DNA of 64,000 bases from Hyphomonadaceae bacterium. GTDB taxonomy: Bacteria; Pseudomonadota; Alphaproteobacteria; Caulobacterales; Hyphomonadaceae. Below, in pieces: positions 1 to 64,000 of this stretch (the stretch's first letter is position 1; each line of letters opens with the position of its first letter). The position numbers were made by a program, and so were the translations under genes. The notes beneath the pieces were generated by a model. It worked only from the letters and a program-made list of their open reading frames with translations. It had not been told where the DNA came from and did no database searches. The DNA lies in assembly GCA_024743315.1 (NCBI GenBank), contig JANSWU010000004.1:62001-126000 (forward strand), read 5' to 3'.

Positions 1-1206
1 ATCGCCTTTGTACATGGCGCCAAGCTGCGGAATCGTCTGATGCGACTCATCAACAAAAACCAGAGCATTATCAGGGAGATACTCGAACATGGTCGGTGGC
101 GGTTCGCCGGGTTTGCGGCCGGTGAGATAGCGCGAGTAATTCTCGATCCCGTTACAGCTGCCAGTCGCCGCCATCATCTCGAGATCGTATTGGACCCGCT
201 GCTCAATCCTCTGGGCTTCGAGAAGTTTTCCCTCTTTCTGGAAGTGCTCAAGCGTCTGTTTGAGTTCGGTTTTGATCTGCTCGATGGCCTGGTTGAGGGT
301 CGGGCGCGGAGTGACATAGTGGCTGTTGGCATAGAGCTTGATCGCCGGCAGCGTTTCCGATTTGCGTCCGGTCAGCGGATCAAACTCGGTGATGCTTTCA
401 AGCTCATCGCCGAAGAAGGACAGTTTCCACGCCCGATCTTCATAGTGCGCCGGAAAGATATCGATGATATCGCCCTTCATGCGGAAGCTGCCGCGCTGGA
501 AGGCCATGTCATTTCGCGTGTATTGGAGCTCAACCAAAAGTTTGGCGACGTCGCGTGGATCAATCCGCTGCCCGGCTTCGAGCTTGCGCGTCATCGACGT
601 GTAGGTTTCAACCGAGCCGATGCCGTAAATGCAGGAGACCGACGCGACGATGATACAGTCATCGCGCTCGAGGATGGCCCGCGTCGCCGAATGGCGCATG
701 CGGTCGATCGCTTCATTGATCGAGCTTTCTTTCTCAATGTAGAGATCGCGCCGCGGGACATAGGCCTCGGGCTGGTAATAGTCATAATACGAGACGAAAT
801 ACTCGACCGCATTGTCTGGAAAGAAGGACTTGAATTCCCCGTATAACTGGGCCGCGAGCGTCTTGTTCGGCGCAAGGATCAAGGCAGGCCGCTGCGTCGC
901 CTCGATAATCTTGGCCATAGTGAATGTCTTGCCCGTGCCGGTAGCACCAAGCAGCACCTGATCGCGTTCGCCGGCTTGTATACCCTCAACGAGTTCGGGG
1001 ATGGCTGTGCGTTGATCGCCGGCGGGCTCATATGGGGAATGAACCTTGAGCTCGATCCCGCCTTCAAGCTTTTCCCACCGCCGATCGGGTCGATGCGGTG
1101 TCCACTCGCTGGACGGGAGTCCGCCAACGGCATCGCGCGCCGCACCGGTCCAATCAAAGCCCGCGGACGCTTCGGAAAGCCCGGGAGGAGTGGGATTAGA
1201 ATTCAT
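1..1206 (-). CDS. uvrB: UvrABC excinuclease subunit B, partial (C-terminal part off the window)
   Basis: UvrB is the DNA-damage verification helicase of nucleotide excision repair, working with UvrA and UvrC in the cytoplasm. About 402 codons are present, reading leftward off position 1, so the helicase C-terminal and UvrC-interaction parts are missing. The Walker A loop reads GATGTGKT (about residues 72-79), followed by the conserved [10 protein letters not shown] block and the beta-hairpin segment [13 protein letters not shown] that inserts between DNA strands. The Walker B stretch ([11 protein letters not shown]) lies close to the window edge. The chosen ATG (1204-1206) gives a short non-conserved N-terminal leader of about 50 residues before the usual UvrB start region ([12 protein letters not shown]), so a later start is possible. 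No convincing LexA box was found directly upstream. Confidence 0.97.
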
Positions 1207-1609
1207 AGGCTGCAACGTATTACAATCGCTGGCGCATACAACATACGATCACGCATCAATCACAGCCTCGTGACAGGTTCTGGCAGCAGCACATGAGCCC
1301 AAACACAGGTGAATCATGCAGGTTGGCCGGAATTCAGCGCAATAATTTACCAAGATTATGTTCCGCTCAGGTTGAACCGACCGCAGCTCGTGTCAGAATT
1401 GTGGCATATTGAGCACACCAAATCACGACATGCTGCTTTGCATGACAATTCTGTGATCTGTTAATTGACGGGCGCAGACAGTGGCCTCTATCCAAGCGTA
1501 CCTGCTTTAACAGGCAAATTGCGTGTACGGAAAAATCTGCGTTTTTCTATTCACATATCGAGGGGCTCCTAGGAGTGGGAGCGCTCAATTCATTGGAGGA
1601 CACTAGATC
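1207..1609. other. intergenic region between divergent uvrB and TonB receptor genes
   Basis: This 403-base stretch separates two divergent genes and is relatively AT-rich in its receptor-proximal half. It carries no credible coding frame. It should contain both promoters. Just before the receptor start there is a small inverted repeat (GCTCC at 1565-1569 against GGAGC at 1578-1582) in the presumed 5' leader, then a good Shine-Dalgarno sequence GGAGGA at 1595-1600, nine bases before the ATG. Confidence 0.7.
1465..1494 (+). promoter_or_regulatory. candidate sigma-70 type promoter for the TonB receptor
   Basis: TTGACG (1465-1470) followed after 18 bases by TATCCA (1489-1494) resembles a housekeeping promoter. 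It would give a 5' leader of about 110 bases. The -10 element is weak and other hexamers nearby are possible, so this is only a candidate. Confidence 0.28.
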
Positions 1610-4600
1610 ATGGCTAATGATCTTCTCAAGAAGAATTTACTTGCGAGTACCCTGCTCGCAGGCATGGCTGGAGGGTTCTGGGCCGGTGCAGCGACCGCTC
1701 AAGACGCGCCAGACGACGATGACTCAGTAACGGTCATCGAAGAAGTCGATGAAACGGACGAAGCACGGCAAGAAAAAGTTGTTGTGACTGGTTCGCGTAT
1801 CGCCCGTGATGAGTTCAGCAGCGCATCACCCCTTCAGGTTATCGATGGCGAAGTCTCTCGTGACCTCGGCCTGATCGACGCCTCGGACCTGCTCGGCCAG
1901 ACCACAGTTGTTCAGGGCCAGCAAACCACGACCGGTCTTTCCACCTCAGCCGGTGTGACGACAATTAACGGCCCAGGTTCTGCGACCGCATCCCTTCGTG
2001 GCCTCGACCCAGGCCGGACGCTCGTTCTGATCAACGGTCGTCGCCTCGCGCCAGCTGGTGTGCGCGGCACACCAAGTGCACCAGACCTCAACCTGATCCC
2101 AGGTTCTCTGATTGATCGCGTCGACGTCCTGCTCGACGGTGCGTCTTCAGTCTACGGTTCTGACGCTGTTGCCGGCGTTGTGAACTACATCCTGCGGACA
2201 GATATTGATGGGCTTCAGCTCGACGCATTCATCACCGATCCTGAAATGGACGGCGATGGCGGCCAACAGCAAGTCTACTCTGCTGCCTTCGGCCTCTCGA
2301 ATGACCGCGGCTACATGACCTTTGCGGCAGAATACGCCCGTATTCAAAGCTTCACCGGTCGTCAGTTCGGCAGCTTCTACGAGCCTTATGCAGACGGTTG
2401 CCGTACCGGTTACCAGCAAGGCCTGAGCGGCCAGCTTTATGAAAACTGTGGCCTGTCCTTTGGTCAGGGCGCCGTGACTGGTACATCAAATGGCTTCCTG
2501 GGCTATGAGCTTGGTGCTCAAGAAGCAGGTCTTCCTGCTGGATTTGTCCGTTTGAACCCATTCGGTGAGCCAGAACTGCTTAACCCTGACAATCGTCAAG
2601 GTCAGCTCCTTCTGAACTACCCAGAATTCCTGGACGCAAACCTGTCGCCAAACTTCCAGCGTGCAACGCTTTACACCGCGGGTGAGTACGACCTCGGTCT
2701 GTATGGCAACATGACAGCTTACTACGAAGGCTCACACGCTATCCGGGAAACCGTGAACAACAGCTCAGGCCAGGGCAACGTGCCGCTGACAGCTGACTAT
2801 GTTCTCAATGGTTTCCAGGAGAATGCGACGCTTTACTTCAGCAGCCGTTTTGAAACGAAAACCGAAGTGGCACAGACCCGTCTGATTGGTGGCCTGAAAG
2901 GCGACCTGCCATTCATGGACGATTTCGGCCCGCTGCAGAACTGGGGCTACGATGTCTACGCGAGCTACAGCCGGTCGAACGGCGACGACGCGATCATCGG
3001 TATTCCATTCTTCCCGAGCCTTGAGCAGACTCTCACAAACACAGTGATCAACCCGACCACTGGTGAAGCTGAGTGTACATCTCGTGGTCTCCCAACCACA
3101 GCTCAAAACACTGAATGTCGTCCGCTCAACTTCTTCGAGCCAAACTTCATCTTCGGTGGACGCTTCGCGGATCCGGAAGACAATGCTTACTTCTTCCCAG
3201 CCCGCACGACCAACACCGTTGTAGAACAGACTGTGTTCAGCGGATTTGCATCTGGTGAGCTTTATGAACTGCCAGCGGGCGCTCTGTCTGCAGTTGTCGG
3301 TTTCGAGTATCGTGAAGATATCATCGATACGACCACTGACGCCGGTACAGCTCAAGGCCTGTTCCAAGGCTTCTCAGCTGACCCAGGTGCCAATGGTAGC
3401 CGGAACCTGCAGGAAGTCTTTGGCGAGATCGAAGTCCCTGTGCTGGCAGACATGCCATTCGCTGACGAACTGACCGTGAACTTGGCCGCTCGCTATACCA
3501 GCGAGAACAATTTCGGCGAAGAGAGCACATATCGTGTTCAGGCTCAGTACGCGCCAGTTGATTGGTTCACCCTTCGCTCCACCTACGGCACGTCTTTCCG
3601 GGCGCCAAACGTTGGTGAGCAGTTCGGTGGCCGCGCGGTTAGCTTCTCCAACCCAGCTGACCCATGTCGGACGCCAGGCGTCGCAGTACCGCAAGGTGAC
3701 TACGATAACGACCCGACCACACCGGAAACACGCGAATACCAACCAAACCTGGATCCTCGCGATGCAGATTTGATTGATCGCTGCTTGAATGGTGGTGGTC
3801 CCTTCGGAATCCCAGGCACAGATCCATTCTCGCTGGGTATCGTAGGCCTCGGCGGCAGCTCTCCAGTGTTCCTCGGCGCACCTACTCAGGTGGCCACTGG
3901 TTCCAACCCAGAACTGCAAGCTGAAACTTCGACAGCCTTCTCTGGCGGCTTTGTATTCGAGCAGCCTTGGTTCGACCAATTCGATCTCCGCGCAAGCGCA
4001 ACTTACTACGAGATCGAAATCGAAGACGAAGTGGCAAGCCTTGCTGCCTCACAAATCGTGGGCGCTTGCTATGACTCGCCAGGTCTGACCGATCCACAGT
4101 GTCAGTTCATCACACGTGCCCCACGGGTCGCAGGCGATGAGCGCTCAGGTGAGATCGTGTTTGTTGAGGCGCTTAACCAGAACCTCGACCAGCGCACCAA
4201 CCGCGGTATCGACTACAACCTCGAGTTCGACATGGATTTCAACATCCCGCAGCTCGAAGATGCAATCGAATACTCTCTGATCGCACGTGCCACGCAAACG
4301 CTTGAGCAGATTGAACTGCAAGCTGTTGTTGGCGGCTTCGATGTCGACAATGACCTGCGTGAATACGGCAACCCAGAGTGGCGCCTGAACCTGACCAACA
4401 TTGCCTCTTGGCAGGATTGGAGCTTCCTGTTCCAGTCACGCTTCATCGGCAACATGATCGAAAACAATGACGATCCACTGGATCCACAAACCTTCGGTCT
4501 GTACGCTTGTGTCATTGCAGGTGACCAGCCATGTAACCAGTTCGACGCGCTCGATCATTACTGGGTACACGACATGTCACTGCGCTACAGCACCGGTGAC

Positions 4601-4741
4601 TGGACCCTGCGTGGCGGTGTCAGCAACGTGTTCAACGACCAGCCACCACTGACAGACAATAACCAGCTGTCTAACATTGCTGGTATTGGTTATGACCTCG
4701 GTGGACGCACATTCTTCATGAACGTCACCAAGACATTCTAA
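1610..4741 (+). CDS. TonB-dependent outer-membrane receptor
   Basis: This 1043-residue protein is an outer-membrane active transporter energised by TonB-ExbBD. It has a Sec signal peptide (about residues 1-30, cut near ATAQ|D), an acidic linker, a TonB-box-like segment (EKVVVTGSRI), a plug domain (about 60-195, with the conserved NGRRLAP and VDVLLDGASSVYGSDAVAGV blocks) and a long beta-barrel ending in an aromatic residue (KTF), as needed for barrel assembly. The large size and plug sequence match the alphaproteobacterial receptors often linked to peptide or oligosaccharide uptake rather than classical siderophore receptors; the substrate cannot be told from sequence. The next gene encodes a secreted peptidase, which favours a peptide. 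Codon choice is noticeably uniform (many CCA prolines, CTG leucines), suggesting high expression. Start chosen from the GGAGGA site at 1595-1600. Confidence 0.93.
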   Translation: MANDLLKKNLLASTLLAGMAGGFWAGAATAQDAPDDDDSVTVIEEVDETDEARQEKVVVTGSRIARDEFSSASPLQVIDGEVSRDLGLIDASDLLGQTTVVQGQQTTTGLSTSAGVTTINGPGSATASLRGLDPGRTLVLINGRRLAPAGVRGTPSAPDLNLIPGSLIDRVDVLLDGASSVYGSDAVAGVVNYILRTDIDGLQLDAFITDPEMDGDGGQQQVYSAAFGLSNDRGYMTFAAEYARIQSFTGRQFGSFYEPYADGCRTGYQQGLSGQLYENCGLSFGQGAVTGTSNGFLGYELGAQEAGLPAGFVRLNPFGEPELLNPDNRQGQLLLNYPEFLDANLSPNFQRATLYTAGEYDLGLYGNMTAYYEGSHAIRETVNNSSGQGNVPLTADYVLNGFQENATLYFSSRFETKTEVAQTRLIGGLKGDLPFMDDFGPLQNWGYDVYASYSRSNGDDAIIGIPFFPSLEQTLTNTVINPTTGEAECTSRGLPTTAQNTECRPLNFFEPNFIFGGRFADPEDNAYFFPARTTNTVVEQTVFSGFASGELYELPAGALSAVVGFEYREDIIDTTTDAGTAQGLFQGFSADPGANGSRNLQEVFGEIEVPVLADMPFADELTVNLAARYTSENNFGEESTYRVQAQYAPVDWFTLRSTYGTSFRAPNVGEQFGGRAVSFSNPADPCRTPGVAVPQGDYDNDPTTPETREYQPNLDPRDADLIDRCLNGGGPFGIPGTDPFSLGIVGLGGSSPVFLGAPTQVATGSNPELQAETSTAFSGGFVFEQPWFDQFDLRASATYYEIEIEDEVASLAASQIVGACYDSPGLTDPQCQFITRAPRVAGDERSGEIVFVEALNQNLDQRTNRGIDYNLEFDMDFNIPQLEDAIEYSLIARATQTLEQIELQAVVGGFDVDNDLREYGNPEWRLNLTNIASWQDWSFLFQSRFIGNMIENNDDPLDPQTFGLYACVIAGDQPCNQFDALDHYWVHDMSLRYSTGDWTLRGGVSNVFNDQPPLTDNNQLSNIAGIGYDLGGRTFFMNVTKTF

Positions 4742-4747
4742 GAGATT

Positions 4748-4818
4748 TTCCGGAGCGGAAGCTCCGGAAGGTCCTTCAAAACAAGCTGCCCGCGCCGAGA
4801 TCTCGGCGCGGGCTTTTT
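4748..4818 (+). terminator. double hairpin: GNRA-loop stem plus rho-independent terminator
   Basis: Six bases after the receptor stop lies a 9-bp stem (4748-4756 with 4761-4769) closed by a GGAA tetraloop. It is followed by a perfect 13-bp palindrome (4788-4800 with 4801-4813) running into five T residues (4814-4818). The second is a classical intrinsic terminator; the first may protect the 3' end of the mRNA. Confidence 0.88.
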
Positions 4819-4931
4819 GTTACTTTCGTTCCAGCTGTATTGCTCGGTGCAAACACTACTTTGGGCACATTGCCTCGGTTCTGGGCTTATGGTTATTCTG
4901 GTTGCTCAGGGACAGAGGAATTCGAACCACG

Positions 4932-6866
4932 ATGAAGAGACTCATAGCTATAGCTGCGGTAGCTGGCCTGCTTCCGCTTTCAAGTTTTGCCGCGCCGGAG
5001 CCGATCCCAACAGAAGTCTGGGCGGACACCACGCAAGTGCAATCGCTGGATATGTCACCCAATGCTGAGCGCATGGCGATGCTGATGCGGCGGGATCGCG
5101 GTGCAGACCACGAAATCCTGATTTTCGATACAGATGACATCAAAGGCAGCTTAAAAGCGATTGAAGCAGACGGCCTCCGGGCGCTCAGCCTGGCCTGGGT
5201 GAATGATGATTATCTCGTCATCAATTTCATCCTCGAAACGGAAGAAATGGGGCGTCCAGTCAATTACCGCCGCACCGCCTCATATAATGTTGAAACTGAA
5301 GAATGGACGTCTTTGGTTTTAACCACCAACCGGGCTAATCCGCGCGATCCGATGGATCAATTCATGGGTAATCTCGGGATTGGGCGTGTGGTCAATACAC
5401 TGCCCGATGATCCCAATCATGTATTGGTTTCGCACACCGAAGAGGCCGGTTTGGCACCCAATTATTATCGCACAAACGTAAAGACCGGTGCGCGCACGCG
5501 TACGCTGCGTGGCGGCGGTCGATTCTCCAGTTTTACGTTTGATCGCGAAGGTCAGGCCCGTGGTGCGCAGGAATATGACGCGGCGGCGAACCGGATCATC
5601 ACCTATGCCCGTGAATCTGAAAGCGACGAATGGGTCGAGATCGGGTCTCTGGACGCGGATAAACGCGACACGTTCGGACTTCTCGGCTTCTATGATGAGG
5701 ATCGTCCCTATATCGCGACAGCTGTCGCGACAGAACCGGGGGGCAATCACACAGTCGCATATGACATCGATATTCGAACCGGTGAACGCGAAATGATCTT
5801 CGGCGTCGAAGGCTATGACACCCTGGGCGTTTTGACCTCGCCCCGCTTGTCGGATGGATCCAAAATCGTCGGCTTCACCTATAGTGATAATGAGGGCACG
5901 CAGCGTTATTTCCTAGATGGTCAGCTCGCGGCCTTACACGATGGTCTGTCACAAGCCTTTCCGGGCCGCAGTGTCCAGATCCGCCGTATGTCTGAAGATG
6001 GTCAAACCGTGCTTGCCTATACCAGAGGTCCGCGCGATCCTGGCACTTGGTATCTTGTGAAAGACGGAAAAGTCGCTCCGGTCATCGGCGCGAACTCAGA
6101 GATACCGAAAGCAGGCCTGTCTGAAACACACGTGCTCGAATATACCGCGCGGGACGGTATGGAACTGGTCGGCTATGTGACTGTTCCGCACAATTCTGAA
6201 GGTCCTTTCCCGGCCATCGCGATGCCACATGGCGGCCCATGGGTACGCGACAATCGCGACTATGACCGGTGGGCGCAGATGTTGGCCAATCAAGGCTATG
6301 TCGTCTTCCAGCCGAATTATCGCGGATCAGATGGTCTTGGAAAAGACTACTGGATGGCTGGCGACAATAAGTGGGGCTATGAGATGCAGGATGACGTCGA
6401 GGACGGCATTCAAACGCTCATTGACCAAGGTATTGCTGATCCCGAACGGCTCGGTTTCTTTGGTTGGAGTTATGGCGGTTACAGCGCCTTTGTCGGCGCG
6501 ACGCGTGACGACCCGATGTTCAATTGCTTCGTGGCTGGCGCTGGGGTAGCCGACATTGGTCGCATCCGCGGCGGTCTGACCGGCAGCCGGTTCGCCCGCG
6601 AATTCCAGAAACCTACCATTTCTGGCGTAAACCCAATCGAACTGGTCGAGAATGTCACCAAGCCTATGCTATTGGTTCATGGCGACTATGATTCCATCGT
6701 ACCGGTGGAGCATAGCCGCCGGTTTGCCGATGGACTTGAACGTATCAATGCTGATTACGAGTATATCGAAATCGAGGATATGGGGCACAGTCCATTCGAG
6801 CTTGAAGAGAACATGCAATGGTTCCCTGCTTTGTTTGAGTTTTTCGACACGAAATGTGGATTCTAA
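4932..6866 (+). CDS. secreted S9 (prolyl oligopeptidase family) peptidase
   Basis: A 644-residue exported serine peptidase related to dipeptidyl/acylaminoacyl peptidases, expected to trim short peptides in the periplasm. It has a signal peptide (MKRLIAIAAVAGLLPLSSFA), an N-terminal beta-propeller region (about 30-390) and a C-terminal alpha/beta-hydrolase domain. The catalytic triad is visible: Ser513 in GWSYGG, Asp587 in HGDYDSIVP and His619 in DMGHSPFE. An in-frame start 30 bases upstream (4902) exists, but the ATG at 4932 places the signal peptide at the N-terminus and follows AGAGGAA. The gene lies 190 bases downstream of the TonB receptor terminator, so it is probably transcribed separately. 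The pairing suggests uptake and hydrolysis of peptides, which is an inference. Confidence 0.92.
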   Translation: MKRLIAIAAVAGLLPLSSFAAPEPIPTEVWADTTQVQSLDMSPNAERMAMLMRRDRGADHEILIFDTDDIKGSLKAIEADGLRALSLAWVNDDYLVINFILETEEMGRPVNYRRTASYNVETEEWTSLVLTTNRANPRDPMDQFMGNLGIGRVVNTLPDDPNHVLVSHTEEAGLAPNYYRTNVKTGARTRTLRGGGRFSSFTFDREGQARGAQEYDAAANRIITYARESESDEWVEIGSLDADKRDTFGLLGFYDEDRPYIATAVATEPGGNHTVAYDIDIRTGEREMIFGVEGYDTLGVLTSPRLSDGSKIVGFTYSDNEGTQRYFLDGQLAALHDGLSQAFPGRSVQIRRMSEDGQTVLAYTRGPRDPGTWYLVKDGKVAPVIGANSEIPKAGLSETHVLEYTARDGMELVGYVTVPHNSEGPFPAIAMPHGGPWVRDNRDYDRWAQMLANQGYVVFQPNYRGSDGLGKDYWMAGDNKWGYEMQDDVEDGIQTLIDQGIADPERLGFFGWSYGGYSAFVGATRDDPMFNCFVAGAGVADIGRIRGGLTGSRFAREFQKPTISGVNPIELVENVTKPMLLVHGDYDSIVPVEHSRRFADGLERINADYEYIEIEDMGHSPFELEENMQWFPALFEFFDTKCGF

Positions 6867-6869
6867 AAG

Positions 6870-6897
6870 AAAGGGCGGCGATCAAACCGCCCTTTTT
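6870..6897. terminator. bidirectional rho-independent terminator
   Basis: AAAGGGCGG (6870-6878) pairs with CCGCCCTTT (6887-6895), with T-rich sequence on the 3' side of both strands. It sits between the convergent peptidase and holin genes and overlaps the last codons of the holin, so it can serve both. Confidence 0.85.
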
Positions 6898-7363
6898 ATT
6901 TGTGCCTCACGCCCGCGCTTCGATCGCCGAACCACCACAGCGTGGCAGCGGTGGCGGCGAATGTGGCAGTTTCAGTGATGCTGGCACGATCAGCGAGATC
7001 GGCTGAAAACCAGATGAGAGTTGTGATCCCCCAAAGGAGCAATGTCAGCACCGGCCGTGTCAAAGCGCGGATCGCATCGACCCATCTATAGCTTGCCGCG
7101 ATTGCCGCTTCGGCGCGTAAGCTGGCATCAAGCCCGGACCAGCTGCCTTGAGTTTGCGCTAGGGCGAGCTCAGCTTCCGTTTCTTCGGCGCGCGCGGCCT
7201 GTTGCAACTTCAAGAGCTCGGTCTCATGCTGCCAGCGACGTTCTTCGTGCGCCATGGCCTGACGCTTTTCGAAATAGCTCGCGACCCGGCCAAGAGCGGT
7301 CCCAAACAAGCCGAACAGGCCGCCGCCAGCGGCGCTCGCAGCAACGCCAATTATGTCTGCCAT
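6896..7363 (-). CDS. GTA-type three-helix holin
   Basis: A 155-residue protein matching the architecture of the holin family described for release of gene transfer agents. It has a glycine-rich hydrophobic N-terminal segment (about 3-25), a charged coiled-coil middle rich in Glu/Gln/Lys, then two hydrophobic segments around ALTRPVLTLLLWG and TAATLWWFGDRS; the RP...WFG pattern near the C-terminus is typical. Holins form inner-membrane lesions that let an endolysin reach peptidoglycan. The start at 7363 is chosen because AAGGAG lies seven bases upstream; it overlaps the end of the endolysin gene by 13 bp, implying coupled translation. The head and tail genes it would serve are eroded elsewhere in the window (30.0-34.6 kb). 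The family call rests on pattern recognition. Confidence 0.62.
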   Translation of the reverse strand: MADIIGVAASAAGGGLFGLFGTALGRVASYFEKRQAMAHEERRWQHETELLKLQQAARAEETEAELALAQTQGSWSGLDASLRAEAAIAASYRWVDAIRALTRPVLTLLLWGITTLIWFSADLADRASITETATFAATAATLWWFGDRSAGVRHK

Positions 7364-7710
7364 GCCGATCTGCTCCTTCCATAATACCAAGTTGCCGGGA
7401 TCTGCCGACGATCGAGATGGATGAAAGATTGCGCCAGGCCGATGCCGCGAAAACCGTGCTTACGTGCTGCCCTCAGCACGGCATGCCGATCTAATCCATA
7501 AAGGGACAGATCAACCGCGATCTGTTTGTGCCGCGAACGGGCTGCCCCGCCAATAAAGGCGTTCCATTGCGCACATCGATGGCCTGAGCAGACATGCAAT
7601 GGTTCTGCAACGTCATCGCGAAGCGCTTGTAAGCGATCGAGGAATCCGGGACCGTGCCAATATGCGCCCGCGCAGAACCGTCCCTGACATCGGCAAGCGA
7701 GCTCGGCCAC
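7351..7710 (-). CDS. M15-type peptidase, probable GTA/phage endolysin
   Basis: A 119-residue protein with the fold signature of D-Ala-D-Ala carboxypeptidase-like (M15) endolysins: the CSGHRCAQWNAFIGGAARSRH block, an AVDL aspartate and a C-terminal FIHLD histidine provide the usual zinc ligands. The spacing between the first His (SRH) and the Asp is one residue shorter than the family's usual pattern and the Gly within it is missing, so activity is uncertain. The called start is a GTG (7708-7710). However, 26 in-frame codons upstream (7711-7788) read like genuine protein (FPQAYEALSPQWRWRNFS resembles the N-terminus of this family) and no ATG, GTG or TTG exists between them and a TGA at 7789-7791. 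Either a CTG start is used or the 5' end has suffered a frameshift. It overlaps the holin gene downstream. Confidence 0.66.
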   Translation of the reverse strand: MAELACRCQGRFCAGAYWHGPGFLDRLQALRDDVAEPLHVCSGHRCAQWNAFIGGAARSRHKQIAVDLSLYGLDRHAVLRAARKHGFRGIGLAQSFIHLDRRQIPATWYYGRSRSAWQT

Positions 7711-7851
7711 TGAGAAGTTTCGCCAGCGCCATTGCGGCGACAGCGCTTCATAGGCTTGTGGAAACGACGTGTAGAGCAGCGCAAATCCTCACCCATCTAA
7801 GTGATCGGTGAGGATATGAACTGATTTTTCCGGTAGAATTCAGCGTCGGAC

Positions 7852-8844
7852 CTAGGCGGAAACAGAAGCCATGCTGAACGCCCGACGATTCTGCAGTGCC
7901 TCGATCGCGGCGACATATTCGGCCTCAAGCTTATCGACATATTCCGCTGTGCTCATCCGGGATTTGACTGCGCCAATCCCCTGCCCGCAGCCCCAAATGT
8001 CGCGCCAGGCTTTGGACTTCTGATTGCCACCAGAGCCGAAGTTCATCGCGCTCGGATCACTTTCCGGCAGATTGTTCGGGTCGAGGCCCGCTTGGGCGAT
8101 TGACGGCGCCAAATAGTTGCCGTGCACGCCAGTGAACAGGTTGGAGTAGATAATGTCTTTGGCATCGCTTTCGACGATCATGTCCTTATAGCCATCGACC
8201 GCATTGGCCTCATCACAGGAAATGAAAGCCGAGCCGATATAGCCAAGGTCTGCGCCCATGGCCTGGGCCGCCGCAACCGCCCCGCCATTGCCCATGGCAC
8301 CGGACAAAGCCAGCGGACCATCAAAGAATTCGCGAATGTCCTGAATGAGTGCCAGCGGCGAAATCGTCCCGGCATGGCCGCCTGCGCCCGCCGCGACTGC
8401 AATCAGGCCGTCCGCGCCTTTTTCCAGCGCTTTGCGCGCGAAGATCGTATTGATGATATCGTGCAAGACGATGCCGCCATAAGAGTGGATCGCCTGATTC
8501 ACTTCCTCACGCGCGCCAAGCGAGGTAATCACCACAGGCACTTTGTATTTCACGCACATTTCAACGTCATGCTCGAGACGGTTATTGGTCTTGTGGACGA
8601 TTTGATTGACCGCGAAGGGCGCTGACGGGCGGTCCGGATTCTTGGCATCATACTCAGCTAACTCAGTCGTGATGCGGTCGAGCCACTCATCCAGCTGCGC
8701 TTCAGGACGCGCGTTCAGCGCCGGGAAAGAGCCAACCACACCGGCTTTACATTGCGCGATCACCAGATCCGGGTTGGAAATAATGAAAAGCGGGCTGCCA
8801 ATAACCGGGATGCGAAGGTTTTGCAGGATCGGAGGTAGCGCCAT
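7852..8844 (-). CDS. nitronate monooxygenase family flavoprotein
   Basis: A 330-residue FMN-dependent TIM-barrel enzyme of the nitronate monooxygenase (formerly 2-nitropropane dioxygenase) family, which oxidises toxic alkyl nitronates; some members act as enoyl reductases. The sequence begins with the expected MALPPILQNLRIPVI and GSPLF segment, contains the phosphate/FMN-binding glycine-rich block AAGAGGHAG (about residues 170-180) and the ALSGAMGNGGAVAAAQAMGA barrel strand. The reading frame extends 97 codons further upstream, but the family's N-terminus is at the ATG 8842-8844, so that start was chosen. It is divergent from the methylmalonyl-CoA mutase genes, with about 170 bases between. 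The exact substrate is unknown. Confidence 0.88.
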   Translation of the reverse strand: MALPPILQNLRIPVIGSPLFIISNPDLVIAQCKAGVVGSFPALNARPEAQLDEWLDRITTELAEYDAKNPDRPSAPFAVNQIVHKTNNRLEHDVEMCVKYKVPVVITSLGAREEVNQAIHSYGGIVLHDIINTIFARKALEKGADGLIAVAAGAGGHAGTISPLALIQDIREFFDGPLALSGAMGNGGAVAAAQAMGADLGYIGSAFISCDEANAVDGYKDMIVESDAKDIIYSNLFTGVHGNYLAPSIAQAGLDPNNLPESDPSAMNFGSGGNQKSKAWRDIWGCGQGIGAVKSRMSTAEYVDKLEAEYVAAIEALQNRRAFSMASVSA

Positions 8845-9016
8845 CAGGGATCTCTCTTGGTTTCCGTTTACGTTAGCGTTGAGGTAGCACCCAGAGCAAT
8901 TGAGGCAAGCCCTTCCCACAGGGCATTCGCCCTGCTTTGGCGTTGCGTGAGGCTTGCCAGCCTCGTCCCATTGGGCCAAATCCGGGCTACGAGATTCCTT
9001 GTGAGGACAAGTGCAG

Positions 9017-10954
9017 ATGGCAGACGGAACGCATACGCTCTCCAGCGGCTTTGACGAAGCTACGGAAGCCGATTGGCTGGCGGCGGTCGAAAAAGCGCTA
9101 AAAGGCGGCGGCATAGACCGGATTACCCGTGACACCCGCGATGGCGTGAAAATCCGTCCGCTCTATCGTGAAACCGATTTTGCCAGCGGCGAGAACCCGC
9201 GCGGTCTTCCGGGAGATTCCCCCTTCTTGCGCGGCGCATCCGAGGCGCCAGACCCGTTTCTGCCCTGGGACATGCGCCAATGCTTTTCTCACCCAGACCC
9301 AGCCGTGACAAATCAGGAAATCCTGCGAGATCTCGAACGCGGCGTGAGCTCTGTTCATCTCGCCATTGAGTGCTCTGGCAAGACCGGCTGCATCATTACC
9401 AATCTCGATCAGATGAGTGCCGCATTGAGCGGCGTTCGGGCCGACATTGCCACGATCAGTCTCGGCCATCGCGGCGCCGGGTCTGGCGCAAGCGCTGCAG
9501 CGCTGCTCGCACTTTGGGCGGACCAGCAAGATGAGCCCACCGCACAGAAACTTGCCTTCAATATCTCACCGATCCGGCAGCTCTCTCGGACCGGAAAGGT
9601 TACTGAGGGCGTGGATACAGCCTTTGCCAAGACCGCCGCGCTGGTCGACGTTTTGGCGACGAAGTTCCCAAACGCGACGGCGATGGAGGCGAGCGGCCAA
9701 ACGGTTCATGAAGCGGGCGGGAGCGAAGCGCAGGAATTGGGCGTGATGATTGCCGATGCGGTGGATCTGCTCCGGCGCCTCAATGCCGTGGGGCTCCCGA
9801 CCGCTCGAGCGGCCGAGCAGCTCGTTTTCAAGCTTGCGGTGGACGCAAATTACGGGATCGGGATTGCCAAGCTGCGCGCCGCGCGGCGGCTCTGGGCGCG
9901 GGTGCAGGAGGCGCTCGGCCTGCCGCCTGCCCCGATGAGAATACACGCTGTCACCAGTGCCCGCATGCTGACCCGCTATGATGCCTGGGTGAATATGCTC
10001 CGCGGCACGGCGGCCTGTTTCGCCGCCGCGACCGGCGGCGCCGATGTGATCACCGTACGGGCCTTCAATGAAAGCTTCAGCGTGCCGGAGGAACTCGGCC
10101 GCCGGATCGCCCGCAACACGCAAATCATAGCCATGGAAGAAAGCGGCCTCGGCCGCGTCGCCGACCCAAGTGGCGGCGCTTGGTTCACGGAAACTCTGGC
10201 CGAAGATATTGCCCAGGAAGCCTGGGCGGAATTCCAACGCATTGAAAGCGAAAGCGGCCTGGTTGAAAGCCTGGTTGCTGGCAAGGTCCAGGTGCGGATC
10301 GCAGAGAAATGCGAGGCCCTGAAGAAAGCCGTGGCACGTCGCAAAGTGCCGGTGACTGGGGTCAGCGAATTCCCGCTGCTCGAAGAGATCGAAGCGCCGG
10401 TCGCCGACGTTCAGAGCCCACCGCCTGGAGATGGGGTTGATCCGATCGGGCTCAGCACCTTGCTCCCGGATTTCCAGACTAAGTCCGGCGAAGACACGGT
10501 TGCAGAGCCCCTTCGGTGGATCAGCATGGCAGCTCCTTTTGAAACTCTGCGCGACCGTTCGGAAGACCACTTGGCTGAGACTGGCGCGCGGCCATCCATC
10601 TTCCTGGCGACGCTCGGCCCGTTGGCCGAGCATACCGCCCGGGCGGATTTTGCCCGCAATTTCTTCGCCGCCGGCGGGATTGAAGCGAAAACCGCGCCCG
10701 TGCCACCGCAAAGCCCTTCAGAACTCGCCGCGGCCTTCAAGGCAAGCGGCTGTAAGATCGCCGTGCTCTGCGGCGCGGATAAACGCTACGCTGATGAGGC
10801 GGCCGAAGCTGCAAAAGCCTTGAAAGATGCAGGCGTTGTCGCGCTTTGGCTTGCGGGCAAACACGAGGCAGATGGCGTCGACCGACAGGTATTCATGGGC
10901 TGCGACGTGGTCCACGAATTGACCGTGGCGCTGGCTGAATTGGGAGTGAAGTAA
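9017..10954 (+). CDS. mutA: methylmalonyl-CoA mutase, small (beta) subunit
   Basis: This 645-residue protein is the non-catalytic partner of heterodimeric, B12-dependent methylmalonyl-CoA mutase, which converts (R)-methylmalonyl-CoA to succinyl-CoA in propionate, odd-chain fatty acid and branched amino acid catabolism. It has the mutase TIM-barrel (about 30-450; ARNTQIIAMEESGLGRVADPSGGAW is diagnostic, here about residues 370-395) and a degenerate C-terminal B12-like domain that lacks the DxHxxG cobalamin motif, as is usual for the small subunit. The ATG at 9017 lies nine bases after AGGA, better spaced than the GTG at 9011. It abuts mutB with no intervening base, so the two are co-translated. 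Confidence 0.93.
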   Translation: MADGTHTLSSGFDEATEADWLAAVEKALKGGGIDRITRDTRDGVKIRPLYRETDFASGENPRGLPGDSPFLRGASEAPDPFLPWDMRQCFSHPDPAVTNQEILRDLERGVSSVHLAIECSGKTGCIITNLDQMSAALSGVRADIATISLGHRGAGSGASAAALLALWADQQDEPTAQKLAFNISPIRQLSRTGKVTEGVDTAFAKTAALVDVLATKFPNATAMEASGQTVHEAGGSEAQELGVMIADAVDLLRRLNAVGLPTARAAEQLVFKLAVDANYGIGIAKLRAARRLWARVQEALGLPPAPMRIHAVTSARMLTRYDAWVNMLRGTAACFAAATGGADVITVRAFNESFSVPEELGRRIARNTQIIAMEESGLGRVADPSGGAWFTETLAEDIAQEAWAEFQRIESESGLVESLVAGKVQVRIAEKCEALKKAVARRKVPVTGVSEFPLLEEIEAPVADVQSPPPGDGVDPIGLSTLLPDFQTKSGEDTVAEPLRWISMAAPFETLRDRSEDHLAETGARPSIFLATLGPLAEHTARADFARNFFAAGGIEAKTAPVPPQSPSELAAAFKASGCKIAVLCGADKRYADEAAEAAKALKDAGVVALWLAGKHEADGVDRQVFMGCDVVHELTVALAELGVK

Positions 10955-13111
10955 ATGACCACGTTCCCGGATTTCACTAAACTCGATCTCGGCGCGCTTG
11001 AGCCCAACAGCGCGAAAGCGCGGTCGCGGACCCTCCCCACCCCAGAAGGGATCGACCTCGCCTCCGCATATAGCGCCGCGGACACGAAAGGTCTCGATTT
11101 CCTCGACGATTATCCCGGCCTCGCCCCGTTTGGACGTGGCCCCTACCCGACCATGTACACCCAGCGGCCGTGGACGATCCGGCAATATGCGGGTTTCTCC
11201 ACAGCCGAGGATTCCAACGCCTTCTATCGCCGCAATCTCGCAGCTGGGCAGAAAGGCCTCTCGGTCGCGTTCGATCTCGCTACCCATCGCGGCTATGACA
11301 GCGACCATGTTCGCGTCAGCGGCGATGTCGGCATGGCAGGTGTCGCCATCGATAGCATTTATGACATGCGCACGCTCTTTTCAGGCATTCCGCTCGATCA
11401 GATGTCGGTGTCGATGACAATGAATGGCGCCGTGCTGCCAATCATGGCGCTGTACATTGTCGCCGCTGAGGAACAAGGCGTCGGGCCGGACAAGCTCGCC
11501 GGGACCATCCAGAACGACATTCTGAAAGAGTTCATGGTCCGCAACACTTATATCTATCCACCCAAGCCGAGCATGCGGATCATTTCGGACATTTTTGCCT
11601 ATACCTCGCAGAACATGCCGAAATTCAACTCGATCTCGATTTCCGGCTATCACATGCAGGAAGCGGGGGCGACGGCCGATCTGGAGCTCGCCTACACCAT
11701 TGCGGACGGCATCGAATATATCCGCGCCGGCGTGAATGCCGGGCTCGATGTCGATGCCTTTGCGCCGCGCCTCAGCTTCTTCTGGGCGATCGGCATGAAC
11801 ACGTTCATGGAAGTCGCCAAGATGCGTGCCGCGCGCCTGATCTGGGCCAAACTGGTCAGCGAAGAATTCGCGCCAAAGAACCCGAAATCGACCTCACTTC
11901 GCACCCATTGTCAGACGTCCGGCTGGTCGCTGACCGCGCAGGATGTCTACAATAATGTCATCCGCACCTGCCTTGAAGCGATTGCGGCAGCCGGTGGGCA
12001 GACCCAAAGCCTGCACACCAATTCCTTTGATGAAGCGCTTGCCCTGCCAACCGATTTCTCAGCCCGCATTGCGCGCAACACGCAGCTCTTTCTGCAACAG
12101 GAAGCCGGCGCCGCGCAGACCATCGATCCATGGGGCGGCTCTTATTATGTCGAACGCCTGACACATGATCTCGCCGCGAAAGCGCTGGAACACATTGCCG
12201 AAGTCGAAAAGCTCGGCGGCATGGCCAAAGCGATTGAGGAAGGCATCCCGAAACTGCGGATTGAAGAAGCCGCCGCCAACACCCAGGCGCGCATCGATAG
12301 CGGTGAACAGACCGTGGTCGGAGTCAACAAGTTCCTGCTCGACGAGGACGAGGAAGTTCCGGTCCTGAAAGTCGACAATGCGACGGTCCGCCGAATGCAG
12401 CTCGACAAGCTGGCGCGCCTGAAATCAGACCGCGACCAGGGCGAAGTCGATGCCAAGCTCGACGCGATTGCCAAGGCCGCAGCAAGCAAAGACGGCAACC
12501 TGCTCGCGCTCGCCGTCGATGCGGCGCGGGCCAAGGCGACCGTCGGCGAAATCTCTGAAGCCGTTGAACGCAGCCAGGGCCGCCACAAGGCGGTGATCCG
12601 CTCGATCAAGGGCGTTTATGGCGCGGGCGTGAAGACCACAGATCGCGCCAAGGAAGCGATGGGCTTGGCCGAAGCCTTTGCCGCCAAACATGGCCGCCGC
12701 CCAAAGATCTACATCGCCAAGATGGGCCAGGACGGCCATGATCGCGGCCAGAAAGTCGTCGCCTCAGCGCTCATGGACCTGGGTTGGGAGGTCGAGATCG
12801 GCCCGCTCTTCCAGACGCCCGAAGAAGCCGCCAAGGATGCCCGCGCCGCTGGCGTCGACATTGTTGCCGCCTCGTCGCTCGCGGCCGGACACCTGACCCT
12901 GGTCCCGGAGCTGAAACGCGCGCTCGGCAATGAAGGTGCGGCCGCGACCCAGATCATTGTTGGCGGGGTGATTCCACCGCAGGACTTTGATGCGCTCCGC
13001 GCGGCGGGTGCCTCGGCCATCTTCCCGCCGGGCACCGTGATTGCCGATAGCGCCGTGGCGATGCTGGAAATTCTGACTGGCGAGGATGACGGCATCCAGG
13101 CGGCAGAATGA
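10955..13111 (+). CDS. mutB: methylmalonyl-CoA mutase, large (alpha) catalytic subunit
   Basis: The catalytic subunit (718 residues) carries the substrate-binding TIM barrel and the cobalamin domain. The N-terminal segment [21 protein letters not shown] is the family's substrate-binding signature, [10 protein letters not shown] lies in the barrel, and the C-terminal domain has Asp593-Gly-His595-Asp-Arg-Gly598, the DxHxxG motif whose His ligates cobalt. Length and domain order are typical. It follows mutA directly and overlaps the next gene by four bases (ATGA). Together with the liu genes at 34-45 kb it indicates branched-chain amino acid and propionyl-CoA use. Propionyl-CoA carboxylase, epimerase and the MeaB chaperone are not in the window. 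Confidence 0.97.
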
Positions 13112-13719
13112 GCGAGCGCGCCTCCAATGCCGGTTATGCGGACGAGGCGCCCGACCTGCTGCAACGCTATGAGAGTTTCGCCCCTGAGGAGGTGCACGCG
13201 CATTGGCGGCAATGGTTTCCGAAACCGCCTCGCCGCGTGCTCGACATCGGTGCTGGCACGGGTCGTGATGCAGCTTGGTTGGCGTCTCTAGGCCATTCCG
13301 TTCTGGCGGTGGAACCGACCGATGCACTCCGCCATGGGGCGCAGGCCCTGCACCCCGAGCCTGGCATCACCTGGCTCAGCGATTTGCTTCCCGGCCTTCC
13401 AAATGTTGTCGCCCTGAACCAGCGCTTCGACCTCATCCTGATCAACGCGGTGTGGATGCACCTGACAGAGGCCGAGCGGCGGACCGCGTTTGCGACCGTT
13501 GCTGGCCTGATGGCGTCTGGCGCACGCTTGTTCATCAGCCAGCGCCATGGTCCGATCCCTGAAGGGCGCCGGATGTTTGATGTCACGGGAGCGGAAACCA
13601 TCGCCTTCGCGACCCGGTATGGGCTCAAAACGCTCTATCATGAACGCAAGGGCTCGATCATGGCGGAGAGCACGCGGCGCGGGGTAGAGTGGACCTGTCT
13701 GGTCTTTGAAAAATCCTGA
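13108..13719 (+). CDS. class I SAM-dependent methyltransferase
   Basis: A 203-residue soluble protein with Rossmann-type methyltransferase motif I ([19 protein letters not shown], about residues 40-58), an acidic residue ending beta-2 (AVEP) and a motif IV-like region ([13 protein letters not shown]). The substrate is unknown. The gene overlaps the mutB stop by four bases and is therefore part of the mutAB transcript; no functional link to the mutase is known to me. Confidence 0.82.
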
Positions 13720-13789
13720 CACCGCGTGAGGCTTTTCAAGCGCGTACATCCAGTCCATCCTGACGTGAAAGAGCGATGCGGAGGGATTG

Positions 13790-15223
13790 ATGGACACATA
13801 TGCCGACTTTGACGCAATGGGGCTGGCGGAACTGGTGCGCAAAGGCGAGGTCAGTGCCAGCGAATTATTGAACGAAGCTGTCACGCGCGCCAAGGCCGCG
13901 CAAAAAGACCTCAATTGCTTCTCCGCCATATTCCCGGAAGTCGCTGAAGCCCAGATTGCGGAAGGCTTGCCAGACGGCCCGTTCGCGGGCGTTCCGATGG
14001 CGGTGAAGGATCTTGGCTTTGAAATCAAAGGTCAGCCAATTACCAATGGCTCGCTCGCGTTCAAAGGCAATGTGGCGGAGCGCAATAGCGTCCTTTGCGA
14101 ACGCTACAAGGCGGCGGGCTTCACCCTGTTCGGTCAGACGACGAGCCCGGAATTTGGCCTGACGACGACCACGGAAAGCCTGCTTTATGGCGCCACGGTC
14201 AATCCCTGGGACACGAGCCGAACCTCGGGCGGCTCGTCTGGCGGCGCAAGTGCTTGCGTCGCGGCGGGCGTGATCCCGATGGCACATGCCAGCGATGGCG
14301 GCGGCTCGATCCGCATCCCGGCGGGCTGCACCGGACTGTTTGGGATGAAGCCGTCGCGTGGTCGCACGCCGATGGGACCGGCGACGACGGAAGGCTGGAA
14401 CGGGCAATCCACGGTCCACGCGGTCTCACGCTCGGTTCGCGACAATGCCGCCTTGCTCGACGCTACGCATGGCCGCGAGATTGGCTCACGCTATGTCGCG
14501 CCTGAGCCGGACAGCACCTTCCTCAGCGCCCTCGATAGCGACCCAAAACCGCTCAAGATCGCGCTCTGGACCACGGCCCCGAATGGCACGGTGCCGGATC
14601 CAGATGCTCAGGCCGGGCTCGACAAGACCCGGGCGCTACTGGAAGAGCTCGGTCATCATGTCGAGGAGGCGGGTCCGGCATTGGATGGCGAAGTGCTCGG
14701 CAAGAGCCTGATGGTCACCGTGTCTGCCGCCATCGCCATGGTCATGGAAGCGCGCGGCGAGGCGCTGGGCCGCGACCTCGGACCGGAGGACATGGAGCCG
14801 GTGACCGCCCGCTTTGTCGAGTTTGGCAATTCCATCCCGATGAAAGAGCTGATGAAGGCAACGCAGGCCTCGATCACAGCCGGCCTCGTCTATGAGCAAT
14901 TCCTGGTCGATGGCGGCTATGACATGGTGCTGTCACCAACCATGTCGCGGGTGCCGGACAAGACCGGCGTGCTGTCGTTAAACCCCGACGATATGGAGGC
15001 CTATACCCAAGCGGTCACAACCTTCGCACCCTGGTGCGCCATTTCCAATCAGGCTGGATCACCTGCCATGAGCGTGCCGCTGCACTGGTCCGATGAGAAC
15101 CTGCCCATCGGCATGATGTTCGGGGCGCGCACCGGCAATGAGTGGGAACTCTATCAATTGGCAGGTCAGCTGGAGCGCGCTGCACCCTGGGCCCATCGCC
15201 ATCCCCCCTTCTGGGTCGGTTAG
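13790..15223 (+). CDS. amidase signature family hydrolase
   Basis: A 477-residue member of the amidase signature family, which hydrolyses carboxamides with a Ser-cisSer-Lys triad. The triad is visible as Lys73 (PMAVKDLG), Ser149 (SGGSSGGAS) and Ser173 (GGGSIRIPAG). The family includes aryl/alkyl amidases, 6-aminohexanoate-cyclic-dimer hydrolase and GatA; the absence of gatB/gatC neighbours and the sequence of the C-terminal part argue against GatA. The ATG at 13790 follows GGAGG by five bases, better than the TTG three bases earlier. The end overlaps the convergent DUF6445 gene by four bases. Confidence 0.88.
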   Translation: MDTYADFDAMGLAELVRKGEVSASELLNEAVTRAKAAQKDLNCFSAIFPEVAEAQIAEGLPDGPFAGVPMAVKDLGFEIKGQPITNGSLAFKGNVAERNSVLCERYKAAGFTLFGQTTSPEFGLTTTTESLLYGATVNPWDTSRTSGGSSGGASACVAAGVIPMAHASDGGGSIRIPAGCTGLFGMKPSRGRTPMGPATTEGWNGQSTVHAVSRSVRDNAALLDATHGREIGSRYVAPEPDSTFLSALDSDPKPLKIALWTTAPNGTVPDPDAQAGLDKTRALLEELGHHVEEAGPALDGEVLGKSLMVTVSAAIAMVMEARGEALGRDLGPEDMEPVTARFVEFGNSIPMKELMKATQASITAGLVYEQFLVDGGYDMVLSPTMSRVPDKTGVLSLNPDDMEAYTQAVTTFAPWCAISNQAGSPAMSVPLHWSDENLPIGMMFGARTGNEWELYQLAGQLERAAPWAHRHPPFWVG

Positions 15224-15894
15224 CGCCCCTGCAGGAATGTGTTCAGGGTCAGGCGCCCGGTTCTCGGATCCGCGTGGAGGGGAAGGTCGGGCGGAATATC
15301 GCCAGAATGCAGTCGATAACTGCGATAAATAACCATGCGATTAGGCTTCGCCTCAACATGGCCGATGCGCTCAAAACGGGGGTTTTGCCCGCGGAAATAT
15401 TCCGGAGGCGGCGGGCCGTCTTCCGTCACTTCTGCATTAATCGTGCGCGAGTATGGTTCGAGGCGATCAGGCGGAACGGTTTCAAACCCGGTCGCCTTGT
15501 GTCGGTAAAATGCAGTGCCGCCAGTCTGTTCTTCTGAAAGATAGTGTAATAGCGCGAGGCGTTTGGGATCGGTGGTATCAAAATGCGGTAAGCGCTGGAT
15601 CGGCTTCAGGTCGGATGGCGGGGTGGTCACGATCGAGAAGGCGCACTCAACCATATTCGCGCCCTGCCCCAAGCCAAAAATCTTGGTCAGGACGGCGCGC
15701 AAGGTCTGCATACGCTCGCCGAGATAGTTGGGATCGGCTTGTGCTCTCAGACCCGGATAATGCGGGCTGGTGACCGCAAACGTGGATTTCGCGGCTTGCG
15801 CACGTAATCCTTCTGGATCGCTGGAAAAGCCATCAATTACGACCAGCGGCTCTGCCTCTGTTCCGAACAAATGAACCTGAAACTCGTCGGTCAC
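15220..15894 (-). CDS. DUF6445 family protein, probable 2OG-Fe(II) oxygenase-like fold
   Basis: A 224-residue protein recognised as DUF6445. It contains RLPHFDTTDPKRLALLHYL, with an HxD-like pair, and a distal RLHSGDI histidine followed by GRLTLN, a layout reminiscent of 2-oxoglutarate/iron oxygenases; catalytic function is inferred, not known. Members of this family are often found in Caulobacterales near TonB receptors, SapC-like proteins and tryptophan halogenases, but none of those partners is adjacent here. The GTG at 15892-15894 is preferred because AGGGG lies five bases upstream; a TTG at 15921 would add nine residues. It is divergent from the GFA gene with under 50 bases between. Confidence 0.66.
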   Translation of the reverse strand: MTDEFQVHLFGTEAEPLVVIDGFSSDPEGLRAQAAKSTFAVTSPHYPGLRAQADPNYLGERMQTLRAVLTKIFGLGQGANMVECAFSIVTTPPSDLKPIQRLPHFDTTDPKRLALLHYLSEEQTGGTAFYRHKATGFETVPPDRLEPYSRTINAEVTEDGPPPPEYFRGQNPRFERIGHVEAKPNRMVIYRSYRLHSGDIPPDLPLHADPRTGRLTLNTFLQGR

Positions 15895-15941
15895 ATCTTC
15901 CCCTGTTTGCGGCGATCTCAAGCCCGCGTTATAGCGGCGCT

Positions 15942-16337
15942 ATGACAGAGCTGAAAACCCATAGAGGCGGTTGCCACTGCAAAGCAGTGCGCTTCGAAGT
16001 CGATCTTCCAGACGCCTTCGATGTCGAAGACTGTAATTGTTCGATCTGTGCGATGAGCGGCAACATTCATGTGATTGTCCCCGCCGCACGCTTTCGGCTC
16101 TTGAAGGGCGAAGATCAGCTCAGCGAATATACGTTCAATACTGGCGGTGCGAAGCATCGATTTTGCCGGACATGCGGGATCAAGAGTTTTTATGTCCCCC
16201 GATCCAATCAGGATGGTTTTGCCGTAACCTGGCGTTGTCTTGATAACTGGATGGAGCTCAACGTGACCATCAACCAGTTTGATGGACAGAATTGGGAAGC
16301 CAATGCGGGTGCATTGGCACACAAATCAAAAACCTAA
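15942..16337 (+). CDS. GFA/CENP-V domain zinc protein
   Basis: A 131-residue protein of the GFA (glutathione-dependent formaldehyde-activating enzyme-like) family. Its zinc ligands are visible as GGCHCKAV near residue 10, CNCSICAMSG near residue 33 and FCRTCGIKSFY near residue 74. Family members bind zinc through these cysteines and are mostly of unknown substrate; true formaldehyde activation is not proven for most. The stop overlaps that of the convergent periplasmic sensor gene. Confidence 0.86.
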   Translation: MTELKTHRGGCHCKAVRFEVDLPDAFDVEDCNCSICAMSGNIHVIVPAARFRLLKGEDQLSEYTFNTGGAKHRFCRTCGIKSFYVPRSNQDGFAVTWRCLDNWMELNVTINQFDGQNWEANAGALAHKSKT

Positions 16338-16843
16338 TCGCGATCTCGAAATGGTCGAGGTTGTCGATCGCCCCCGGCTGCATCGCGCCGGCGGTCACGG
16401 CGCGAGGCATCTCGCAGAATAGCCCGGCGCTGTTCCGCGGTCAGCTGACCAAACTGTTCTGATAGAACATCATGCATCCGCGCTTTCATGGCTGCGTCAG
16501 CATCCCGAAGCTCTTTAAATCCAGCGGCCACCGCTTCAGCATCATAGGACTCCGCCGCCAGTAATTGGCCGAGCTCACGCCGCGCGTCGCGCACGCGAAT
16601 GCGTTCTTGCCGGGTATCGGCAAAGGCACGTCGGAAAGCTTGTCGCACGGCACGTCTCTGATCCGCCGGCACGGCCTGATCAATCCCGCGGATCAGGGCC
16701 TGCTCCTGTCCAGCACCGCCGGGTGGTGGTCCGGCCTTGCGTTGCCCAAGACCGCCGCCGATCAGGACTCCGATCAACAAGGCGTTCGCCAATAGCGATA
16801 CGATTAGCCAAATCGGCAATTTTGATTTGGTCGCTTCGTTCAT
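16334..16843 (-). CDS. membrane-anchored periplasmic sensor, CnrX/Spy-like
   Basis: A 169-residue protein with one N-terminal transmembrane helix (IWLIVSLLANALLIGVLIGG, about 11-30), a Pro/Gly linker and a helical periplasmic domain with repeated Arg/Gln/Glu residues, as in the heavy-metal-resistance/Spy/CpxP families. No His/Met metal cluster is obvious, so a role in metal sensing is not shown. The gene lies three bases after the anti-sigma gene, which itself overlaps the ECF sigma gene. That three-gene order (sigma, membrane anti-sigma, periplasmic sensor) resembles CnrH-CnrY-CnrX, in which the sensor controls release of sigma from the anti-sigma factor. Confidence 0.68.
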   Translation of the reverse strand: MNEATKSKLPIWLIVSLLANALLIGVLIGGGLGQRKAGPPPGGAGQEQALIRGIDQAVPADQRRAVRQAFRRAFADTRQERIRVRDARRELGQLLAAESYDAEAVAAGFKELRDADAAMKARMHDVLSEQFGQLTAEQRRAILRDASRRDRRRDAAGGDRQPRPFRDRD

Positions 16844-16846
16844 TCC

Positions 16847-17305
16847 CTACTCCGCTTCCAGCCAGGCATTGCCGCTGTCAAACCCAAACGCGGCATAATA
16901 GGCGCTATCCGCCTGATCATAACCGGCCCCGGTGGAGGCATATGAATAGCCGCCGACTAACCCCATAAATAGACTCGCAATCACTGCGCCAGCCGGCCAG
17001 CGGGCGCCTTGAGGGAAGATCACCCGTCCCAGAACACCGATCAAATTGTTCTGTTCAGGCACGACTTGTGGTGCTTGCGCCAGGATGGATTGCGCGAGGT
17101 CTAGCGAGGGCTCGGGCACGACCTCCTCTGACAGTAGATCATCAACAGCGCGGGCATCAGCGATCGCTGCGGCAAACAGATCCGGCTGCGCCTCAAGGAG
17201 TGCACGCGCCGCGGCGCGTTCAGCTTCTGGCCAACCGCCGGGGGCGGCGCCAAAGGCCTCGATCAATTCGAGCACGCGTTCAGCTGTCATGTTCAACTCT
17301 GTCAT
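16847..17305 (-). CDS. probable transmembrane anti-sigma factor
   Basis: A 152-residue protein with an N-terminal cytoplasmic helical region (ERVLELIEAFGAAPGGWPEAER, as often seen in alphaproteobacterial anti-sigma proteins), a single transmembrane segment (about 106-126, WPAGAVIASLFMGLVGGYSY) and a short periplasmic tail. There is no zinc-finger HXXXCXXC motif, so it is not a ZAS-type anti-sigma. Assignment rests mainly on context: its ATG overlaps the stop of the ECF sigma gene (ATGA), the commonest arrangement for a sigma/anti-sigma pair. The frame is open further upstream, but that part overlaps the sigma gene, so the start at 17303-17305 was chosen. Confidence 0.72.
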   Translation of the reverse strand: MTELNMTAERVLELIEAFGAAPGGWPEAERAAARALLEAQPDLFAAAIADARAVDDLLSEEVVPEPSLDLAQSILAQAPQVVPEQNNLIGVLGRVIFPQGARWPAGAVIASLFMGLVGGYSYASTGAGYDQADSAYYAAFGFDSGNAWLEAE

Positions 17306-17853
17306 TCTGCATCTCCTACCCGCTCCGCGTGCAATCCCGCCCGGAGGGTCCGACGGGCGCGCGCTAACAGGCTTTCCAAGGCCCGAACACTCACGTCCAT
17401 GGCCGCAGCTGCTTCTATATTGGTCATTCCTTCCAGAGCGCAAAGAGTCAGCGCTTCACGTTGTCGTTCTGGCAAGGCAGCTATCTTGGTCGCAATTCGA
17501 TCCTGTGCCTGGGCCGAGGCGAGCGCTTCTTCAGGCCGCAATGCGGTATCAACCCGCTCCGGCAATTCATCCATCAATACCGGCTTTTTCTTTCGCAACC
17601 GATCTCGACACAGATTGAGCGCGACCGTGCAGGCCCAGGTCGAAAATTTCGCCTTGGGCTGCCAGTTCGGCAGATGCTTCCAGGCCCGAAGAAATGTTTC
17701 CTGAGTCACGTCTTCAGCCTCAGCACGGTCCTGGAGCATACGATATGCGACGCGAAAAATGATCGGCATATTGCGATTGACCAGCGCGGCTTGAGCCGCC
17801 CTGTCCCCGCTTGCGGCGCGGGTGATCTGATCCAGTTCGCTGATGCCTGACAC
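17302..17853 (-). CDS. ECF RNA polymerase sigma factor
   Basis: A 183-residue group 4 sigma factor. Region 2 is seen at about residues 22-90 (AEDVTQETFLRAWKHLPNW and FSTWACTVALNLCRDRLR, binding the -10 element and core polymerase), and region 4 at about 118-175 (LPERQREALTLCALEGMTNIEAAAAMDVSVRALESLLARAR, a helix-turn-helix for the -35). The start is a GTG with a weak ribosome-binding site. It heads a three-gene unit with the anti-sigma and periplasmic sensor genes and lies 100 bases downstream of a four-EF-hand protein gene on the same strand. Such units are usually autoregulated; the target promoter was not identified. Confidence 0.9.
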   Translation of the reverse strand: MSGISELDQITRAASGDRAAQAALVNRNMPIIFRVAYRMLQDRAEAEDVTQETFLRAWKHLPNWQPKAKFSTWACTVALNLCRDRLRKKKPVLMDELPERVDTALRPEEALASAQAQDRIATKIAALPERQREALTLCALEGMTNIEAAAAMDVSVRALESLLARARRTLRAGLHAERVGDAE

Positions 17854-17875
17854 GCGACAAGTCTATCGGATTCTA

Positions 17876-17947
17876 AAGCAAGCGCGAGTGGGAGGTATGC
17901 TCGCGCTTGCTTATTGATCCAGCGGCGGTGGAGTGTGATCCGCCGCT
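17876..17947 (-). terminator. tandem hairpins between EF-hand gene and sigma gene
   Basis: Two inverted repeats lie in the 99-base gap. The first on the transcript is 8 bp (17940-17947 with 17921-17928); the second is a perfect 13 bp (17900-17912 with 17876-17888). Both have 11-base loops. The second is followed on the minus strand by only a short T run (TTTAG), so it may act as a terminator for the EF-hand gene or as an attenuator limiting read-through into the sigma operon. Confidence 0.6.
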
Positions 17948-17952
17948 TCACC

Positions 17953-18432
17953 CTATCCCCGACGACCCATGCCACGTTTTCCGCGCCGCTCTCTCATCGC
18001 CTCTTTCGCAGCTTCGCGCTCGGATTCGGTAATGACACCGTCGCCATCGGCATCGATGCGATCAAACATACGATCCATTCGCTCAGAGGCGGCCGCCTCA
18101 TGCTCTTCTGCAGTGATCACGCCATCGCCATTAGCATCAATCTTCGCAAAATGCTTAGCTTGGCGTTCGGCACGCTTGCGTTCACGCTCTGCCTCCCGAA
18201 AGGCTTCGAACTCTTGAGCGGAAACCAGATTATCACCATTAGTATCGGCGCTATTGAAGCGCTCAGCGCGATGGGCGGACAGTTCATCCTTTGTGATATT
18301 GCCGTCCTGGTTGACATCAACCTGTTCAAGCATTGCGCCACGGTGTCCTGGTCCGCCATGTTGTGCCATGGCCGTATAGGCGACCCCTCCGAGGCTGAGT
18401 GTGAGCAGAGCTGCAATCGTCAGTTTTTTCAT
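17953..18432 (-). CDS. secreted four-EF-hand calcium-binding protein
   Basis: A 159-residue exported protein with a signal peptide (MKKLTIAALLTLSLGGVAYTAMA) and four EF-hand loops: DVNQDGNITKDE, DTNGDNLVSAQE, DANGDGVITAEE and DADGDGVITESE. All have Asp at position 1, Gly at 6 and Glu at 12 except the fourth, whose last position is followed by Arg. It should bind calcium in the periplasm; its partner is unknown. An upstream in-frame extension lacks a signal peptide, so the ATG at 18430-18432 (after AAGGA) was chosen. Its position directly before an ECF sigma/anti-sigma/sensor unit suggests it is part of the same periplasmic stress response, an inference from context. Confidence 0.88.
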   Translation of the reverse strand: MKKLTIAALLTLSLGGVAYTAMAQHGGPGHRGAMLEQVDVNQDGNITKDELSAHRAERFNSADTNGDNLVSAQEFEAFREAERERKRAERQAKHFAKIDANGDGVITAEEHEAAASERMDRMFDRIDADGDGVITESEREAAKEAMRERRGKRGMGRRG

Positions 18433-18479
18433 ATCTACAAGTCCTTTCTTTCTGAACTCATAGGTAGAACGCGCGAGAT

Positions 18480-21176
18480 TCAGGTTTCCGTCGTGAGCGA
18501 ACCGATTTTTTCCGCGAAAAGTGCAGTCACCGTCGCGCAAACCTCTTCAAGTCGGGCTGACAGCTGTTCAAAGCCATCGCATCCGGTTGCCCGACACAAT
18601 CGGTCTTTGAGGGCATTCGACAACTCTGTTTGATTTGCGGTTTCCTCGTGCGCCATGCGTTGGACCTGTTGCAAAGCCTGAAGGAATTCAAAGGCTGCGC
18701 GAAAAGATTCGACCAAGTCCCGAGACCAAACCTGTGTGTCTCGTAATTGTTGATGCGCATCTGGAAGGTGCGGCGCGAGCTTTTGATAAACCGAGGAGGT
18801 CAGAAGCGCGTGTTGGGTGATGAATTCAAGATCGATCAATCCGCCTCGGCGCATTTTCAGATCCCAAGGTCCACTCGGCGGTTTCTCCCGCAATAGGCGC
18901 GCGCGCATGTCCAATATGTCCGTCGTGCGCGCGGTTGCGTCGCCGGAATTGATGTTTTGCTCGGCAATCGCTTTGATGCTCTCGCCGAGCGCTGCATCCC
19001 CCGCGATCGGCCGCAACCGGGTCAGCGCCATATGCTCCCACGTCCAGGCGCTGTTCTGGTGGTAGGCTTCAAAAGAGGACAGCGACGTCGCAACAGGACC
19101 CGCGCGTCCAGACGGACGCAGTCGCATATCCGTTTCGTAGAGCCGCCCCTCCGCCGTCTCCGCAGACAGTGCAGCAATCAAGCGCTGGGTGAATTTCGTG
19201 AACCAGGTCTGCGCGCCTTCCGCGCCGGGCGCATCATAGACCAGGATGATGTCGAGATCTGACTCTGCGGTCATCTCACGGCCACCAAGCTTACCCAAAC
19301 CTACAACATTCCAAGTGCCTGGTGCTGGACCGAACCGGCGCTCTGTTTCTTTGGCCGCGGTGTCCGCCATTAGCTGTACGCAGACATCGGCCAGTTGGGT
19401 CCACTCTTCAGCGGCATCCTTGGCCGCCAATTGTCCGTGCAGAAGCTGGTGCCCGATCAGGAAGGCCTGTTCACCGTGCCAGCGCCGAACGAGATCGAGC
19501 ATAGTTTCAAAGTCCGCGTCCTCTGGGAGATCAGGCGCGGCCCGACGGCCGACCGATGAGACCAGCAATTCGAGCAAAGCGGGACGGCGCGCCAGCGTGT
19601 CAGCAAGCCGAGGTGCGATCGCAAGGGTGGTGACGAGGTCGTCGGTCAGGCGTTCTTCGGCCACCAGCATGGACAAGAGTTGAACGCCGGATTTCAACCC
19701 CTCGAAGAACCGACCGAATTGGCGGAACGCTTCGTCAGCCTCGCCGGTACGCCCCATCGCTGCGAGCAGGTCTGGCAGGAAGGCGGTCAATAATTCGCGC
19801 CCGCGCGTGGTGCGGGTTGCGGGCGTGCGACCGCGGTGCCATTGGCGGATGCGATCAATGATTTGGCTCGGTGTCGAAAAGCCCAGCTCGGCCAGTGTCT
19901 TTACGGTTTCCGGATCGTCATCGACGCCGGTAAAAACCAGGTTTCCTTCCACGGCCTGATCGCGCTTTCGCGTTTCGTCGGCAAACAGATCGCGATAATG
20001 GCCGTGAACACATTTCCGAACAGCGATCATGTCCGCATCGAAGCGGTCGAGCTCTGAATAGCCGCACAAGGCGGCAACGCCCGCTCGCTTGGTCTCGAAC
20101 CCCGGCAATGAATGAGTTTGCGCATCATCAATCATCTGGATCCTGTGCTCAACCATGCGCAAGGTTTCATAGGCATGCCGCAGCTCACTGGCCGTATCTG
20201 TCGAGACACTGCCCATCACGACCAAGGCGTCGAGGCCTTCCAGCGTCCCACGCACCCGCAAATCGGGGTGCCGTCCCCCCAGAATAATCTGTTGGGTCTG
20301 GACAAAGAATTCGATCTCACGAATGCCGCCTGGCCCGAGTTTCAAATCCGCCGCCACATCGTGCAATGATTTGTCACCGGCCTTGGCGTTGATCATATTC
20401 TTGATCGCATGAACGTCGGCAATCGCCCAATAGTCTAGATGTCGTCGCCAAACAAAAGGCTGCATGGCTGACAGGAACCGGCGACCGGTTTCGGCATCCC
20501 CTGCAGCAGCGCGACCTTTGATCCAGACCATCCGCTCCCAGTTCTGGCCGACACTCTCATAATAGAGTTGCGCTCTGCGCGTGGAGACCGCGACCGGGGT
20601 TGAACTGGGGTCCGGCCTTAGCCGCAAGTCGGTGCGAAAGACATAGCCTTCAGGCGTGCGGTCCTGCAGCAAGCGGGTCATGCTCTGGATCACGCGTGCG
20701 GCCGCATCTGTGGGGTCGTAATCGCCGCCTTGAAACTGGTCAGGATCAAAAAAAGCAGCAATGTCGATATCGCTGGAATAGTTGAGCTCAAACGCGCCCA
20801 TCTTCCCAAGTGCAAATACCACCAGCCCATCAGAAGAAAGGTCGCGATCTCGCAGAGCGCTCTGAAGCGCGGCTTCGACTGCGGCGTCGGCAAAATCGGT
20901 AATGGCGCGGGTTGTCTCCGTCAGGCTGTGTTGCCCGCTCAAGTCCGCTGCCGCGATGGCGAGGTGTGCCAGCTTTTTGGCCCGGCGCAGCGATGGCCCG
21001 GGATCTGCGTCGCCTGCGGTGACGGCCGAGCAGATTGAAAAAGCCTCTGCCAGCACAATTGCCGGATCCGCCAGATCGACGTCGATCTCGGCCAGTTTGG
21101 CCAAATACGGAGCGTATTCTGCGGCACGGGCCATCGCCTCGACCGGTTGGTCCGAGAGAGCGTGCAGACTCAGCAC
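18480..21176 (-). CDS. glnE: bifunctional glutamine synthetase adenylyltransferase/adenylyl-removing enzyme
   Basis: GlnE adds or removes AMP on glutamine synthetase in response to PII, setting nitrogen assimilation. The 898-residue protein has two nucleotidyltransferase domains: the N-terminal one with ALGKMGAFELNYSSDIDIAAFF (about 122-144) and the C-terminal one with GLGKLGGREMTAESDLDIILVYD (about 630-652), each with the GS..D.D metal-binding pattern, plus helical regions between and after (MRRGGLIDLEFITQHALL). It is slightly shorter than the usual 930-990 residues, mainly at the N-terminus. The GTG start follows a TGA in frame immediately upstream and AAGGGG, so it cannot be extended. It is 10 bases after the histidine kinase stop, so it belongs to the DegP operon. 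Confidence 0.95.
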   Translation of the reverse strand: MLSLHALSDQPVEAMARAAEYAPYLAKLAEIDVDLADPAIVLAEAFSICSAVTAGDADPGPSLRRAKKLAHLAIAAADLSGQHSLTETTRAITDFADAAVEAALQSALRDRDLSSDGLVVFALGKMGAFELNYSSDIDIAAFFDPDQFQGGDYDPTDAAARVIQSMTRLLQDRTPEGYVFRTDLRLRPDPSSTPVAVSTRRAQLYYESVGQNWERMVWIKGRAAAGDAETGRRFLSAMQPFVWRRHLDYWAIADVHAIKNMINAKAGDKSLHDVAADLKLGPGGIREIEFFVQTQQIILGGRHPDLRVRGTLEGLDALVVMGSVSTDTASELRHAYETLRMVEHRIQMIDDAQTHSLPGFETKRAGVAALCGYSELDRFDADMIAVRKCVHGHYRDLFADETRKRDQAVEGNLVFTGVDDDPETVKTLAELGFSTPSQIIDRIRQWHRGRTPATRTTRGRELLTAFLPDLLAAMGRTGEADEAFRQFGRFFEGLKSGVQLLSMLVAEERLTDDLVTTLAIAPRLADTLARRPALLELLVSSVGRRAAPDLPEDADFETMLDLVRRWHGEQAFLIGHQLLHGQLAAKDAAEEWTQLADVCVQLMADTAAKETERRFGPAPGTWNVVGLGKLGGREMTAESDLDIILVYDAPGAEGAQTWFTKFTQRLIAALSAETAEGRLYETDMRLRPSGRAGPVATSLSSFEAYHQNSAWTWEHMALTRLRPIAGDAALGESIKAIAEQNINSGDATARTTDILDMRARLLREKPPSGPWDLKMRRGGLIDLEFITQHALLTSSVYQKLAPHLPDAHQQLRDTQVWSRDLVESFRAAFEFLQALQQVQRMAHEETANQTELSNALKDRLCRATGCDGFEQLSARLEEVCATVTALFAEKIGSLTTET

Positions 21177-21186
21177 ATGTCACCCC

Positions 21187-22581
21187 TTAAGCTTTTGCTG
21201 GCAAGATCAAGGTCGCTCTTAAACCGATTTCATTGTTTCCGCGAGCCAGCTCGAAAGTCCCGGCATGCAGTTCGGCGACCGCATCCACCAGCGCCAGTCC
21301 AAGCCCGGATCCTGGAAGTGTGCGTGCATCATCCAATCGGACAAATCTTTCCTTCACGCGCTGCAGGTCGGTTTCAGGGATGCCGGGACCTGTGTCCTCC
21401 ACCGATATATCGACCACGCCATCATGGCGCTTGGCAGAAAATCGGATTGCCTGACCCGATGGCGTGTATTTGACGGCATTATCAAGCAGGTTGGACACCG
21501 CTTGTGCCAATAGGGTTCGATCCCCGGCCAGTTCGAGCCGACGATCGATATCGGCGGTAAAGCTAATCCCTTCATCCTCGCAGGCCGGTTCGAACAATTC
21601 AGCCATTTCCTCGCAGAGTTCGGTCAGATCGAGATCCACCAATTTACCTTCAGCCCCTGCATTCACACGAGACAGCCGGAGAATGGCATTGAACGTGGCG
21701 AGGACGCGATCGACCTCTTCCACGGTCTCGCCAAGCGTCTCGCGCGCAGATAGCTCATCAATCGGTCCCCTAAGGCGAGCTTCGAGCTGATTGCGCAAGC
21801 GAGACAAAGGAGAGCGCAGATCATGGGCAATCGAGTCGCCGGCATGCCGGGTCGCGGCCATCAAGGTTTCAAGCTTTTCGAGCATCGCATTCAGTTGCTC
21901 AGCAAGGCGGTCGAACTCATCTCCTGAAGCCCCGACGGGCGCCCGCAAAGACAGGTCGCCTGACATCACCCCCTCGGCTGTCTTGGTCAGGCTTTCAGCC
22001 CTCGAAGCGGCATAGCGGGCACTGAAAAATCCGCCGAGCAAAGCCAGCAGAAAGCCGATCGGTGCGGCGGTTGCCACAGCCCTGGTGATCCTGTTCACTT
22101 GCCGGATCCGCTCATCCATCTTGATACCAACCAGGAGCGTACTGCCATCCCCCAATCGAACGATGCGCGCCTCAATTGGCGTGATGGTCGCGCCTCCGCC
22201 AGGGCCCGGTCGCTCAATTTCAAACGTCACGATGCGAGGGACACCAACTTCGTCTCCCGGCGGCGCTGGCATTCGCGGCATGTCGCCGACAATGATGCGG
22301 CCATTAGGGTCTTCAAACTGATAGGTAAAATCGCGCAGATCGACGAGGACCCGCTCCAACAAGGACTGTTCCAGCCGGGTCGGACCGCCAGCCTGCCAGG
22401 CCACGGCCAGGGTCCGGAACTCCGCCTCCAGGCGCGCTTTGGCTTCGGACCGCATGGTCCCGACCGTTGCCTGAAACAAATAGGCCAGCAGCCCCGCCGA
22501 AAACAGCGCGAAGAGGATGGAGTAAACTAGCGCGAGCCGGAACGTTGTCGTCCGGACAAACGCGAAGGGGCCTGATTTCAT
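21187..22581 (-). CDS. sensor histidine kinase
   Basis: A 464-residue membrane kinase: TM1 near residues 14-34 (LALVYSILFALFSAGLLAYLF), a periplasmic region of about 130 residues, TM2 near 170-190, a HAMP linker, a HisKA domain with phospho-acceptor His in AGDSIAHDLRSPLSRLR (near residue 255) and a C-terminal ATPase domain with DNAVKYTP (N box), DTGPGIP (G1) and GSGLGLAL (G2). It overlaps the response regulator gene by four bases (ATGA) and is followed by glnE. With DegP upstream it probably senses envelope state; the signal is unknown. Confidence 0.93.
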   Translation of the reverse strand: MKSGPFAFVRTTTFRLALVYSILFALFSAGLLAYLFQATVGTMRSEAKARLEAEFRTLAVAWQAGGPTRLEQSLLERVLVDLRDFTYQFEDPNGRIIVGDMPRMPAPPGDEVGVPRIVTFEIERPGPGGGATITPIEARIVRLGDGSTLLVGIKMDERIRQVNRITRAVATAAPIGFLLALLGGFFSARYAASRAESLTKTAEGVMSGDLSLRAPVGASGDEFDRLAEQLNAMLEKLETLMAATRHAGDSIAHDLRSPLSRLRNQLEARLRGPIDELSARETLGETVEEVDRVLATFNAILRLSRVNAGAEGKLVDLDLTELCEEMAELFEPACEDEGISFTADIDRRLELAGDRTLLAQAVSNLLDNAVKYTPSGQAIRFSAKRHDGVVDISVEDTGPGIPETDLQRVKERFVRLDDARTLPGSGLGLALVDAVAELHAGTFELARGNNEIGLRATLILPAKA

Positions 22582-23252
22582 GCCTGCAGGCAGTAGCCTG
22601 CACCACGCACCGTCTGCAAGAGCTGGTGATCGAATTCTTTGTCAATCTTCGCGCGAAGACGCGAAATATGCACATCGATCACATTTGTCTGTGGGTCGAA
22701 ATGATAATTCCAGACTTTTTCCAGCAGCATGGTCCGGGTCACGGTCTGACCCGCATGGCGCATCAGATATTCGAGCAGTTTGAACTCACGCGGCTGAAGA
22801 TCGATCTTGGTCTCGCCACGGGTCACTTTGCGGCCGAGCAGATCCATTTCGAGATCGCCGACTCGCAGCACGGTAACCGGCGGTTCGCCTGAACTTTGCC
22901 GACGCCCAAGCGCTTCGACCCGCGCCACCAATTCTTCTGGTGCGAAGGGTTTGGCGAGATAATCGTCGGCGCCAACTTTCAGCCCTTCGACGCGATTGTC
23001 GACGTCTGAAAGGGCCGAGAGAAACAAGGCTGGCGTCGTGCCGCCGCCATTTCGAAACTCTTCAACCAATTGCAGACCCGGCTTTTCAGGCAGCATGCGA
23101 TCGACCACCAGCGCGTCAAACTGATCCTGACGCGCGCGGCTCAGACCACCAGCGCCGTCATCCACAGTTTCAACGCTGTGTCCTGCTTCAGACAGCACTT
23201 TCTCGATAAATTCAGCGTGCTCACGATCGTCTTCTATGACCAGAACGTGCAT
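22578..23252 (-). CDS. OmpR/PhoB-type response regulator
   Basis: A 224-residue regulator with a receiver domain (acidic pocket ED at 7-9, phospho-acceptor Asp51 in VVDRMLP, Thr/Ser at SALSD and Lys in KPFAPEE) and a winged-helix DNA-binding domain (about 125-222; LLEYLMRHAGQTVTRTMLLE and VDVHISRLRAKID). It is cognate to the overlapping histidine kinase. The degP gene lies 19 bases upstream, consistent with one envelope-stress operon. Confidence 0.95.
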   Translation of the reverse strand: MHVLVIEDDREHAEFIEKVLSEAGHSVETVDDGAGGLSRARQDQFDALVVDRMLPEKPGLQLVEEFRNGGGTTPALFLSALSDVDNRVEGLKVGADDYLAKPFAPEELVARVEALGRRQSSGEPPVTVLRVGDLEMDLLGRKVTRGETKIDLQPREFKLLEYLMRHAGQTVTRTMLLEKVWNYHFDPQTNVIDVHISRLRAKIDKEFDHQLLQTVRGAGYCLQA

Positions 23253-23271
23253 CGACCCTCTCCTTCAAACT

Positions 23272-24762
23272 CTACTCAGTTTCGGTGATGTCGACGGTGA
23301 GGAAGACCGTGCCTCGCTCACTATGGATCGCCATCAACAGGTTTTTGCGCCCAGAGTCGCGGGCACTTTCCAACTCTTGCTCGAGCACATCAATGCTGTC
23401 GAGTTTCTTGTAGTTAACATCCAGGATCGCCATCCCAACCCGAACGCCTTCTTCGTAAAGCGGGCTGTCTTGATCGATGGCGGTCACGACCATGCCTTGC
23501 TCATCAGCCTCGAGGTCAAGGCGATCACGCGACTCCTCATCGAGCGGCTCAAGCGAAACCCCAAGCGGACCATCGCCACCCTCAGGAGAGCTTCCACCTT
23601 CAGACGACAGGCTGCCTGCAGAGGTCAGATTGTCCGGGCGTTCGCCAACTCTCACGTCAATGGTGCGACGCTTGCCTTCGCGATACAGCTCAAACTTATT
23701 GTTTGACCCCGCCAGCAAAGCGCCGACGACACGCGTCGTGATGGTCGCATCATCGACTTCCTGACCGTTAATCTTGACGATAATGTCGCCGCGCTCCAGC
23801 CCAGACTTGTCCGCCGGGCTGCCTTCAGTGACGCGGGTTACAATCGCGCCTTTGGCGTTTTTCAAACCGACCGCATCGGCCATGTCTTCATCAACATTGG
23901 TGATGGTTACACCGAGCCAGCCGCGCGAGACCTTACCCTTTTCAATCAAGGTCGAGGTGACCTGGTCGACCAGTTCTGAGGGAATCGCGAAGCCGAGGCC
24001 AATCGACCCGCCAGTCGTCGACGCAATCCAGGTGTTTACGCCCACGACGCGACCATTCATGTCAAAGGTCGGGCCGCCCGAATTGCCACGGTTGATGGCC
24101 GCGTCAATCTGCAAATAATCGGTATAGGTCTGCGACCGGCGCAGATCGCCCGGCTTACCGAGTGCCGAAACAATGCCAGCCGTGGCCGTACCAGAAAAAC
24201 CAAGCGGGCTACCCACAGCAACGACCCAGTCGCCGCGACGCAATTGTTTCGAGGAGCCAAAATCAACAAATGGATAGGTTCCATTATCTTTGACCTTCAG
24301 CACGGCCAGATCGGTTTCAGGATCCGTACCGACCAGTTCAGCTTCAAGAACTGATCCATTATCCGTGACGATTTCAATCTCGACCGCATTGTCAATCACG
24401 TGATTGTTGGTGACGATATGCCCTTCATCGGTGATGAAGAAACCGGAGCCTTGACCACGACCTTCTCTCGGCTGCGGTTCTTCCTCCGGTGGGGTCAATC
24501 CAAATTGCTCAAGGAAACGCTCACGCTGCGAAAGCTCGCGATCGGTCAGCTGCATTTCGGTGCGAACGCGCACGCCAACGACGGCTGGGCTGACCTGCTC
24601 AATCAGATCCGCGAACGAAACCGGCGCGCCCGCAGGTGCTTCGAGCGTAATCGGGTTGGCGTCGGCGTTTGGAAATTGCGGCCCAAGCAGAACCGCGCCC
24701 ATTGCGCCCGCTCCAACCAAACCTGCAACCAATGCATTTCGGGAAATGCCAAACAATTTCAT
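23272..24762 (-). CDS. degP: DegP/HtrA-type periplasmic serine protease-chaperone
   Basis: A 496-residue Do-family protease that degrades or refolds damaged envelope proteins. It has an N-terminal signal/anchor (ALVAGLVGAGAMGAVLLGP), a trypsin-like domain with catalytic His121 (NNHVID), Asp151 (PETDLAVLKV) and Ser228 (RGNSGGPTFD), and two PDZ domains (about 285-375 and 410-490), the first with SRGWLGVTI and GLERGDIIVKINGQ. The second PDZ is preceded by a Ser/Gly/Glu-rich linker. The chosen start gives the signal sequence directly after GGAAG. In many alphaproteobacteria degP lies between cytochrome c maturation genes and an OmpR pair plus glnE, as it does here. The symbol could equally be another htrA paralogue. 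Confidence 0.92.
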   Translation of the reverse strand: MKLFGISRNALVAGLVGAGAMGAVLLGPQFPNADANPITLEAPAGAPVSFADLIEQVSPAVVGVRVRTEMQLTDRELSQRERFLEQFGLTPPEEEPQPREGRGQGSGFFITDEGHIVTNNHVIDNAVEIEIVTDNGSVLEAELVGTDPETDLAVLKVKDNGTYPFVDFGSSKQLRRGDWVVAVGSPLGFSGTATAGIVSALGKPGDLRRSQTYTDYLQIDAAINRGNSGGPTFDMNGRVVGVNTWIASTTGGSIGLGFAIPSELVDQVTSTLIEKGKVSRGWLGVTITNVDEDMADAVGLKNAKGAIVTRVTEGSPADKSGLERGDIIVKINGQEVDDATITTRVVGALLAGSNNKFELYREGKRRTIDVRVGERPDNLTSAGSLSSEGGSSPEGGDGPLGVSLEPLDEESRDRLDLEADEQGMVVTAIDQDSPLYEEGVRVGMAILDVNYKKLDSIDVLEQELESARDSGRKNLLMAIHSERGTVFLTVDITETE

Positions 24763-24845
24763 CGACTTCCATGCCTCCAAAGATGTGTTGTACCTATCTG
24801 GTACCAAAATTACGAAAGTAACAGCCTAACACTCATTAAAGATCA

Positions 24846-26075
24846 TTAAGCCGGTTTTGTGACCAAGTGTGTTTCAACTTTTGCGCCATGTTCTAGCGTT
24901 CTGTGCACGGGGCAGCGATCCGCGATTTCAAGCAAGCGCGCGCGCTGCGCGTCATCGAGCTCGCCTTCAATATCAATATAACGCGTGAACACGTCGATTC
25001 TGTCGTTCGGACCGCAGTCGACGCAGTCTTCAGCATGGCGCTTTTCATGATCCAATCGCACCGAAACGCGCTGCAGCGGCCACTTCTTGTGATTGGCATA
25101 CATTCGCAGCGTGATCGATGTGCAGGCACCAAGGCCAGCCACAACATAAGCGTAAGGATTGGGTCCGGAGTCTGCGCCGCCGAGGCTTTCAGGCTCGTCG
25201 GCAAAGAAGCGGCGCCCGTTCATCAGGATTTCGTTTTGATAGGGGCCGTTCTCACCGGTTTCAATTACGAGCACCTGATTTTCCTGCTCTTGCGGTGACG
25301 CTTTGGCAGAAGGAACGCGTTGCATGTAACGCGCAGACCAGCCAGAAATCACGTCTGCGACAAAATCGGAATCCGCTTTTCCAGTCAGCAAATGATCGGA
25401 CTTGTCGAGGCTGACAAAACTTTTCGGATGCTTCGCGGCGATAAACAGATCCGTCGCATTGTCGATGCCGACCACTTCGTCCCCCGGTGCGTGTAGGATG
25501 AGCAGCGGTTTGCGGAGCTCCCGTGCAGCATCAATCACTGTGGTTTTGCCAATCTCGTCCAGAAAGGTGCGGCTGAGCACGAATGGACGCCCGCCCAAAT
25601 TGACTTGCGCGCGCCCTTCAGCCTCAATCTCCGCAACGCTGTTCTTGAACTGTGCAACGACATGGCCCGCGTCGGACGGCGCCCCGATCGTTGCGATCGC
25701 CTTGATGTCCGGCAACGCGGTGGCGGCGACAATCGTTGCTGCGCCGCCAAGGGAGTGCCCGATCATCAGACCAGCAGGGCGACCTGTAGCGCTCATCCAC
25801 TCTGCGGCGGCGACCAGGTCTTCAACGTCCGACGAGAAGCCACGCGTCGAAAAGTCCCCTGAGGAGTCTCCGAGACCGGTGAAATCAAATCTGAGAACGC
25901 CAATCCCGCGCTCGGCGAGCCCGCGCGCGATACGGCTCGCCGCGAGGCTTTTCTTGGAACAGGTGAAGCAATGGGCAAAAATCGCCCAGCTCTCTGGAAC
26001 TCCGGCAGGCAGCTCCAAGACGCCAGACAAGGTTTCCCCTGACAGGTTTTTAAACTCAACACGTTGGCTCTGCAT
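24846..26075 (-). CDS. alpha/beta hydrolase fused to OsmC-like domain
   Basis: A 409-residue fusion. The N-terminal part (about 1-255) is an alpha/beta hydrolase with oxyanion region FAHCFTCSKK, nucleophile elbow GHSLGGAA (near 113), and acid/His candidates in HAPGDEVVG and KSDHLL. The C-terminal part (about 265-409) is OsmC-like, with VVAGLGACTSITLRMYANHKKW containing one redox Cys, and EDCVDCGPND and IADRCPVHRTLE containing others. OsmC/Ohr proteins are thiol peroxidases that reduce organic hydroperoxides. Such fusions are recurrent in proteobacteria but their substrate is not settled. The ATG at 26073-26075 follows GGAG and matches the hydrolase N-terminus. Confidence 0.88.
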   Translation of the reverse strand: MQSQRVEFKNLSGETLSGVLELPAGVPESWAIFAHCFTCSKKSLAASRIARGLAERGIGVLRFDFTGLGDSSGDFSTRGFSSDVEDLVAAAEWMSATGRPAGLMIGHSLGGAATIVAATALPDIKAIATIGAPSDAGHVVAQFKNSVAEIEAEGRAQVNLGGRPFVLSRTFLDEIGKTTVIDAARELRKPLLILHAPGDEVVGIDNATDLFIAAKHPKSFVSLDKSDHLLTGKADSDFVADVISGWSARYMQRVPSAKASPQEQENQVLVIETGENGPYQNEILMNGRRFFADEPESLGGADSGPNPYAYVVAGLGACTSITLRMYANHKKWPLQRVSVRLDHEKRHAEDCVDCGPNDRIDVFTRYIDIEGELDDAQRARLLEIADRCPVHRTLEHGAKVETHLVTKPA

Positions 26076-26158
26076 CGCAAACGCTCCATCAACTTGGCAG
26101 GTAGATAGGGCGCAAAGCTGAATTTCGCCACTCAAGCCAGGTTCGCGATTTCGTGAGG

Positions 26159-26602
26159 TTAAGACGCCGTCTCGTAAGGGGTGAGGCCTTCAAGCTCGCG
26201 CGGCGTGTAGTTTTCGTCATGCTTGGCGAGAATTTCCTCAGCGACAAACACGGTGGAGCCGTCTACGAATCGTCCGGTTGCAACAACGCCTTCGCCCTCC
26301 CGAAACAGGTCTGGCACCAGGCCTGTATAGGAAACCCGAACGGTCTCTCCGGAACCGTCCCCGATGGTAAAGAGCATTTCCGCTCCCTCACCGTTCTCCC
26401 GTGAGCCCAGCACCACAAACCCACCAATCCGGACGCGTTGCCCAACTTCCGGCATGCCACGTTCGACCAGCAGCTCCGGTGTATAGAAAAGATCCGCGTG
26501 CTGGCGCAGCGCAGTTGATGCTAAGGCCACGGCGGCAACCACCAAGATGGCGGCGACGCCAACAGCGTAAAGTCGTTTGGTTCGAGCTCTCATGCCACTC
26601 AT
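26159..26602 (-). CDS. ccmE: cytochrome c maturation haem chaperone CcmE
   Basis: CcmE receives haem from CcmCD in the periplasm and passes it to the CcmFH lyase for attachment to apocytochromes c. The 147-residue protein has an N-terminal membrane anchor (about 10-30), an OB-fold domain (VRIGGFVVLGS, LFTIGDG, VSYTGLVPDLFREGEGVVATG) and the covalent haem ligand His128 in AKHDENYTP, with the associated Tyr132. ATG 26600-26602 was chosen (AGAGG upstream); GTG 26614 or ATG 26593 are alternatives. It normally sits with ccmI, ccmF and ccmH between FeuPQ-like regulators and degP; here those three are absent and only ccmE remains, with the hydrolase-OsmC gene in the gap. Confidence 0.93.
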   Translation of the reverse strand: MSGMRARTKRLYAVGVAAILVVAAVALASTALRQHADLFYTPELLVERGMPEVGQRVRIGGFVVLGSRENGEGAEMLFTIGDGSGETVRVSYTGLVPDLFREGEGVVATGRFVDGSTVFVAEEILAKHDENYTPRELEGLTPYETAS

Positions 26603-26641
26603 ATATTTCGCCACCTCTGCTTTTGCCCTGCGGCAGTTTGA

Positions 26642-28051
26642 TCACGCTCTGCGCAGTCGCACCGACGCTCGCAATCCGCCCATGGGACTTTCCTTTAGTG
26701 TGAGATTGCCACCATTCATATCCGCAATATCCGCTACGATGGAAAGGCCAAGCCCGGTTCCCGGAGCAGTTTCGTCAATCCGAACGCCACGTTTGACGGC
26801 TTGTTCGCGCTCTTCAGGTGACAGCCCAGGACCGTCATCATCGATCCGGATCACAACCATGCCGTCGCCATCCTGCTCTGCGGATAATACGACCGTTGTC
26901 TTTGTCCATTTACATGCATTGTCGAGCAAATTGCCGAGGATTTCTTCGAGATCCTGGCGCTCGGTACGGACAAAAATGTCTGCAGGAATTTCGACTGAGA
27001 CTGTTTTATCTTCCGCAGCAAACAGCTTGTTCATGACGCGGGCAATCCCATCAGCGGCTTCCAGGACCTGAGTTCGAGCACCGAGCGCTTCTGCGCGCGC
27101 CGCAGCTTGCGCCCGCCTGAGATAATGATCGACGTTCGACCGCATCGATTCAGATTGCCGGCGCACGACTTCGTCCAGTTGCGTGTCACCTGTCGCCTCA
27201 TTGCGAAGAACGGCCAGCGGTGTTTTTAGGGCGTGTGCCAAGTTGCCAACGTGCGTGCGGGCCCGCGAAACGACCGCGCGATTGTGCTCAAGAAGCTTGT
27301 TTAGTTCCTCGCTCAAAGGGGTCACCTCGGCCGGGTAATCGCCCGACAATGCCGCCTGTCGCCCTTCCCGAATCTCCGTCAGGTCGGATTGGACCCGATC
27401 GAGAGGTCGCAGCGCATATCGAAGCCCGAGCGCCATCGCCAACAAAGTACCGCCGGCAAGCGCAAGCATGGCCACCAACAGAATCGTTCGCAATCGATCC
27501 ACGCCGGCCATGGACAGAGTTCGATCAGAAATCGCGACCAAAAGAACCGGGTTTTCGCGCTCCGGAAAACTTGTCGCCTGGATCGTGTAGCGCGCTGGCT
27601 CTTCTGCGGGGCCCGCGGCATTTTCGCTGATAAACTGTCCGGGATTATCTAAAGCCTGACGGATGGTACCCGCTGGCAGGACAAGCGTCTCATCAAACAC
27701 GGATCGGGACGTTATATCAGCGACCGGATCACCATTTTCGTCGACGGCGACTATCATCCAGTATTTTCCGGAGAGCGGAACGGTGAATCGAGGATCAGTC
27801 GGATGGCGCTCTTCTATGTCCTCTATCCGGCCGGTTCCGTCATCAAGCGGCCGAATGGCGCGCGCAAGTGTGCGGATCGTGTCAGCGTGCTCATCATCGA
27901 GCAAATTCAGCGTTTCAGCCCGATAAACCGCAGTCATTGTCAGCACGCCGCCAACGACCAGTAGGATGCTCCACAAAAGGGCGCCGAGCAGCAAGCGGCG
28001 CGCTAGCGAAAGACGCTGAAAACGGTTTTTGGGGGCGTCGGCGGAATCCAT
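26642..28051 (-). CDS. sensor histidine kinase, FeuQ/PhoQ-like
   Basis: A 469-residue kinase with TM1 (about 19-42, LLLGALLWSILLVVGGVLTM), a periplasmic domain of about 145 residues, TM2 (about 190-210, TILLVAMLALAGGTLLAMALG), a HAMP region, H box THVGNLAHALKTPLAVLRNEA with the phospho-acceptor His, N box LLDNACKW, and G boxes DDGPGLSPE and GTGLGLSI. It lies 25 bases downstream of its response regulator. In rhizobia the pair next to the ccm/degP cluster is FeuPQ; that naming is by synteny and not certain. Confidence 0.92.
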   Translation of the reverse strand: MDSADAPKNRFQRLSLARRLLLGALLWSILLVVGGVLTMTAVYRAETLNLLDDEHADTIRTLARAIRPLDDGTGRIEDIEERHPTDPRFTVPLSGKYWMIVAVDENGDPVADITSRSVFDETLVLPAGTIRQALDNPGQFISENAAGPAEEPARYTIQATSFPERENPVLLVAISDRTLSMAGVDRLRTILLVAMLALAGGTLLAMALGLRYALRPLDRVQSDLTEIREGRQAALSGDYPAEVTPLSEELNKLLEHNRAVVSRARTHVGNLAHALKTPLAVLRNEATGDTQLDEVVRRQSESMRSNVDHYLRRAQAAARAEALGARTQVLEAADGIARVMNKLFAAEDKTVSVEIPADIFVRTERQDLEEILGNLLDNACKWTKTTVVLSAEQDGDGMVVIRIDDDGPGLSPEEREQAVKRGVRIDETAPGTGLGLSIVADIADMNGGNLTLKESPMGGLRASVRLRRA

Positions 28052-28076
28052 ACAACCCGACTAGCCTGATCCTGGT

Positions 28077-28763
28077 CTAGGTCACAACGCCTGAGCGTTC
28101 ATCTTCTGGCACAACTAGGCGATATCCGAGGCCACGCTCAGTCTGGATACGACTGTTTCCGATCTTTTTTCGCAGCCGCCCGATGAAGACTTCGATCGTA
28201 TTCGAATCACGGTCAAAGTCCTGATCATAAATGTGTTCGACCAATTCCGTTCGAGGCACAACGCGGCCTTGATGGTGAATCAGGTAGCTCAAAACTTTGT
28301 ATTCATGTGCTGTGAGTTTGATCGGTTCGCCGTTCACGGTCGCGCGAGCTGCGCGCGTATCCAGTCGCAAGGCACCTGCCTCAATCGCCGCAACAGCATG
28401 CCCCGAAGCGCGACGCAGCAAAGCCCGCAGGCGCGCCAGGACTTCTTCAGTGTAGAACGGTTTCGTCACATAATCGTCTGCGCCCGCATCAAAACCAGCG
28501 ACCTTTTCGCTCCAGCGATCACGGGCTGTAAGGATCATGACGGGAAATGTTTTGCCATCCTCGCGCCAGCGCTCAAGAATGGTCACGCCGTCCATTTTCG
28601 GCAAGCCAAGATCGAGGATTACCGCGTCATAAGGCTCTGTATCGCCCAGAAAATGACCATCCTCACCGTCGGCAGCGAGGTCGACGGCATAACCGGCATG
28701 GGTCAAGGCATCCGCCAATTGACGACGGAGATCTGCTTCATCTTCGACAACAAGTATTCTCAT
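28077..28763 (-). CDS. OmpR-family response regulator, FeuP/PhoP-like
   Basis: A 228-residue regulator: receiver domain with the acidic pair at 8-9, Asp51 (VILDLGLPK) and KPFYTEE lysine, then a winged-helix domain (about 130-222; AHEYKVLSYLIHHQGRVVPRTELVEHIY and VFIGRLRKKIG). It is followed by its histidine kinase and preceded, with a 10-base gap, by a secreted PepSY protein, a common PhoPQ-linked arrangement in which the PepSY protein may modulate the sensor. Confidence 0.94.
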   Translation of the reverse strand: MRILVVEDEADLRRQLADALTHAGYAVDLAADGEDGHFLGDTEPYDAVILDLGLPKMDGVTILERWREDGKTFPVMILTARDRWSEKVAGFDAGADDYVTKPFYTEEVLARLRALLRRASGHAVAAIEAGALRLDTRAARATVNGEPIKLTAHEYKVLSYLIHHQGRVVPRTELVEHIYDQDFDRDSNTIEVFIGRLRKKIGNSRIQTERGLGYRLVVPEDERSGVVT

Positions 28764-28773
28764 AGCTCTTACC

Positions 28774-29085
28774 TTAATTCGTCGACAGGGTTCGTCCAGT
28801 TTTCGCGTCGACCGTGACCCGAATCCTTTCGCCTTTTTCTGTCATCCAGTCGATGACATAGACCTGTCCACGGTCGCGATTGTAAAGATTTGCATCGACC
28901 TGGTAACCGCCATAGCGGTTTTTGAGCTGGCGGAAAATGTCTCGCAGAGGCACCACATCGCCTTTGTCGCGGGCATTGCGCGCTTCATCCGCGGTGAACG
29001 AATTGCCCCATTGCCCCTGGCTGTTCGCGGGCATTGGGGCCGCGGTCAGGGCCGCAAGCGCAAGTATGGCGACAATTTTTTTCAT
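28774..29085 (-). CDS. secreted PepSY-domain protein
   Basis: A 103-residue exported protein: signal peptide MKKIVAILALAALTAAPMPA, then one PepSY-like domain (DIFRQLKNRYGGYQVDANLY and YVIDWMTEKGERIRVTVDAKTGRTL). PepSY domains are thought to inhibit proteases or interact with sensor kinases. Its placement just before the two-component genes makes it a plausible periplasmic modulator of that kinase. The ATG at 29083-29085 was chosen so the signal peptide is N-terminal. Confidence 0.86.
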   Translation of the reverse strand: MKKIVAILALAALTAAPMPANSQGQWGNSFTADEARNARDKGDVVPLRDIFRQLKNRYGGYQVDANLYNRDRGQVYVIDWMTEKGERIRVTVDAKTGRTLSTN

Positions 29086-29146
29086 CACGACGTCGATATG
29101 CGCCAAATCCTCTGAATGGTTTGTGAATATTATGAATGGATTTCAG

Positions 29147-30013
29147 TCATCCATCATAGCCGCGCGCCCATTCTTTCAGTGCGCGATCCTTTGGATCATC
29201 AATGACGACTTCCAGGCGAGCATAAAGATGCCCTGTCTTGCCTTGAACCTGAACGCCCTTATTCCGCAGACGAAGCACAGCACCGGTATTGCTACCTTCT
29301 GGAATCTTGAGGGCAATTGGCCCCATCGGGGTCGCGACATCGACTTGTCCGCCCAGTACAGCCGTTTTCAGCGGCACCGACACGGCCATGCGTACATCAT
29401 TGCCGTCGCGAGTCCAAATTTTGCTGGGTCGAACGCTGATTTCGAGGATGGCATCCCCGGGCGGTCCACCGATTGTGGAGCCCTTACCCTGACTTTTCAA
29501 ACGTAAGGATTGACCGGTCTCGATCCCCGCGGGAATAGAAATATTAAGAGTCCGACCATCGGCCATGGTCATTTCCCGCTTTGCCCCTGTGATCGAGTCC
29601 TCGAACGAGATTTCGACGCGGTATCGCATATCCGCGCCCTTGCGTGGCCCTGGCCGTCGACGCCCACCGCCAAACATGCCTGACAATATGTCTTCGAACG
29701 GATCGCCTTGGAACCCGCTACTCGATCTGGAAAATCCCTGAAAGCCACGCCCTTCGCCAAATCCGCCCCCGGGATCAAACCCTTTGGGATTTCCATCGGC
29801 ATCAATTTCACCCCGATCATACTGACCGCGTTTTTCAGCGTCCCCGAGAATCTCGTATGCCGTGGATGCTGACTTGAAGGCCTCCGCCTTTTCCGCATCA
29901 TTTGGGTGCAGGTCGGGATGGGAGTCCTTTGCCTTGCGCTTATAGGCACGGCGAATGTCTTCGGCGCTGGCGGTCCGCTGAACTCCGAGGATTTTATATA
30001 GGTCTCTACTCAT
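29147..30013 (-). CDS. J-domain co-chaperone of CbpA/DnaJ class B type
   Basis: A 288-residue Hsp40: J domain (about 1-68) with the HPD motif at residues 32-34 (SHPDLHP), a Gly/Phe-rich linker (about 78-125) and two beta-barrel substrate-binding domains (about 125-285; GADMRYRVEISFEDSITGA, DGRTLNISIPAGIETGQSLRL). The zinc-finger cysteines of class A DnaJ are absent. It stimulates DnaK ATPase and delivers clients. It is 36 bases from the GTA remnant downstream edge. Confidence 0.93.
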   Translation of the reverse strand: MSRDLYKILGVQRTASAEDIRRAYKRKAKDSHPDLHPNDAEKAEAFKSASTAYEILGDAEKRGQYDRGEIDADGNPKGFDPGGGFGEGRGFQGFSRSSSGFQGDPFEDILSGMFGGGRRRPGPRKGADMRYRVEISFEDSITGAKREMTMADGRTLNISIPAGIETGQSLRLKSQGKGSTIGGPPGDAILEISVRPSKIWTRDGNDVRMAVSVPLKTAVLGGQVDVATPMGPIALKIPEGSNTGAVLRLRNKGVQVQGKTGHLYARLEVVIDDPKDRALKEWARGYDG

Positions 30014-30049
30014 TCACCAAAAGCGGTCCGAACAAAACTCGGAGCACAC

Positions 30050-30721
30050 TTAAGGCGAAGGCAGCTGAATGGAAACCCACTCTCCTCTGCGCTGATCGGC
30101 TCCAATCTCGGCGACGGATATTGCATCATATTCCCCGAGAGGAAATGAGATTGCAGCAACAGATTGTGTTGGATGACGCGTTTCGTCTGCATTCTGATAG
30201 GTTCGCACGTCAAACTGGGGTGAGCGAGATACGTCCGCGCGCTCCCAATTATTGCTGAAAATCTCGCCACGCGCGGTCCACGATACTTGCACTTGCTGAT
30301 CCTGGATCTCGGCGCGTAGGTGTCCAACGCGCCAAGGACGCCCCGCGCGGTCAGCGCACACAGCCGTTTGAACATTGGCCATGCCAGCTTGCCAGAAAAG
30401 TTCCACGCCAATTTCGTCTTCCGTTAGCCCGACTTGCAGCAAGTTAACATCGACCAAAACAACCTGACTTCCGACTGTAGCCGGGCCGATCGGTGACCCA
30501 TTTAAACCGCGCAGCAAGCCTCGCAGGCGCCACTGATCCGGGCCAACTAAGTCGGCATCGCGCCAAGCAAGCAGTTCCCAACCGTGCTCATTCTGCAGGA
30601 GTAGGCGGTTCTTGCCGGCGAGCACGGCTATTGGCTCCATGGACTGCAAATTCGAGAATGGCAAATGGAGATGAATTTCATTACCGGCATCCCATCGCCC
30701 GAGGGGGCCGGCGCCTATATC
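30050..30721 (-). pseudogene. C-terminal remnant of GTA giant tail/baseplate protein (gp15-like)
   Basis: About 220 codons survive of a protein that is normally around 1300 residues in Rhodobacter-type gene transfer agents. Diagnostic text is the block GAGPLGRWDAGNEIHLHL then AVLAGKNRLLL, WELLAWRDADLVGP and QWRLRGLLRGLNGSP, typical of the C-terminal part of that protein. The frame is open upstream through the portal gene's stop codon (position 30715-30717) until the two genes' frames part, showing that the remnant was joined to portal sequence by deletion and not by an orderly gene start. An internal TTG (30662-30664) could start a 204-residue product, but no function is expected. The normal 3' end is kept. 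Confidence 0.75.
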
Positions 30722-31713
30722 GCGATTTCCAGGTCCTCAAACCGTCCTCGTAGCCAGACTTCCATCGCGTTCGCGGTCTTTTGCACGAGCGGTAAAATGG
30801 TCAGTCGCCAAAACGCCAGATGCGCTTCCTTGTAGGTCGCATATGTGTTGTCACCGGGGATGCCGAGCAGCATGGGCGGCACCCCAAATGCCAAAGCGAT
30901 TTCGCGGGCCGCGGCATCCCGGGTCGCAGCAAAATCCATTTCTGCTGGCGACAGACTCATTGGTTTCCAATCGAGCCCCCCTTCGAGCAATAGCGGGCGT
31001 CCGGCATTTATGGCTCCGGTATGCTCGCTCACCAATTGTTCCTTCAGGCGATCGAACTGATCGTCAGACAAACGCGCGCCTTCTTTTCCATATAGCAATG
31101 CCCCGGATGGGCGCGCCGCATTGTCGATCAAAGCTTTGCCCCAGCCCGCCGCGCCATTATGAATGTCGAGCGGTTTGCGCGCCGCTGACATCGGCGACAA
31201 GCCATAGACGCTGTCTCCCGGATGATAGAGCTTGAGATGCAAAACCGGGGACCAGCCGTCTGACGCGATTGGAATGATCCGTTCGCCGCGTTTCAGCTTT
31301 AAAGCAAACCCGATCCGGCGACCCGCCTTGTCAAAGCGCACCACCATGCAATCAGAACGCAAAGCAAATAGACCTTTCGGAAGCGTCTCTCCATCTAGTT
31401 TTACCGCTTCCAGCCAAGCATTCCCGGTGATCTGCAAGTCGGTGTAAAGACGTTCTTTCAAAGCGTGTCCGGCTTCATCGGGCGAAGGCTGATTGAACAT
31501 GCCCGCAACCCGGCCATCGCTTGGCTTGAACGGGATCGAAGCGGCCGCCTCCGCGATCATGCGCACACAGCGATAAGCAATTGCATTGCCAGTATATCCA
31601 TCCCGCACCAAGGCGCTCGGACTCGATCGCCCCCAAGCCGCCAGCGGCAGGTGCGCGAGAGCGATCAAAGGCTGCGCAGATTTGAATTCAGATTTGGACC
31701 AGGGAAGCTTCAT
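30715..31713 (-). CDS. HK97-type portal protein of a gene transfer agent, 3'-truncated
   Basis: A 332-residue portal-like protein. Conserved segments include GNAIAYRCVRMIAEAAASIPF (N-terminus), FNQPSPDE, ITGNAWLEAV, YGLSPMSAARKPLDIHNGAAGWGKALIDNAARPSGAL and FAATRDAAAREIALAFGVPPMLLGIPGDNTYATYKEAHLAFWRLTILPL. Complete GTA portals are nearer 390-400 residues; this one stops at RFEDLEIAI, about where homologues continue with another 50-60 residues, and the DNA goes straight into the gp15 remnant in a different frame. It is therefore probably a non-functional or at least orphan portal. Normally the terminase gene is immediately upstream and the prohead protease and capsid immediately downstream; here the terminase is 1.5 kb away and protease and capsid are gone. 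Confidence 0.85.
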   Translation of the reverse strand: MKLPWSKSEFKSAQPLIALAHLPLAAWGRSSPSALVRDGYTGNAIAYRCVRMIAEAAASIPFKPSDGRVAGMFNQPSPDEAGHALKERLYTDLQITGNAWLEAVKLDGETLPKGLFALRSDCMVVRFDKAGRRIGFALKLKRGERIIPIASDGWSPVLHLKLYHPGDSVYGLSPMSAARKPLDIHNGAAGWGKALIDNAARPSGALLYGKEGARLSDDQFDRLKEQLVSEHTGAINAGRPLLLEGGLDWKPMSLSPAEMDFAATRDAAAREIALAFGVPPMLLGIPGDNTYATYKEAHLAFWRLTILPLVQKTANAMEVWLRGRFEDLEIAI

Positions 31714-31906
31714 ACGCCGTCTGGTGACCTCCTACACGTCTCAACGCTAAGAGAATTAGACGCTCCGGAGACCGGTCGGACTGGTTTCCACTTTGTTAAG
31801 CCTTTTCATGTGTTTTGCTCGGAAAATCATAAGACGGATCCTCGCATTGGCCGGGATCCAAGTCGTTTTTCACTCGCAAGACTGCGGAGATTTTGAAGGG
31901 GGCTTG

Positions 31907-32815
31907 ATGCTCGGACGCGTTATTTCTGTTGCCAATTCCAAAGGCGGCGTCGGTAAAACCACAACCACTGTTTCTCTCGCCGAAGCGTTTGCCGCTGAGG
32001 GCTATAAAACGCTTGTGGTTGATCTTGACAGCCAAGCCAATGCCTCACTGCTAATCTTTGGAGAGAATGGCGACGAGCGGCTCTATGACGCCATCCACAA
32101 TTACACCAATGTGTCTGACTATCTGCGCGAAAACTTCCTCGGGGAGTGCTTCGCTCATATGACCAAGTTCATCGTGCCGAATGCCAGTGATGTCACCTTT
32201 ATGGGCAAGCCGCTCGACCTGTCTTTGGTTCCGGCGACGCCCGGCCTGCGCCGGGCAGAAAGAGAACTGATCTATATTCTGACCGAGCAAGGCTACTCAA
32301 TGACGGCAATCGAGGGCCGTGTTGGCTTGCGTTTGCGCCAAGACATGGCGGATCTCAGAAAACAATATGACGTTGTGATTTGCGATTGCCCTCCGGGCAT
32401 TTCAGCGATGACTGAGGCGACGCTCTCAGCCTCAGATTTGATCATCGTACCGACGATACCCGATTTCATGTCGACGCTCGGCCTCGACTTGTTTACCGGA
32501 GACATCATTGACAGCTTGAAGAAGCGCGGTCTCAGCAACCGGCCCGTTGTGCTTCCAACCAAGTTTGACGGCTCACCGCATCAGAGCATCGTGCTGGAAG
32601 CCATGCGCGAGGGTGCGACTGATCCGGATAGCGAATATGATATCTTCCAGACGGTGATTCCGCAGAAACCGGAATTTGCAGCCAACCCGGTTGAGCTTGG
32701 GGCAAACCCCACCCTGGCTCAAAAATGGCCAGGTGATGCGCTGACCACGGTAAATATGCTATATCAGGAAGTTCAGGCGCGCCTGTCGGCGCAATCCACC
32801 AACGCAGCGGCTTAA
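31907..32815 (+). CDS. ParA-family Walker ATPase
   Basis: A 302-residue ATPase of the ParA/MinD superfamily, which position DNA or protein cargo by ATP-dependent dimerisation. The deviant Walker A motif is NSKGGVGKTT (residues 10-19, with the signature Lys12 and catalytic Lys17); Walker A' is VVDLDSQANAS (about 37-47) and Walker B is VVICDCPPGIS (about 155-165). There is no N-terminal helix-turn-helix, so it resembles small chromosomal or cargo-positioning ParAs. The ATG at 31907 follows AAGGGGG; the open frame extends 114 bases upstream without similarity. It is divergent from the portal gene and forms a two-gene unit (3-base gap) with the next gene, on the opposite strand to the flanking GTA genes. 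No parS-like site was recognised. Confidence 0.93.
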   Translation: MLGRVISVANSKGGVGKTTTTVSLAEAFAAEGYKTLVVDLDSQANASLLIFGENGDERLYDAIHNYTNVSDYLRENFLGECFAHMTKFIVPNASDVTFMGKPLDLSLVPATPGLRRAERELIYILTEQGYSMTAIEGRVGLRLRQDMADLRKQYDVVICDCPPGISAMTEATLSASDLIIVPTIPDFMSTLGLDLFTGDIIDSLKKRGLSNRPVVLPTKFDGSPHQSIVLEAMREGATDPDSEYDIFQTVIPQKPEFAANPVELGANPTLAQKWPGDALTTVNMLYQEVQARLSAQSTNAAA

Positions 32816-32818
32816 ACA

Positions 32819-33244
32819 ATGGCACTCACCGGCACAGGGCGCACAGCGCTTTCAGCGATTTTGGAACACGAAAGCCTGTTCCCGCGGATCAAAGACACCG
32901 ATCTTGTACTTGTGGCGAGCAAACTGGCTCGCAAACAAGTCACGGCGGCGGGTCTTACGCGTGATGACCTGCTCGAACTCAAGACCACTTTGGGCGAGGA
33001 AGTGTTTGAAAAAACTCTGGATGGCCTGAGCCCACACCACATCAAACTTCTTGCCAGGCGCCTCGATAAAACCGCCCCTGAAATCGAAGTGAATACAGGC
33101 AGTTCGGCTTTGTCTTATGTGCGTCAGATTTTGGCGGGCGACATTGCTCCTGCGGCCGCCCCCGCTCAAGACCCAAAACAAGCCGAAACAGCTAAAAAGA
33201 AGAACAAATATCTTGGCCGCAAGGCGTTTCGAACCGGGCGCTAG
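32819..33244 (+). CDS. small protein paired with ParA, function unknown
   Basis: A 141-residue protein I do not recognise. The first 85 residues look helical and alternately charged (LFPRIKDTDLVLVASKLARKQVTAAGLTRDD; LSPHHIKLLARRLDKTAPEIE), then an Ala/Pro/Gln-rich stretch and a very basic tail (AKKKNKYLGRKAFRTGR). No membrane segment or signal peptide. It starts three bases after the ParA stop and overlaps the convergent terminase stop by four bases. ParA-type ATPases usually have a small adjacent partner that stimulates their ATPase through a basic peptide; the basic tail makes this protein a candidate for that role or for the positioned cargo adaptor. This is inference from context and composition. 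Confidence 0.7.
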   Translation: MALTGTGRTALSAILEHESLFPRIKDTDLVLVASKLARKQVTAAGLTRDDLLELKTTLGEEVFEKTLDGLSPHHIKLLARRLDKTAPEIEVNTGSSALSYVRQILAGDIAPAAAPAQDPKQAETAKKKNKYLGRKAFRTGR

Positions 33245-34563
33245 AGGGCGCGAATGCGCGGATGCTGGGTTTGATCCAACATTAATACCGTGACCGCCCA
33301 GACCAAAGCATCAACACGATCCGGAGAGCCAGTTTGCGCGTCGGTTCCGAAGGCGCACATCTCGTCCTCAAGATCTTTAAACGTTCCGACATGGGCAACC
33401 CTGCCCTGACTGTAGAGCGCCGCGACCGGCAGGGCGCGGGTTCGCTTGCTCAACCTGGCATTGACGAGCCGGACCGGCAGCGTGCACCCGACACTGGTAA
33501 AAACCGTGCGCAGCATCTCGCCGCCCTGGTTGGCTTCCGCAATGATTTCAGAGGCCCCAAAACTCTCCGCCAGATTAACTGCGCGCATTGCCCACCCTTC
33601 TGGCGCCAAGCCCTGCTCGGTCGCATCTTCAAGGACGAAACACTGGCGCTCTGGAACATCTTTTACCGCAACGCCGGCAACGATGATGCCGCAAGCGTCG
33701 GAGGCCGTATGCGCGGAAGCTGGCGGATCTACGGCCACAACGATGTCTTCCCAACACTGAGGTGTTCGAAAGACGCGATGTGCATCTATGGTTTTCCGTC
33801 GCCAGAGCGCGCCTTGAATGTCCTCAATCAATTCGCCTTCAAGCTCTTGGCGGGCCAGCGCGCTGCCCCGATAATCGGCTTCGACCTGATCGACGAAGCC
33901 GATTGCGAGATTGGCCGCATTTTCTCGCGTGGTGCTTCGTGTGAGCATCGCTCCCTGTGAGATCAGGCGTTTGACCAATGGCACCGGGCGGGGAGTCGTC
34001 GTCGCCACGCATCTGGGATCGTCGCCCAAACGCAAGGCGAACTGAAGATTATCCCAGACCGCTTCGCCATAGGGCCAGGCAGCGATTTCATCGCACCAGG
34101 CTGCATCAAATTGAGGGCCGCGTAAGCTGTCTGGATCTTCAGCTGAGAAGACCAGTCCGATCGCACCATTTTTCCATTCCAGGCGCCGCCGCGAGACATT
34201 GTAGTCGGGTTTGAATTCCTCCAATCTCTCAATCGACCGAATGCCAGAGGGCCCTTCAATCATGACCTCGCGTGCGTCACCCAAGGTTGGGGCAATCAGA
34301 GCAATTCTCTGGCAACGTCCGTGCAATGCTGAAAAGCGCACCCATTCCGCCCCGGCCCGAGTTTTCCCAGCCCCACGTCCGCCCATAAACAGCCATGTCC
34401 GCCAATCGCCTTTTGGCGGGCGTTGCGCGTCACGTGCGGTCGATAGAAACGGAAATTGTCGCAGTGCCAGAAGCTCCGTTCGCGAGAAGTCTTCCGACAG
34501 TTGATAGTGGTCATCCCACCAATCGTCCCAGGTCAGCGCGGGCGCGCGATCCGATGTCTCCAT
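33241..34563 (-). CDS. large terminase (DNA-packaging ATPase/nuclease) of a gene transfer agent
   Basis: A 440-residue TerL with ATPase and nuclease domains, apparently full length. Walker A is GGRGAGKT (61-68), Walker B plus catalytic Glu is FDAAWCDEIAAW (about 155-166), the coupling motif region has CVATTTPRPVPLVK, and the RNaseH-like nuclease domain shows VVAVDPPASAHTASDACGII (about 275) and DRVDALVWAVTVL (about 415). TerL would pump host DNA into capsids, but the rest of the packaging system here is truncated or missing. Intact coding in a decayed cluster suggests recent decay or another use. A plus-strand ParA unit separates it from the portal gene it usually precedes. Confidence 0.92.
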   Translation of the reverse strand: METSDRAPALTWDDWWDDHYQLSEDFSRTELLALRQFPFLSTARDAQRPPKGDWRTWLFMGGRGAGKTRAGAEWVRFSALHGRCQRIALIAPTLGDAREVMIEGPSGIRSIERLEEFKPDYNVSRRRLEWKNGAIGLVFSAEDPDSLRGPQFDAAWCDEIAAWPYGEAVWDNLQFALRLGDDPRCVATTTPRPVPLVKRLISQGAMLTRSTTRENAANLAIGFVDQVEADYRGSALARQELEGELIEDIQGALWRRKTIDAHRVFRTPQCWEDIVVAVDPPASAHTASDACGIIVAGVAVKDVPERQCFVLEDATEQGLAPEGWAMRAVNLAESFGASEIIAEANQGGEMLRTVFTSVGCTLPVRLVNARLSKRTRALPVAALYSQGRVAHVGTFKDLEDEMCAFGTDAQTGSPDRVDALVWAVTVLMLDQTQHPRIRAL

Positions 34564-34660
34564 GGCGTGAACATAAACGGCAGCTCATTCGGTCGGAAAG
34601 CGATCAAAAACGCACGCCTAAACCCCCAAATTAAAGGCACTTTTTACCGGCGCGGCGGCT

Positions 34661-36559
34661 TCAAACGGCTTCCAACGCAACCAGAATTTGGCCTTCCGGA
34701 ACCTGCGCGCCGAGCTCAGCCCCGACCGCCTCGACCACCCCATCGCGAGGAGCCGTAAGCGAGTGTTCCATTTTCATCGCTTCCATCACAGCCACGGTTT
34801 GCCCTTTTTCGACTTGGTCTCCGGGCTTCACATTCACAGCAATCACTTTGCCCGGCATCGGGGCTTTGACAGCGTCGCCACCGGCAAGGGCTTCGGCTTC
34901 GGCCTCGAAATCTGGGACTTCAACGAGCACGCTGTCACCGCCCGTCGTGACGGCGAAGCGTCGTTCTGACAGGTCCGTCACCAAGGCCATCGAAACGTCT
35001 TCGGCCACTTCGTGTTCTCGCGGATCGAACCAATCGGCATCTTCGCCGACGGCAACGGCCGTTTTCAGTACTGGCGCGGCATTCATACGCCATCCGTCCC
35101 GAATCGACCAAGGTTGGCCACCGCTCTCGCCGAGTAAAACATCACAAACCGCCATCACGGAAGCATGCTGATGGGCTGCGGGCGGCTGGGTCAGGGCGTC
35201 GCCCTGCTCGGCAATCCAATTCACGTGATGTGTGCCTTCGACAAAGGCGTCTGCCATGGCGCATCGACGCAAGAACCCAATATTGCCTGGCACACCAACC
35301 AATTGCAGGTGTGCCAGCGTATCAATCAGGCGGTCATTCGCTTCTTCTCGATCTTCACCAAAAACCACCGGTTTTGCGATCATGGAATCGTAGACCGCGG
35401 GCACTCGGTCGCCGCTCTCAAACCCGGCCTCCCAGCGCAGCCAGTCAGCATCTTCGTCGGCCAGCATGCCGAACTCTTCGATCAGACCAGCCCCTGGCCT
35501 GAATCCGTCGGCCGGATCTTCCGCGCAGATTCGAGCTTCGATCGCGTGCCCACTCAGCTCAATATCCTTCTGTTTGTACGGCAGTTTCTCACCGCTCGCC
35601 ACGCGCAATTGCCATTCGACCAGATCCGTATTGGTGACCATTTCGGTGACCGGGTGTTCGACCTGAAGGCGTGTGTTCATTTCCAGGAACCAAAACGTGT
35701 CGAGCGCCAGGGCCTTGGCCCCATCGACAATGAACTCAACAGTGCCTGCACCTTCATAGCTCACGGCTTTGGCCAGCTTCACCGCTGCATCACACATAGC
35801 CTGACGCACCTCGTCTGGCATGCCAGGCGCTGGGGCTTCCTCGATGACTTTCTGTCGGCGTCGCTGCAAAGAGCAGTCGCGCTCATACAAATGAACCGCA
35901 TTGCCGTGCTGGTCGCCAAATACCTGAACCTCAATATGCCGGGGCTGTTCGACCAGCTTTTCCAGCATGACACGGCCATCGCCGAACGCCGCTTCGGCTT
36001 CGCGCACGGCGCTTTCAAGTTCGGGCGCAAGCGCGGAGGCTTTCTCAACCAGGCGAATACCTCGACCGCCACCGCCCGCGACGGCTTTGATCAACAACGG
36101 AAAGCCAATCCGCTTGGCTTCTTTTTCAAGCGTTTTAGCGTCTTGCGCATCGCCGCGATAACCCGGCAAGACCGGCACGCCTGCCGCTTCTGCAATCGCT
36201 TTCGCGCGGTCTTTCAGGCCCATCGATTCAATCGTATCAGATTTAGGCCCGATCCAGATCAGCCCCGCCTCGGTGACTGCTTTGGCAAACTCGGCATTTT
36301 CCGACAGGAAGCCATAACCCGGATGGATGGCGTCCGCGCCTGCTGCTTTTGCAGCCCCGATAATCCGGTCAGCGTGCAGATAGCTTTCGATTGCCGCCGC
36401 AGCCCCGACCCAAACCGCTTCATCGGCTTCACGAACATGCTTGGCGCGGGCATCCGCGTCGGAATATATGGCAATGCTGCGAATGCCCAAAGCGCGGCAA
36501 GTCCGCATTATCCGGCAAGCGATCTCGCCGCGATTTGCGATCAGAAGCGATGTAATCAT
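34661..36559 (-). CDS. liuD: methylcrotonyl-CoA carboxylase biotin-containing alpha subunit
   Basis: A 632-residue acyl-CoA carboxylase alpha subunit: biotin carboxylase domain (about 1-450; LLIANRGEIACRI, IHPGYGFLSENAEFA, GGGGRGIRLV for ATP, EMNTRLQVEHPVTEM) and a C-terminal biotinyl domain with the carrier lysine in VMEAMKMEH (near residue 598). It carboxylates its biotin using bicarbonate and ATP; LiuB then transfers CO2 to 3-methylcrotonyl-CoA in leucine breakdown. Assignment to methylcrotonyl- instead of propionyl- or acetyl-CoA comes from the neighbouring liuC, liuB and liuA genes. Unlike a standard liu operon, partner genes lie 0.5-8 kb away with unrelated genes between. Confidence 0.88.
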   Translation of the reverse strand: MITSLLIANRGEIACRIMRTCRALGIRSIAIYSDADARAKHVREADEAVWVGAAAAIESYLHADRIIGAAKAAGADAIHPGYGFLSENAEFAKAVTEAGLIWIGPKSDTIESMGLKDRAKAIAEAAGVPVLPGYRGDAQDAKTLEKEAKRIGFPLLIKAVAGGGGRGIRLVEKASALAPELESAVREAEAAFGDGRVMLEKLVEQPRHIEVQVFGDQHGNAVHLYERDCSLQRRRQKVIEEAPAPGMPDEVRQAMCDAAVKLAKAVSYEGAGTVEFIVDGAKALALDTFWFLEMNTRLQVEHPVTEMVTNTDLVEWQLRVASGEKLPYKQKDIELSGHAIEARICAEDPADGFRPGAGLIEEFGMLADEDADWLRWEAGFESGDRVPAVYDSMIAKPVVFGEDREEANDRLIDTLAHLQLVGVPGNIGFLRRCAMADAFVEGTHHVNWIAEQGDALTQPPAAHQHASVMAVCDVLLGESGGQPWSIRDGWRMNAAPVLKTAVAVGEDADWFDPREHEVAEDVSMALVTDLSERRFAVTTGGDSVLVEVPDFEAEAEALAGGDAVKAPMPGKVIAVNVKPGDQVEKGQTVAVMEAMKMEHSLTAPRDGVVEAVGAELGAQVPEGQILVALEAV

Positions 36560-36664
36560 TTGGCCTGGCCCTTAATCCGTTCTTATGCTCGCTGGGCAAG
36601 ATAACTTGCCCATTTCTGCTTTTACCGCCTAAGCTAATCGAACCAAAAGTTTAAGGGGAAACAT

Positions 36665-37006
36665 ATGGCTTACGCATCCGGAATTCGATTGAGCAGCCTC
36701 GCCGGTATCGTTGGTGCGGGCATTGGTGGCTATATCGGGTATACGCAAGCAGCAGATGTCAGCGAGCTTACCCCGATCACCGGTGCGTTGATTCTCGGCG
36801 GCGTCGGACTGGTCGCTGGAAGCGCAGGCGCTTTTATTCTGAAATCGCTGATGCAATTCGTCATCTATGCCATCATGCTCGGTGTGGTCGTGTTCGTGTT
36901 CCAGAATCAGATCGAGGCATTGACGGGCATCAATCCAGTCGATGCGACAATCGGCGTGTTGCGCGATATGGGACTACCAGTTGGCGCCATTCCTGGTGTT
37001 GAATAG
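36665..37006 (+). CDS. small membrane protein, unknown function
   Basis: A 113-residue protein with a good ribosome-binding site (AAGGGG) and about three hydrophobic segments: LAGIVGAGIGGYIGY (about 11-25), ITGALILGGVGLVAGSAGAFIL (about 38-59) and MQFVIYAIMLGVVVFVF (about 63-79), then a soluble tail. I do not recognise a family. It is a monocistronic gene on the strand opposite to its neighbours liuD and liuC. Confidence 0.7.
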   Translation: MAYASGIRLSSLAGIVGAGIGGYIGYTQAADVSELTPITGALILGGVGLVAGSAGAFILKSLMQFVIYAIMLGVVVFVFQNQIEALTGINPVDATIGVLRDMGLPVGAIPGVE

Positions 37007-37029
37007 AACGCACCGACAACAATTCGAGT

Positions 37030-37824
37030 TTATGTCGCCCAGTTTGGTTTGCGCTTCTCCAGGAAGGCTGACAGTCCTTCTTTACCTTCATCGCTGATCC
37101 GCCGTGCGGCAATGCGCTTTGCCGTTTCCTTGCTCAAAGCGGCGCTGAACGGTTCGCCTGCGAAATCGAGCACGAGATTCTTGGCGTCCCGGATGGCGCC
37201 TGGGGCCGCCCCCATTGCGAGGCTGGCAATATGCTCTTCCATGCCGGCCAAGGCTTCAAAATCCTCGACCACATACTGCACCAAACCGATCTTTTCGGCA
37301 TAGTCCGCGTCGAAGCCTTCCGCAGTGACAAACAGGGCCTTAGCCCAACGCGGGCCAATCGCGTTGATCACGAAAGGCGAAATCGTTGCTGGCGTGAGGC
37401 CAAGGCGTACCTCACTGAATTTAAACTTGGTGCCTTTTACCGCCACGGCGATATCACATGCCGCGACAAGTCCTGCCCCGCCACCCATGGCGGCTCCCTG
37501 TACCAGGGCCACAGTCATTTGCGGCAGTTCCGCAAGCTTTCGCAGCATCTCGGCAAGCGCGACAGCGTCCTGCTCATTATCCTCTCGGGTCCAGTGTTGT
37601 GCCGCCTTCATCCATTCCAGATCCGCTCCGGCAGAAAAGCTTTTGCCGGCGCCGCGCAGGATGACCATGCGTAGCGTATCCTGTTCTTCAAGCGTCTCGA
37701 GCGCATCGGTCAGTTCTTCGATGACCTGGCTATTAAAGGCATTGTGACGATCAGGTCGGTTCAGTGTCAGGATCGCGATCCCAGCCCGTGTCGCGTCCAG
37801 CGTGATCGTTTCGTACTCGCTCAT
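37030..37824 (-). CDS. liuC: enoyl-CoA hydratase family, probable methylglutaconyl-CoA hydratase
   Basis: A 264-residue crotonase-fold enzyme: LNRPDRHNAFN (about 22-32), oxyanion hole GKSFSAGADLEWM (about 62-74) and the second glycine block QGAAMGGGAGLVAACDIAVA (about 104-123). The GADLEWMK sequence is typical of methylglutaconyl-CoA hydratases, which hydrate the product of the methylcrotonyl-CoA carboxylase to HMG-CoA. The catalytic region contains SEVRLGLTPATISPFV. ATG 37822-37824 was chosen for its spacing from AAAGGG; an ATG three bases earlier is also possible. It starts inside the 3' end of the upstream acyltransferase gene (overlap of about 74 bases). Confidence 0.86.
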   Translation of the reverse strand: MSEYETITLDATRAGIAILTLNRPDRHNAFNSQVIEELTDALETLEEQDTLRMVILRGAGKSFSAGADLEWMKAAQHWTREDNEQDAVALAEMLRKLAELPQMTVALVQGAAMGGGAGLVAACDIAVAVKGTKFKFSEVRLGLTPATISPFVINAIGPRWAKALFVTAEGFDADYAEKIGLVQYVVEDFEALAGMEEHIASLAMGAAPGAIRDAKNLVLDFAGEPFSAALSKETAKRIAARRISDEGKEGLSAFLEKRKPNWAT

Positions 37825-38863
37825 CATACGCCCTTTCTTCAGAGGCTCGTCTGTAATGGCTATCGCGCCGAAGCGACGGTTTTTCAACCCACCACCAGAG
37901 CCCGTAGCTCGCAGCAAAGACCAAAAGCGCGGAAGCGCCAATGCCACCAATCAGGCCGAGGGTTTCAAAAACGCCAAGTGCGATCAGGGCCTGCACGATG
38001 GGAAAATGGACAATGTATACGCCGTAGCTGACGTCGCCCCACCGCGCCGCATTCAGGTTCGGTCCAGGCGTGAAGGCAACGCCAACCAGCAAGCCGGTCA
38101 GGCCCAGCACACGCAAGGAATAGAGTTCGGGAATAAGTAACGAGACGTACAAAGCGGCCGTACCGAGAAACAAGCAGAGGCGCGCGCGAGGCAGAATGTG
38201 ATGCCGCAAGCGCCAAAGCGCCATTCCGGCCGCAAAAAACATCATTTGCCCCGGCAGCTGCCGCGCCAATTGTTGCGAGAAAGGCAAATCCAATACTGGG
38301 ATAAGCCGAACCCAGACCAAAGCTCCGACAGTCAACGCGGCGAGGCCCATCCACCAGGCGGACTTTAATCGCGACAGGATCCATGCCAGCACGGGCAGAG
38401 CCAGATAGAACATGACTTCAATCTTGAGTGTCCAAAGCGCGCCATTCACTTCGCTAAACCGCTGCTGTTCGAACAGGCCAGGCAAGTTGGGTTCGAGGAA
38501 GTTGAGAAAGACGAGATTGGCAGCGAGATATCGAAAGATCCCGGAAACCGCACCCTCGCTTCCAAAACTGACCAACAGGCTGAACAGGGCCGGCACCAGG
38601 ATCACGACCGCATAGGCGGGATAGAGACGGCGGATTCGTTTCCCGGCATAGTCTGCGATGGAAGATGACCGTTCGAGTGATCCGTAAACCAGCAAGCCCG
38701 AAACGATGAAAAAGCTTTGGATTGAAAGCTCCGCGAGGATTGAGAGTTCGCGCTCGAACGCCCCCCCTTCGGAGCCGGCGCTCAATGCAACAGTATGATA
38801 CAGGAACACGAAACTCGCGAGTACGAGGCGGACAAAATCGAGACGGTTAAACGTAGTCCCCAT
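37751..38863 (-). CDS. membrane acyltransferase (acyltransferase 3 family)
   Basis: A 370-residue integral membrane protein with around ten transmembrane segments, of the OafA/YrhL family that O-acetylates or acylates surface sugars. The N-terminal NRLDFVRLVLASFVFLYHTVALS contains the family's Arg and the conserved His of the catalytic region; IQSFFIVSGLLVYGS is the usual FFxxSGFL motif; RIRRLYPAY and the ALWTLKIEVMFYL segment are also diagnostic. The hydrophilic last 30 residues (RRASEERAYDERVRNDHAGRD) overlap the start of liuC in another frame. Its surface substrate is unknown; it is not part of leucine catabolism. Confidence 0.88.
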   Translation of the reverse strand: MGTTFNRLDFVRLVLASFVFLYHTVALSAGSEGGAFERELSILAELSIQSFFIVSGLLVYGSLERSSSIADYAGKRIRRLYPAYAVVILVPALFSLLVSFGSEGAVSGIFRYLAANLVFLNFLEPNLPGLFEQQRFSEVNGALWTLKIEVMFYLALPVLAWILSRLKSAWWMGLAALTVGALVWVRLIPVLDLPFSQQLARQLPGQMMFFAAGMALWRLRHHILPRARLCLFLGTAALYVSLLIPELYSLRVLGLTGLLVGVAFTPGPNLNAARWGDVSYGVYIVHFPIVQALIALGVFETLGLIGGIGASALLVFAASYGLWWWVEKPSLRRDSHYRRASEERAYDERVRNDHAGRDTGWDRDPDTEPT

Positions 38864-38901
38864 GTCTCATTGCTATGCCTCATTGGCGCAACAAACAAGC
38901 A

Positions 38902-38938
38902 CATAAAAGAAGCGCCCGCAGGGGAATGCGGGCGCTTC
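38902..38938 (-). terminator. rho-independent terminator of the first mini EF-hand gene
   Basis: On the minus strand, a 12-bp stem (38927-38938 with 38909-38920, six-base loop) is followed by a T-rich tail TTTTAT. It lies just after the stop of the 99-residue EF-hand protein. Confidence 0.88.
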
Positions 38939-38962
38939 CGGAGCGAGCTCACACCAGTAGCG

Positions 38963-39262
38963 TTAAGTGGTGCGGTCTTTCTTTTTGCCGTCTTTCGACT
39001 TGGCTTTTTTCATCGCTCCTTCGAATTCGGCGAGAGAGAGTTCGCCATCATCGCCTGCGAGTTTCGCGAATTTTTCAGTCGCTTTTTCCGCAGAATATTT
39101 GCCGTCAGCAGTTTTGTAAGCGACGTACTCTGCTTGTGTGATCATGCCGCTGGCATCTGCGTCGATCTTGTTGAAATAGTCGGCCGCAGACCCGGCATGA
39201 GCGACAGCAAACGCACTTGCTGCAAATAGCCCAATGGTGGCTGTTGAGAGTTTGAGTTTCAT
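38963..39262 (-). CDS. secreted mini EF-hand protein (two EF hands)
   Basis: A 99-residue exported protein: signal peptide (MKLKLSTATIGLFAASAFAVAHA), a canonical loop DADASGMITQAE (about 34-45), a second, shortened loop around AGDDGELSLAE that lacks one residue of the usual twelve-residue pattern, and a Lys-rich tail. It presumably binds calcium in the periplasm. It is one of two tandem, separately terminated EF-hand genes in 0.8 kb and one of three in the window. Confidence 0.8.
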   Translation of the reverse strand: MKLKLSTATIGLFAASAFAVAHAGSAADYFNKIDADASGMITQAEYVAYKTADGKYSAEKATEKFAKLAGDDGELSLAEFEGAMKKAKSKDGKKKDRTT

Positions 39263-39381
39263 TCAATGTTCCTCCCTGGAACAGTTAGTGTCTACGCCTT
39301 TAAAGGAAGGCGCGTTACATTCGTAACAATATACGATGTTACATTTGTAGTTACAGATTCTTAATTTAGTCTCGATGTCTC

Positions 39382-39406
39382 AAAAAAAGGCCCGCCGGAG
39401 CGGGCC
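39382..39406 (-). terminator. rho-independent terminator of the second mini EF-hand gene
   Basis: A 7-bp GC stem (39400-39406 with 39389-39395) with a four-base loop is followed on the minus strand by seven T residues (39388-39382). It lies 32 bases after the stop of the 98-residue EF-hand gene. Confidence 0.88.
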
Positions 39407-39437
39407 AATATCCTGTTTCGACAGGACCAAGTGGCGG

Positions 39438-39734
39438 CTACATTTGATCATCTGACATACTGTCGGATGTCTTTTCGTCGTCCTTTGTGGCCAAAGCAGC
39501 CGCCATTTCTGCTTCTGAAATCATACCGCTTGCATCGGCGTCTATTTCTATGAACGCGACCAGTGCATCGGCGGCAGAATAGTCACCGCTGGATGTTTTC
39601 CAGGTGACAAATTCTGATTCCGAGATGAACCCGTCAGCATTGGTATCCACAGTTTCAAATTGCACTTGCTCGCTCGCAGACGCCGCAAAGGCAAACAGGG
39701 AAACTGCAGCACCCAGGATAAAAGTTCGAGTCAT
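39438..39734 (-). CDS. secreted mini EF-hand protein (two EF hands)
   Basis: A 98-residue exported protein with a signal peptide (MTRTFILGAAVSLFAFAASA), two full EF-hand loops (DTNADGFISESE at about 30-41 and DADASGMISEAE at about 68-79) and an acidic Ser/Asp/Met tail. It shares the DADASGMI motif with its downstream neighbour, so the two are likely duplicates that have diverged. Likely periplasmic calcium binding; partner unknown. Confidence 0.8.
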   Translation of the reverse strand: MTRTFILGAAVSLFAFAASASEQVQFETVDTNADGFISESEFVTWKTSSGDYSAADALVAFIEIDADASGMISEAEMAAALATKDDEKTSDSMSDDQM

Positions 39735-39963
39735 GGATAGGCTCCGTCTTAGCGCGCCACGTCCGTGTGGCGCAGCTTGAGAATGCCTATGAAATCAGGA
39801 AAAACCCGTGACTCTTCAGAAACCTGGATAAATCGGATTTAACGACAAAACCGACACCCTGCGGTTATGCCCGTCGGTTCACCGGTTGGCGCGCATCAGG
39901 CGCGGATGCTCACCAAGGCGTTTTCTCAAACTTGTAATCTGGCGATGCCGGTTGAAGCACTTA

Positions 39964-41571
39964 TCACATGCGGAAGACGCCGAACCCTCGATCGTCAAAC
40001 GGCGCATTCAAGCATGCCGAAAGCGCGAGACCGAGGACGCGGCGACTGTCCGCCGGATCAATGATACCATCATCCCATAGTCGGGCGGTCGAGAAGTATG
40101 GCGAACCCTCTTTTTCATAGAGCTCACGAATAGGCGCTTTAAAGGCCTCCTCGTCCGCCTCCGGCCAATCCTCGCCGCGGCGTTCCATACCGTCCCGCTT
40201 CACCGTCGCCAGGACCGATGCCGCTTGCTCCCCGCCCATCACTGAGATGCGCGCGTTTGGCCACATGAACATGAAACGCGGACTATAAGCACGCCCGCAC
40301 ATGCCATAATTTCCGGCGCCAAAGGAGCCGCCGGTCACGAGGGTCAGCTTTGGCACGGAAGCTGTTGCGACAGCCGTCACCATTTTGGCGCCATCCTTGG
40401 CAATTCCACCCGCCTCATATTTCGAGCCGACCATGAATCCGGTAATGTTCTGCAGGAAAAGCAGCGGAATGCGCCTTTGGTCTGCCAGCTCGATAAAATG
40501 GGCCGCCTTTTGTGCGCTTTCCGAAAACAGAATTCCATTGTTCGCAAGGATCGCGATGGGCATCCCGTAAAGCTTGGCGAACCCGCAGACCAGCGTTTCG
40601 CCATAGAGCTTTTTGAACTCGTGAAATTCTGATCCATCGACCAGGCGCGCAATGATTTCCCTTGCATCATAAGGCTCGCGAAGATCCTGCGGTACGAGGC
40701 CATGCAATTCGGCCGGATCATAGAGGGGTTCTGCAGCATCCGTGAGCCCTACCGGGTCTGGTTTCGGCACATGTAGCGTACGTACAATCGAGCGCACAAT
40801 TGCGAGCGCGTGGTCATCGCTGGCAGCATAGTGGTCTGCAACCCCGGATTGACGCGCATGCACATCTGCTCCGCCGAGATCTTCTGCAGAAATCACTTCT
40901 CCGGTCGCCGCTTTCACCAGCGGTGGGCCACCGAGGAAAATCGTACCTTGCTTGCGAACGATTATGGTCTCGTCAGACATGGCCGGGACATAAGCCCCAC
41001 CTGCCGTGCATGAGCCCATCACCGCCGCAATTTGCGGAATACCCTTCGCGCTCATATTGGCCTGATTGTAAAAGATCCGTCCAAAGTGTTCGCGGTCTGG
41101 GAAAATCTCGGACTGGTGCGGTAAGTTCGCGCCGCCGCTATCGACCAGGTAAATGCAAGGCAAATGGTTTTCGAGGGCGATTTCCTGCGCGCGCAAATGC
41201 TTCTTCACGGTCATCGGATAATAAGTGCCGCCTTTGACCGTGGCATCATTGCAAATGATCATGCACTCGCGGCCCTCAACCCGCCCGATCCCGGTAATGA
41301 TCCCGGCGCCCGGCGCCTCGTTATCATACATATCGAAGGCCGCGAGAGCACCGATTTCAAGGAATGGCGTGGCTGGATCGAGCAATTTCTCAACTCGGTC
41401 ACGAGGCAGGAGTTTTCCGCGTGAGACGTGCCGTTCACGGGCCCGCTCAGAGCCGCCTTGGGCCGCCAAGGCCGTCTTTTCATGGAGCGCTTCGACTTGC
41501 ACCTCCATGGCCCGACGATTGGCCGAGTAGGCCGCACCTGCGACATCTAGTTTGGACTTCAAGACTGGCAT
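39964..41571 (-). CDS. liuB: methylcrotonyl-CoA carboxylase carboxyltransferase beta subunit
   Basis: A 535-residue carboxyltransferase with the two crotonase-like halves (about 30-280 and 290-535). Diagnostic segments are [59 protein letters not shown] (N-terminal half) and GKYD..-like [23 protein letters not shown] and [21 protein letters not shown] (C-terminal half), matching MccB of leucine catabolism more closely than propionyl-CoA carboxylase. It accepts carboxybiotin from LiuD and makes 3-methylglutaconyl-CoA. It is a single-gene unit on the minus strand, with 229 bases upstream of the EF-hand gene region. Confidence 0.93.
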
Positions 41572-41717
41572 GAAGTTTCTCCCGCAACCATTTTTGTTTT
41601 GCCTTAAACGGGCTTGCGAGTGCTGTCATCCCGGGCTTGTGACGCAATGTCATCAAATCCTTCATCAAATTGCCCCATATTTGCAAGGGAATGCCCGAAT
41701 ATGACGGAGAACGGATA

Positions 41718-43523
41718 ATGGGTATATTTGGTGGCATGAGTTTGGACGTCGTCCCTGCCCTTGCCTCGATCAAGTTTCTAGAGGACGTGCCTCGCCGGGC
41801 CTTGCGCGCGGCGGGCAAGGAAGCCCGTTGGTTCTCAGTCCCGGCGGGGTGGCCGCTCTTTCGCGCCGGCGAAATGTCCGACTCGATCTTTTTTGTGCTT
41901 TCCGGGTCGTTTGGTGCGTTCAAAGCGATGCGCGATGGCCGCAGCGAATTCATGGGCCACATACGTACCGGCGAGCCGGTCGGCGAAATGGCCATGTTTC
42001 AAGGCGGCATCGATATTGATGGCGACGGCGCTCCGGATAACGTCCCGCATACCTCTTCTGTTTATGCCTTGCGCGACAGTGAAGTCCTCGAGATCTCCCG
42101 CAAAGGATTCGAACGCCTGAGCTCGGCGGAGCCAGAGCTACTGAACGCGATGATCCGATTGATCTTGTCGCGATTGCGCGAAGGCAATCAGCGCAATCGT
42201 CGAACCGCTCCCAAAGTCTTCGCGTTGGTGGCAACGTCTCCGACAATCAATCTGGACCTGCGCGCCAAGGCCTTGCAAAAATCGCTGGCAGGGCTCGGCG
42301 TCAAATCTCGAATTGTCGAGGAAATCGAGGGCGATGAAAAACCATCTGCTTTCTTTGACAAGCTGGAATCCGAGAATGATGTTGTCATTCTGATCTCCAC
42401 GATGGGAGACAATGCCTGGTATCGGCTTTCCATGCGTCAGGCAGACCGCATTTGGGTCGTCGCCCGCGCAGATGCAAAACCGTCTTATCCACTATTCCCG
42501 GAAGAAAACTCACCGGCTCAGTCTTTAAAACTTGTCGACGTCCTGCTGCTGCACCATGGCGCGGAACGTAAAGCTTGTCGCCCATCCGACTGGCTGCGAG
42601 CGGCGGGGGCGGCCCGCGTGTTTCATTGGCACCATATGGAGGGCGAACACTGTGATCGCCTGGCCCGGACAATTGCAGGTCGCAGCGTTGGTATCGTCTT
42701 CTCTGGCGGCGGCGCGCGCGCCTATGCGCATATCGGTGTGGTCAAGGCCATGCGGGAGCTCGGCATCCCGATCGACTTTGCCGGGGGCGCCTCCATGGGC
42801 GCCGTCGTCGCGGGCTGCGTCGCCATGGGTTGGGACGATGCCGAAATCGACTATCGCATCCGCAAGGGATTTGTTGAATCCAATCCGCTCGGCGACTGGA
42901 ACATCCCGGTTGTCGGCATGGTCAAGGGTCACCGCGTTGACGCCCGCTTGCGAGAGCATTTTGGCGAAGCCGAGATCGGCGATCTGGAAATGCCGTTTTT
43001 TGCAGTTTCGACAAATCTCACGGACGGCGCATATCGTGTGCACCGGCAAGGCCTGCTCAGACAAGCGCTTCGAGCGACCATCGCCCTGCCCGGCATATTG
43101 CCGCCCGTGATTGAAGAAGGTGAAGTGCTCGTCGACGGGGCTGTGCTGAACAATTTCCCAACCGATGTTATGCGCGAACTACAACGCGGCTTTGTCGTCG
43201 GTTGCGATGTTGCGCGCGCGCCGGAAGGTCTGGACGCAAGCGAATTCGTCAATCCTCCTGGCTTCTTTGGTTGGGTCGCCAAGCACGGCTTTTCAAGCGC
43301 ACCGCCGATCGCCGGCCTGCTGATGCGGTCTGCCACGGTCAGTGTGAACCCGAATGCCGGCCGCGAACTTGTCGATGTATTGATCCTGCCGGAACTGAAA
43401 GATATCGAGCTGCGCGACTGGAAAGCCTATGATGAGGCGATCGAGGCGGGCTACCTCGCCGCGATGACCGCCTTGAAAGAAAGTGACCTTCAGGCGCAGT
43501 GCTGCACGCTCAAAGCGGTCTAG
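41718..43523 (+). CDS. cNMP-binding patatin-like phospholipase (NTE family)
   Basis: A 601-residue protein with an N-terminal cyclic-nucleotide-binding-like domain (about 18-150; FRAGEMSDSIFFVLSGSFGAFK and GEPVGEMAMFQGG) and a C-terminal patatin hydrolase domain (about 315-500) with the glycine-rich oxyanion SGGGARAYAHIGV, nucleophile motif GGASMGA and the catalytic Asp in VDGAVLNNFP. A linker domain (about 160-300) resembles the NTE family's ATPase-like region. It hydrolyses lysophospholipids or related lipids at the membrane. The frame is open 48 bases further upstream; the ATG at 41718 follows GGAG. It is divergent from liuB and convergent with liuA. Confidence 0.9.
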   Translation: MGIFGGMSLDVVPALASIKFLEDVPRRALRAAGKEARWFSVPAGWPLFRAGEMSDSIFFVLSGSFGAFKAMRDGRSEFMGHIRTGEPVGEMAMFQGGIDIDGDGAPDNVPHTSSVYALRDSEVLEISRKGFERLSSAEPELLNAMIRLILSRLREGNQRNRRTAPKVFALVATSPTINLDLRAKALQKSLAGLGVKSRIVEEIEGDEKPSAFFDKLESENDVVILISTMGDNAWYRLSMRQADRIWVVARADAKPSYPLFPEENSPAQSLKLVDVLLLHHGAERKACRPSDWLRAAGAARVFHWHHMEGEHCDRLARTIAGRSVGIVFSGGGARAYAHIGVVKAMRELGIPIDFAGGASMGAVVAGCVAMGWDDAEIDYRIRKGFVESNPLGDWNIPVVGMVKGHRVDARLREHFGEAEIGDLEMPFFAVSTNLTDGAYRVHRQGLLRQALRATIALPGILPPVIEEGEVLVDGAVLNNFPTDVMRELQRGFVVGCDVARAPEGLDASEFVNPPGFFGWVAKHGFSSAPPIAGLLMRSATVSVNPNAGRELVDVLILPELKDIELRDWKAYDEAIEAGYLAAMTALKESDLQAQCCTLKAV

Positions 43524-43526
43524 GCT

Positions 43527-44699
43527 TTAGGCGGTCTCGGAAAACAATTCCCGGCCGATTAAGAACCGGCGGATTTCGCTGGTGCCAGCGCCAATTTCAT
43601 AGAGTTTGGCATCGCGTAGCAAACGTCCCGTCGGATATTCGTTGATATAGCCATTCCCACCGAGCAGCTGAATCGCATCGAGCGCGAGTTTGGTTGCTGT
43701 CTCAGCCGCATAGAGGATCGCGCCAGCCGCATCCTTGCGGGTCGTCTCGCCCCGATCACAGGCTTTGGCAACGGCATACACATACGCCTTGGCGGCATTC
43801 ATCTGCACATACATGTCAGCGAGTTTACCCTGTACGAGCTGAAATTCGCCTATCGATTTTCCGAACTGCTTGCGGTCATGCACATAAGGCACAACAACAT
43901 CCATACAGGCTTGCATAATCCCGGTCGGTCCGGCTGAAAGTACGGCGCGCTCATAGTCGAGACCGCTCATCAGGACTTCCACGCCCTGGTTCAATGGGCC
44001 CATGATGTTCTCTTCAGGCACCTCGCAGTCTTCGAATACGAGTTCGCCGGTTTCCGACCCGCGCATGCCGAGCTTGTCTAGTTTCTGGGCGACAGAAAAG
44101 CCTTTGAAGTCGCGCTCAATGATAAAGGCTGTAATGCCGCGCGATTTTTGCTCCGGCTCCGTCTTGGCATAGACGATCAGCGTGTCGGCGTCCGGTGCAT
44201 TGGTGATCCACATTTTCGAGCCGTTGAGTATATAGTGATCGCCCTTTTTCTCCGCCCGCAGTTTCATGCCGACAACATCGGACCCCGCGCCACTTTCTGA
44301 CATCGCGAGCGAGCCGAAATGCTCACCGGTCACCAGTTTTTCGAGATAACGGGTCTTCTGGTCGTCTGAGCCCCAGCGACGAAGCTGGTTCACGCACAGG
44401 TTTGAATGCGCGCCATAGGACAAGCCAACCGAAGCGGACGCGCGGGAGATTTCCTCCATCGCTACAACATGCTCGAGATAACCGAGCCCGGTGCCGCCCC
44501 ATTCTTCCTCCACCGTGATGCCCAGCAAGCCGAGCTCTCCCATCTTGGGGAGCAAGTGTCGCGGAAACGTATCTGTCCGGTCTATCTCGGCCGCCAGCGG
44601 CGCGATTTCTTTCTGGGCAAATCCTTGCACGGTATCGCGGATCATGTCCGCGGTTTCGCCAAGGTCGAAGTTCAATGTGGGATATCTATTCGGAATCAT
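43527..44699 (-). CDS. liuA: isovaleryl-CoA dehydrogenase
   Basis: A 390-residue acyl-CoA dehydrogenase oxidising isovaleryl-CoA to 3-methylcrotonyl-CoA, passing electrons to ETF. Conserved features: [47 protein letters not shown] (N-terminal), [19 protein letters not shown] (FAD site), [17 protein letters not shown] (substrate cleft), and the catalytic Glu region [18 protein letters not shown]. The [12 protein letters not shown] sequence is typical of isovaleryl-CoA dehydrogenases. It supplies the substrate of LiuBD. Its end is three bases from the convergent patatin gene. Confidence 0.93.
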
Positions 44700-44748
44700 G
44701 GGCCGGGTTTAGCCAAATGTACCCGCGCTGCCAATCGTTCATCTGGTC

Positions 44749-45954
44749 CTAGCTTTGCGACAAAAGCGTCCGAAGGAAATAATAGGTCATCGTAATGAAC
44801 AGCAGCACGCCAAGCACGATCAAGAAAAGCGGCAGAAAGATCGCGATCGAACTGGTCATGGTTTCACCGGACTGAATCATGCCGAACTGGCTTGCCACCC
44901 CATATCCTCCCAGCGCCGCACCGATCAGGGCCAGGAGGCCAAACGGCAAAGCTCCGATGAGATCACCATTGCGGTCCTCGGCCTCCATAGCCTCGTTGAT
45001 CTCAACAGCTCTGTCGATGCTCTCCTGAGACACTTCGACCTCTTCCAAGTCGTCGATGAGATCGACTGACTCGATCGGTTCCAGATCTTCAGGTGGTTTA
45101 TTGTAATTGGACTCAGAGGGCTCCGGGAATGGCGGCGGTGGCAAATCCTCCATTTGCGGCCAAACCGACTTCTGAACGCGGTGACCCTCGCTTTCGCCAG
45201 CCAATTCAGAGATCGCAGCGGCGATTTCTTCCGGCGTGGTACCATCTGTGGTTTCTGGCGTCGGGTCCGCTTCAACCGAGTTTTCCCCGAGAATGCGCAC
45301 CATTTGTTGGCGCACAGATTCAGCAGCGGCCTCTGTCGGTGTCATTTCAGGCGCTGGCTTGGCCTCCGGCGCCTTGAGCTCGGGCTCGGGTGCTGGAAAG
45401 TGTTCAACCAAGATCTCTCTGGCTTTTGGCGGTGCTGGGAGCGCCGCCTTATCATGCATGGCACGATAGAGGCGCGAAGAGGCAACCTGGTGTCGCCCCG
45501 GCGCGTTGAGGAATAGGGCTTTTTCAGCCGCGCGACGCCGAACAAGCGCATCGACCACCTGGACGCGTCCACCAATCTTAGCGCGGCGCCAGAGATCAAA
45601 GGCGTGCGCTGCCTCAAGCCGGTTCCCCCCATTGATACCCGCAACCACATCGCTGCTCGCAAAGGACTTGGAACCAATATTAAAGGCGAGCGAAACCAGC
45701 GCGTCGAACTCGTTTTGCATCAAAGGCGCCAGAACGCAGCGCATGACAAACCGCTCCACCGGCGGCAAATCATACTCTCTGAGCAGCGCTTCGGCCTCGG
45801 TTTCGGTAACAGTCACGCCTTCGTCAGCACGGCGCAAGTGTCCGTACCCAATGATCCAACGACCATTGGGGAGCAGTTCAGATTGTGCGCGAAACCCCTC
45901 AAACGCCTTTATGACGTCCAGTCCCGCTTGAGATGTGCGCATATTCAATGCCAT
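44749..45954 (-). CDS. GH24 lysozyme with C-terminal membrane anchor
   Basis: A 401-residue protein. The N-terminal 150 residues are a T4-type lysozyme: catalytic Glu19 in IKAFEGFRA, then GRWIIGYGHL and QNEFDALVSLAFNIGSKSF. A long Pro/Glu-rich low-complexity linker (about 185-320) follows, then two transmembrane segments (about 338-358, GALPFGLLALIGAALGGYG, and 373-396, IAIFLPLFLIVLGVLLFITMTYYF). There is no N-terminal signal peptide. Where the lysozyme domain acts is therefore unclear: it could be a phage/GTA-derived muramidase, or a division/envelope protein. ATG 45952-45954 follows CGGAG. It is preceded by MgtE on the same strand. Confidence 0.82.
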   Translation of the reverse strand: MALNMRTSQAGLDVIKAFEGFRAQSELLPNGRWIIGYGHLRRADEGVTVTETEAEALLREYDLPPVERFVMRCVLAPLMQNEFDALVSLAFNIGSKSFASSDVVAGINGGNRLEAAHAFDLWRRAKIGGRVQVVDALVRRRAAEKALFLNAPGRHQVASSRLYRAMHDKAALPAPPKAREILVEHFPAPEPELKAPEAKPAPEMTPTEAAAESVRQQMVRILGENSVEADPTPETTDGTTPEEIAAAISELAGESEGHRVQKSVWPQMEDLPPPPFPEPSESNYNKPPEDLEPIESVDLIDDLEEVEVSQESIDRAVEINEAMEAEDRNGDLIGALPFGLLALIGAALGGYGVASQFGMIQSGETMTSSIAIFLPLFLIVLGVLLFITMTYYFLRTLLSQS

Positions 45955-46036
45955 CACCTGCTCCGGTTTGGGACAGATATTCTGTCTGACCCCGAGAGGT
46001 CTGCAATCTGTGCGCCGCCCGAAAAACCGATGAAAT

Positions 46037-47413
46037 TTATAATAAAAACAAGGTCGCCAGACCCAAGAAACTGAAGAATGCCATCGTATCCGTGAGCGTC
46101 AACACAAACACAGAAGATGCAACCGCAGGATCTGCACCAAGGCGCTTCAACGTTAACGGGACCAGGATACCCGATGCGCCCGCCCATAGGAAACTCGCAA
46201 GCATAGCAACACCCAGAACGATTGAGAGTTTGACATCCTGGAACCAGAATTGCGCCACCAATCCAACACCGACCGCGAAAATTACGCCATTCACCAATCC
46301 GGTGAGGGTTTCGCGCACGACCGCGCGACGCCCTGCCTTGCCCTCCATTTCGCGCTCCGCGATCGCGCGCACGGCAACCGCCAAGCCCTGGCTGCCAGCA
46401 TTCCCCGCGAGGGCGGCGACAACCGGCATGAGGATGGCCAATTGAACGAGCTGATCAAGCGCGCCCTCAAACATCGCGATAATGGCTGAAGCAATGAAGG
46501 CGGTGATCAGGTTGATCCCTAGCCAAGGCGCGCGCGCCTTCACAGATTCCCAAACTGTATCAGACCCGTCTGCTGACGACACGTTGGCAAGCGCCAGCAG
46601 GTCTTCAGTGTTTTCTTCCTGGATGACATGCACCATATCGTCGACGGTAATCATTCCCACCAGGCGCCCATCGTGATCCTTCACAGGCGCTGAAGCGAGG
46701 GCATATTTCTGGAACTGATACGCGACTTCTTCCTGGTCAAGATCGACATGAATGTCGGAATTAAAAGTCTCCATAATGTCAGCGAGTTTGACATCACGGA
46801 CCGTGCGCAAGAGTTGTGACAGTAAAACGTATCCGAGCGGCTTATTGCCAGGATCAACCACATAGATTTCGTAAAAGTCCGTCGGCAGATCCTCGGCATT
46901 ATCCCTCGCGAAATCGATGGTTTCACCGACGGTCCAGAATTCCGGGGCGGCCAGGAATTCGCGCTGCATCAGGCGCCCGGCGCTATCTTCCTCAAACTCG
47001 AAACTGGCTTCAAGCACGGCCCGATCCTCGGGCTCCAACTCCTCAAGGATACGTTCCCGGCGATCTTCATCGAGATCCTCCAGAACCGCTGTAGCGTCGT
47101 CGGTTTCAAGCTCATCGAGGACTTCGACAACCGCTTCATCGCTCATCACCTCAACGGCGTCTTCGCGATATTCTTCGCGCAACTCGATCAGGATCTCGGC
47201 CGGCAGATCGCCGCCGAGCAGGTCCATCGCTGCTTCAAAACGCTCGCTCGAAAGCTGTTCCAGCAAGTCGGACGCGTCCGCCGGGTGTTCGGCTTCCAGG
47301 GTCTCACGGACAAGCTTGCCAGCGCCTGCGTCAATCGCCTCGCGCAGGGCGGCAATGAGCACTTCTCGGCGCTCCTCGCTGTCTTCAGCCGGGATTTGAG
47401 GCGTTTCAGTCAT
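46037..47413 (-). CDS. mgtE: MgtE-family magnesium transporter
   Basis: A 458-residue Mg2+ channel: N-terminal superhelical MgtE_N domain (about 20-130; DASDLLEQLSSERFEAAMDLL, LDELETDDATAVLEDLDEDRRERIL), tandem CBS domains (about 145-265; MQREFLAAPEFWTV and LVGMITVDDMVHVIQEENTEDLL) and five C-terminal transmembrane helices (about 290-458) containing PVVAALAGNAGSQGLAV, the selectivity region with the conserved GNxGxQ. It lies 84 bases downstream of hemA on the same strand as the bacteriochlorophyll operon, whose BchH enzyme needs Mg2+; whether it is cotranscribed is not known. Confidence 0.95.
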   Translation of the reverse strand: MTETPQIPAEDSEERREVLIAALREAIDAGAGKLVRETLEAEHPADASDLLEQLSSERFEAAMDLLGGDLPAEILIELREEYREDAVEVMSDEAVVEVLDELETDDATAVLEDLDEDRRERILEELEPEDRAVLEASFEFEEDSAGRLMQREFLAAPEFWTVGETIDFARDNAEDLPTDFYEIYVVDPGNKPLGYVLLSQLLRTVRDVKLADIMETFNSDIHVDLDQEEVAYQFQKYALASAPVKDHDGRLVGMITVDDMVHVIQEENTEDLLALANVSSADGSDTVWESVKARAPWLGINLITAFIASAIIAMFEGALDQLVQLAILMPVVAALAGNAGSQGLAVAVRAIAEREMEGKAGRRAVVRETLTGLVNGVIFAVGVGLVAQFWFQDVKLSIVLGVAMLASFLWAGASGILVPLTLKRLGADPAVASSVFVLTLTDTMAFFSFLGLATLFLL

Positions 47414-47497
47414 AGCGCCTCTTTGGCTTGATCGCCGACTCGGCGCAAGCCGTTTTTCGAACCGCTACAACTCCCGCCCAAACCGGGCGGCGTTCGA

Positions 47498-48724
47498 TTA
47501 TCCGACGTCTTTATAAGCCGCGCGCGCAAGCTCACAGCGTGACCAGATACTCGACAGCGCTTCGATCAGATGATCGATGTCTTCATCCGAATGGATCGGC
47601 GATGGCGTGATCCGCAAACGCTCTGTTCCCTTGGGCACGGTCGGATAATTGATCGGCTGAACATAGATACCGTGCTCTGCCATCAATGTATCGCTGATCA
47701 TCTTACACTTGACCGGATCGCGCACCATGACTGGCACGATGTGACTCGGGTTTTCCAAGACCGGAATGCCGACTTCCCGGAACTTCTCGCGCACGCGCTT
47801 GACCTGGCGACGCTGCTGCATGCGTTCGATATCACTCGTCTTGAGGTGGCGGATGCTCGCCAACGCGCCCGCGGCGACGGCCGGCGGCAAGGCAGTGGTG
47901 AAAATGAACCCAGACGCGAAGCTGCGAATGTAGTCGCAAATCGTGTCGGACGCGGCGATATAACCGCCGAGAACGCCAAACGCCTTGCCAAGCGTGCCTT
48001 CAATTATGTCGATCCGATCCATCAGGCCTTCACGTTCGGCAACGCCGCCCCCACGAGGCCCGTACAGGCCGACCGCGTGAACTTCGTCGATATAGGTCAT
48101 GGCCCCATAGCGATCCGCGACGTCACAAATCTCTTTGATCGGCGCAATGTCACCATCCATGGAATAGACTGACTCGAAGGCCACCAGTTTGGGCACATCT
48201 GCTGGCAGTTCAGACAGAACCCGATCGAGATCGCGGACATCATTGTGTTTGAAGATTTTCTTATTCGCCTTGCTGTGACGAATGCCTTCAATCATTGAGG
48301 CGTGGTTGAGTTCATCAGACACGACAACGCAATTCGGGATGCGTGCCGCCAATGTGCTCAGCGTGGTCCAATTGGACACATAGCCGGAGGTGAACAGGAG
48401 CGCGTTTTCCTTGCCGTGCAGATCCGCCAGCTCGCGCTCGAGCAGCACGTGGTAATGATTGGTCCCGGAAATGTTTCGGGTGCCGCCCGCGCCAGCGCCG
48501 CACTTGTCCAGCGCAGTATGCATGGCATCCAGAACTTCCGGATGCTGCCCCATGCCGAGATAATCGTTTGAACACCAGACCTTCACCGTGTCCGGTCCGA
48601 TATCGCCGTGATTGTCAGCGACCGGGAATGTCCCGTTTCGGCGTTCAATATCCGCAAATATGCGATAATTGCCCTCGCCTTTCAGCGCCGACAATTCGCT
48701 TTCAAAAAAGGCCTCAAAATCCAT
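47498..48724 (-). CDS. hemA: 5-aminolevulinate synthase
   Basis: The 408-residue PLP enzyme condenses glycine and succinyl-CoA to 5-aminolevulinate, the first step to haem and bacteriochlorophyll. The PLP lysine is Lys247 in EGTLGKAFG; other signatures are [16 protein letters not shown] (about 50-65), [37 protein letters not shown] and [15 protein letters not shown]. This is the C4 (Shemin) route used by alphaproteobacteria. It is the last gene of the photosynthesis superoperon and its ATG overlaps the puhE stop by one base (TGATG), as in other puhE-hemA pairs. The hairpin at 47474-47490 downstream lacks a T run. Confidence 0.97.
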
Positions 48725-49533
48725 CAGGTCCTCCCATACTCCAAGTTCTCGTTCTGTTGTTTCGTTTTGGCGGTCGCTTTCTTACGAACCGCCCATGACC
48801 AAAGTTGCTGATCCGGAATCGGCAGGATCAGCGCGATATGTTCAAACACGGCGAGCAGTGCCAAAGTGCCGAGCAGCAAATAACCTGTTGCCTCCACTGT
48901 GCCGGACTGACCCGACAAACCATTGAACAGGAGCGCAACCGCAACCGCGCTCGTCAGCAGGATAAAGAGAGGATAAGACCGCGTGCGCTGGCGTGTGTTG
49001 AAATAGGTCGACAGATATTTCAGGTGCATCGGCAAGAAGTGATGCGAAGCATTCGGTGCCCCGAAGAAGATCAGCAGTTTAGCACTGATCCGCATCCCCC
49101 AGAGCAAGCCGAAAGTCGCCGCTGCCACCTGGTTCGCCGCACCCAGGCTCAGCCAAATGATCAGGGCCGCATGGGCAGCGATTAAAAGTTCGTGATGAAT
49201 CACGGTTTGCGCGGAAACCTTGAACCGCTGCCAACCGCTTAACCCGGTCGGGCAATCAGACCGGCGCGGCCCGGCAATATACCCGAATAGAAGCATGGCC
49301 TCATGCCAGGCCCAAAGCGCGATGCCGACAAGGAAGCCTGCATAGGCGCCCGCGATCGAATGCACGTCTCTTAGTTCGATGACGGCAAATGTTGCGCCGA
49401 CCACGAGCATGGACAATCCGATCGCCGCGACTGCGCGTACGGTTTCGCCCCGCCCGACCAGCCAGATCAGCACACCCGTGCTGACCCACCAGGCCAAGAC
49501 TGCAAAAACAATGGGGGCGAGCGTATCGAGCAT
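48724..49533 (-). CDS. puhE: photosynthetic complex assembly protein PuhE
   Basis: A 269-residue inner-membrane protein with about seven transmembrane segments (for example [59 protein letters not shown]), matching PuhE/DUF3623. In Rhodobacter it influences bacteriochlorophyll levels and reaction-centre/light-harvesting assembly. The ATG overlaps the acsF stop by one base (TAATG). Conserved text includes [39 protein letters not shown] and [10 protein letters not shown]. Confidence 0.92.
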
Positions 49534-50621
49534 TACCAAACCGGCTCCAAACGGACGCGAACCGGTGGACGATTTTTGCGCGTTCGCATGAAGTACAAAC
49601 CAGCGAATTGCAGCCCGCAGCGAACCGCAAGGCCCATCCGATTGAACCGCCCGAACATGCCATTCTTGGCTTTGGACTCTTCCATTCTATCGGCGAGAAC
49701 GCGGAGCTTCTCCAGTTTCTCATAGAATTTCGGATGATCGATATCGAGTTCGATCGGGAAGACCTGACGGGAAATTTCAGTGGTCAGTTTGAACACTTCA
49801 TGATCATAGGTTTTCGGATCCAGGCCGAGCGCGTCATGGAAAACAGGACGGCGATGATCGCGGATGTACATTGTGGCGAAAACCGCGAGCAGGAAGAAGC
49901 GAATCCACAACCGGTTGTGACCCTTGAGAAGTTTCGGGTCCGCGCGCATTAGCAGCGCGAAGGCCTCACCATGCCGGAACTCATCATTGCACCACTCTTC
50001 AAACCACTTGAAAATTGGGTGGAAGCGCTTGCTTGGATTTTTCTCCAGTTGCCGGAAGATGGTGATGTACCGCGCATAACCGATCTTCTCTGAAAGATAG
50101 ACACTGTAGAAAATGAATTTCGGTTTGAAGAATGTGTATTTCTTGGTCTTTGTCAGGAAGCCGAGATCAACACCGATGCCGAAATCTCGAAGCACGTGGT
50201 TGATAAAGCCTGCATGGCGGGCTTCGTCGCGGCTCATCAGTTTGAATAAATCGACGACATCCTGGTTCGTGGCCTTGCGCGCGATTTCTCGATACAGGAC
50301 ACAACCGGAAAACTCCGCCGTCAGGGAGCTGACCAGGAAGTCGACAAATTCGGCTCTCAGCGCCGGATCGAGTTGATCGAGGATATCGTCAAACTCATCG
50401 GTCCGTTTGAAATGACCCTTATTCGGATCATCCTTCATTTCCTGGATCAGTGCATCCCATTCCTCACGAACAGAGGAAACGTCCAACTTATCCATTTCAT
50501 CGAAATCTGTGGTGTAGAAACGCGGGCTGAGCAGCGTGTTCTCGAGCGCGGCATCATTCGTATCGAACTCGGCGGCACGCTCCCCAAGCGCCTCTTCAGC
50601 GGTGACATTCTGGAAACTCAT
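49533..50621 (-). CDS. acsF: aerobic Mg-protoporphyrin IX monomethyl ester oxidative cyclase
   Basis: A 362-residue di-iron oxygenase that closes ring E of the chlorophyll macrocycle using O2. The ferritin-like iron ligands are in [20 protein letters not shown] and [14 protein letters not shown] (EARH pattern) and the later [19 protein letters not shown] pair. The anaerobic BchE alternative is not in the window, so pigment synthesis at this locus depends on oxygen, fitting an aerobic anoxygenic phototroph. It overlaps the small orf96 upstream by four bases and puhE by one. Length and location next to puhE-hemA match alphaproteobacterial clusters. Confidence 0.96.
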
Positions 50622-50908
50622 CGCAGGATCTCCGTGGTAAAATTGACTTCATAAAGTTCGTCCAGCTCGAACATGGATCGAATTCTAATCCAGAGTTTCT
50701 CGAGCGGGTTGGCGCGGCGGATTGTGGCTTCACGCTCAATCGTAATTGTCTCACCGAATGGCACCTGGACTGGCGCGCCGTGCACCGTGATGCGGTCGCC
50801 AATCTCAGGCTGAGTGTGCCCCGGAAGTTCGACATGTGCTTCCAGCGACTCCCATGTATGGGTGATGCGGATAATGCAGGGCAATCGAAGTCTGGATGTT
50901 GAGCTCAT
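50618..50908 (-). CDS. conserved photosynthesis-cluster small protein (orf96)
   Basis: A 96-residue soluble protein between puhC and acsF. It contains [19 protein letters not shown], a beta-rich middle ([27 protein letters not shown]) and ends in [17 protein letters not shown]. No transmembrane helix. An equivalent short gene sits at this position in many alphaproteobacterial clusters, yet it has no established role; the beta-strand character and place suggest a small factor in reaction-centre or AcsF assembly, which is inference. Its ATG overlaps the puhC stop (ATGA) and its stop overlaps the acsF start. Confidence 0.78.
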
Positions 50909-51369
50909 GGCATTTCCCTTGTTGGATGCGCGTTGAAGAGCTGCGCAAAATCGTTTTGATTGGCATCACCGAACGCGGTGAGCGTGATGGATTTTCCTGT
51001 GGTCGGATCAAACAGGACGACATTGTTCGTGGCCGATAATTGCAGCTCAAAGGGCGGGGTCGGCCCAACGCCTTTTTGTTGCCGGTCCATCGACAGTGAT
51101 CGCAAGGCCGTGCGCACAAAGCCGCCTTCGCCGGGACCAAATACGTGGATCGCTTCTTCCGTTTGTGGATCATAAGCGCCGACGCCACCATTCGCTTCGT
51201 CCAGGAAACGCACTTGAATTCGCTCTTGCGCAACCTCATTGGATAGATCTGCGACGCCAATGCCGGTCAGGCTCGATATCCCGACAAAACCCGTCACGCT
51301 TGTGACGAGCAAACCAAGACCGAATAGGAGTGGTTTTGGAATTTGAATATCATGGCTATGCGCAGTCAT
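50905..51369 (-). CDS. puhC: photosynthetic complex assembly protein PuhC
   Basis: A 154-residue protein with one N-terminal transmembrane helix (about 13-36, PLLFGLGLLVTSVTGFVGISSLTG) and a periplasmic beta-rich domain containing RFLDEANGGVGAYDPQTEEAIHVFGPGEGGFVRTALRSLSMDR, the signature of PuhC, which aids assembly of the reaction-centre/light-harvesting complex. Two ATGs are adjacent; the second (51367-51369) is five bases after GGAG and was chosen. Confidence 0.93.
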   Translation of the reverse strand: MTAHSHDIQIPKPLLFGLGLLVTSVTGFVGISSLTGIGVADLSNEVAQERIQVRFLDEANGGVGAYDPQTEEAIHVFGPGEGGFVRTALRSLSMDRQQKGVGPTPPFELQLSATNNVVLFDPTTGKSITLTAFGDANQNDFAQLFNAHPTREMP

Positions 51370-51380
51370 CATGTCTCCTC

Positions 51381-52067
51381 TTAGGTCGCTGGAACGCCAG
51401 CAGCGGGGGCGAGGTCTGGGCGTTCATTTTCAGACGCTTGATCAAGCTCGAGCTGAACCGCCTCGGGCGCGTGATCATGCACCGCACGCGCAAGAATCTC
51501 TGCCACCTCTTGCGGGTCTTTGATTCCGCGCATCATCGGTTGCGGCTTTGAGAATTTAAACGGTCGTGCGAATGGCCAGAGGTGAAGGTAAGGCGGCTGG
51601 CCCGGCCCAGACAGTTGGAACGAAATATCGCCAATGCGCGGGCTTTTCCGTTTCAGTTGAGCGCTCGCCATTTTCGAGAACGGCACATTCACATATTTCC
51701 GGATTGCCGCGCCATAGCGGAGAACAACCCGATGATTTGTAATGGTAAAAATAGCCGCTCGGCTCATCGCGTACGACAATCCGAGTATGAGCGCGACCGC
51801 GACCATTGCAAACATCAGCGAACTGCTGACCACATTGGTCAAAGCCCCGGATTCGGCGCCCGTGGCGGAGAGGTTGGCCAAACGGAACACCGTCATCACC
51901 ACAAAATAACCGAGCACCCATCTCAGACGGAACGCCCCAAATGCCAGCGCAGTTGCGCTCGGGCGACCCTGCCAAAGGATTGATTCACCCTCTGGCAGTT
52001 TGTCTGGCATGCCCCGAACGGGTTCGGCCGGCCCGTCTTCTTCGTCGTGAAAAAGTCTCATAGCCAT
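51381..52067 (-). CDS. puhB: photosynthetic complex assembly protein PuhB
   Basis: A 228-residue membrane protein with an N-terminal soluble PDKLPEGESILWQGRPS segment and three transmembrane helices (about 46-64, 75-97 and the segment before TNHRVVLRYGAAIRKYVNVPFSKMASAQL), a PH-like domain typical of PuhB. It promotes reaction-centre assembly. It starts ten bases before the puhA stop, so translation is coupled. Confidence 0.93.
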   Translation of the reverse strand: MAMRLFHDEEDGPAEPVRGMPDKLPEGESILWQGRPSATALAFGAFRLRWVLGYFVVMTVFRLANLSATGAESGALTNVVSSSLMFAMVAVALILGLSYAMSRAAIFTITNHRVVLRYGAAIRKYVNVPFSKMASAQLKRKSPRIGDISFQLSGPGQPPYLHLWPFARPFKFSKPQPMMRGIKDPQEVAEILARAVHDHAPEAVQLELDQASENERPDLAPAAGVPAT

Positions 52068-52843
52068 GGCTCAATCAGGTCTGGTGTGGCGTAGAGCTTG
52101 CCGCCGCCAAAATAACCACAAATGCGGTCTTCTTCACGGCGTGTGACGGATAGCTCTTCTTTGGTTTTCGGGGCTGCCCGCAATTGATCGGCTGTAACCG
52201 CCTCGACCTCGATTTTCGGGCGCCGCCCGCCGACTACTTTGACAAAGCCCATGGGGACCAGCACGCGCTCATCTTTGCCATCATTCGACACTTCGACTTC
52301 GAGATATCGGATAATCGCCTCAGAGCGATCGACCCAGAGGTCCACGACTGTGCCGCCGACTTGCTTATCGGTGCAATGAACTTCCAGGCCGCGTGGGTCG
52401 CGATCCTGTTTTGCGACCTCAAAACCCGGACTGTCGCGATAAGGCGCAATCCGTGGCTTGCCTTCCAGGGTGAGGTCCGGAACGTCCTCGCGCATGGCAT
52501 AAGAAGCCGGCCCAACGCCATCCTGCATCGGATCGCCAGACGGCACCAAGGGCGCGCCCGGCCACACCGCGGTGCGTTTCATGGCCAATTCGCGCGTATC
52601 GCGAGGTCCGAAAGCCTGCGTGAGCGTGCCGCGACCGTGCGGAAGTTTGAAAGTCTTCTTCGGAGGCATCCAGAATGTCCCGGATGGCTCTTCCTTGCCC
52701 GTCGTATCCGATTCCAGCGGATATCCTTCTCTGCGGTCTTCGCGTCTGAGATAGAAAATCAGCCCGAAAAAGAAGATCGTGAAGGCCCATAAGCATATAT
52801 CGACAAGGTCGATACCTGCTACATATTCACCGTCAAAAATCAT
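52058..52843 (-). CDS. puhA: photosynthetic reaction centre H subunit
   Basis: The 261-residue H subunit has one N-terminal transmembrane helix (about 10-30, DLVDICLWAFTIFFFGLIFY), followed by the signature LRREDRREGYPLE and a cytoplasmic PRC-barrel-like domain (VHCTDKQVGGTVVDLWVDRSEAIIRYLEVEV). It caps the L and M subunits and channels protons to QB. A strong ribosome-binding site (AAGGAGAAGG) lies just upstream. The pufLM genes that encode its partners are not in the window. Confidence 0.97.
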   Translation of the reverse strand: MIFDGEYVAGIDLVDICLWAFTIFFFGLIFYLRREDRREGYPLESDTTGKEEPSGTFWMPPKKTFKLPHGRGTLTQAFGPRDTRELAMKRTAVWPGAPLVPSGDPMQDGVGPASYAMREDVPDLTLEGKPRIAPYRDSPGFEVAKQDRDPRGLEVHCTDKQVGGTVVDLWVDRSEAIIRYLEVEVSNDGKDERVLVPMGFVKVVGGRRPKIEVEAVTADQLRAAPKTKEELSVTRREEDRICGYFGGGKLYATPDLIEPWL

Positions 52844-52865
52844 TGTCCTTCTCCTTTATGGCGCA

Positions 52866-54299
52866 TTAGTCGGGAAACGCCGCTAACCCGAATTTACTGT
52901 TTTTATCGACTGCTTCCTGACGCGCGTGCGCGGCGATCGGCCCAAGCACCACGAGCGTCACGAACAAAAGCAAGATTTCGATGTGATAGACGACGCTGTA
53001 GCCAATCGCGGTCTGGTCCAGACCTTGCCAGAACAGGCCTGTACTCATTAGCGCGTCAACACCGTCCTTGATGGCTCCGCCAATCGCTAATGCGAAGCCT
53101 GCGGCCGTCGCTTGCACGGCGCCCCAGGCCCCGAGCGCAATGCCGCTATCGCTGGACTCAGCGAGTTCCATCGCCGAGGTCAGCATGCAGACGGAAAACA
53201 ATCCGCCTCCGAGGCCGATCAGGAATGTGCCGATTTGGAAGATCATCGGAACGCCTAGTGGCTGTGCAAAAATCACCAGCGTGAAGGCCACAACGCCGAT
53301 CAGAACCCCGATGGCCCCAAGCCGATGGGTTTCGAGACCAATGACGAGACCCTTAGCTGCCGCCGCAAACCCGAGAATGGTGCCAAAGGCAAACACAGCT
53401 GTCAGTCGCGTCGTTTCACTCACGGTCATGCCGAGCAATTCGGCCCCATAAGGCTCAAGCAGGATGTCCTGCATGCTGAACGCCATGGACCCTACCCCGA
53501 CCGCCATCAGTAAGCGCTTGGACCGGACATCGCTCATCAGCTTGTGCCAGGATTGTTTGAAATTTGCCGTCTGGGCTGTGCCCTCGATGACGGCAGGGTT
53601 GCGGACTTCCTGACGCCATAGGGCGATCACGTTCAAAACAATGACCACGACGGCGGAGCCCTGAATGACCCGCACCAATTTGTCATGCGAGAAGTCAGTT
53701 AACAGCGCGCCATAAATCAGAGCGCTGACGCCCATGCCGACCAGCAACATGACATAAAGCAAGGCCACGACCCGCGGACGGACATCCACGGGCGCAATAT
53801 CTGTCGCGAGCGCCAGGCCTGCGGTTTGTGTGGTGTGCAGTCCGGCCCCGACCAGCAAGAACGCAAACGCGGCGCCAAGCTGTCCGATCCAGGCTGGCGC
53901 TTCACCCGCCCCAGACAGCAAAATGAGCGCGAAAGGCATGATGGCGAGGCCACCAAACATGAACAGGGAGCCAAACCAGATATAGGGACCGCGGCGCCAG
54001 CCGAAGACCGAAACGTGCGCATCTGATTTGTGGCCGATCAAGGCGCGCAATGGCGCAAAGACGAGCGGCAGAGAGATCATCAGCGCGACCAACCAGGTCG
54101 GTACAAATAGCTCGACAATCATCACGCGGTTGAGCGTGCCCGCGAGCAAAGTCAGGATCATCCCGACACTGACTTGGAACAGAGACAGGCGCAGCAGCTG
54201 GGTCAAAGGCAGGTCATCGCTCGCCACATCGGCGAACGGTAGGAGCTTTCGGCTCAGCCCTTTCCATGCATCTGCGAGTTGTGGCCTCTGTTCTGTCAT
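52866..54299 (-). CDS. lhaA: light-harvesting assembly protein LhaA (PucC family)
   Basis: A 477-residue major-facilitator-like protein with about twelve transmembrane helices, of the PucC/LhaA/BchG-linked family that assembles LH1 complexes by delivering bacteriochlorophyll. Conserved segments: LPLTQLLRLSLFQVSVGMILTLLAGTLNRVMIVEL (first helix), LRALIGHKSDAHVSVFGWRRGPYIWFGSL, and AGLHTTQTAGLALATDIAPVDVRPRVVALLYVMLLVGM. The start overlaps the bchM stop (ATGA). Confidence 0.95.
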   Translation of the reverse strand: MTEQRPQLADAWKGLSRKLLPFADVASDDLPLTQLLRLSLFQVSVGMILTLLAGTLNRVMIVELFVPTWLVALMISLPLVFAPLRALIGHKSDAHVSVFGWRRGPYIWFGSLFMFGGLAIMPFALILLSGAGEAPAWIGQLGAAFAFLLVGAGLHTTQTAGLALATDIAPVDVRPRVVALLYVMLLVGMGVSALIYGALLTDFSHDKLVRVIQGSAVVVIVLNVIALWRQEVRNPAVIEGTAQTANFKQSWHKLMSDVRSKRLLMAVGVGSMAFSMQDILLEPYGAELLGMTVSETTRLTAVFAFGTILGFAAAAKGLVIGLETHRLGAIGVLIGVVAFTLVIFAQPLGVPMIFQIGTFLIGLGGGLFSVCMLTSAMELAESSDSGIALGAWGAVQATAAGFALAIGGAIKDGVDALMSTGLFWQGLDQTAIGYSVVYHIEILLLFVTLVVLGPIAAHARQEAVDKNSKFGLAAFPD

Positions 54300-54976
54300 C
54301 CAGACACCTCCACAGCGTGAGAGATATAGAAGCCGGATTTGATCCGCTTCGAATTCAGGATGCGATAATCAGACAGCGCCTTGTATACGGACTGTTCGCT
54401 ATGCGGCTTGATCGCCGGCGAACGATCGCCGCGCGGAAACAATTTCCCGACCGCGTGCATGACGCTGAGCAATGGCGTGCTCGGTGCAAACGTGAACGAA
54501 CAGGATTGGGTCGAGAGTGAGATCAGGCGGTAAAGCGTCGATTGGAAATCCTGCATGTCATAATGGATGACCGAATCCATGCAGACGACATAATCGAATG
54601 GCCCACCGGGGGGATTGAGCATGTCCCCGACGCGGAAATCAACGCTGCCTTTGAGCGGCAAATTTTGAGCTCGTTCTGCGGCGAGATCGACCAATGATTT
54701 CGACAAATCGATCGCGACCACATCGGCGCCGCGCGCGGCGGCTTCCATGGCCAATTGCCCTGCCCCGCATCCAGCATCCAGGACCCGCGCGCCTTGCAAG
54801 TCCTGTGGCAACCAGCTCATCAGGGTCGCCCGCATATTGTCCCGGCCGGCGCGCACCGTGGCCCGCACTCCGGTCAGGGGTTCGTCCGAGGTCAGCCGCG
54901 CCCACGCATCAGCGGCGGTGCGATCGAAATACTCTTCGATCTCATTGCGGCGGCGGAGATAATTGGTGGCGCTCAT
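54296..54976 (-). CDS. bchM: Mg-protoporphyrin IX O-methyltransferase
   Basis: A 226-residue SAM-dependent methyltransferase that methylates the ring C propionate of Mg-protoporphyrin IX. Motif I is RVLDAGCGAGQLAMEAAARGADVVAIDLS (about 63-92); later PPGGPFDYVVCMDSVIHYDMQDFQSTLYRL and FTFAPSTPLLSVMHAVGKLFPRGDRSPAI are specific to BchM. It is two bases after bchL and overlaps lhaA by four. Confidence 0.96.
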   Translation of the reverse strand: MSATNYLRRRNEIEEYFDRTAADAWARLTSDEPLTGVRATVRAGRDNMRATLMSWLPQDLQGARVLDAGCGAGQLAMEAAARGADVVAIDLSKSLVDLAAERAQNLPLKGSVDFRVGDMLNPPGGPFDYVVCMDSVIHYDMQDFQSTLYRLISLSTQSCSFTFAPSTPLLSVMHAVGKLFPRGDRSPAIKPHSEQSVYKALSDYRILNSKRIKSGFYISHAVEVSG

Positions 54977-54978
54977 CG

Positions 54979-59541
<4,563 letters not shown>

Positions 59542-59552
<11 letters not shown>

Positions 59553-61061
59553 AATGCGCCTTTGCTTCATACAACGTATCGAGCGAAATCGTGTCGAGAT
59601 GGCGTTCCCGCGCAAACTGCTCTGTGTTCTTGCGCGCCTTGCCACGGACGAAGAACGGGACCTTACGTAGTTCGGCTTCTGCTTCTGGCGCCCAGCCGAC
59701 GCTGGTTGGTAACTCCGTCACTGTTGCAGGCGATTCCGCGTGGCCAGAAATGTGCGATGGGCCAGCTGCGTCATTGAATTCAAAGTCCTCACGGAACATT
59801 CCGAGCAAGTGTTCTTCCAGTCCCATTAAGAGGGGGTGGATCCAGGTATCGAAAATGACATTGGCCCCTTCGAAGCCCATTTGCGGCGAATAGCGCGCTG
59901 GATAGTCATGCACATGCACCGGGGCAGCGATCGTAGCGCAGGGTACCCCAAGCCGCTTGGCGATATGGCGTTCCATTTGGGTGCCGAGAATGAGTTCTGG
60001 CTGGGCCTTGGAAATCGCGTCTTCAACTTCGAGGTAATCGTCGGTGATCAGCGCTTCGACGCCATACTTTTTGGCCGCGTCTCGAACGTCCCGGGCGAAT
60101 TCGCGATTGTAGCAGCCGAGGCCAACCACTTCGAAGCCGATCTCTTCGGTCGCGACCCGAGCGGCAGCAATTGCATGAGTTGCATCTCCAAAGATGAAGA
60201 CCCGCTTGCCGGTAAAATACGTGGAATCGACCGAGTTTGACCACCAGGGCAAATTGCTCTGATCAAGGTCCTCGGTTTCGAGCAAATTGCCGAGTTCGCG
60301 AACCTCTTGAATAAACTCGCGGGTCGCACCGACACCAATTGGAATCGTCTTTGTATAGGGTTGGCCAAATGTCTTTTCGAGCCAGCGCGCTGTCGTCTCG
60401 GCAATCTCCGGATAGAGCACGACATTGAAGTCAGCGTGTCCGATCTGCTTAATGTCGGCTGGTGAAGCGTGCAGCGGCGCAACGATATTCAGATCGACGC
60501 CGAGATAAGACAATAGCCCGGCAATTTCACTCACGTCATCGCGATGTCGAAATCCGAGCGCTGTCGGACCCAGAATGTTGCAGCGCGGGCGCCCCCGCAC
60601 CGGCTTGGCGCGCCGAACCGTTCGGTCGGCAAGATTGCGGACGATCTGGTAGAATGTCTCAGACGCGCCCCAATGCTCTTTTTTCGAAAATGATGGCAGC
60701 TCAAGCGGGACGACGGGGACCGGCAGGCCAATCCGTTTTGCCAACCCACCCGGATCGTCCTGGATCAGCTCTGCGGTGCAGGACGCGCCGACAAGTATCA
60801 AGTCCGGGTCAAATCGATCATGGGCTTCGTTTAACGTCTTCTTGAACACGTTCGCCGTATCGCCGCCGAGGTCGCGCGCTTCGAATGTTGTATAGGCTAC
60901 TGGCGGGCGCTCGGACCGGCGCTCAATCATCGTGAAGAGCAAATCGGCATAAGTATCGCCTTGCGGCGCATGCAGCACGAAATGGACATCATCCATCGCG
61001 GTAGCGACACGCATTGCGCCAACGTGCGGTGGCCCCTCATAAGTCCAAACGGTCAGTTTCA

Positions 61062-61062
<1 letters not shown>
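59542..61062 (-). CDS. bchB: dark-operative protochlorophyllide reductase subunit B
   Basis: A 506-residue NifK-like catalytic subunit. It begins [23 protein letters not shown] and contains [17 protein letters not shown] (cluster-ligand cysteine region), HFNVVLYPE-like [61 protein letters not shown] and the C-terminal [18 protein letters not shown], which is the conserved tail of BchB. It forms the alpha2beta2 core with BchN. Start overlaps the bchN stop by one base (TGATG). Confidence 0.96.
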
Positions 61063-62842
<1,780 letters not shown>

Positions 62843-62895
62843 CTCCACGCTTCCAATCGCTATTCCGGGGCAGGCTACCCGGTCCGGCACGAAGG

Positions 62896-62913
62896 TGTCA
62901 ACTCAGTTTTACG
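62896..62913. promoter_or_regulatory. PpsR/CrtJ-like binding palindrome upstream of bchF
   Basis: TGT-N12-ACG at 62896-62913 differs by one base from the PpsR/CrtJ consensus TGT-N12-ACA. On the minus strand it ends with the good half TTGACA. It is 54 bases upstream of the bchF start. PpsR normally represses bch genes under high oxygen; the match is imperfect and unproven. Confidence 0.35.
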
Positions 62914-63006
62914 TCTATCACACTTGACGTTTTGCGAATGATACGCAACAACCAATACGAGTATAAATTACTATGTCACTCGCGGAATATCTGTTAAGGA
63001 TGAAAG

Positions 63007-63240
63007 ATGCGACAAACCAACCCACGCGGATTTTCCCCTGTGGCGAGACTTTCAGAGATCTCGGATGAGTTTGATCGCGACACTCGCCATGCGCGCACTA
63101 CGGCGCTGGTTATGACAGCGAACACAAATAAAAAGAAAGACGGCGACGGACTGAGCGGTTCGGGAGCAAAGATAGATCGTCCACCAAACTTGGTGAACGC
63201 CATCAGACGCCCTCGGATCCGTCATACCATGATGATGTAA
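63007..63240 (+). CDS. possible small ORF upstream of aerR
   Basis: A 77-residue reading frame with AAGGA (62996-63000) six bases before its ATG and a 33-base gap to aerR. It has no predicted signal peptide or domain; composition is Arg/Asp/Thr-rich with a TMMM end. It may be a leader peptide or a chance frame. I do not recognise it. Confidence 0.22.
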   Translation: MRQTNPRGFSPVARLSEISDEFDRDTRHARTTALVMTANTNKKKDGDGLSGSGAKIDRPPNLVNAIRRPRIRHTMMM

Positions 63241-63273
63241 GCGAAACGTGGCCATCGAACCTGGAGGGTTGAG

Positions 63274-64000
63274 GTGGTGGATAAATCGGAAAGATACGAT
63301 CGAGCGGTTCGCGTCGACGTCTCCCCTATGGATGACTTCGCCTTCGACCTATCATGCCCGTCCGAAACGCCACAAAAACCACCCAATCCGGCAAATGATC
63401 TGCTCAAGACCATTGAAACCGATATTCTACCAAGACTGATGTTGGTGCACGCCTCGGAGCACGCAGATCGTCTCGAAGCCGAGCCCGCCGCGACAGAGAT
63501 TGACGACGAACAAGTCACCCACTTTGTTTGGCTGATGACCGATCAAAGCGCGTCATCCGGACAGGATTTCGTCGACGCGCTGCTTCGGACAGGCACCCCA
63601 ATTGAGCGCATCTACCTCGACCTGTTTGCCCCGGCTGCCCGGCGCATGGGCGAGTTCTGGGAGCAGGACACTCGATCCTTCACGGATGTCACCATAGGTC
63701 TCTGCCGACTGCACGAATTACTGCGTCACAATACGATCAATCCGACGCGGTCTCAGATGGTCTCTTCCCTTGAAGCCCCGACCATCTTGCTATCGACGGC
63801 ATGCGAAGATCAGCACGTATTTGGTATTCTGATGGTCGCTGAATTCTTCCGCAAAGAGGGCTGGCAAGTACGATGCGAGCCGGGCGCGAGCACGAAAGAA
63901 TTGGCGCGGATTGTTTCAGACCGCAGTTTCGATGTGATTGGCCTGTCTATTGCACGTTCGGTGGCCCCAGATGAGATAACCAGAGTAATCCAGAAAGTGC
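63274..64000 (+). CDS. B12-binding antirepressor AerR/PpaA, partial (runs off the window)
   Basis: The 242 codons present encode an N-terminal region rich in acidic residues, a helical B12-binding cap (about 70-140; DALLRTGTPIERIYLDLFAPAARRMGEFWEQD) and the start of a cobalamin-binding Rossmann domain (about 165-242). Asp179-Gln-His181-Val-Phe-Gly is a DxHxxG-type motif in TACEDQHVFGILMVAEFFRKEGW. In Rhodobacter AerR/PpaA binds cobalamin and relieves PpsR/CrtJ repression in light. The GTG start (63274) follows GGAGG by six bases; a second GTG follows directly. ppsR, usually the next gene, would lie beyond the window. It is divergent from bchF, as in other photosynthesis clusters. Confidence 0.82.
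   Translation, partial: MVDKSERYDRAVRVDVSPMDDFAFDLSCPSETPQKPPNPANDLLKTIETDILPRLMLVHASEHADRLEAEPAATEIDDEQVTHFVWLMTDQSASSGQDFVDALLRTGTPIERIYLDLFAPAARRMGEFWEQDTRSFTDVTIGLCRLHELLRHNTINPTRSQMVSSLEAPTILLSTACEDQHVFGILMVAEFFRKEGWQVRCEPGASTKELARIVSDRSFDVIGLSIARSVAPDEITRVIQKV

Follow-up and report, generated by a model that had tools for sequence, protein, structure and literature searches.

The window analysed here is a stretch of 64,000 nucleotides (G000:C7:62001-126000) from a genome assembled in eight contigs (3.31 Mb, 99.93% complete) that appears, judging from its near relatives, to belong to a Henriciella-like member of the Hyphomonadaceae. The comparison set comprised 29 genomes of the window's genus, including the window's own (G000), and 105 Hyphomonadaceae genomes served for a wider survey. 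Along the minus strand, a carboxylase gene is followed by the terminase (34563-33241), the portal (31713-30715) and the tail of the megatron (30715-30050) of a gene transfer agent (GTA), and then by dnaJ (30013-29147); a parA pair on the plus strand lies between terminase and portal. The features are as follows.

33241-34563, minus strand: full-length GTA large terminase (TerL), 440 aa (PF03237, E 3.7e-32; PF17289, E 3.3e-21)
32819-33244, plus strand: 141-aa gene to which no function was assigned, partner of parA, on the opposite strand within the GTA cluster (67-80% identity in eight relatives, 51% in G022)
31907-32815, plus strand: ParA-type ATPase, a non-GTA gene between terminase and portal (PF13614, E 9.3e-34)
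30715-31713, minus strand: truncated GTA portal, 330 portal codons plus two foreign codons and a stop (PF04860, TIGR01537, relatives' portals)
30715-30724, minus strand: deletion junction, with about 8 bases (30716-30723) fitting neither gene (comparison with relatives' portal and megatron)
30050-30715, minus strand: 3' remnant of the GTA megatron (gp15), about 220 open codons (NF048004, PF23666, phrog_4271, G007 megatron)
30050-30078, minus strand: bipartite DNA element GGGTTTCCAT-N16-TAA, which closes with the megatron stop codon (28 of 29 genus genomes; 65 bases to dnaJ)
29147-30013, minus strand: dnaJ/cbpA-like chaperone gene adjoining the GTA cluster on its downstream side (PF01556, PF00226)

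The order terminase-portal-gap-megatron-dnaJ is that of the intact relatives minus the middle. Terminase, portal and megatron all belong to GTA families and are collinear with the relatives' GTAs, and the locus occupies the same fixed chromosomal place, sharing a carboxylase, DnaJ, a small gene and a response regulator as host neighbours with the cluster-keeping relatives, as expected of a locus descended from an RcGTA-like cluster. The dnaJ-like gene adjoins the megatron at the matching position in these intact relatives. Since the parA pair also separates terminase and portal in cluster-keeping relatives, its presence does not reflect decay. The 141-aa partner has a Pfam match below threshold only, and the ParA protein is 95-96% identical in eight relatives and 86% identical in G022. 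Between the window and those eight relatives ParA is thus 95-96% identical, whereas portal and terminase are 61-74% identical. The pair (31907-33244, plus strand; also at loci L113, L114, L117, L159, L160 and L033) is retained in four of the deletion genomes described below (G001, G014, G024 and G028).

The terminase aligns over its whole length with those of five relatives and retains the GGRGAGKT motif and the conserved acidic positions, features whose significance we presume; a sequence-only reading of this DNA had called the gene intact, correctly. The portal frame extends from 31713 down to 30718 and is closed by a TAG at 30717-30715; it matches PF04860 (E 2.2e-66) and also TIGR01537. Homology to the portals of close relatives holds through residue 330, the final two codons (A, I) and the stop being foreign. 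At 332 codons, the G000 portal falls short of the 369-377 found in the near relatives G026, G007, G014, G015 and G010 and is not full length, as a functional GTA would need: the five relatives' proteins extend 39-47 residues further and share in this extension a motif, PAFA..R.A.W.R....FLS..EKR, that G000 lacks. In a frame other than the portal's, 30736-30053 matches PF23666 (Rcc01698_C, E 2.3e-21). The same fragment covers positions 1053-1257 of 1299 of the NCBIfam GTA_megatron model (NF048004, E 2.5e-30, below the model's whole-protein cut-off, as expected of a fragment) and positions 1057-1260 of 1309 of phrog_4271, and it aligns with residues 1015-1231 of the G007 megatron, a protein of 1231 residues. 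Both the portal and the megatron-tail matches are far beyond chance. The sequence-only reading had placed the portal stop at 30715-30717, with the gp15 C-terminus continuing downstream in another frame; the coordinates are right, and alignment of the two frames to family models, which it had proposed as a check, recovers the portal and megatron families. The portal proved incomplete by comparison with its close relatives and the downstream fragment clearly gp15-like, the two points on which that reading had staked itself.

In intact relatives the two breakpoints are separated by 9,542 bp (G007) or 9,525 bp (G015). This interval holds gp3.5, protease, capsid, gp6, gp8, gp9, gp10, gp11, gp12, gp13 and gp14, together with a DM13-domain gene and about 1014 megatron codons; the gp numbers and the name 'protease' follow what we take to be RcGTA usage, and the identities of terminase, portal, megatron, capsid and DM13, like the tape-measure match of gp11, rest on profile matches. 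The whole G000 genome gave no match at E 0.001 to the HK97 capsid (PF05065), the prohead protease (PF04586), DUF2460 (PF09343) or the DM13 protein, indicating that these genes are gone rather than relocated. The excision of head and tail genes between the portal and late gp15 that had been proposed is thus borne out by the roughly 9.5 kb present in intact relatives and missing from G000, and the suggested search for capsid and protease elsewhere in the genome gave the result a deletion predicts. Among components that a functional GTA would require, G000 lacks the major capsid gene (at least one is found in 20/29 genus genomes), the prohead protease and the tail assembly genes, the megatron being reduced to its last ~220 codons. 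The strain is therefore predicted to make no GTA particles.

From gene content and alignments we conclude, with a probability of about 0.93, that the locus is a recently inactivated RcGTA-type cluster in which portal codon 330 and megatron codon ~1015 were brought together by a deletion. Such a deletion, of about 9.5 kb, would have removed portal codon 331 to megatron codon 1014; with capsid, protease and tail genes gone, particles would no longer form, and the terminase, truncated portal and megatron tail would be leftovers. We infer a loss in one event, as the sequence-only reading had it; nested deletions could yield an identical junction.

Portal homology stops at 30724 and megatron homology begins at 30715, and comparison with the relatives' portal and megatron revealed no extended shared sequence at the junction; the event behind it would thus have proceeded without extended homology at its ends. 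The junction lies within a 451.7-kb contig and the deletion is known from the assembled sequence of one strain, where an assembler might have dropped the middle of a cluster that is in reality intact. We regard such an artefact as scarcely credible: capsid, protease and DUF2460 are unmatched anywhere in a 99.93% complete assembly, the junction offers no shared sequence able to collapse, and similar junctions occur in other genomes, including the single-contig genome G028.

The deletion in G000 is one of nine different ones, as judged from gene content, in the 29 genomes of the genus. A capsid match is absent from G000, G001, G005, G006, G014, G018, G023, G024 and G028, and the layouts of all nine differ. 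G028 has portal residues 1-104 fused to megatron residues 857-1231, and G006 has terminase residues 11-163 fused to megatron residues 1017-1231, with parA absent at the locus. Terminase residues 36-311 are fused in frame to megatron residues 156-1231 in G018, giving one frame of 1384 codons. In G005, which has lost the portal, the whole terminase, a gp14 piece and DM13 lie on one contig, and a megatron without residues 49-935 (48|936) on a second. G014 keeps a whole portal, gp3.5 and protease residues 8-55, followed by dnaJ, and its terminase carries one TAG. G001 and G024, with three breaks each, retain terminase pieces, the parA pair, DM13 and then, ahead of dnaJ, some 23 and 18 terminal megatron codons, respectively; the megatron-end match in G001 is weak (E 0.12), but the DNA there matches G026. 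Finally, terminase residues 28-69 are fused to about the last 75 megatron codons in G023, an end that was detected with the G027 protein and missed by both the family model and the G007 protein. The sequence-only reading had left room for an ordered decay, an idea at odds with nine genomes in nine different layouts, G005 having a whole terminase without a portal and G014 a whole portal with a stop in its terminase.

Relative to G010 (85-90% DNA identity), microhomology of about 5 bp can be seen where portal and gp14 meet in G024, and relative to G007 and G015 the junction of G028 is blunt to within 2 bp, with 0-2 bp of microhomology. Seven junctions were displayed (three in G024, three in G001 and one in G028), five of which (two in G024, all three in G001) hold ~50-160 unassigned bases and point to no clean mechanism. 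No extended shared sequence was seen at the junctions of G000, G024 (portal|gp14) or G028. The resolved junctions are consistent with illegitimate recombination and do not fit a recombinase site. Site-specific or repeat-mediated excision, by an integrase, an IS or a repeat, was considered and set aside in view of the nine differing layouts.

Lesions are also present in four of the 20 cluster-keeping genomes: a TAA in the megatron of G010, a TAG in the capsid gene of G026, a TAG in the terminase of G020, and a terminase split over two frames in G013. These may represent early decay or sequencing errors.

Several other features of these loci deserve mention. The G018 fusion unites the ATPase part of the terminase with most of the megatron (locus L127, G018:C34, about 302783-306769, minus strand). 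In one subclade (L113:10089-10523 and relatives), gp14 and the megatron are separated by a DM13-domain gene whose product looks secreted; G001, G005 and G024 retain this gene despite the loss of nearly all the neighbouring GTA genes, G024 has a second copy elsewhere, and the sole copies of G014 and of G028 lie outside the GTA locus. For DUF6456 (PF20057), a single borderline match turned up in G000 (G000:C3:112627-112872, E 1.6e-5) and none in the other 28 genus genomes, a match that says nothing on GTA regulators here.

The three G000 remnants contain 0 in-frame stops in 990 codons, which agrees with the earlier suggestion that the decay is recent. Under an assumed transition weight, zero stops would be left with P <0.05 once neutral divergence exceeded 0.026 per site (0.048 for portal and megatron alone). 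The G000 terminase is 70% identical to that of G026; as divergence from the nearest relatives lies far above the stop-free bound, the loss in G000 is recent by comparison, unless the remnants are still under selection. The latter would be the case if the terminase, the truncated portal or the megatron tail had been domesticated for a new function. A stop-free set of remnants with a full-length, motif-bearing terminase is what domestication would produce, the terminase is whole in two further deletion genomes (G005 and G028), and with outgroups G012 and G022 the G000 terL gene has evolved no faster than those of intact relatives (29:33 for G000 against G026, outgroup G022). With outgroup G027, however, G000 terL is the faster (48:27 against G007), and the gene is truncated or broken in G001, G006, G018, G023 and G024 and carries one TAG in G014, so that nothing keeps terL in general. 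As a recent loss accounts for the same data, we consider domestication very unlikely and retain recent inactivation as the explanation. For the portal, the relative-rate test of G000 against G007 gave 34:14 with outgroup G022 and 20:22 with outgroup G027. Relaxed selection on the remnants was also considered as a conclusion from these tests and was dropped, the results being inconsistent between outgroups.

Species that have lost the cluster interleave with species in which it is intact: G024 groups with G010, G001 with G026, G028 with G015, and G018 with G008 and G019. G010, which keeps the cluster, shares 95-97% identity with G024 in the terL piece, DnaJ and carboxylase. A shared ancestral loss was rejected on account of this interleaving. 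On a tree of RpoB and DnaJ with 28 rows (G010 was left out for lack of data), parsimony requires 7 changes (bootstrap range 7-7), and shuffled labels need 7.8 on average, indicating that the loss label is not clustered. Only if regain is excluded do these gene contents translate into nine losses, all on end branches. Simulations of irreversible loss at a constant rate, restricted to runs with 8-10 lost tips, placed every loss on an end branch in 2/2080, 28/2177, 57/1382, 30/596, 19/229, 2/54 and 1/4 runs at seven rates, an eighth rate giving no run with 8-10 lost tips; the end-branch placement is suggestive, not decisive. Losses were distributed 8/15 and 1/14 between the two halves of the genus (Fisher p 0.014, a test chosen after the tree was seen).

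Beyond the genus, a megatron match was obtained in 79 of the 105 Hyphomonadaceae genomes, above the curated cut-off in 61; G001, G014, G023 and G024 are among the 26 that gave none. Counting pieces under the cut-off whose N side does not abut a contig end, a C-terminal megatron piece stands alone in 11 genomes (G000, G006, G028, G066, G076, G083, G086, G091, G094, G117 and G120), and an N-terminal piece alone in none of the 105; G005 and G030 have pieces of both ends. Pieces at contig edges (G009, both; G029; G034, C4; G062, C112; G077; G113) and broken or gapped but mostly complete megatrons (G018, G080, G088, G103, G105, G106, G108 C27 and G109) were left out of the count. A sign test on 11:0 gives a two-sided value of about 0.001, and this asymmetry may also reflect geometry, in that edges go last. 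In all eight C-terminal-only genomes outside the genus, the contig continues past the piece and a dnaJ match follows; in G120, tblastn with the G007 protein did not pick up the piece itself. G066, G083, G086 and G094 have a protease, gp12 or portal piece joined or near to the last 135-244 megatron codons, the last 485 megatron codons of G091 come after the parA pair with no portal between, and more particle genes, among them the capsid gene, survive in G076 and G117. Nearly all particle genes are matched in G030 (L126, reversed locus 2745-12571), where the megatron lacks its middle, residues 4-343 being joined to about residue 1061.

The surviving megatron end carries a conserved DNA element with the consensus GGGnTTC[CA]AT-N16-TA and a rigid spacing, which begins 60-74 bases upstream of the start of dnaJ in the 20 genomes measured. 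It is kept in 28/29 genus genomes, including eight of the nine with deletions, the exception being G014, where the element is lost and dnaJ is still present. The first half coincides with the conserved W[GVA]SI codons of the megatron and the second tends to overlap the megatron stop; conservation of the protein therefore has to be excluded as the cause. At the [GVA] codon, 20/20 capsid-keeping genomes have T as third base, the highest value of the 28 four-fold positions scored (median 0.5). The TTAAG/TTATG half persists where the stop has moved, namely in G007, G010, G012, G022 and G024 (G007, G010 and G024 being close kin). In G091 and G076, extra sequence separates the megatron from dnaJ: the displaced megatron end no longer carries the motif, and non-coding sequence next to dnaJ retains a copy in G091 and, with one mismatch that makes it fail the pattern, in G076. 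Third-base invariance, the retained TTAAG/TTATG half and the non-coding copy on the dnaJ side together point to constraint on the DNA that is independent of the protein, as a dnaJ promoter within the megatron would require. The extra sequence ends in a similar peptide, AKPGC.AARVDPVR, in G091 (L193, about 13640-14180) and G076 (L190, about 12531-12590).

A strict form of the pattern occurs 26 times, at most once per locus and always just upstream of dnaJ, in the window and all loci longer than 3,000 bases (173/196 loci; 4.66 Mb on both strands, partly overlapping, with L001 repeating the window); as the pattern was built from the scanned sequences, the informative part is the absence of other hits. 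A relaxed form lies beside dnaJ in 35/49 genomes, made up of 28/29 of the genus, 6/7 of genus g5 (six of these seven genomes having been picked for carrying deletions) and 1/13 others. The relaxed pattern has a second match in the window at 48640 on the plus strand. A consensus scan of 29900-31800 returned no sigma-70-like site, so that it is conservation which speaks for a promoter, and the element matched no named promoter class. On this evidence the element at the megatron 3' end is probably the promoter of the dnaJ-like gene, G014, with dnaJ but no element, speaking against it.

A cis element of dnaJ in the megatron 3' end would make a deletion running through that end costly, and the element may in this way limit deletions there. 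Tentatively, we propose that deletions recur in these bacteria but are held back at the shared dnaJ promoter, which would anchor the GTA remnants and penalise complete removal of the cluster, and that losses sit on end branches as if GTA-less lineages were replaced or failed to diversify; taken as a whole, this scenario is possible but doubtful. The main rival to a promoter as the reason for the sparing of the megatron end is edge geometry: the end would survive as the edge of the deleted block, edge pieces being expected to go last, and the element would be an accident of protein conservation (W-x-S-I) and a fixed stop. The two halves of the element do fall on conserved W[GVA]SI codons and the usual stop codon, respectively, and the 5' part of terL, at the opposite edge of the cluster, is also kept in several deletion genomes. 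An accident of this kind would not, however, account for a third base that is invariant across three amino acids (G, V and A), for the half-site kept despite moved stops, or for the non-coding copy in G091 and its mismatched counterpart in G076, and we hold it to be rather unlikely.

How GTAs, which kill cells and share genes, persist despite non-producers is a standing question. Nine GTA deletions beside cluster-keeping sister species constitute natural matched pairs for the costs and benefits of a GTA, and the likely promoter of a host gene overlapping the GTA end offers a concrete, testable reason for where remnants end. A literature search on Henriciella and gene transfer agents found no paper, and among the matches listed no title concerned the G000 junction or a dnaJ element in a GTA. 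The parts of PMC9836097 and PMC6821227 considered here contain nothing on Henriciella or on deletion junctions. The Caulobacter GTA and its control are described in the consulted portions of PMC11150451 and PMC9632790, the main texts of which do not contain the word dnaJ; in PMC13236601, DnaJ occurs in the reference list only.

Like the RcGTA-like clusters of Rhodobacter capsulatus (RcGTA) and Caulobacter (CcGTA), the G000 locus carries a terminase, an HK97-type portal and a megatron of the same families and in matching order, and the clusters of its near relatives likewise end in the megatron. It differs from them in lacking about 9.5 kb and in having parA and its partner on the other strand between terminase and portal. 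According to the sections of PMC10883770 considered here, GTA pseudogenization and complete loss have occurred in multiple lineages and are linked to non-producing cheaters. Recurrent loss of an inherited GTA is thus already published there and common to both cases, whereas the breakpoints and their independence in a single genus, together with the dnaJ element that is retained, are described here, those sections giving no such anatomy; the dnaJ element at the megatron 3' end is new here.
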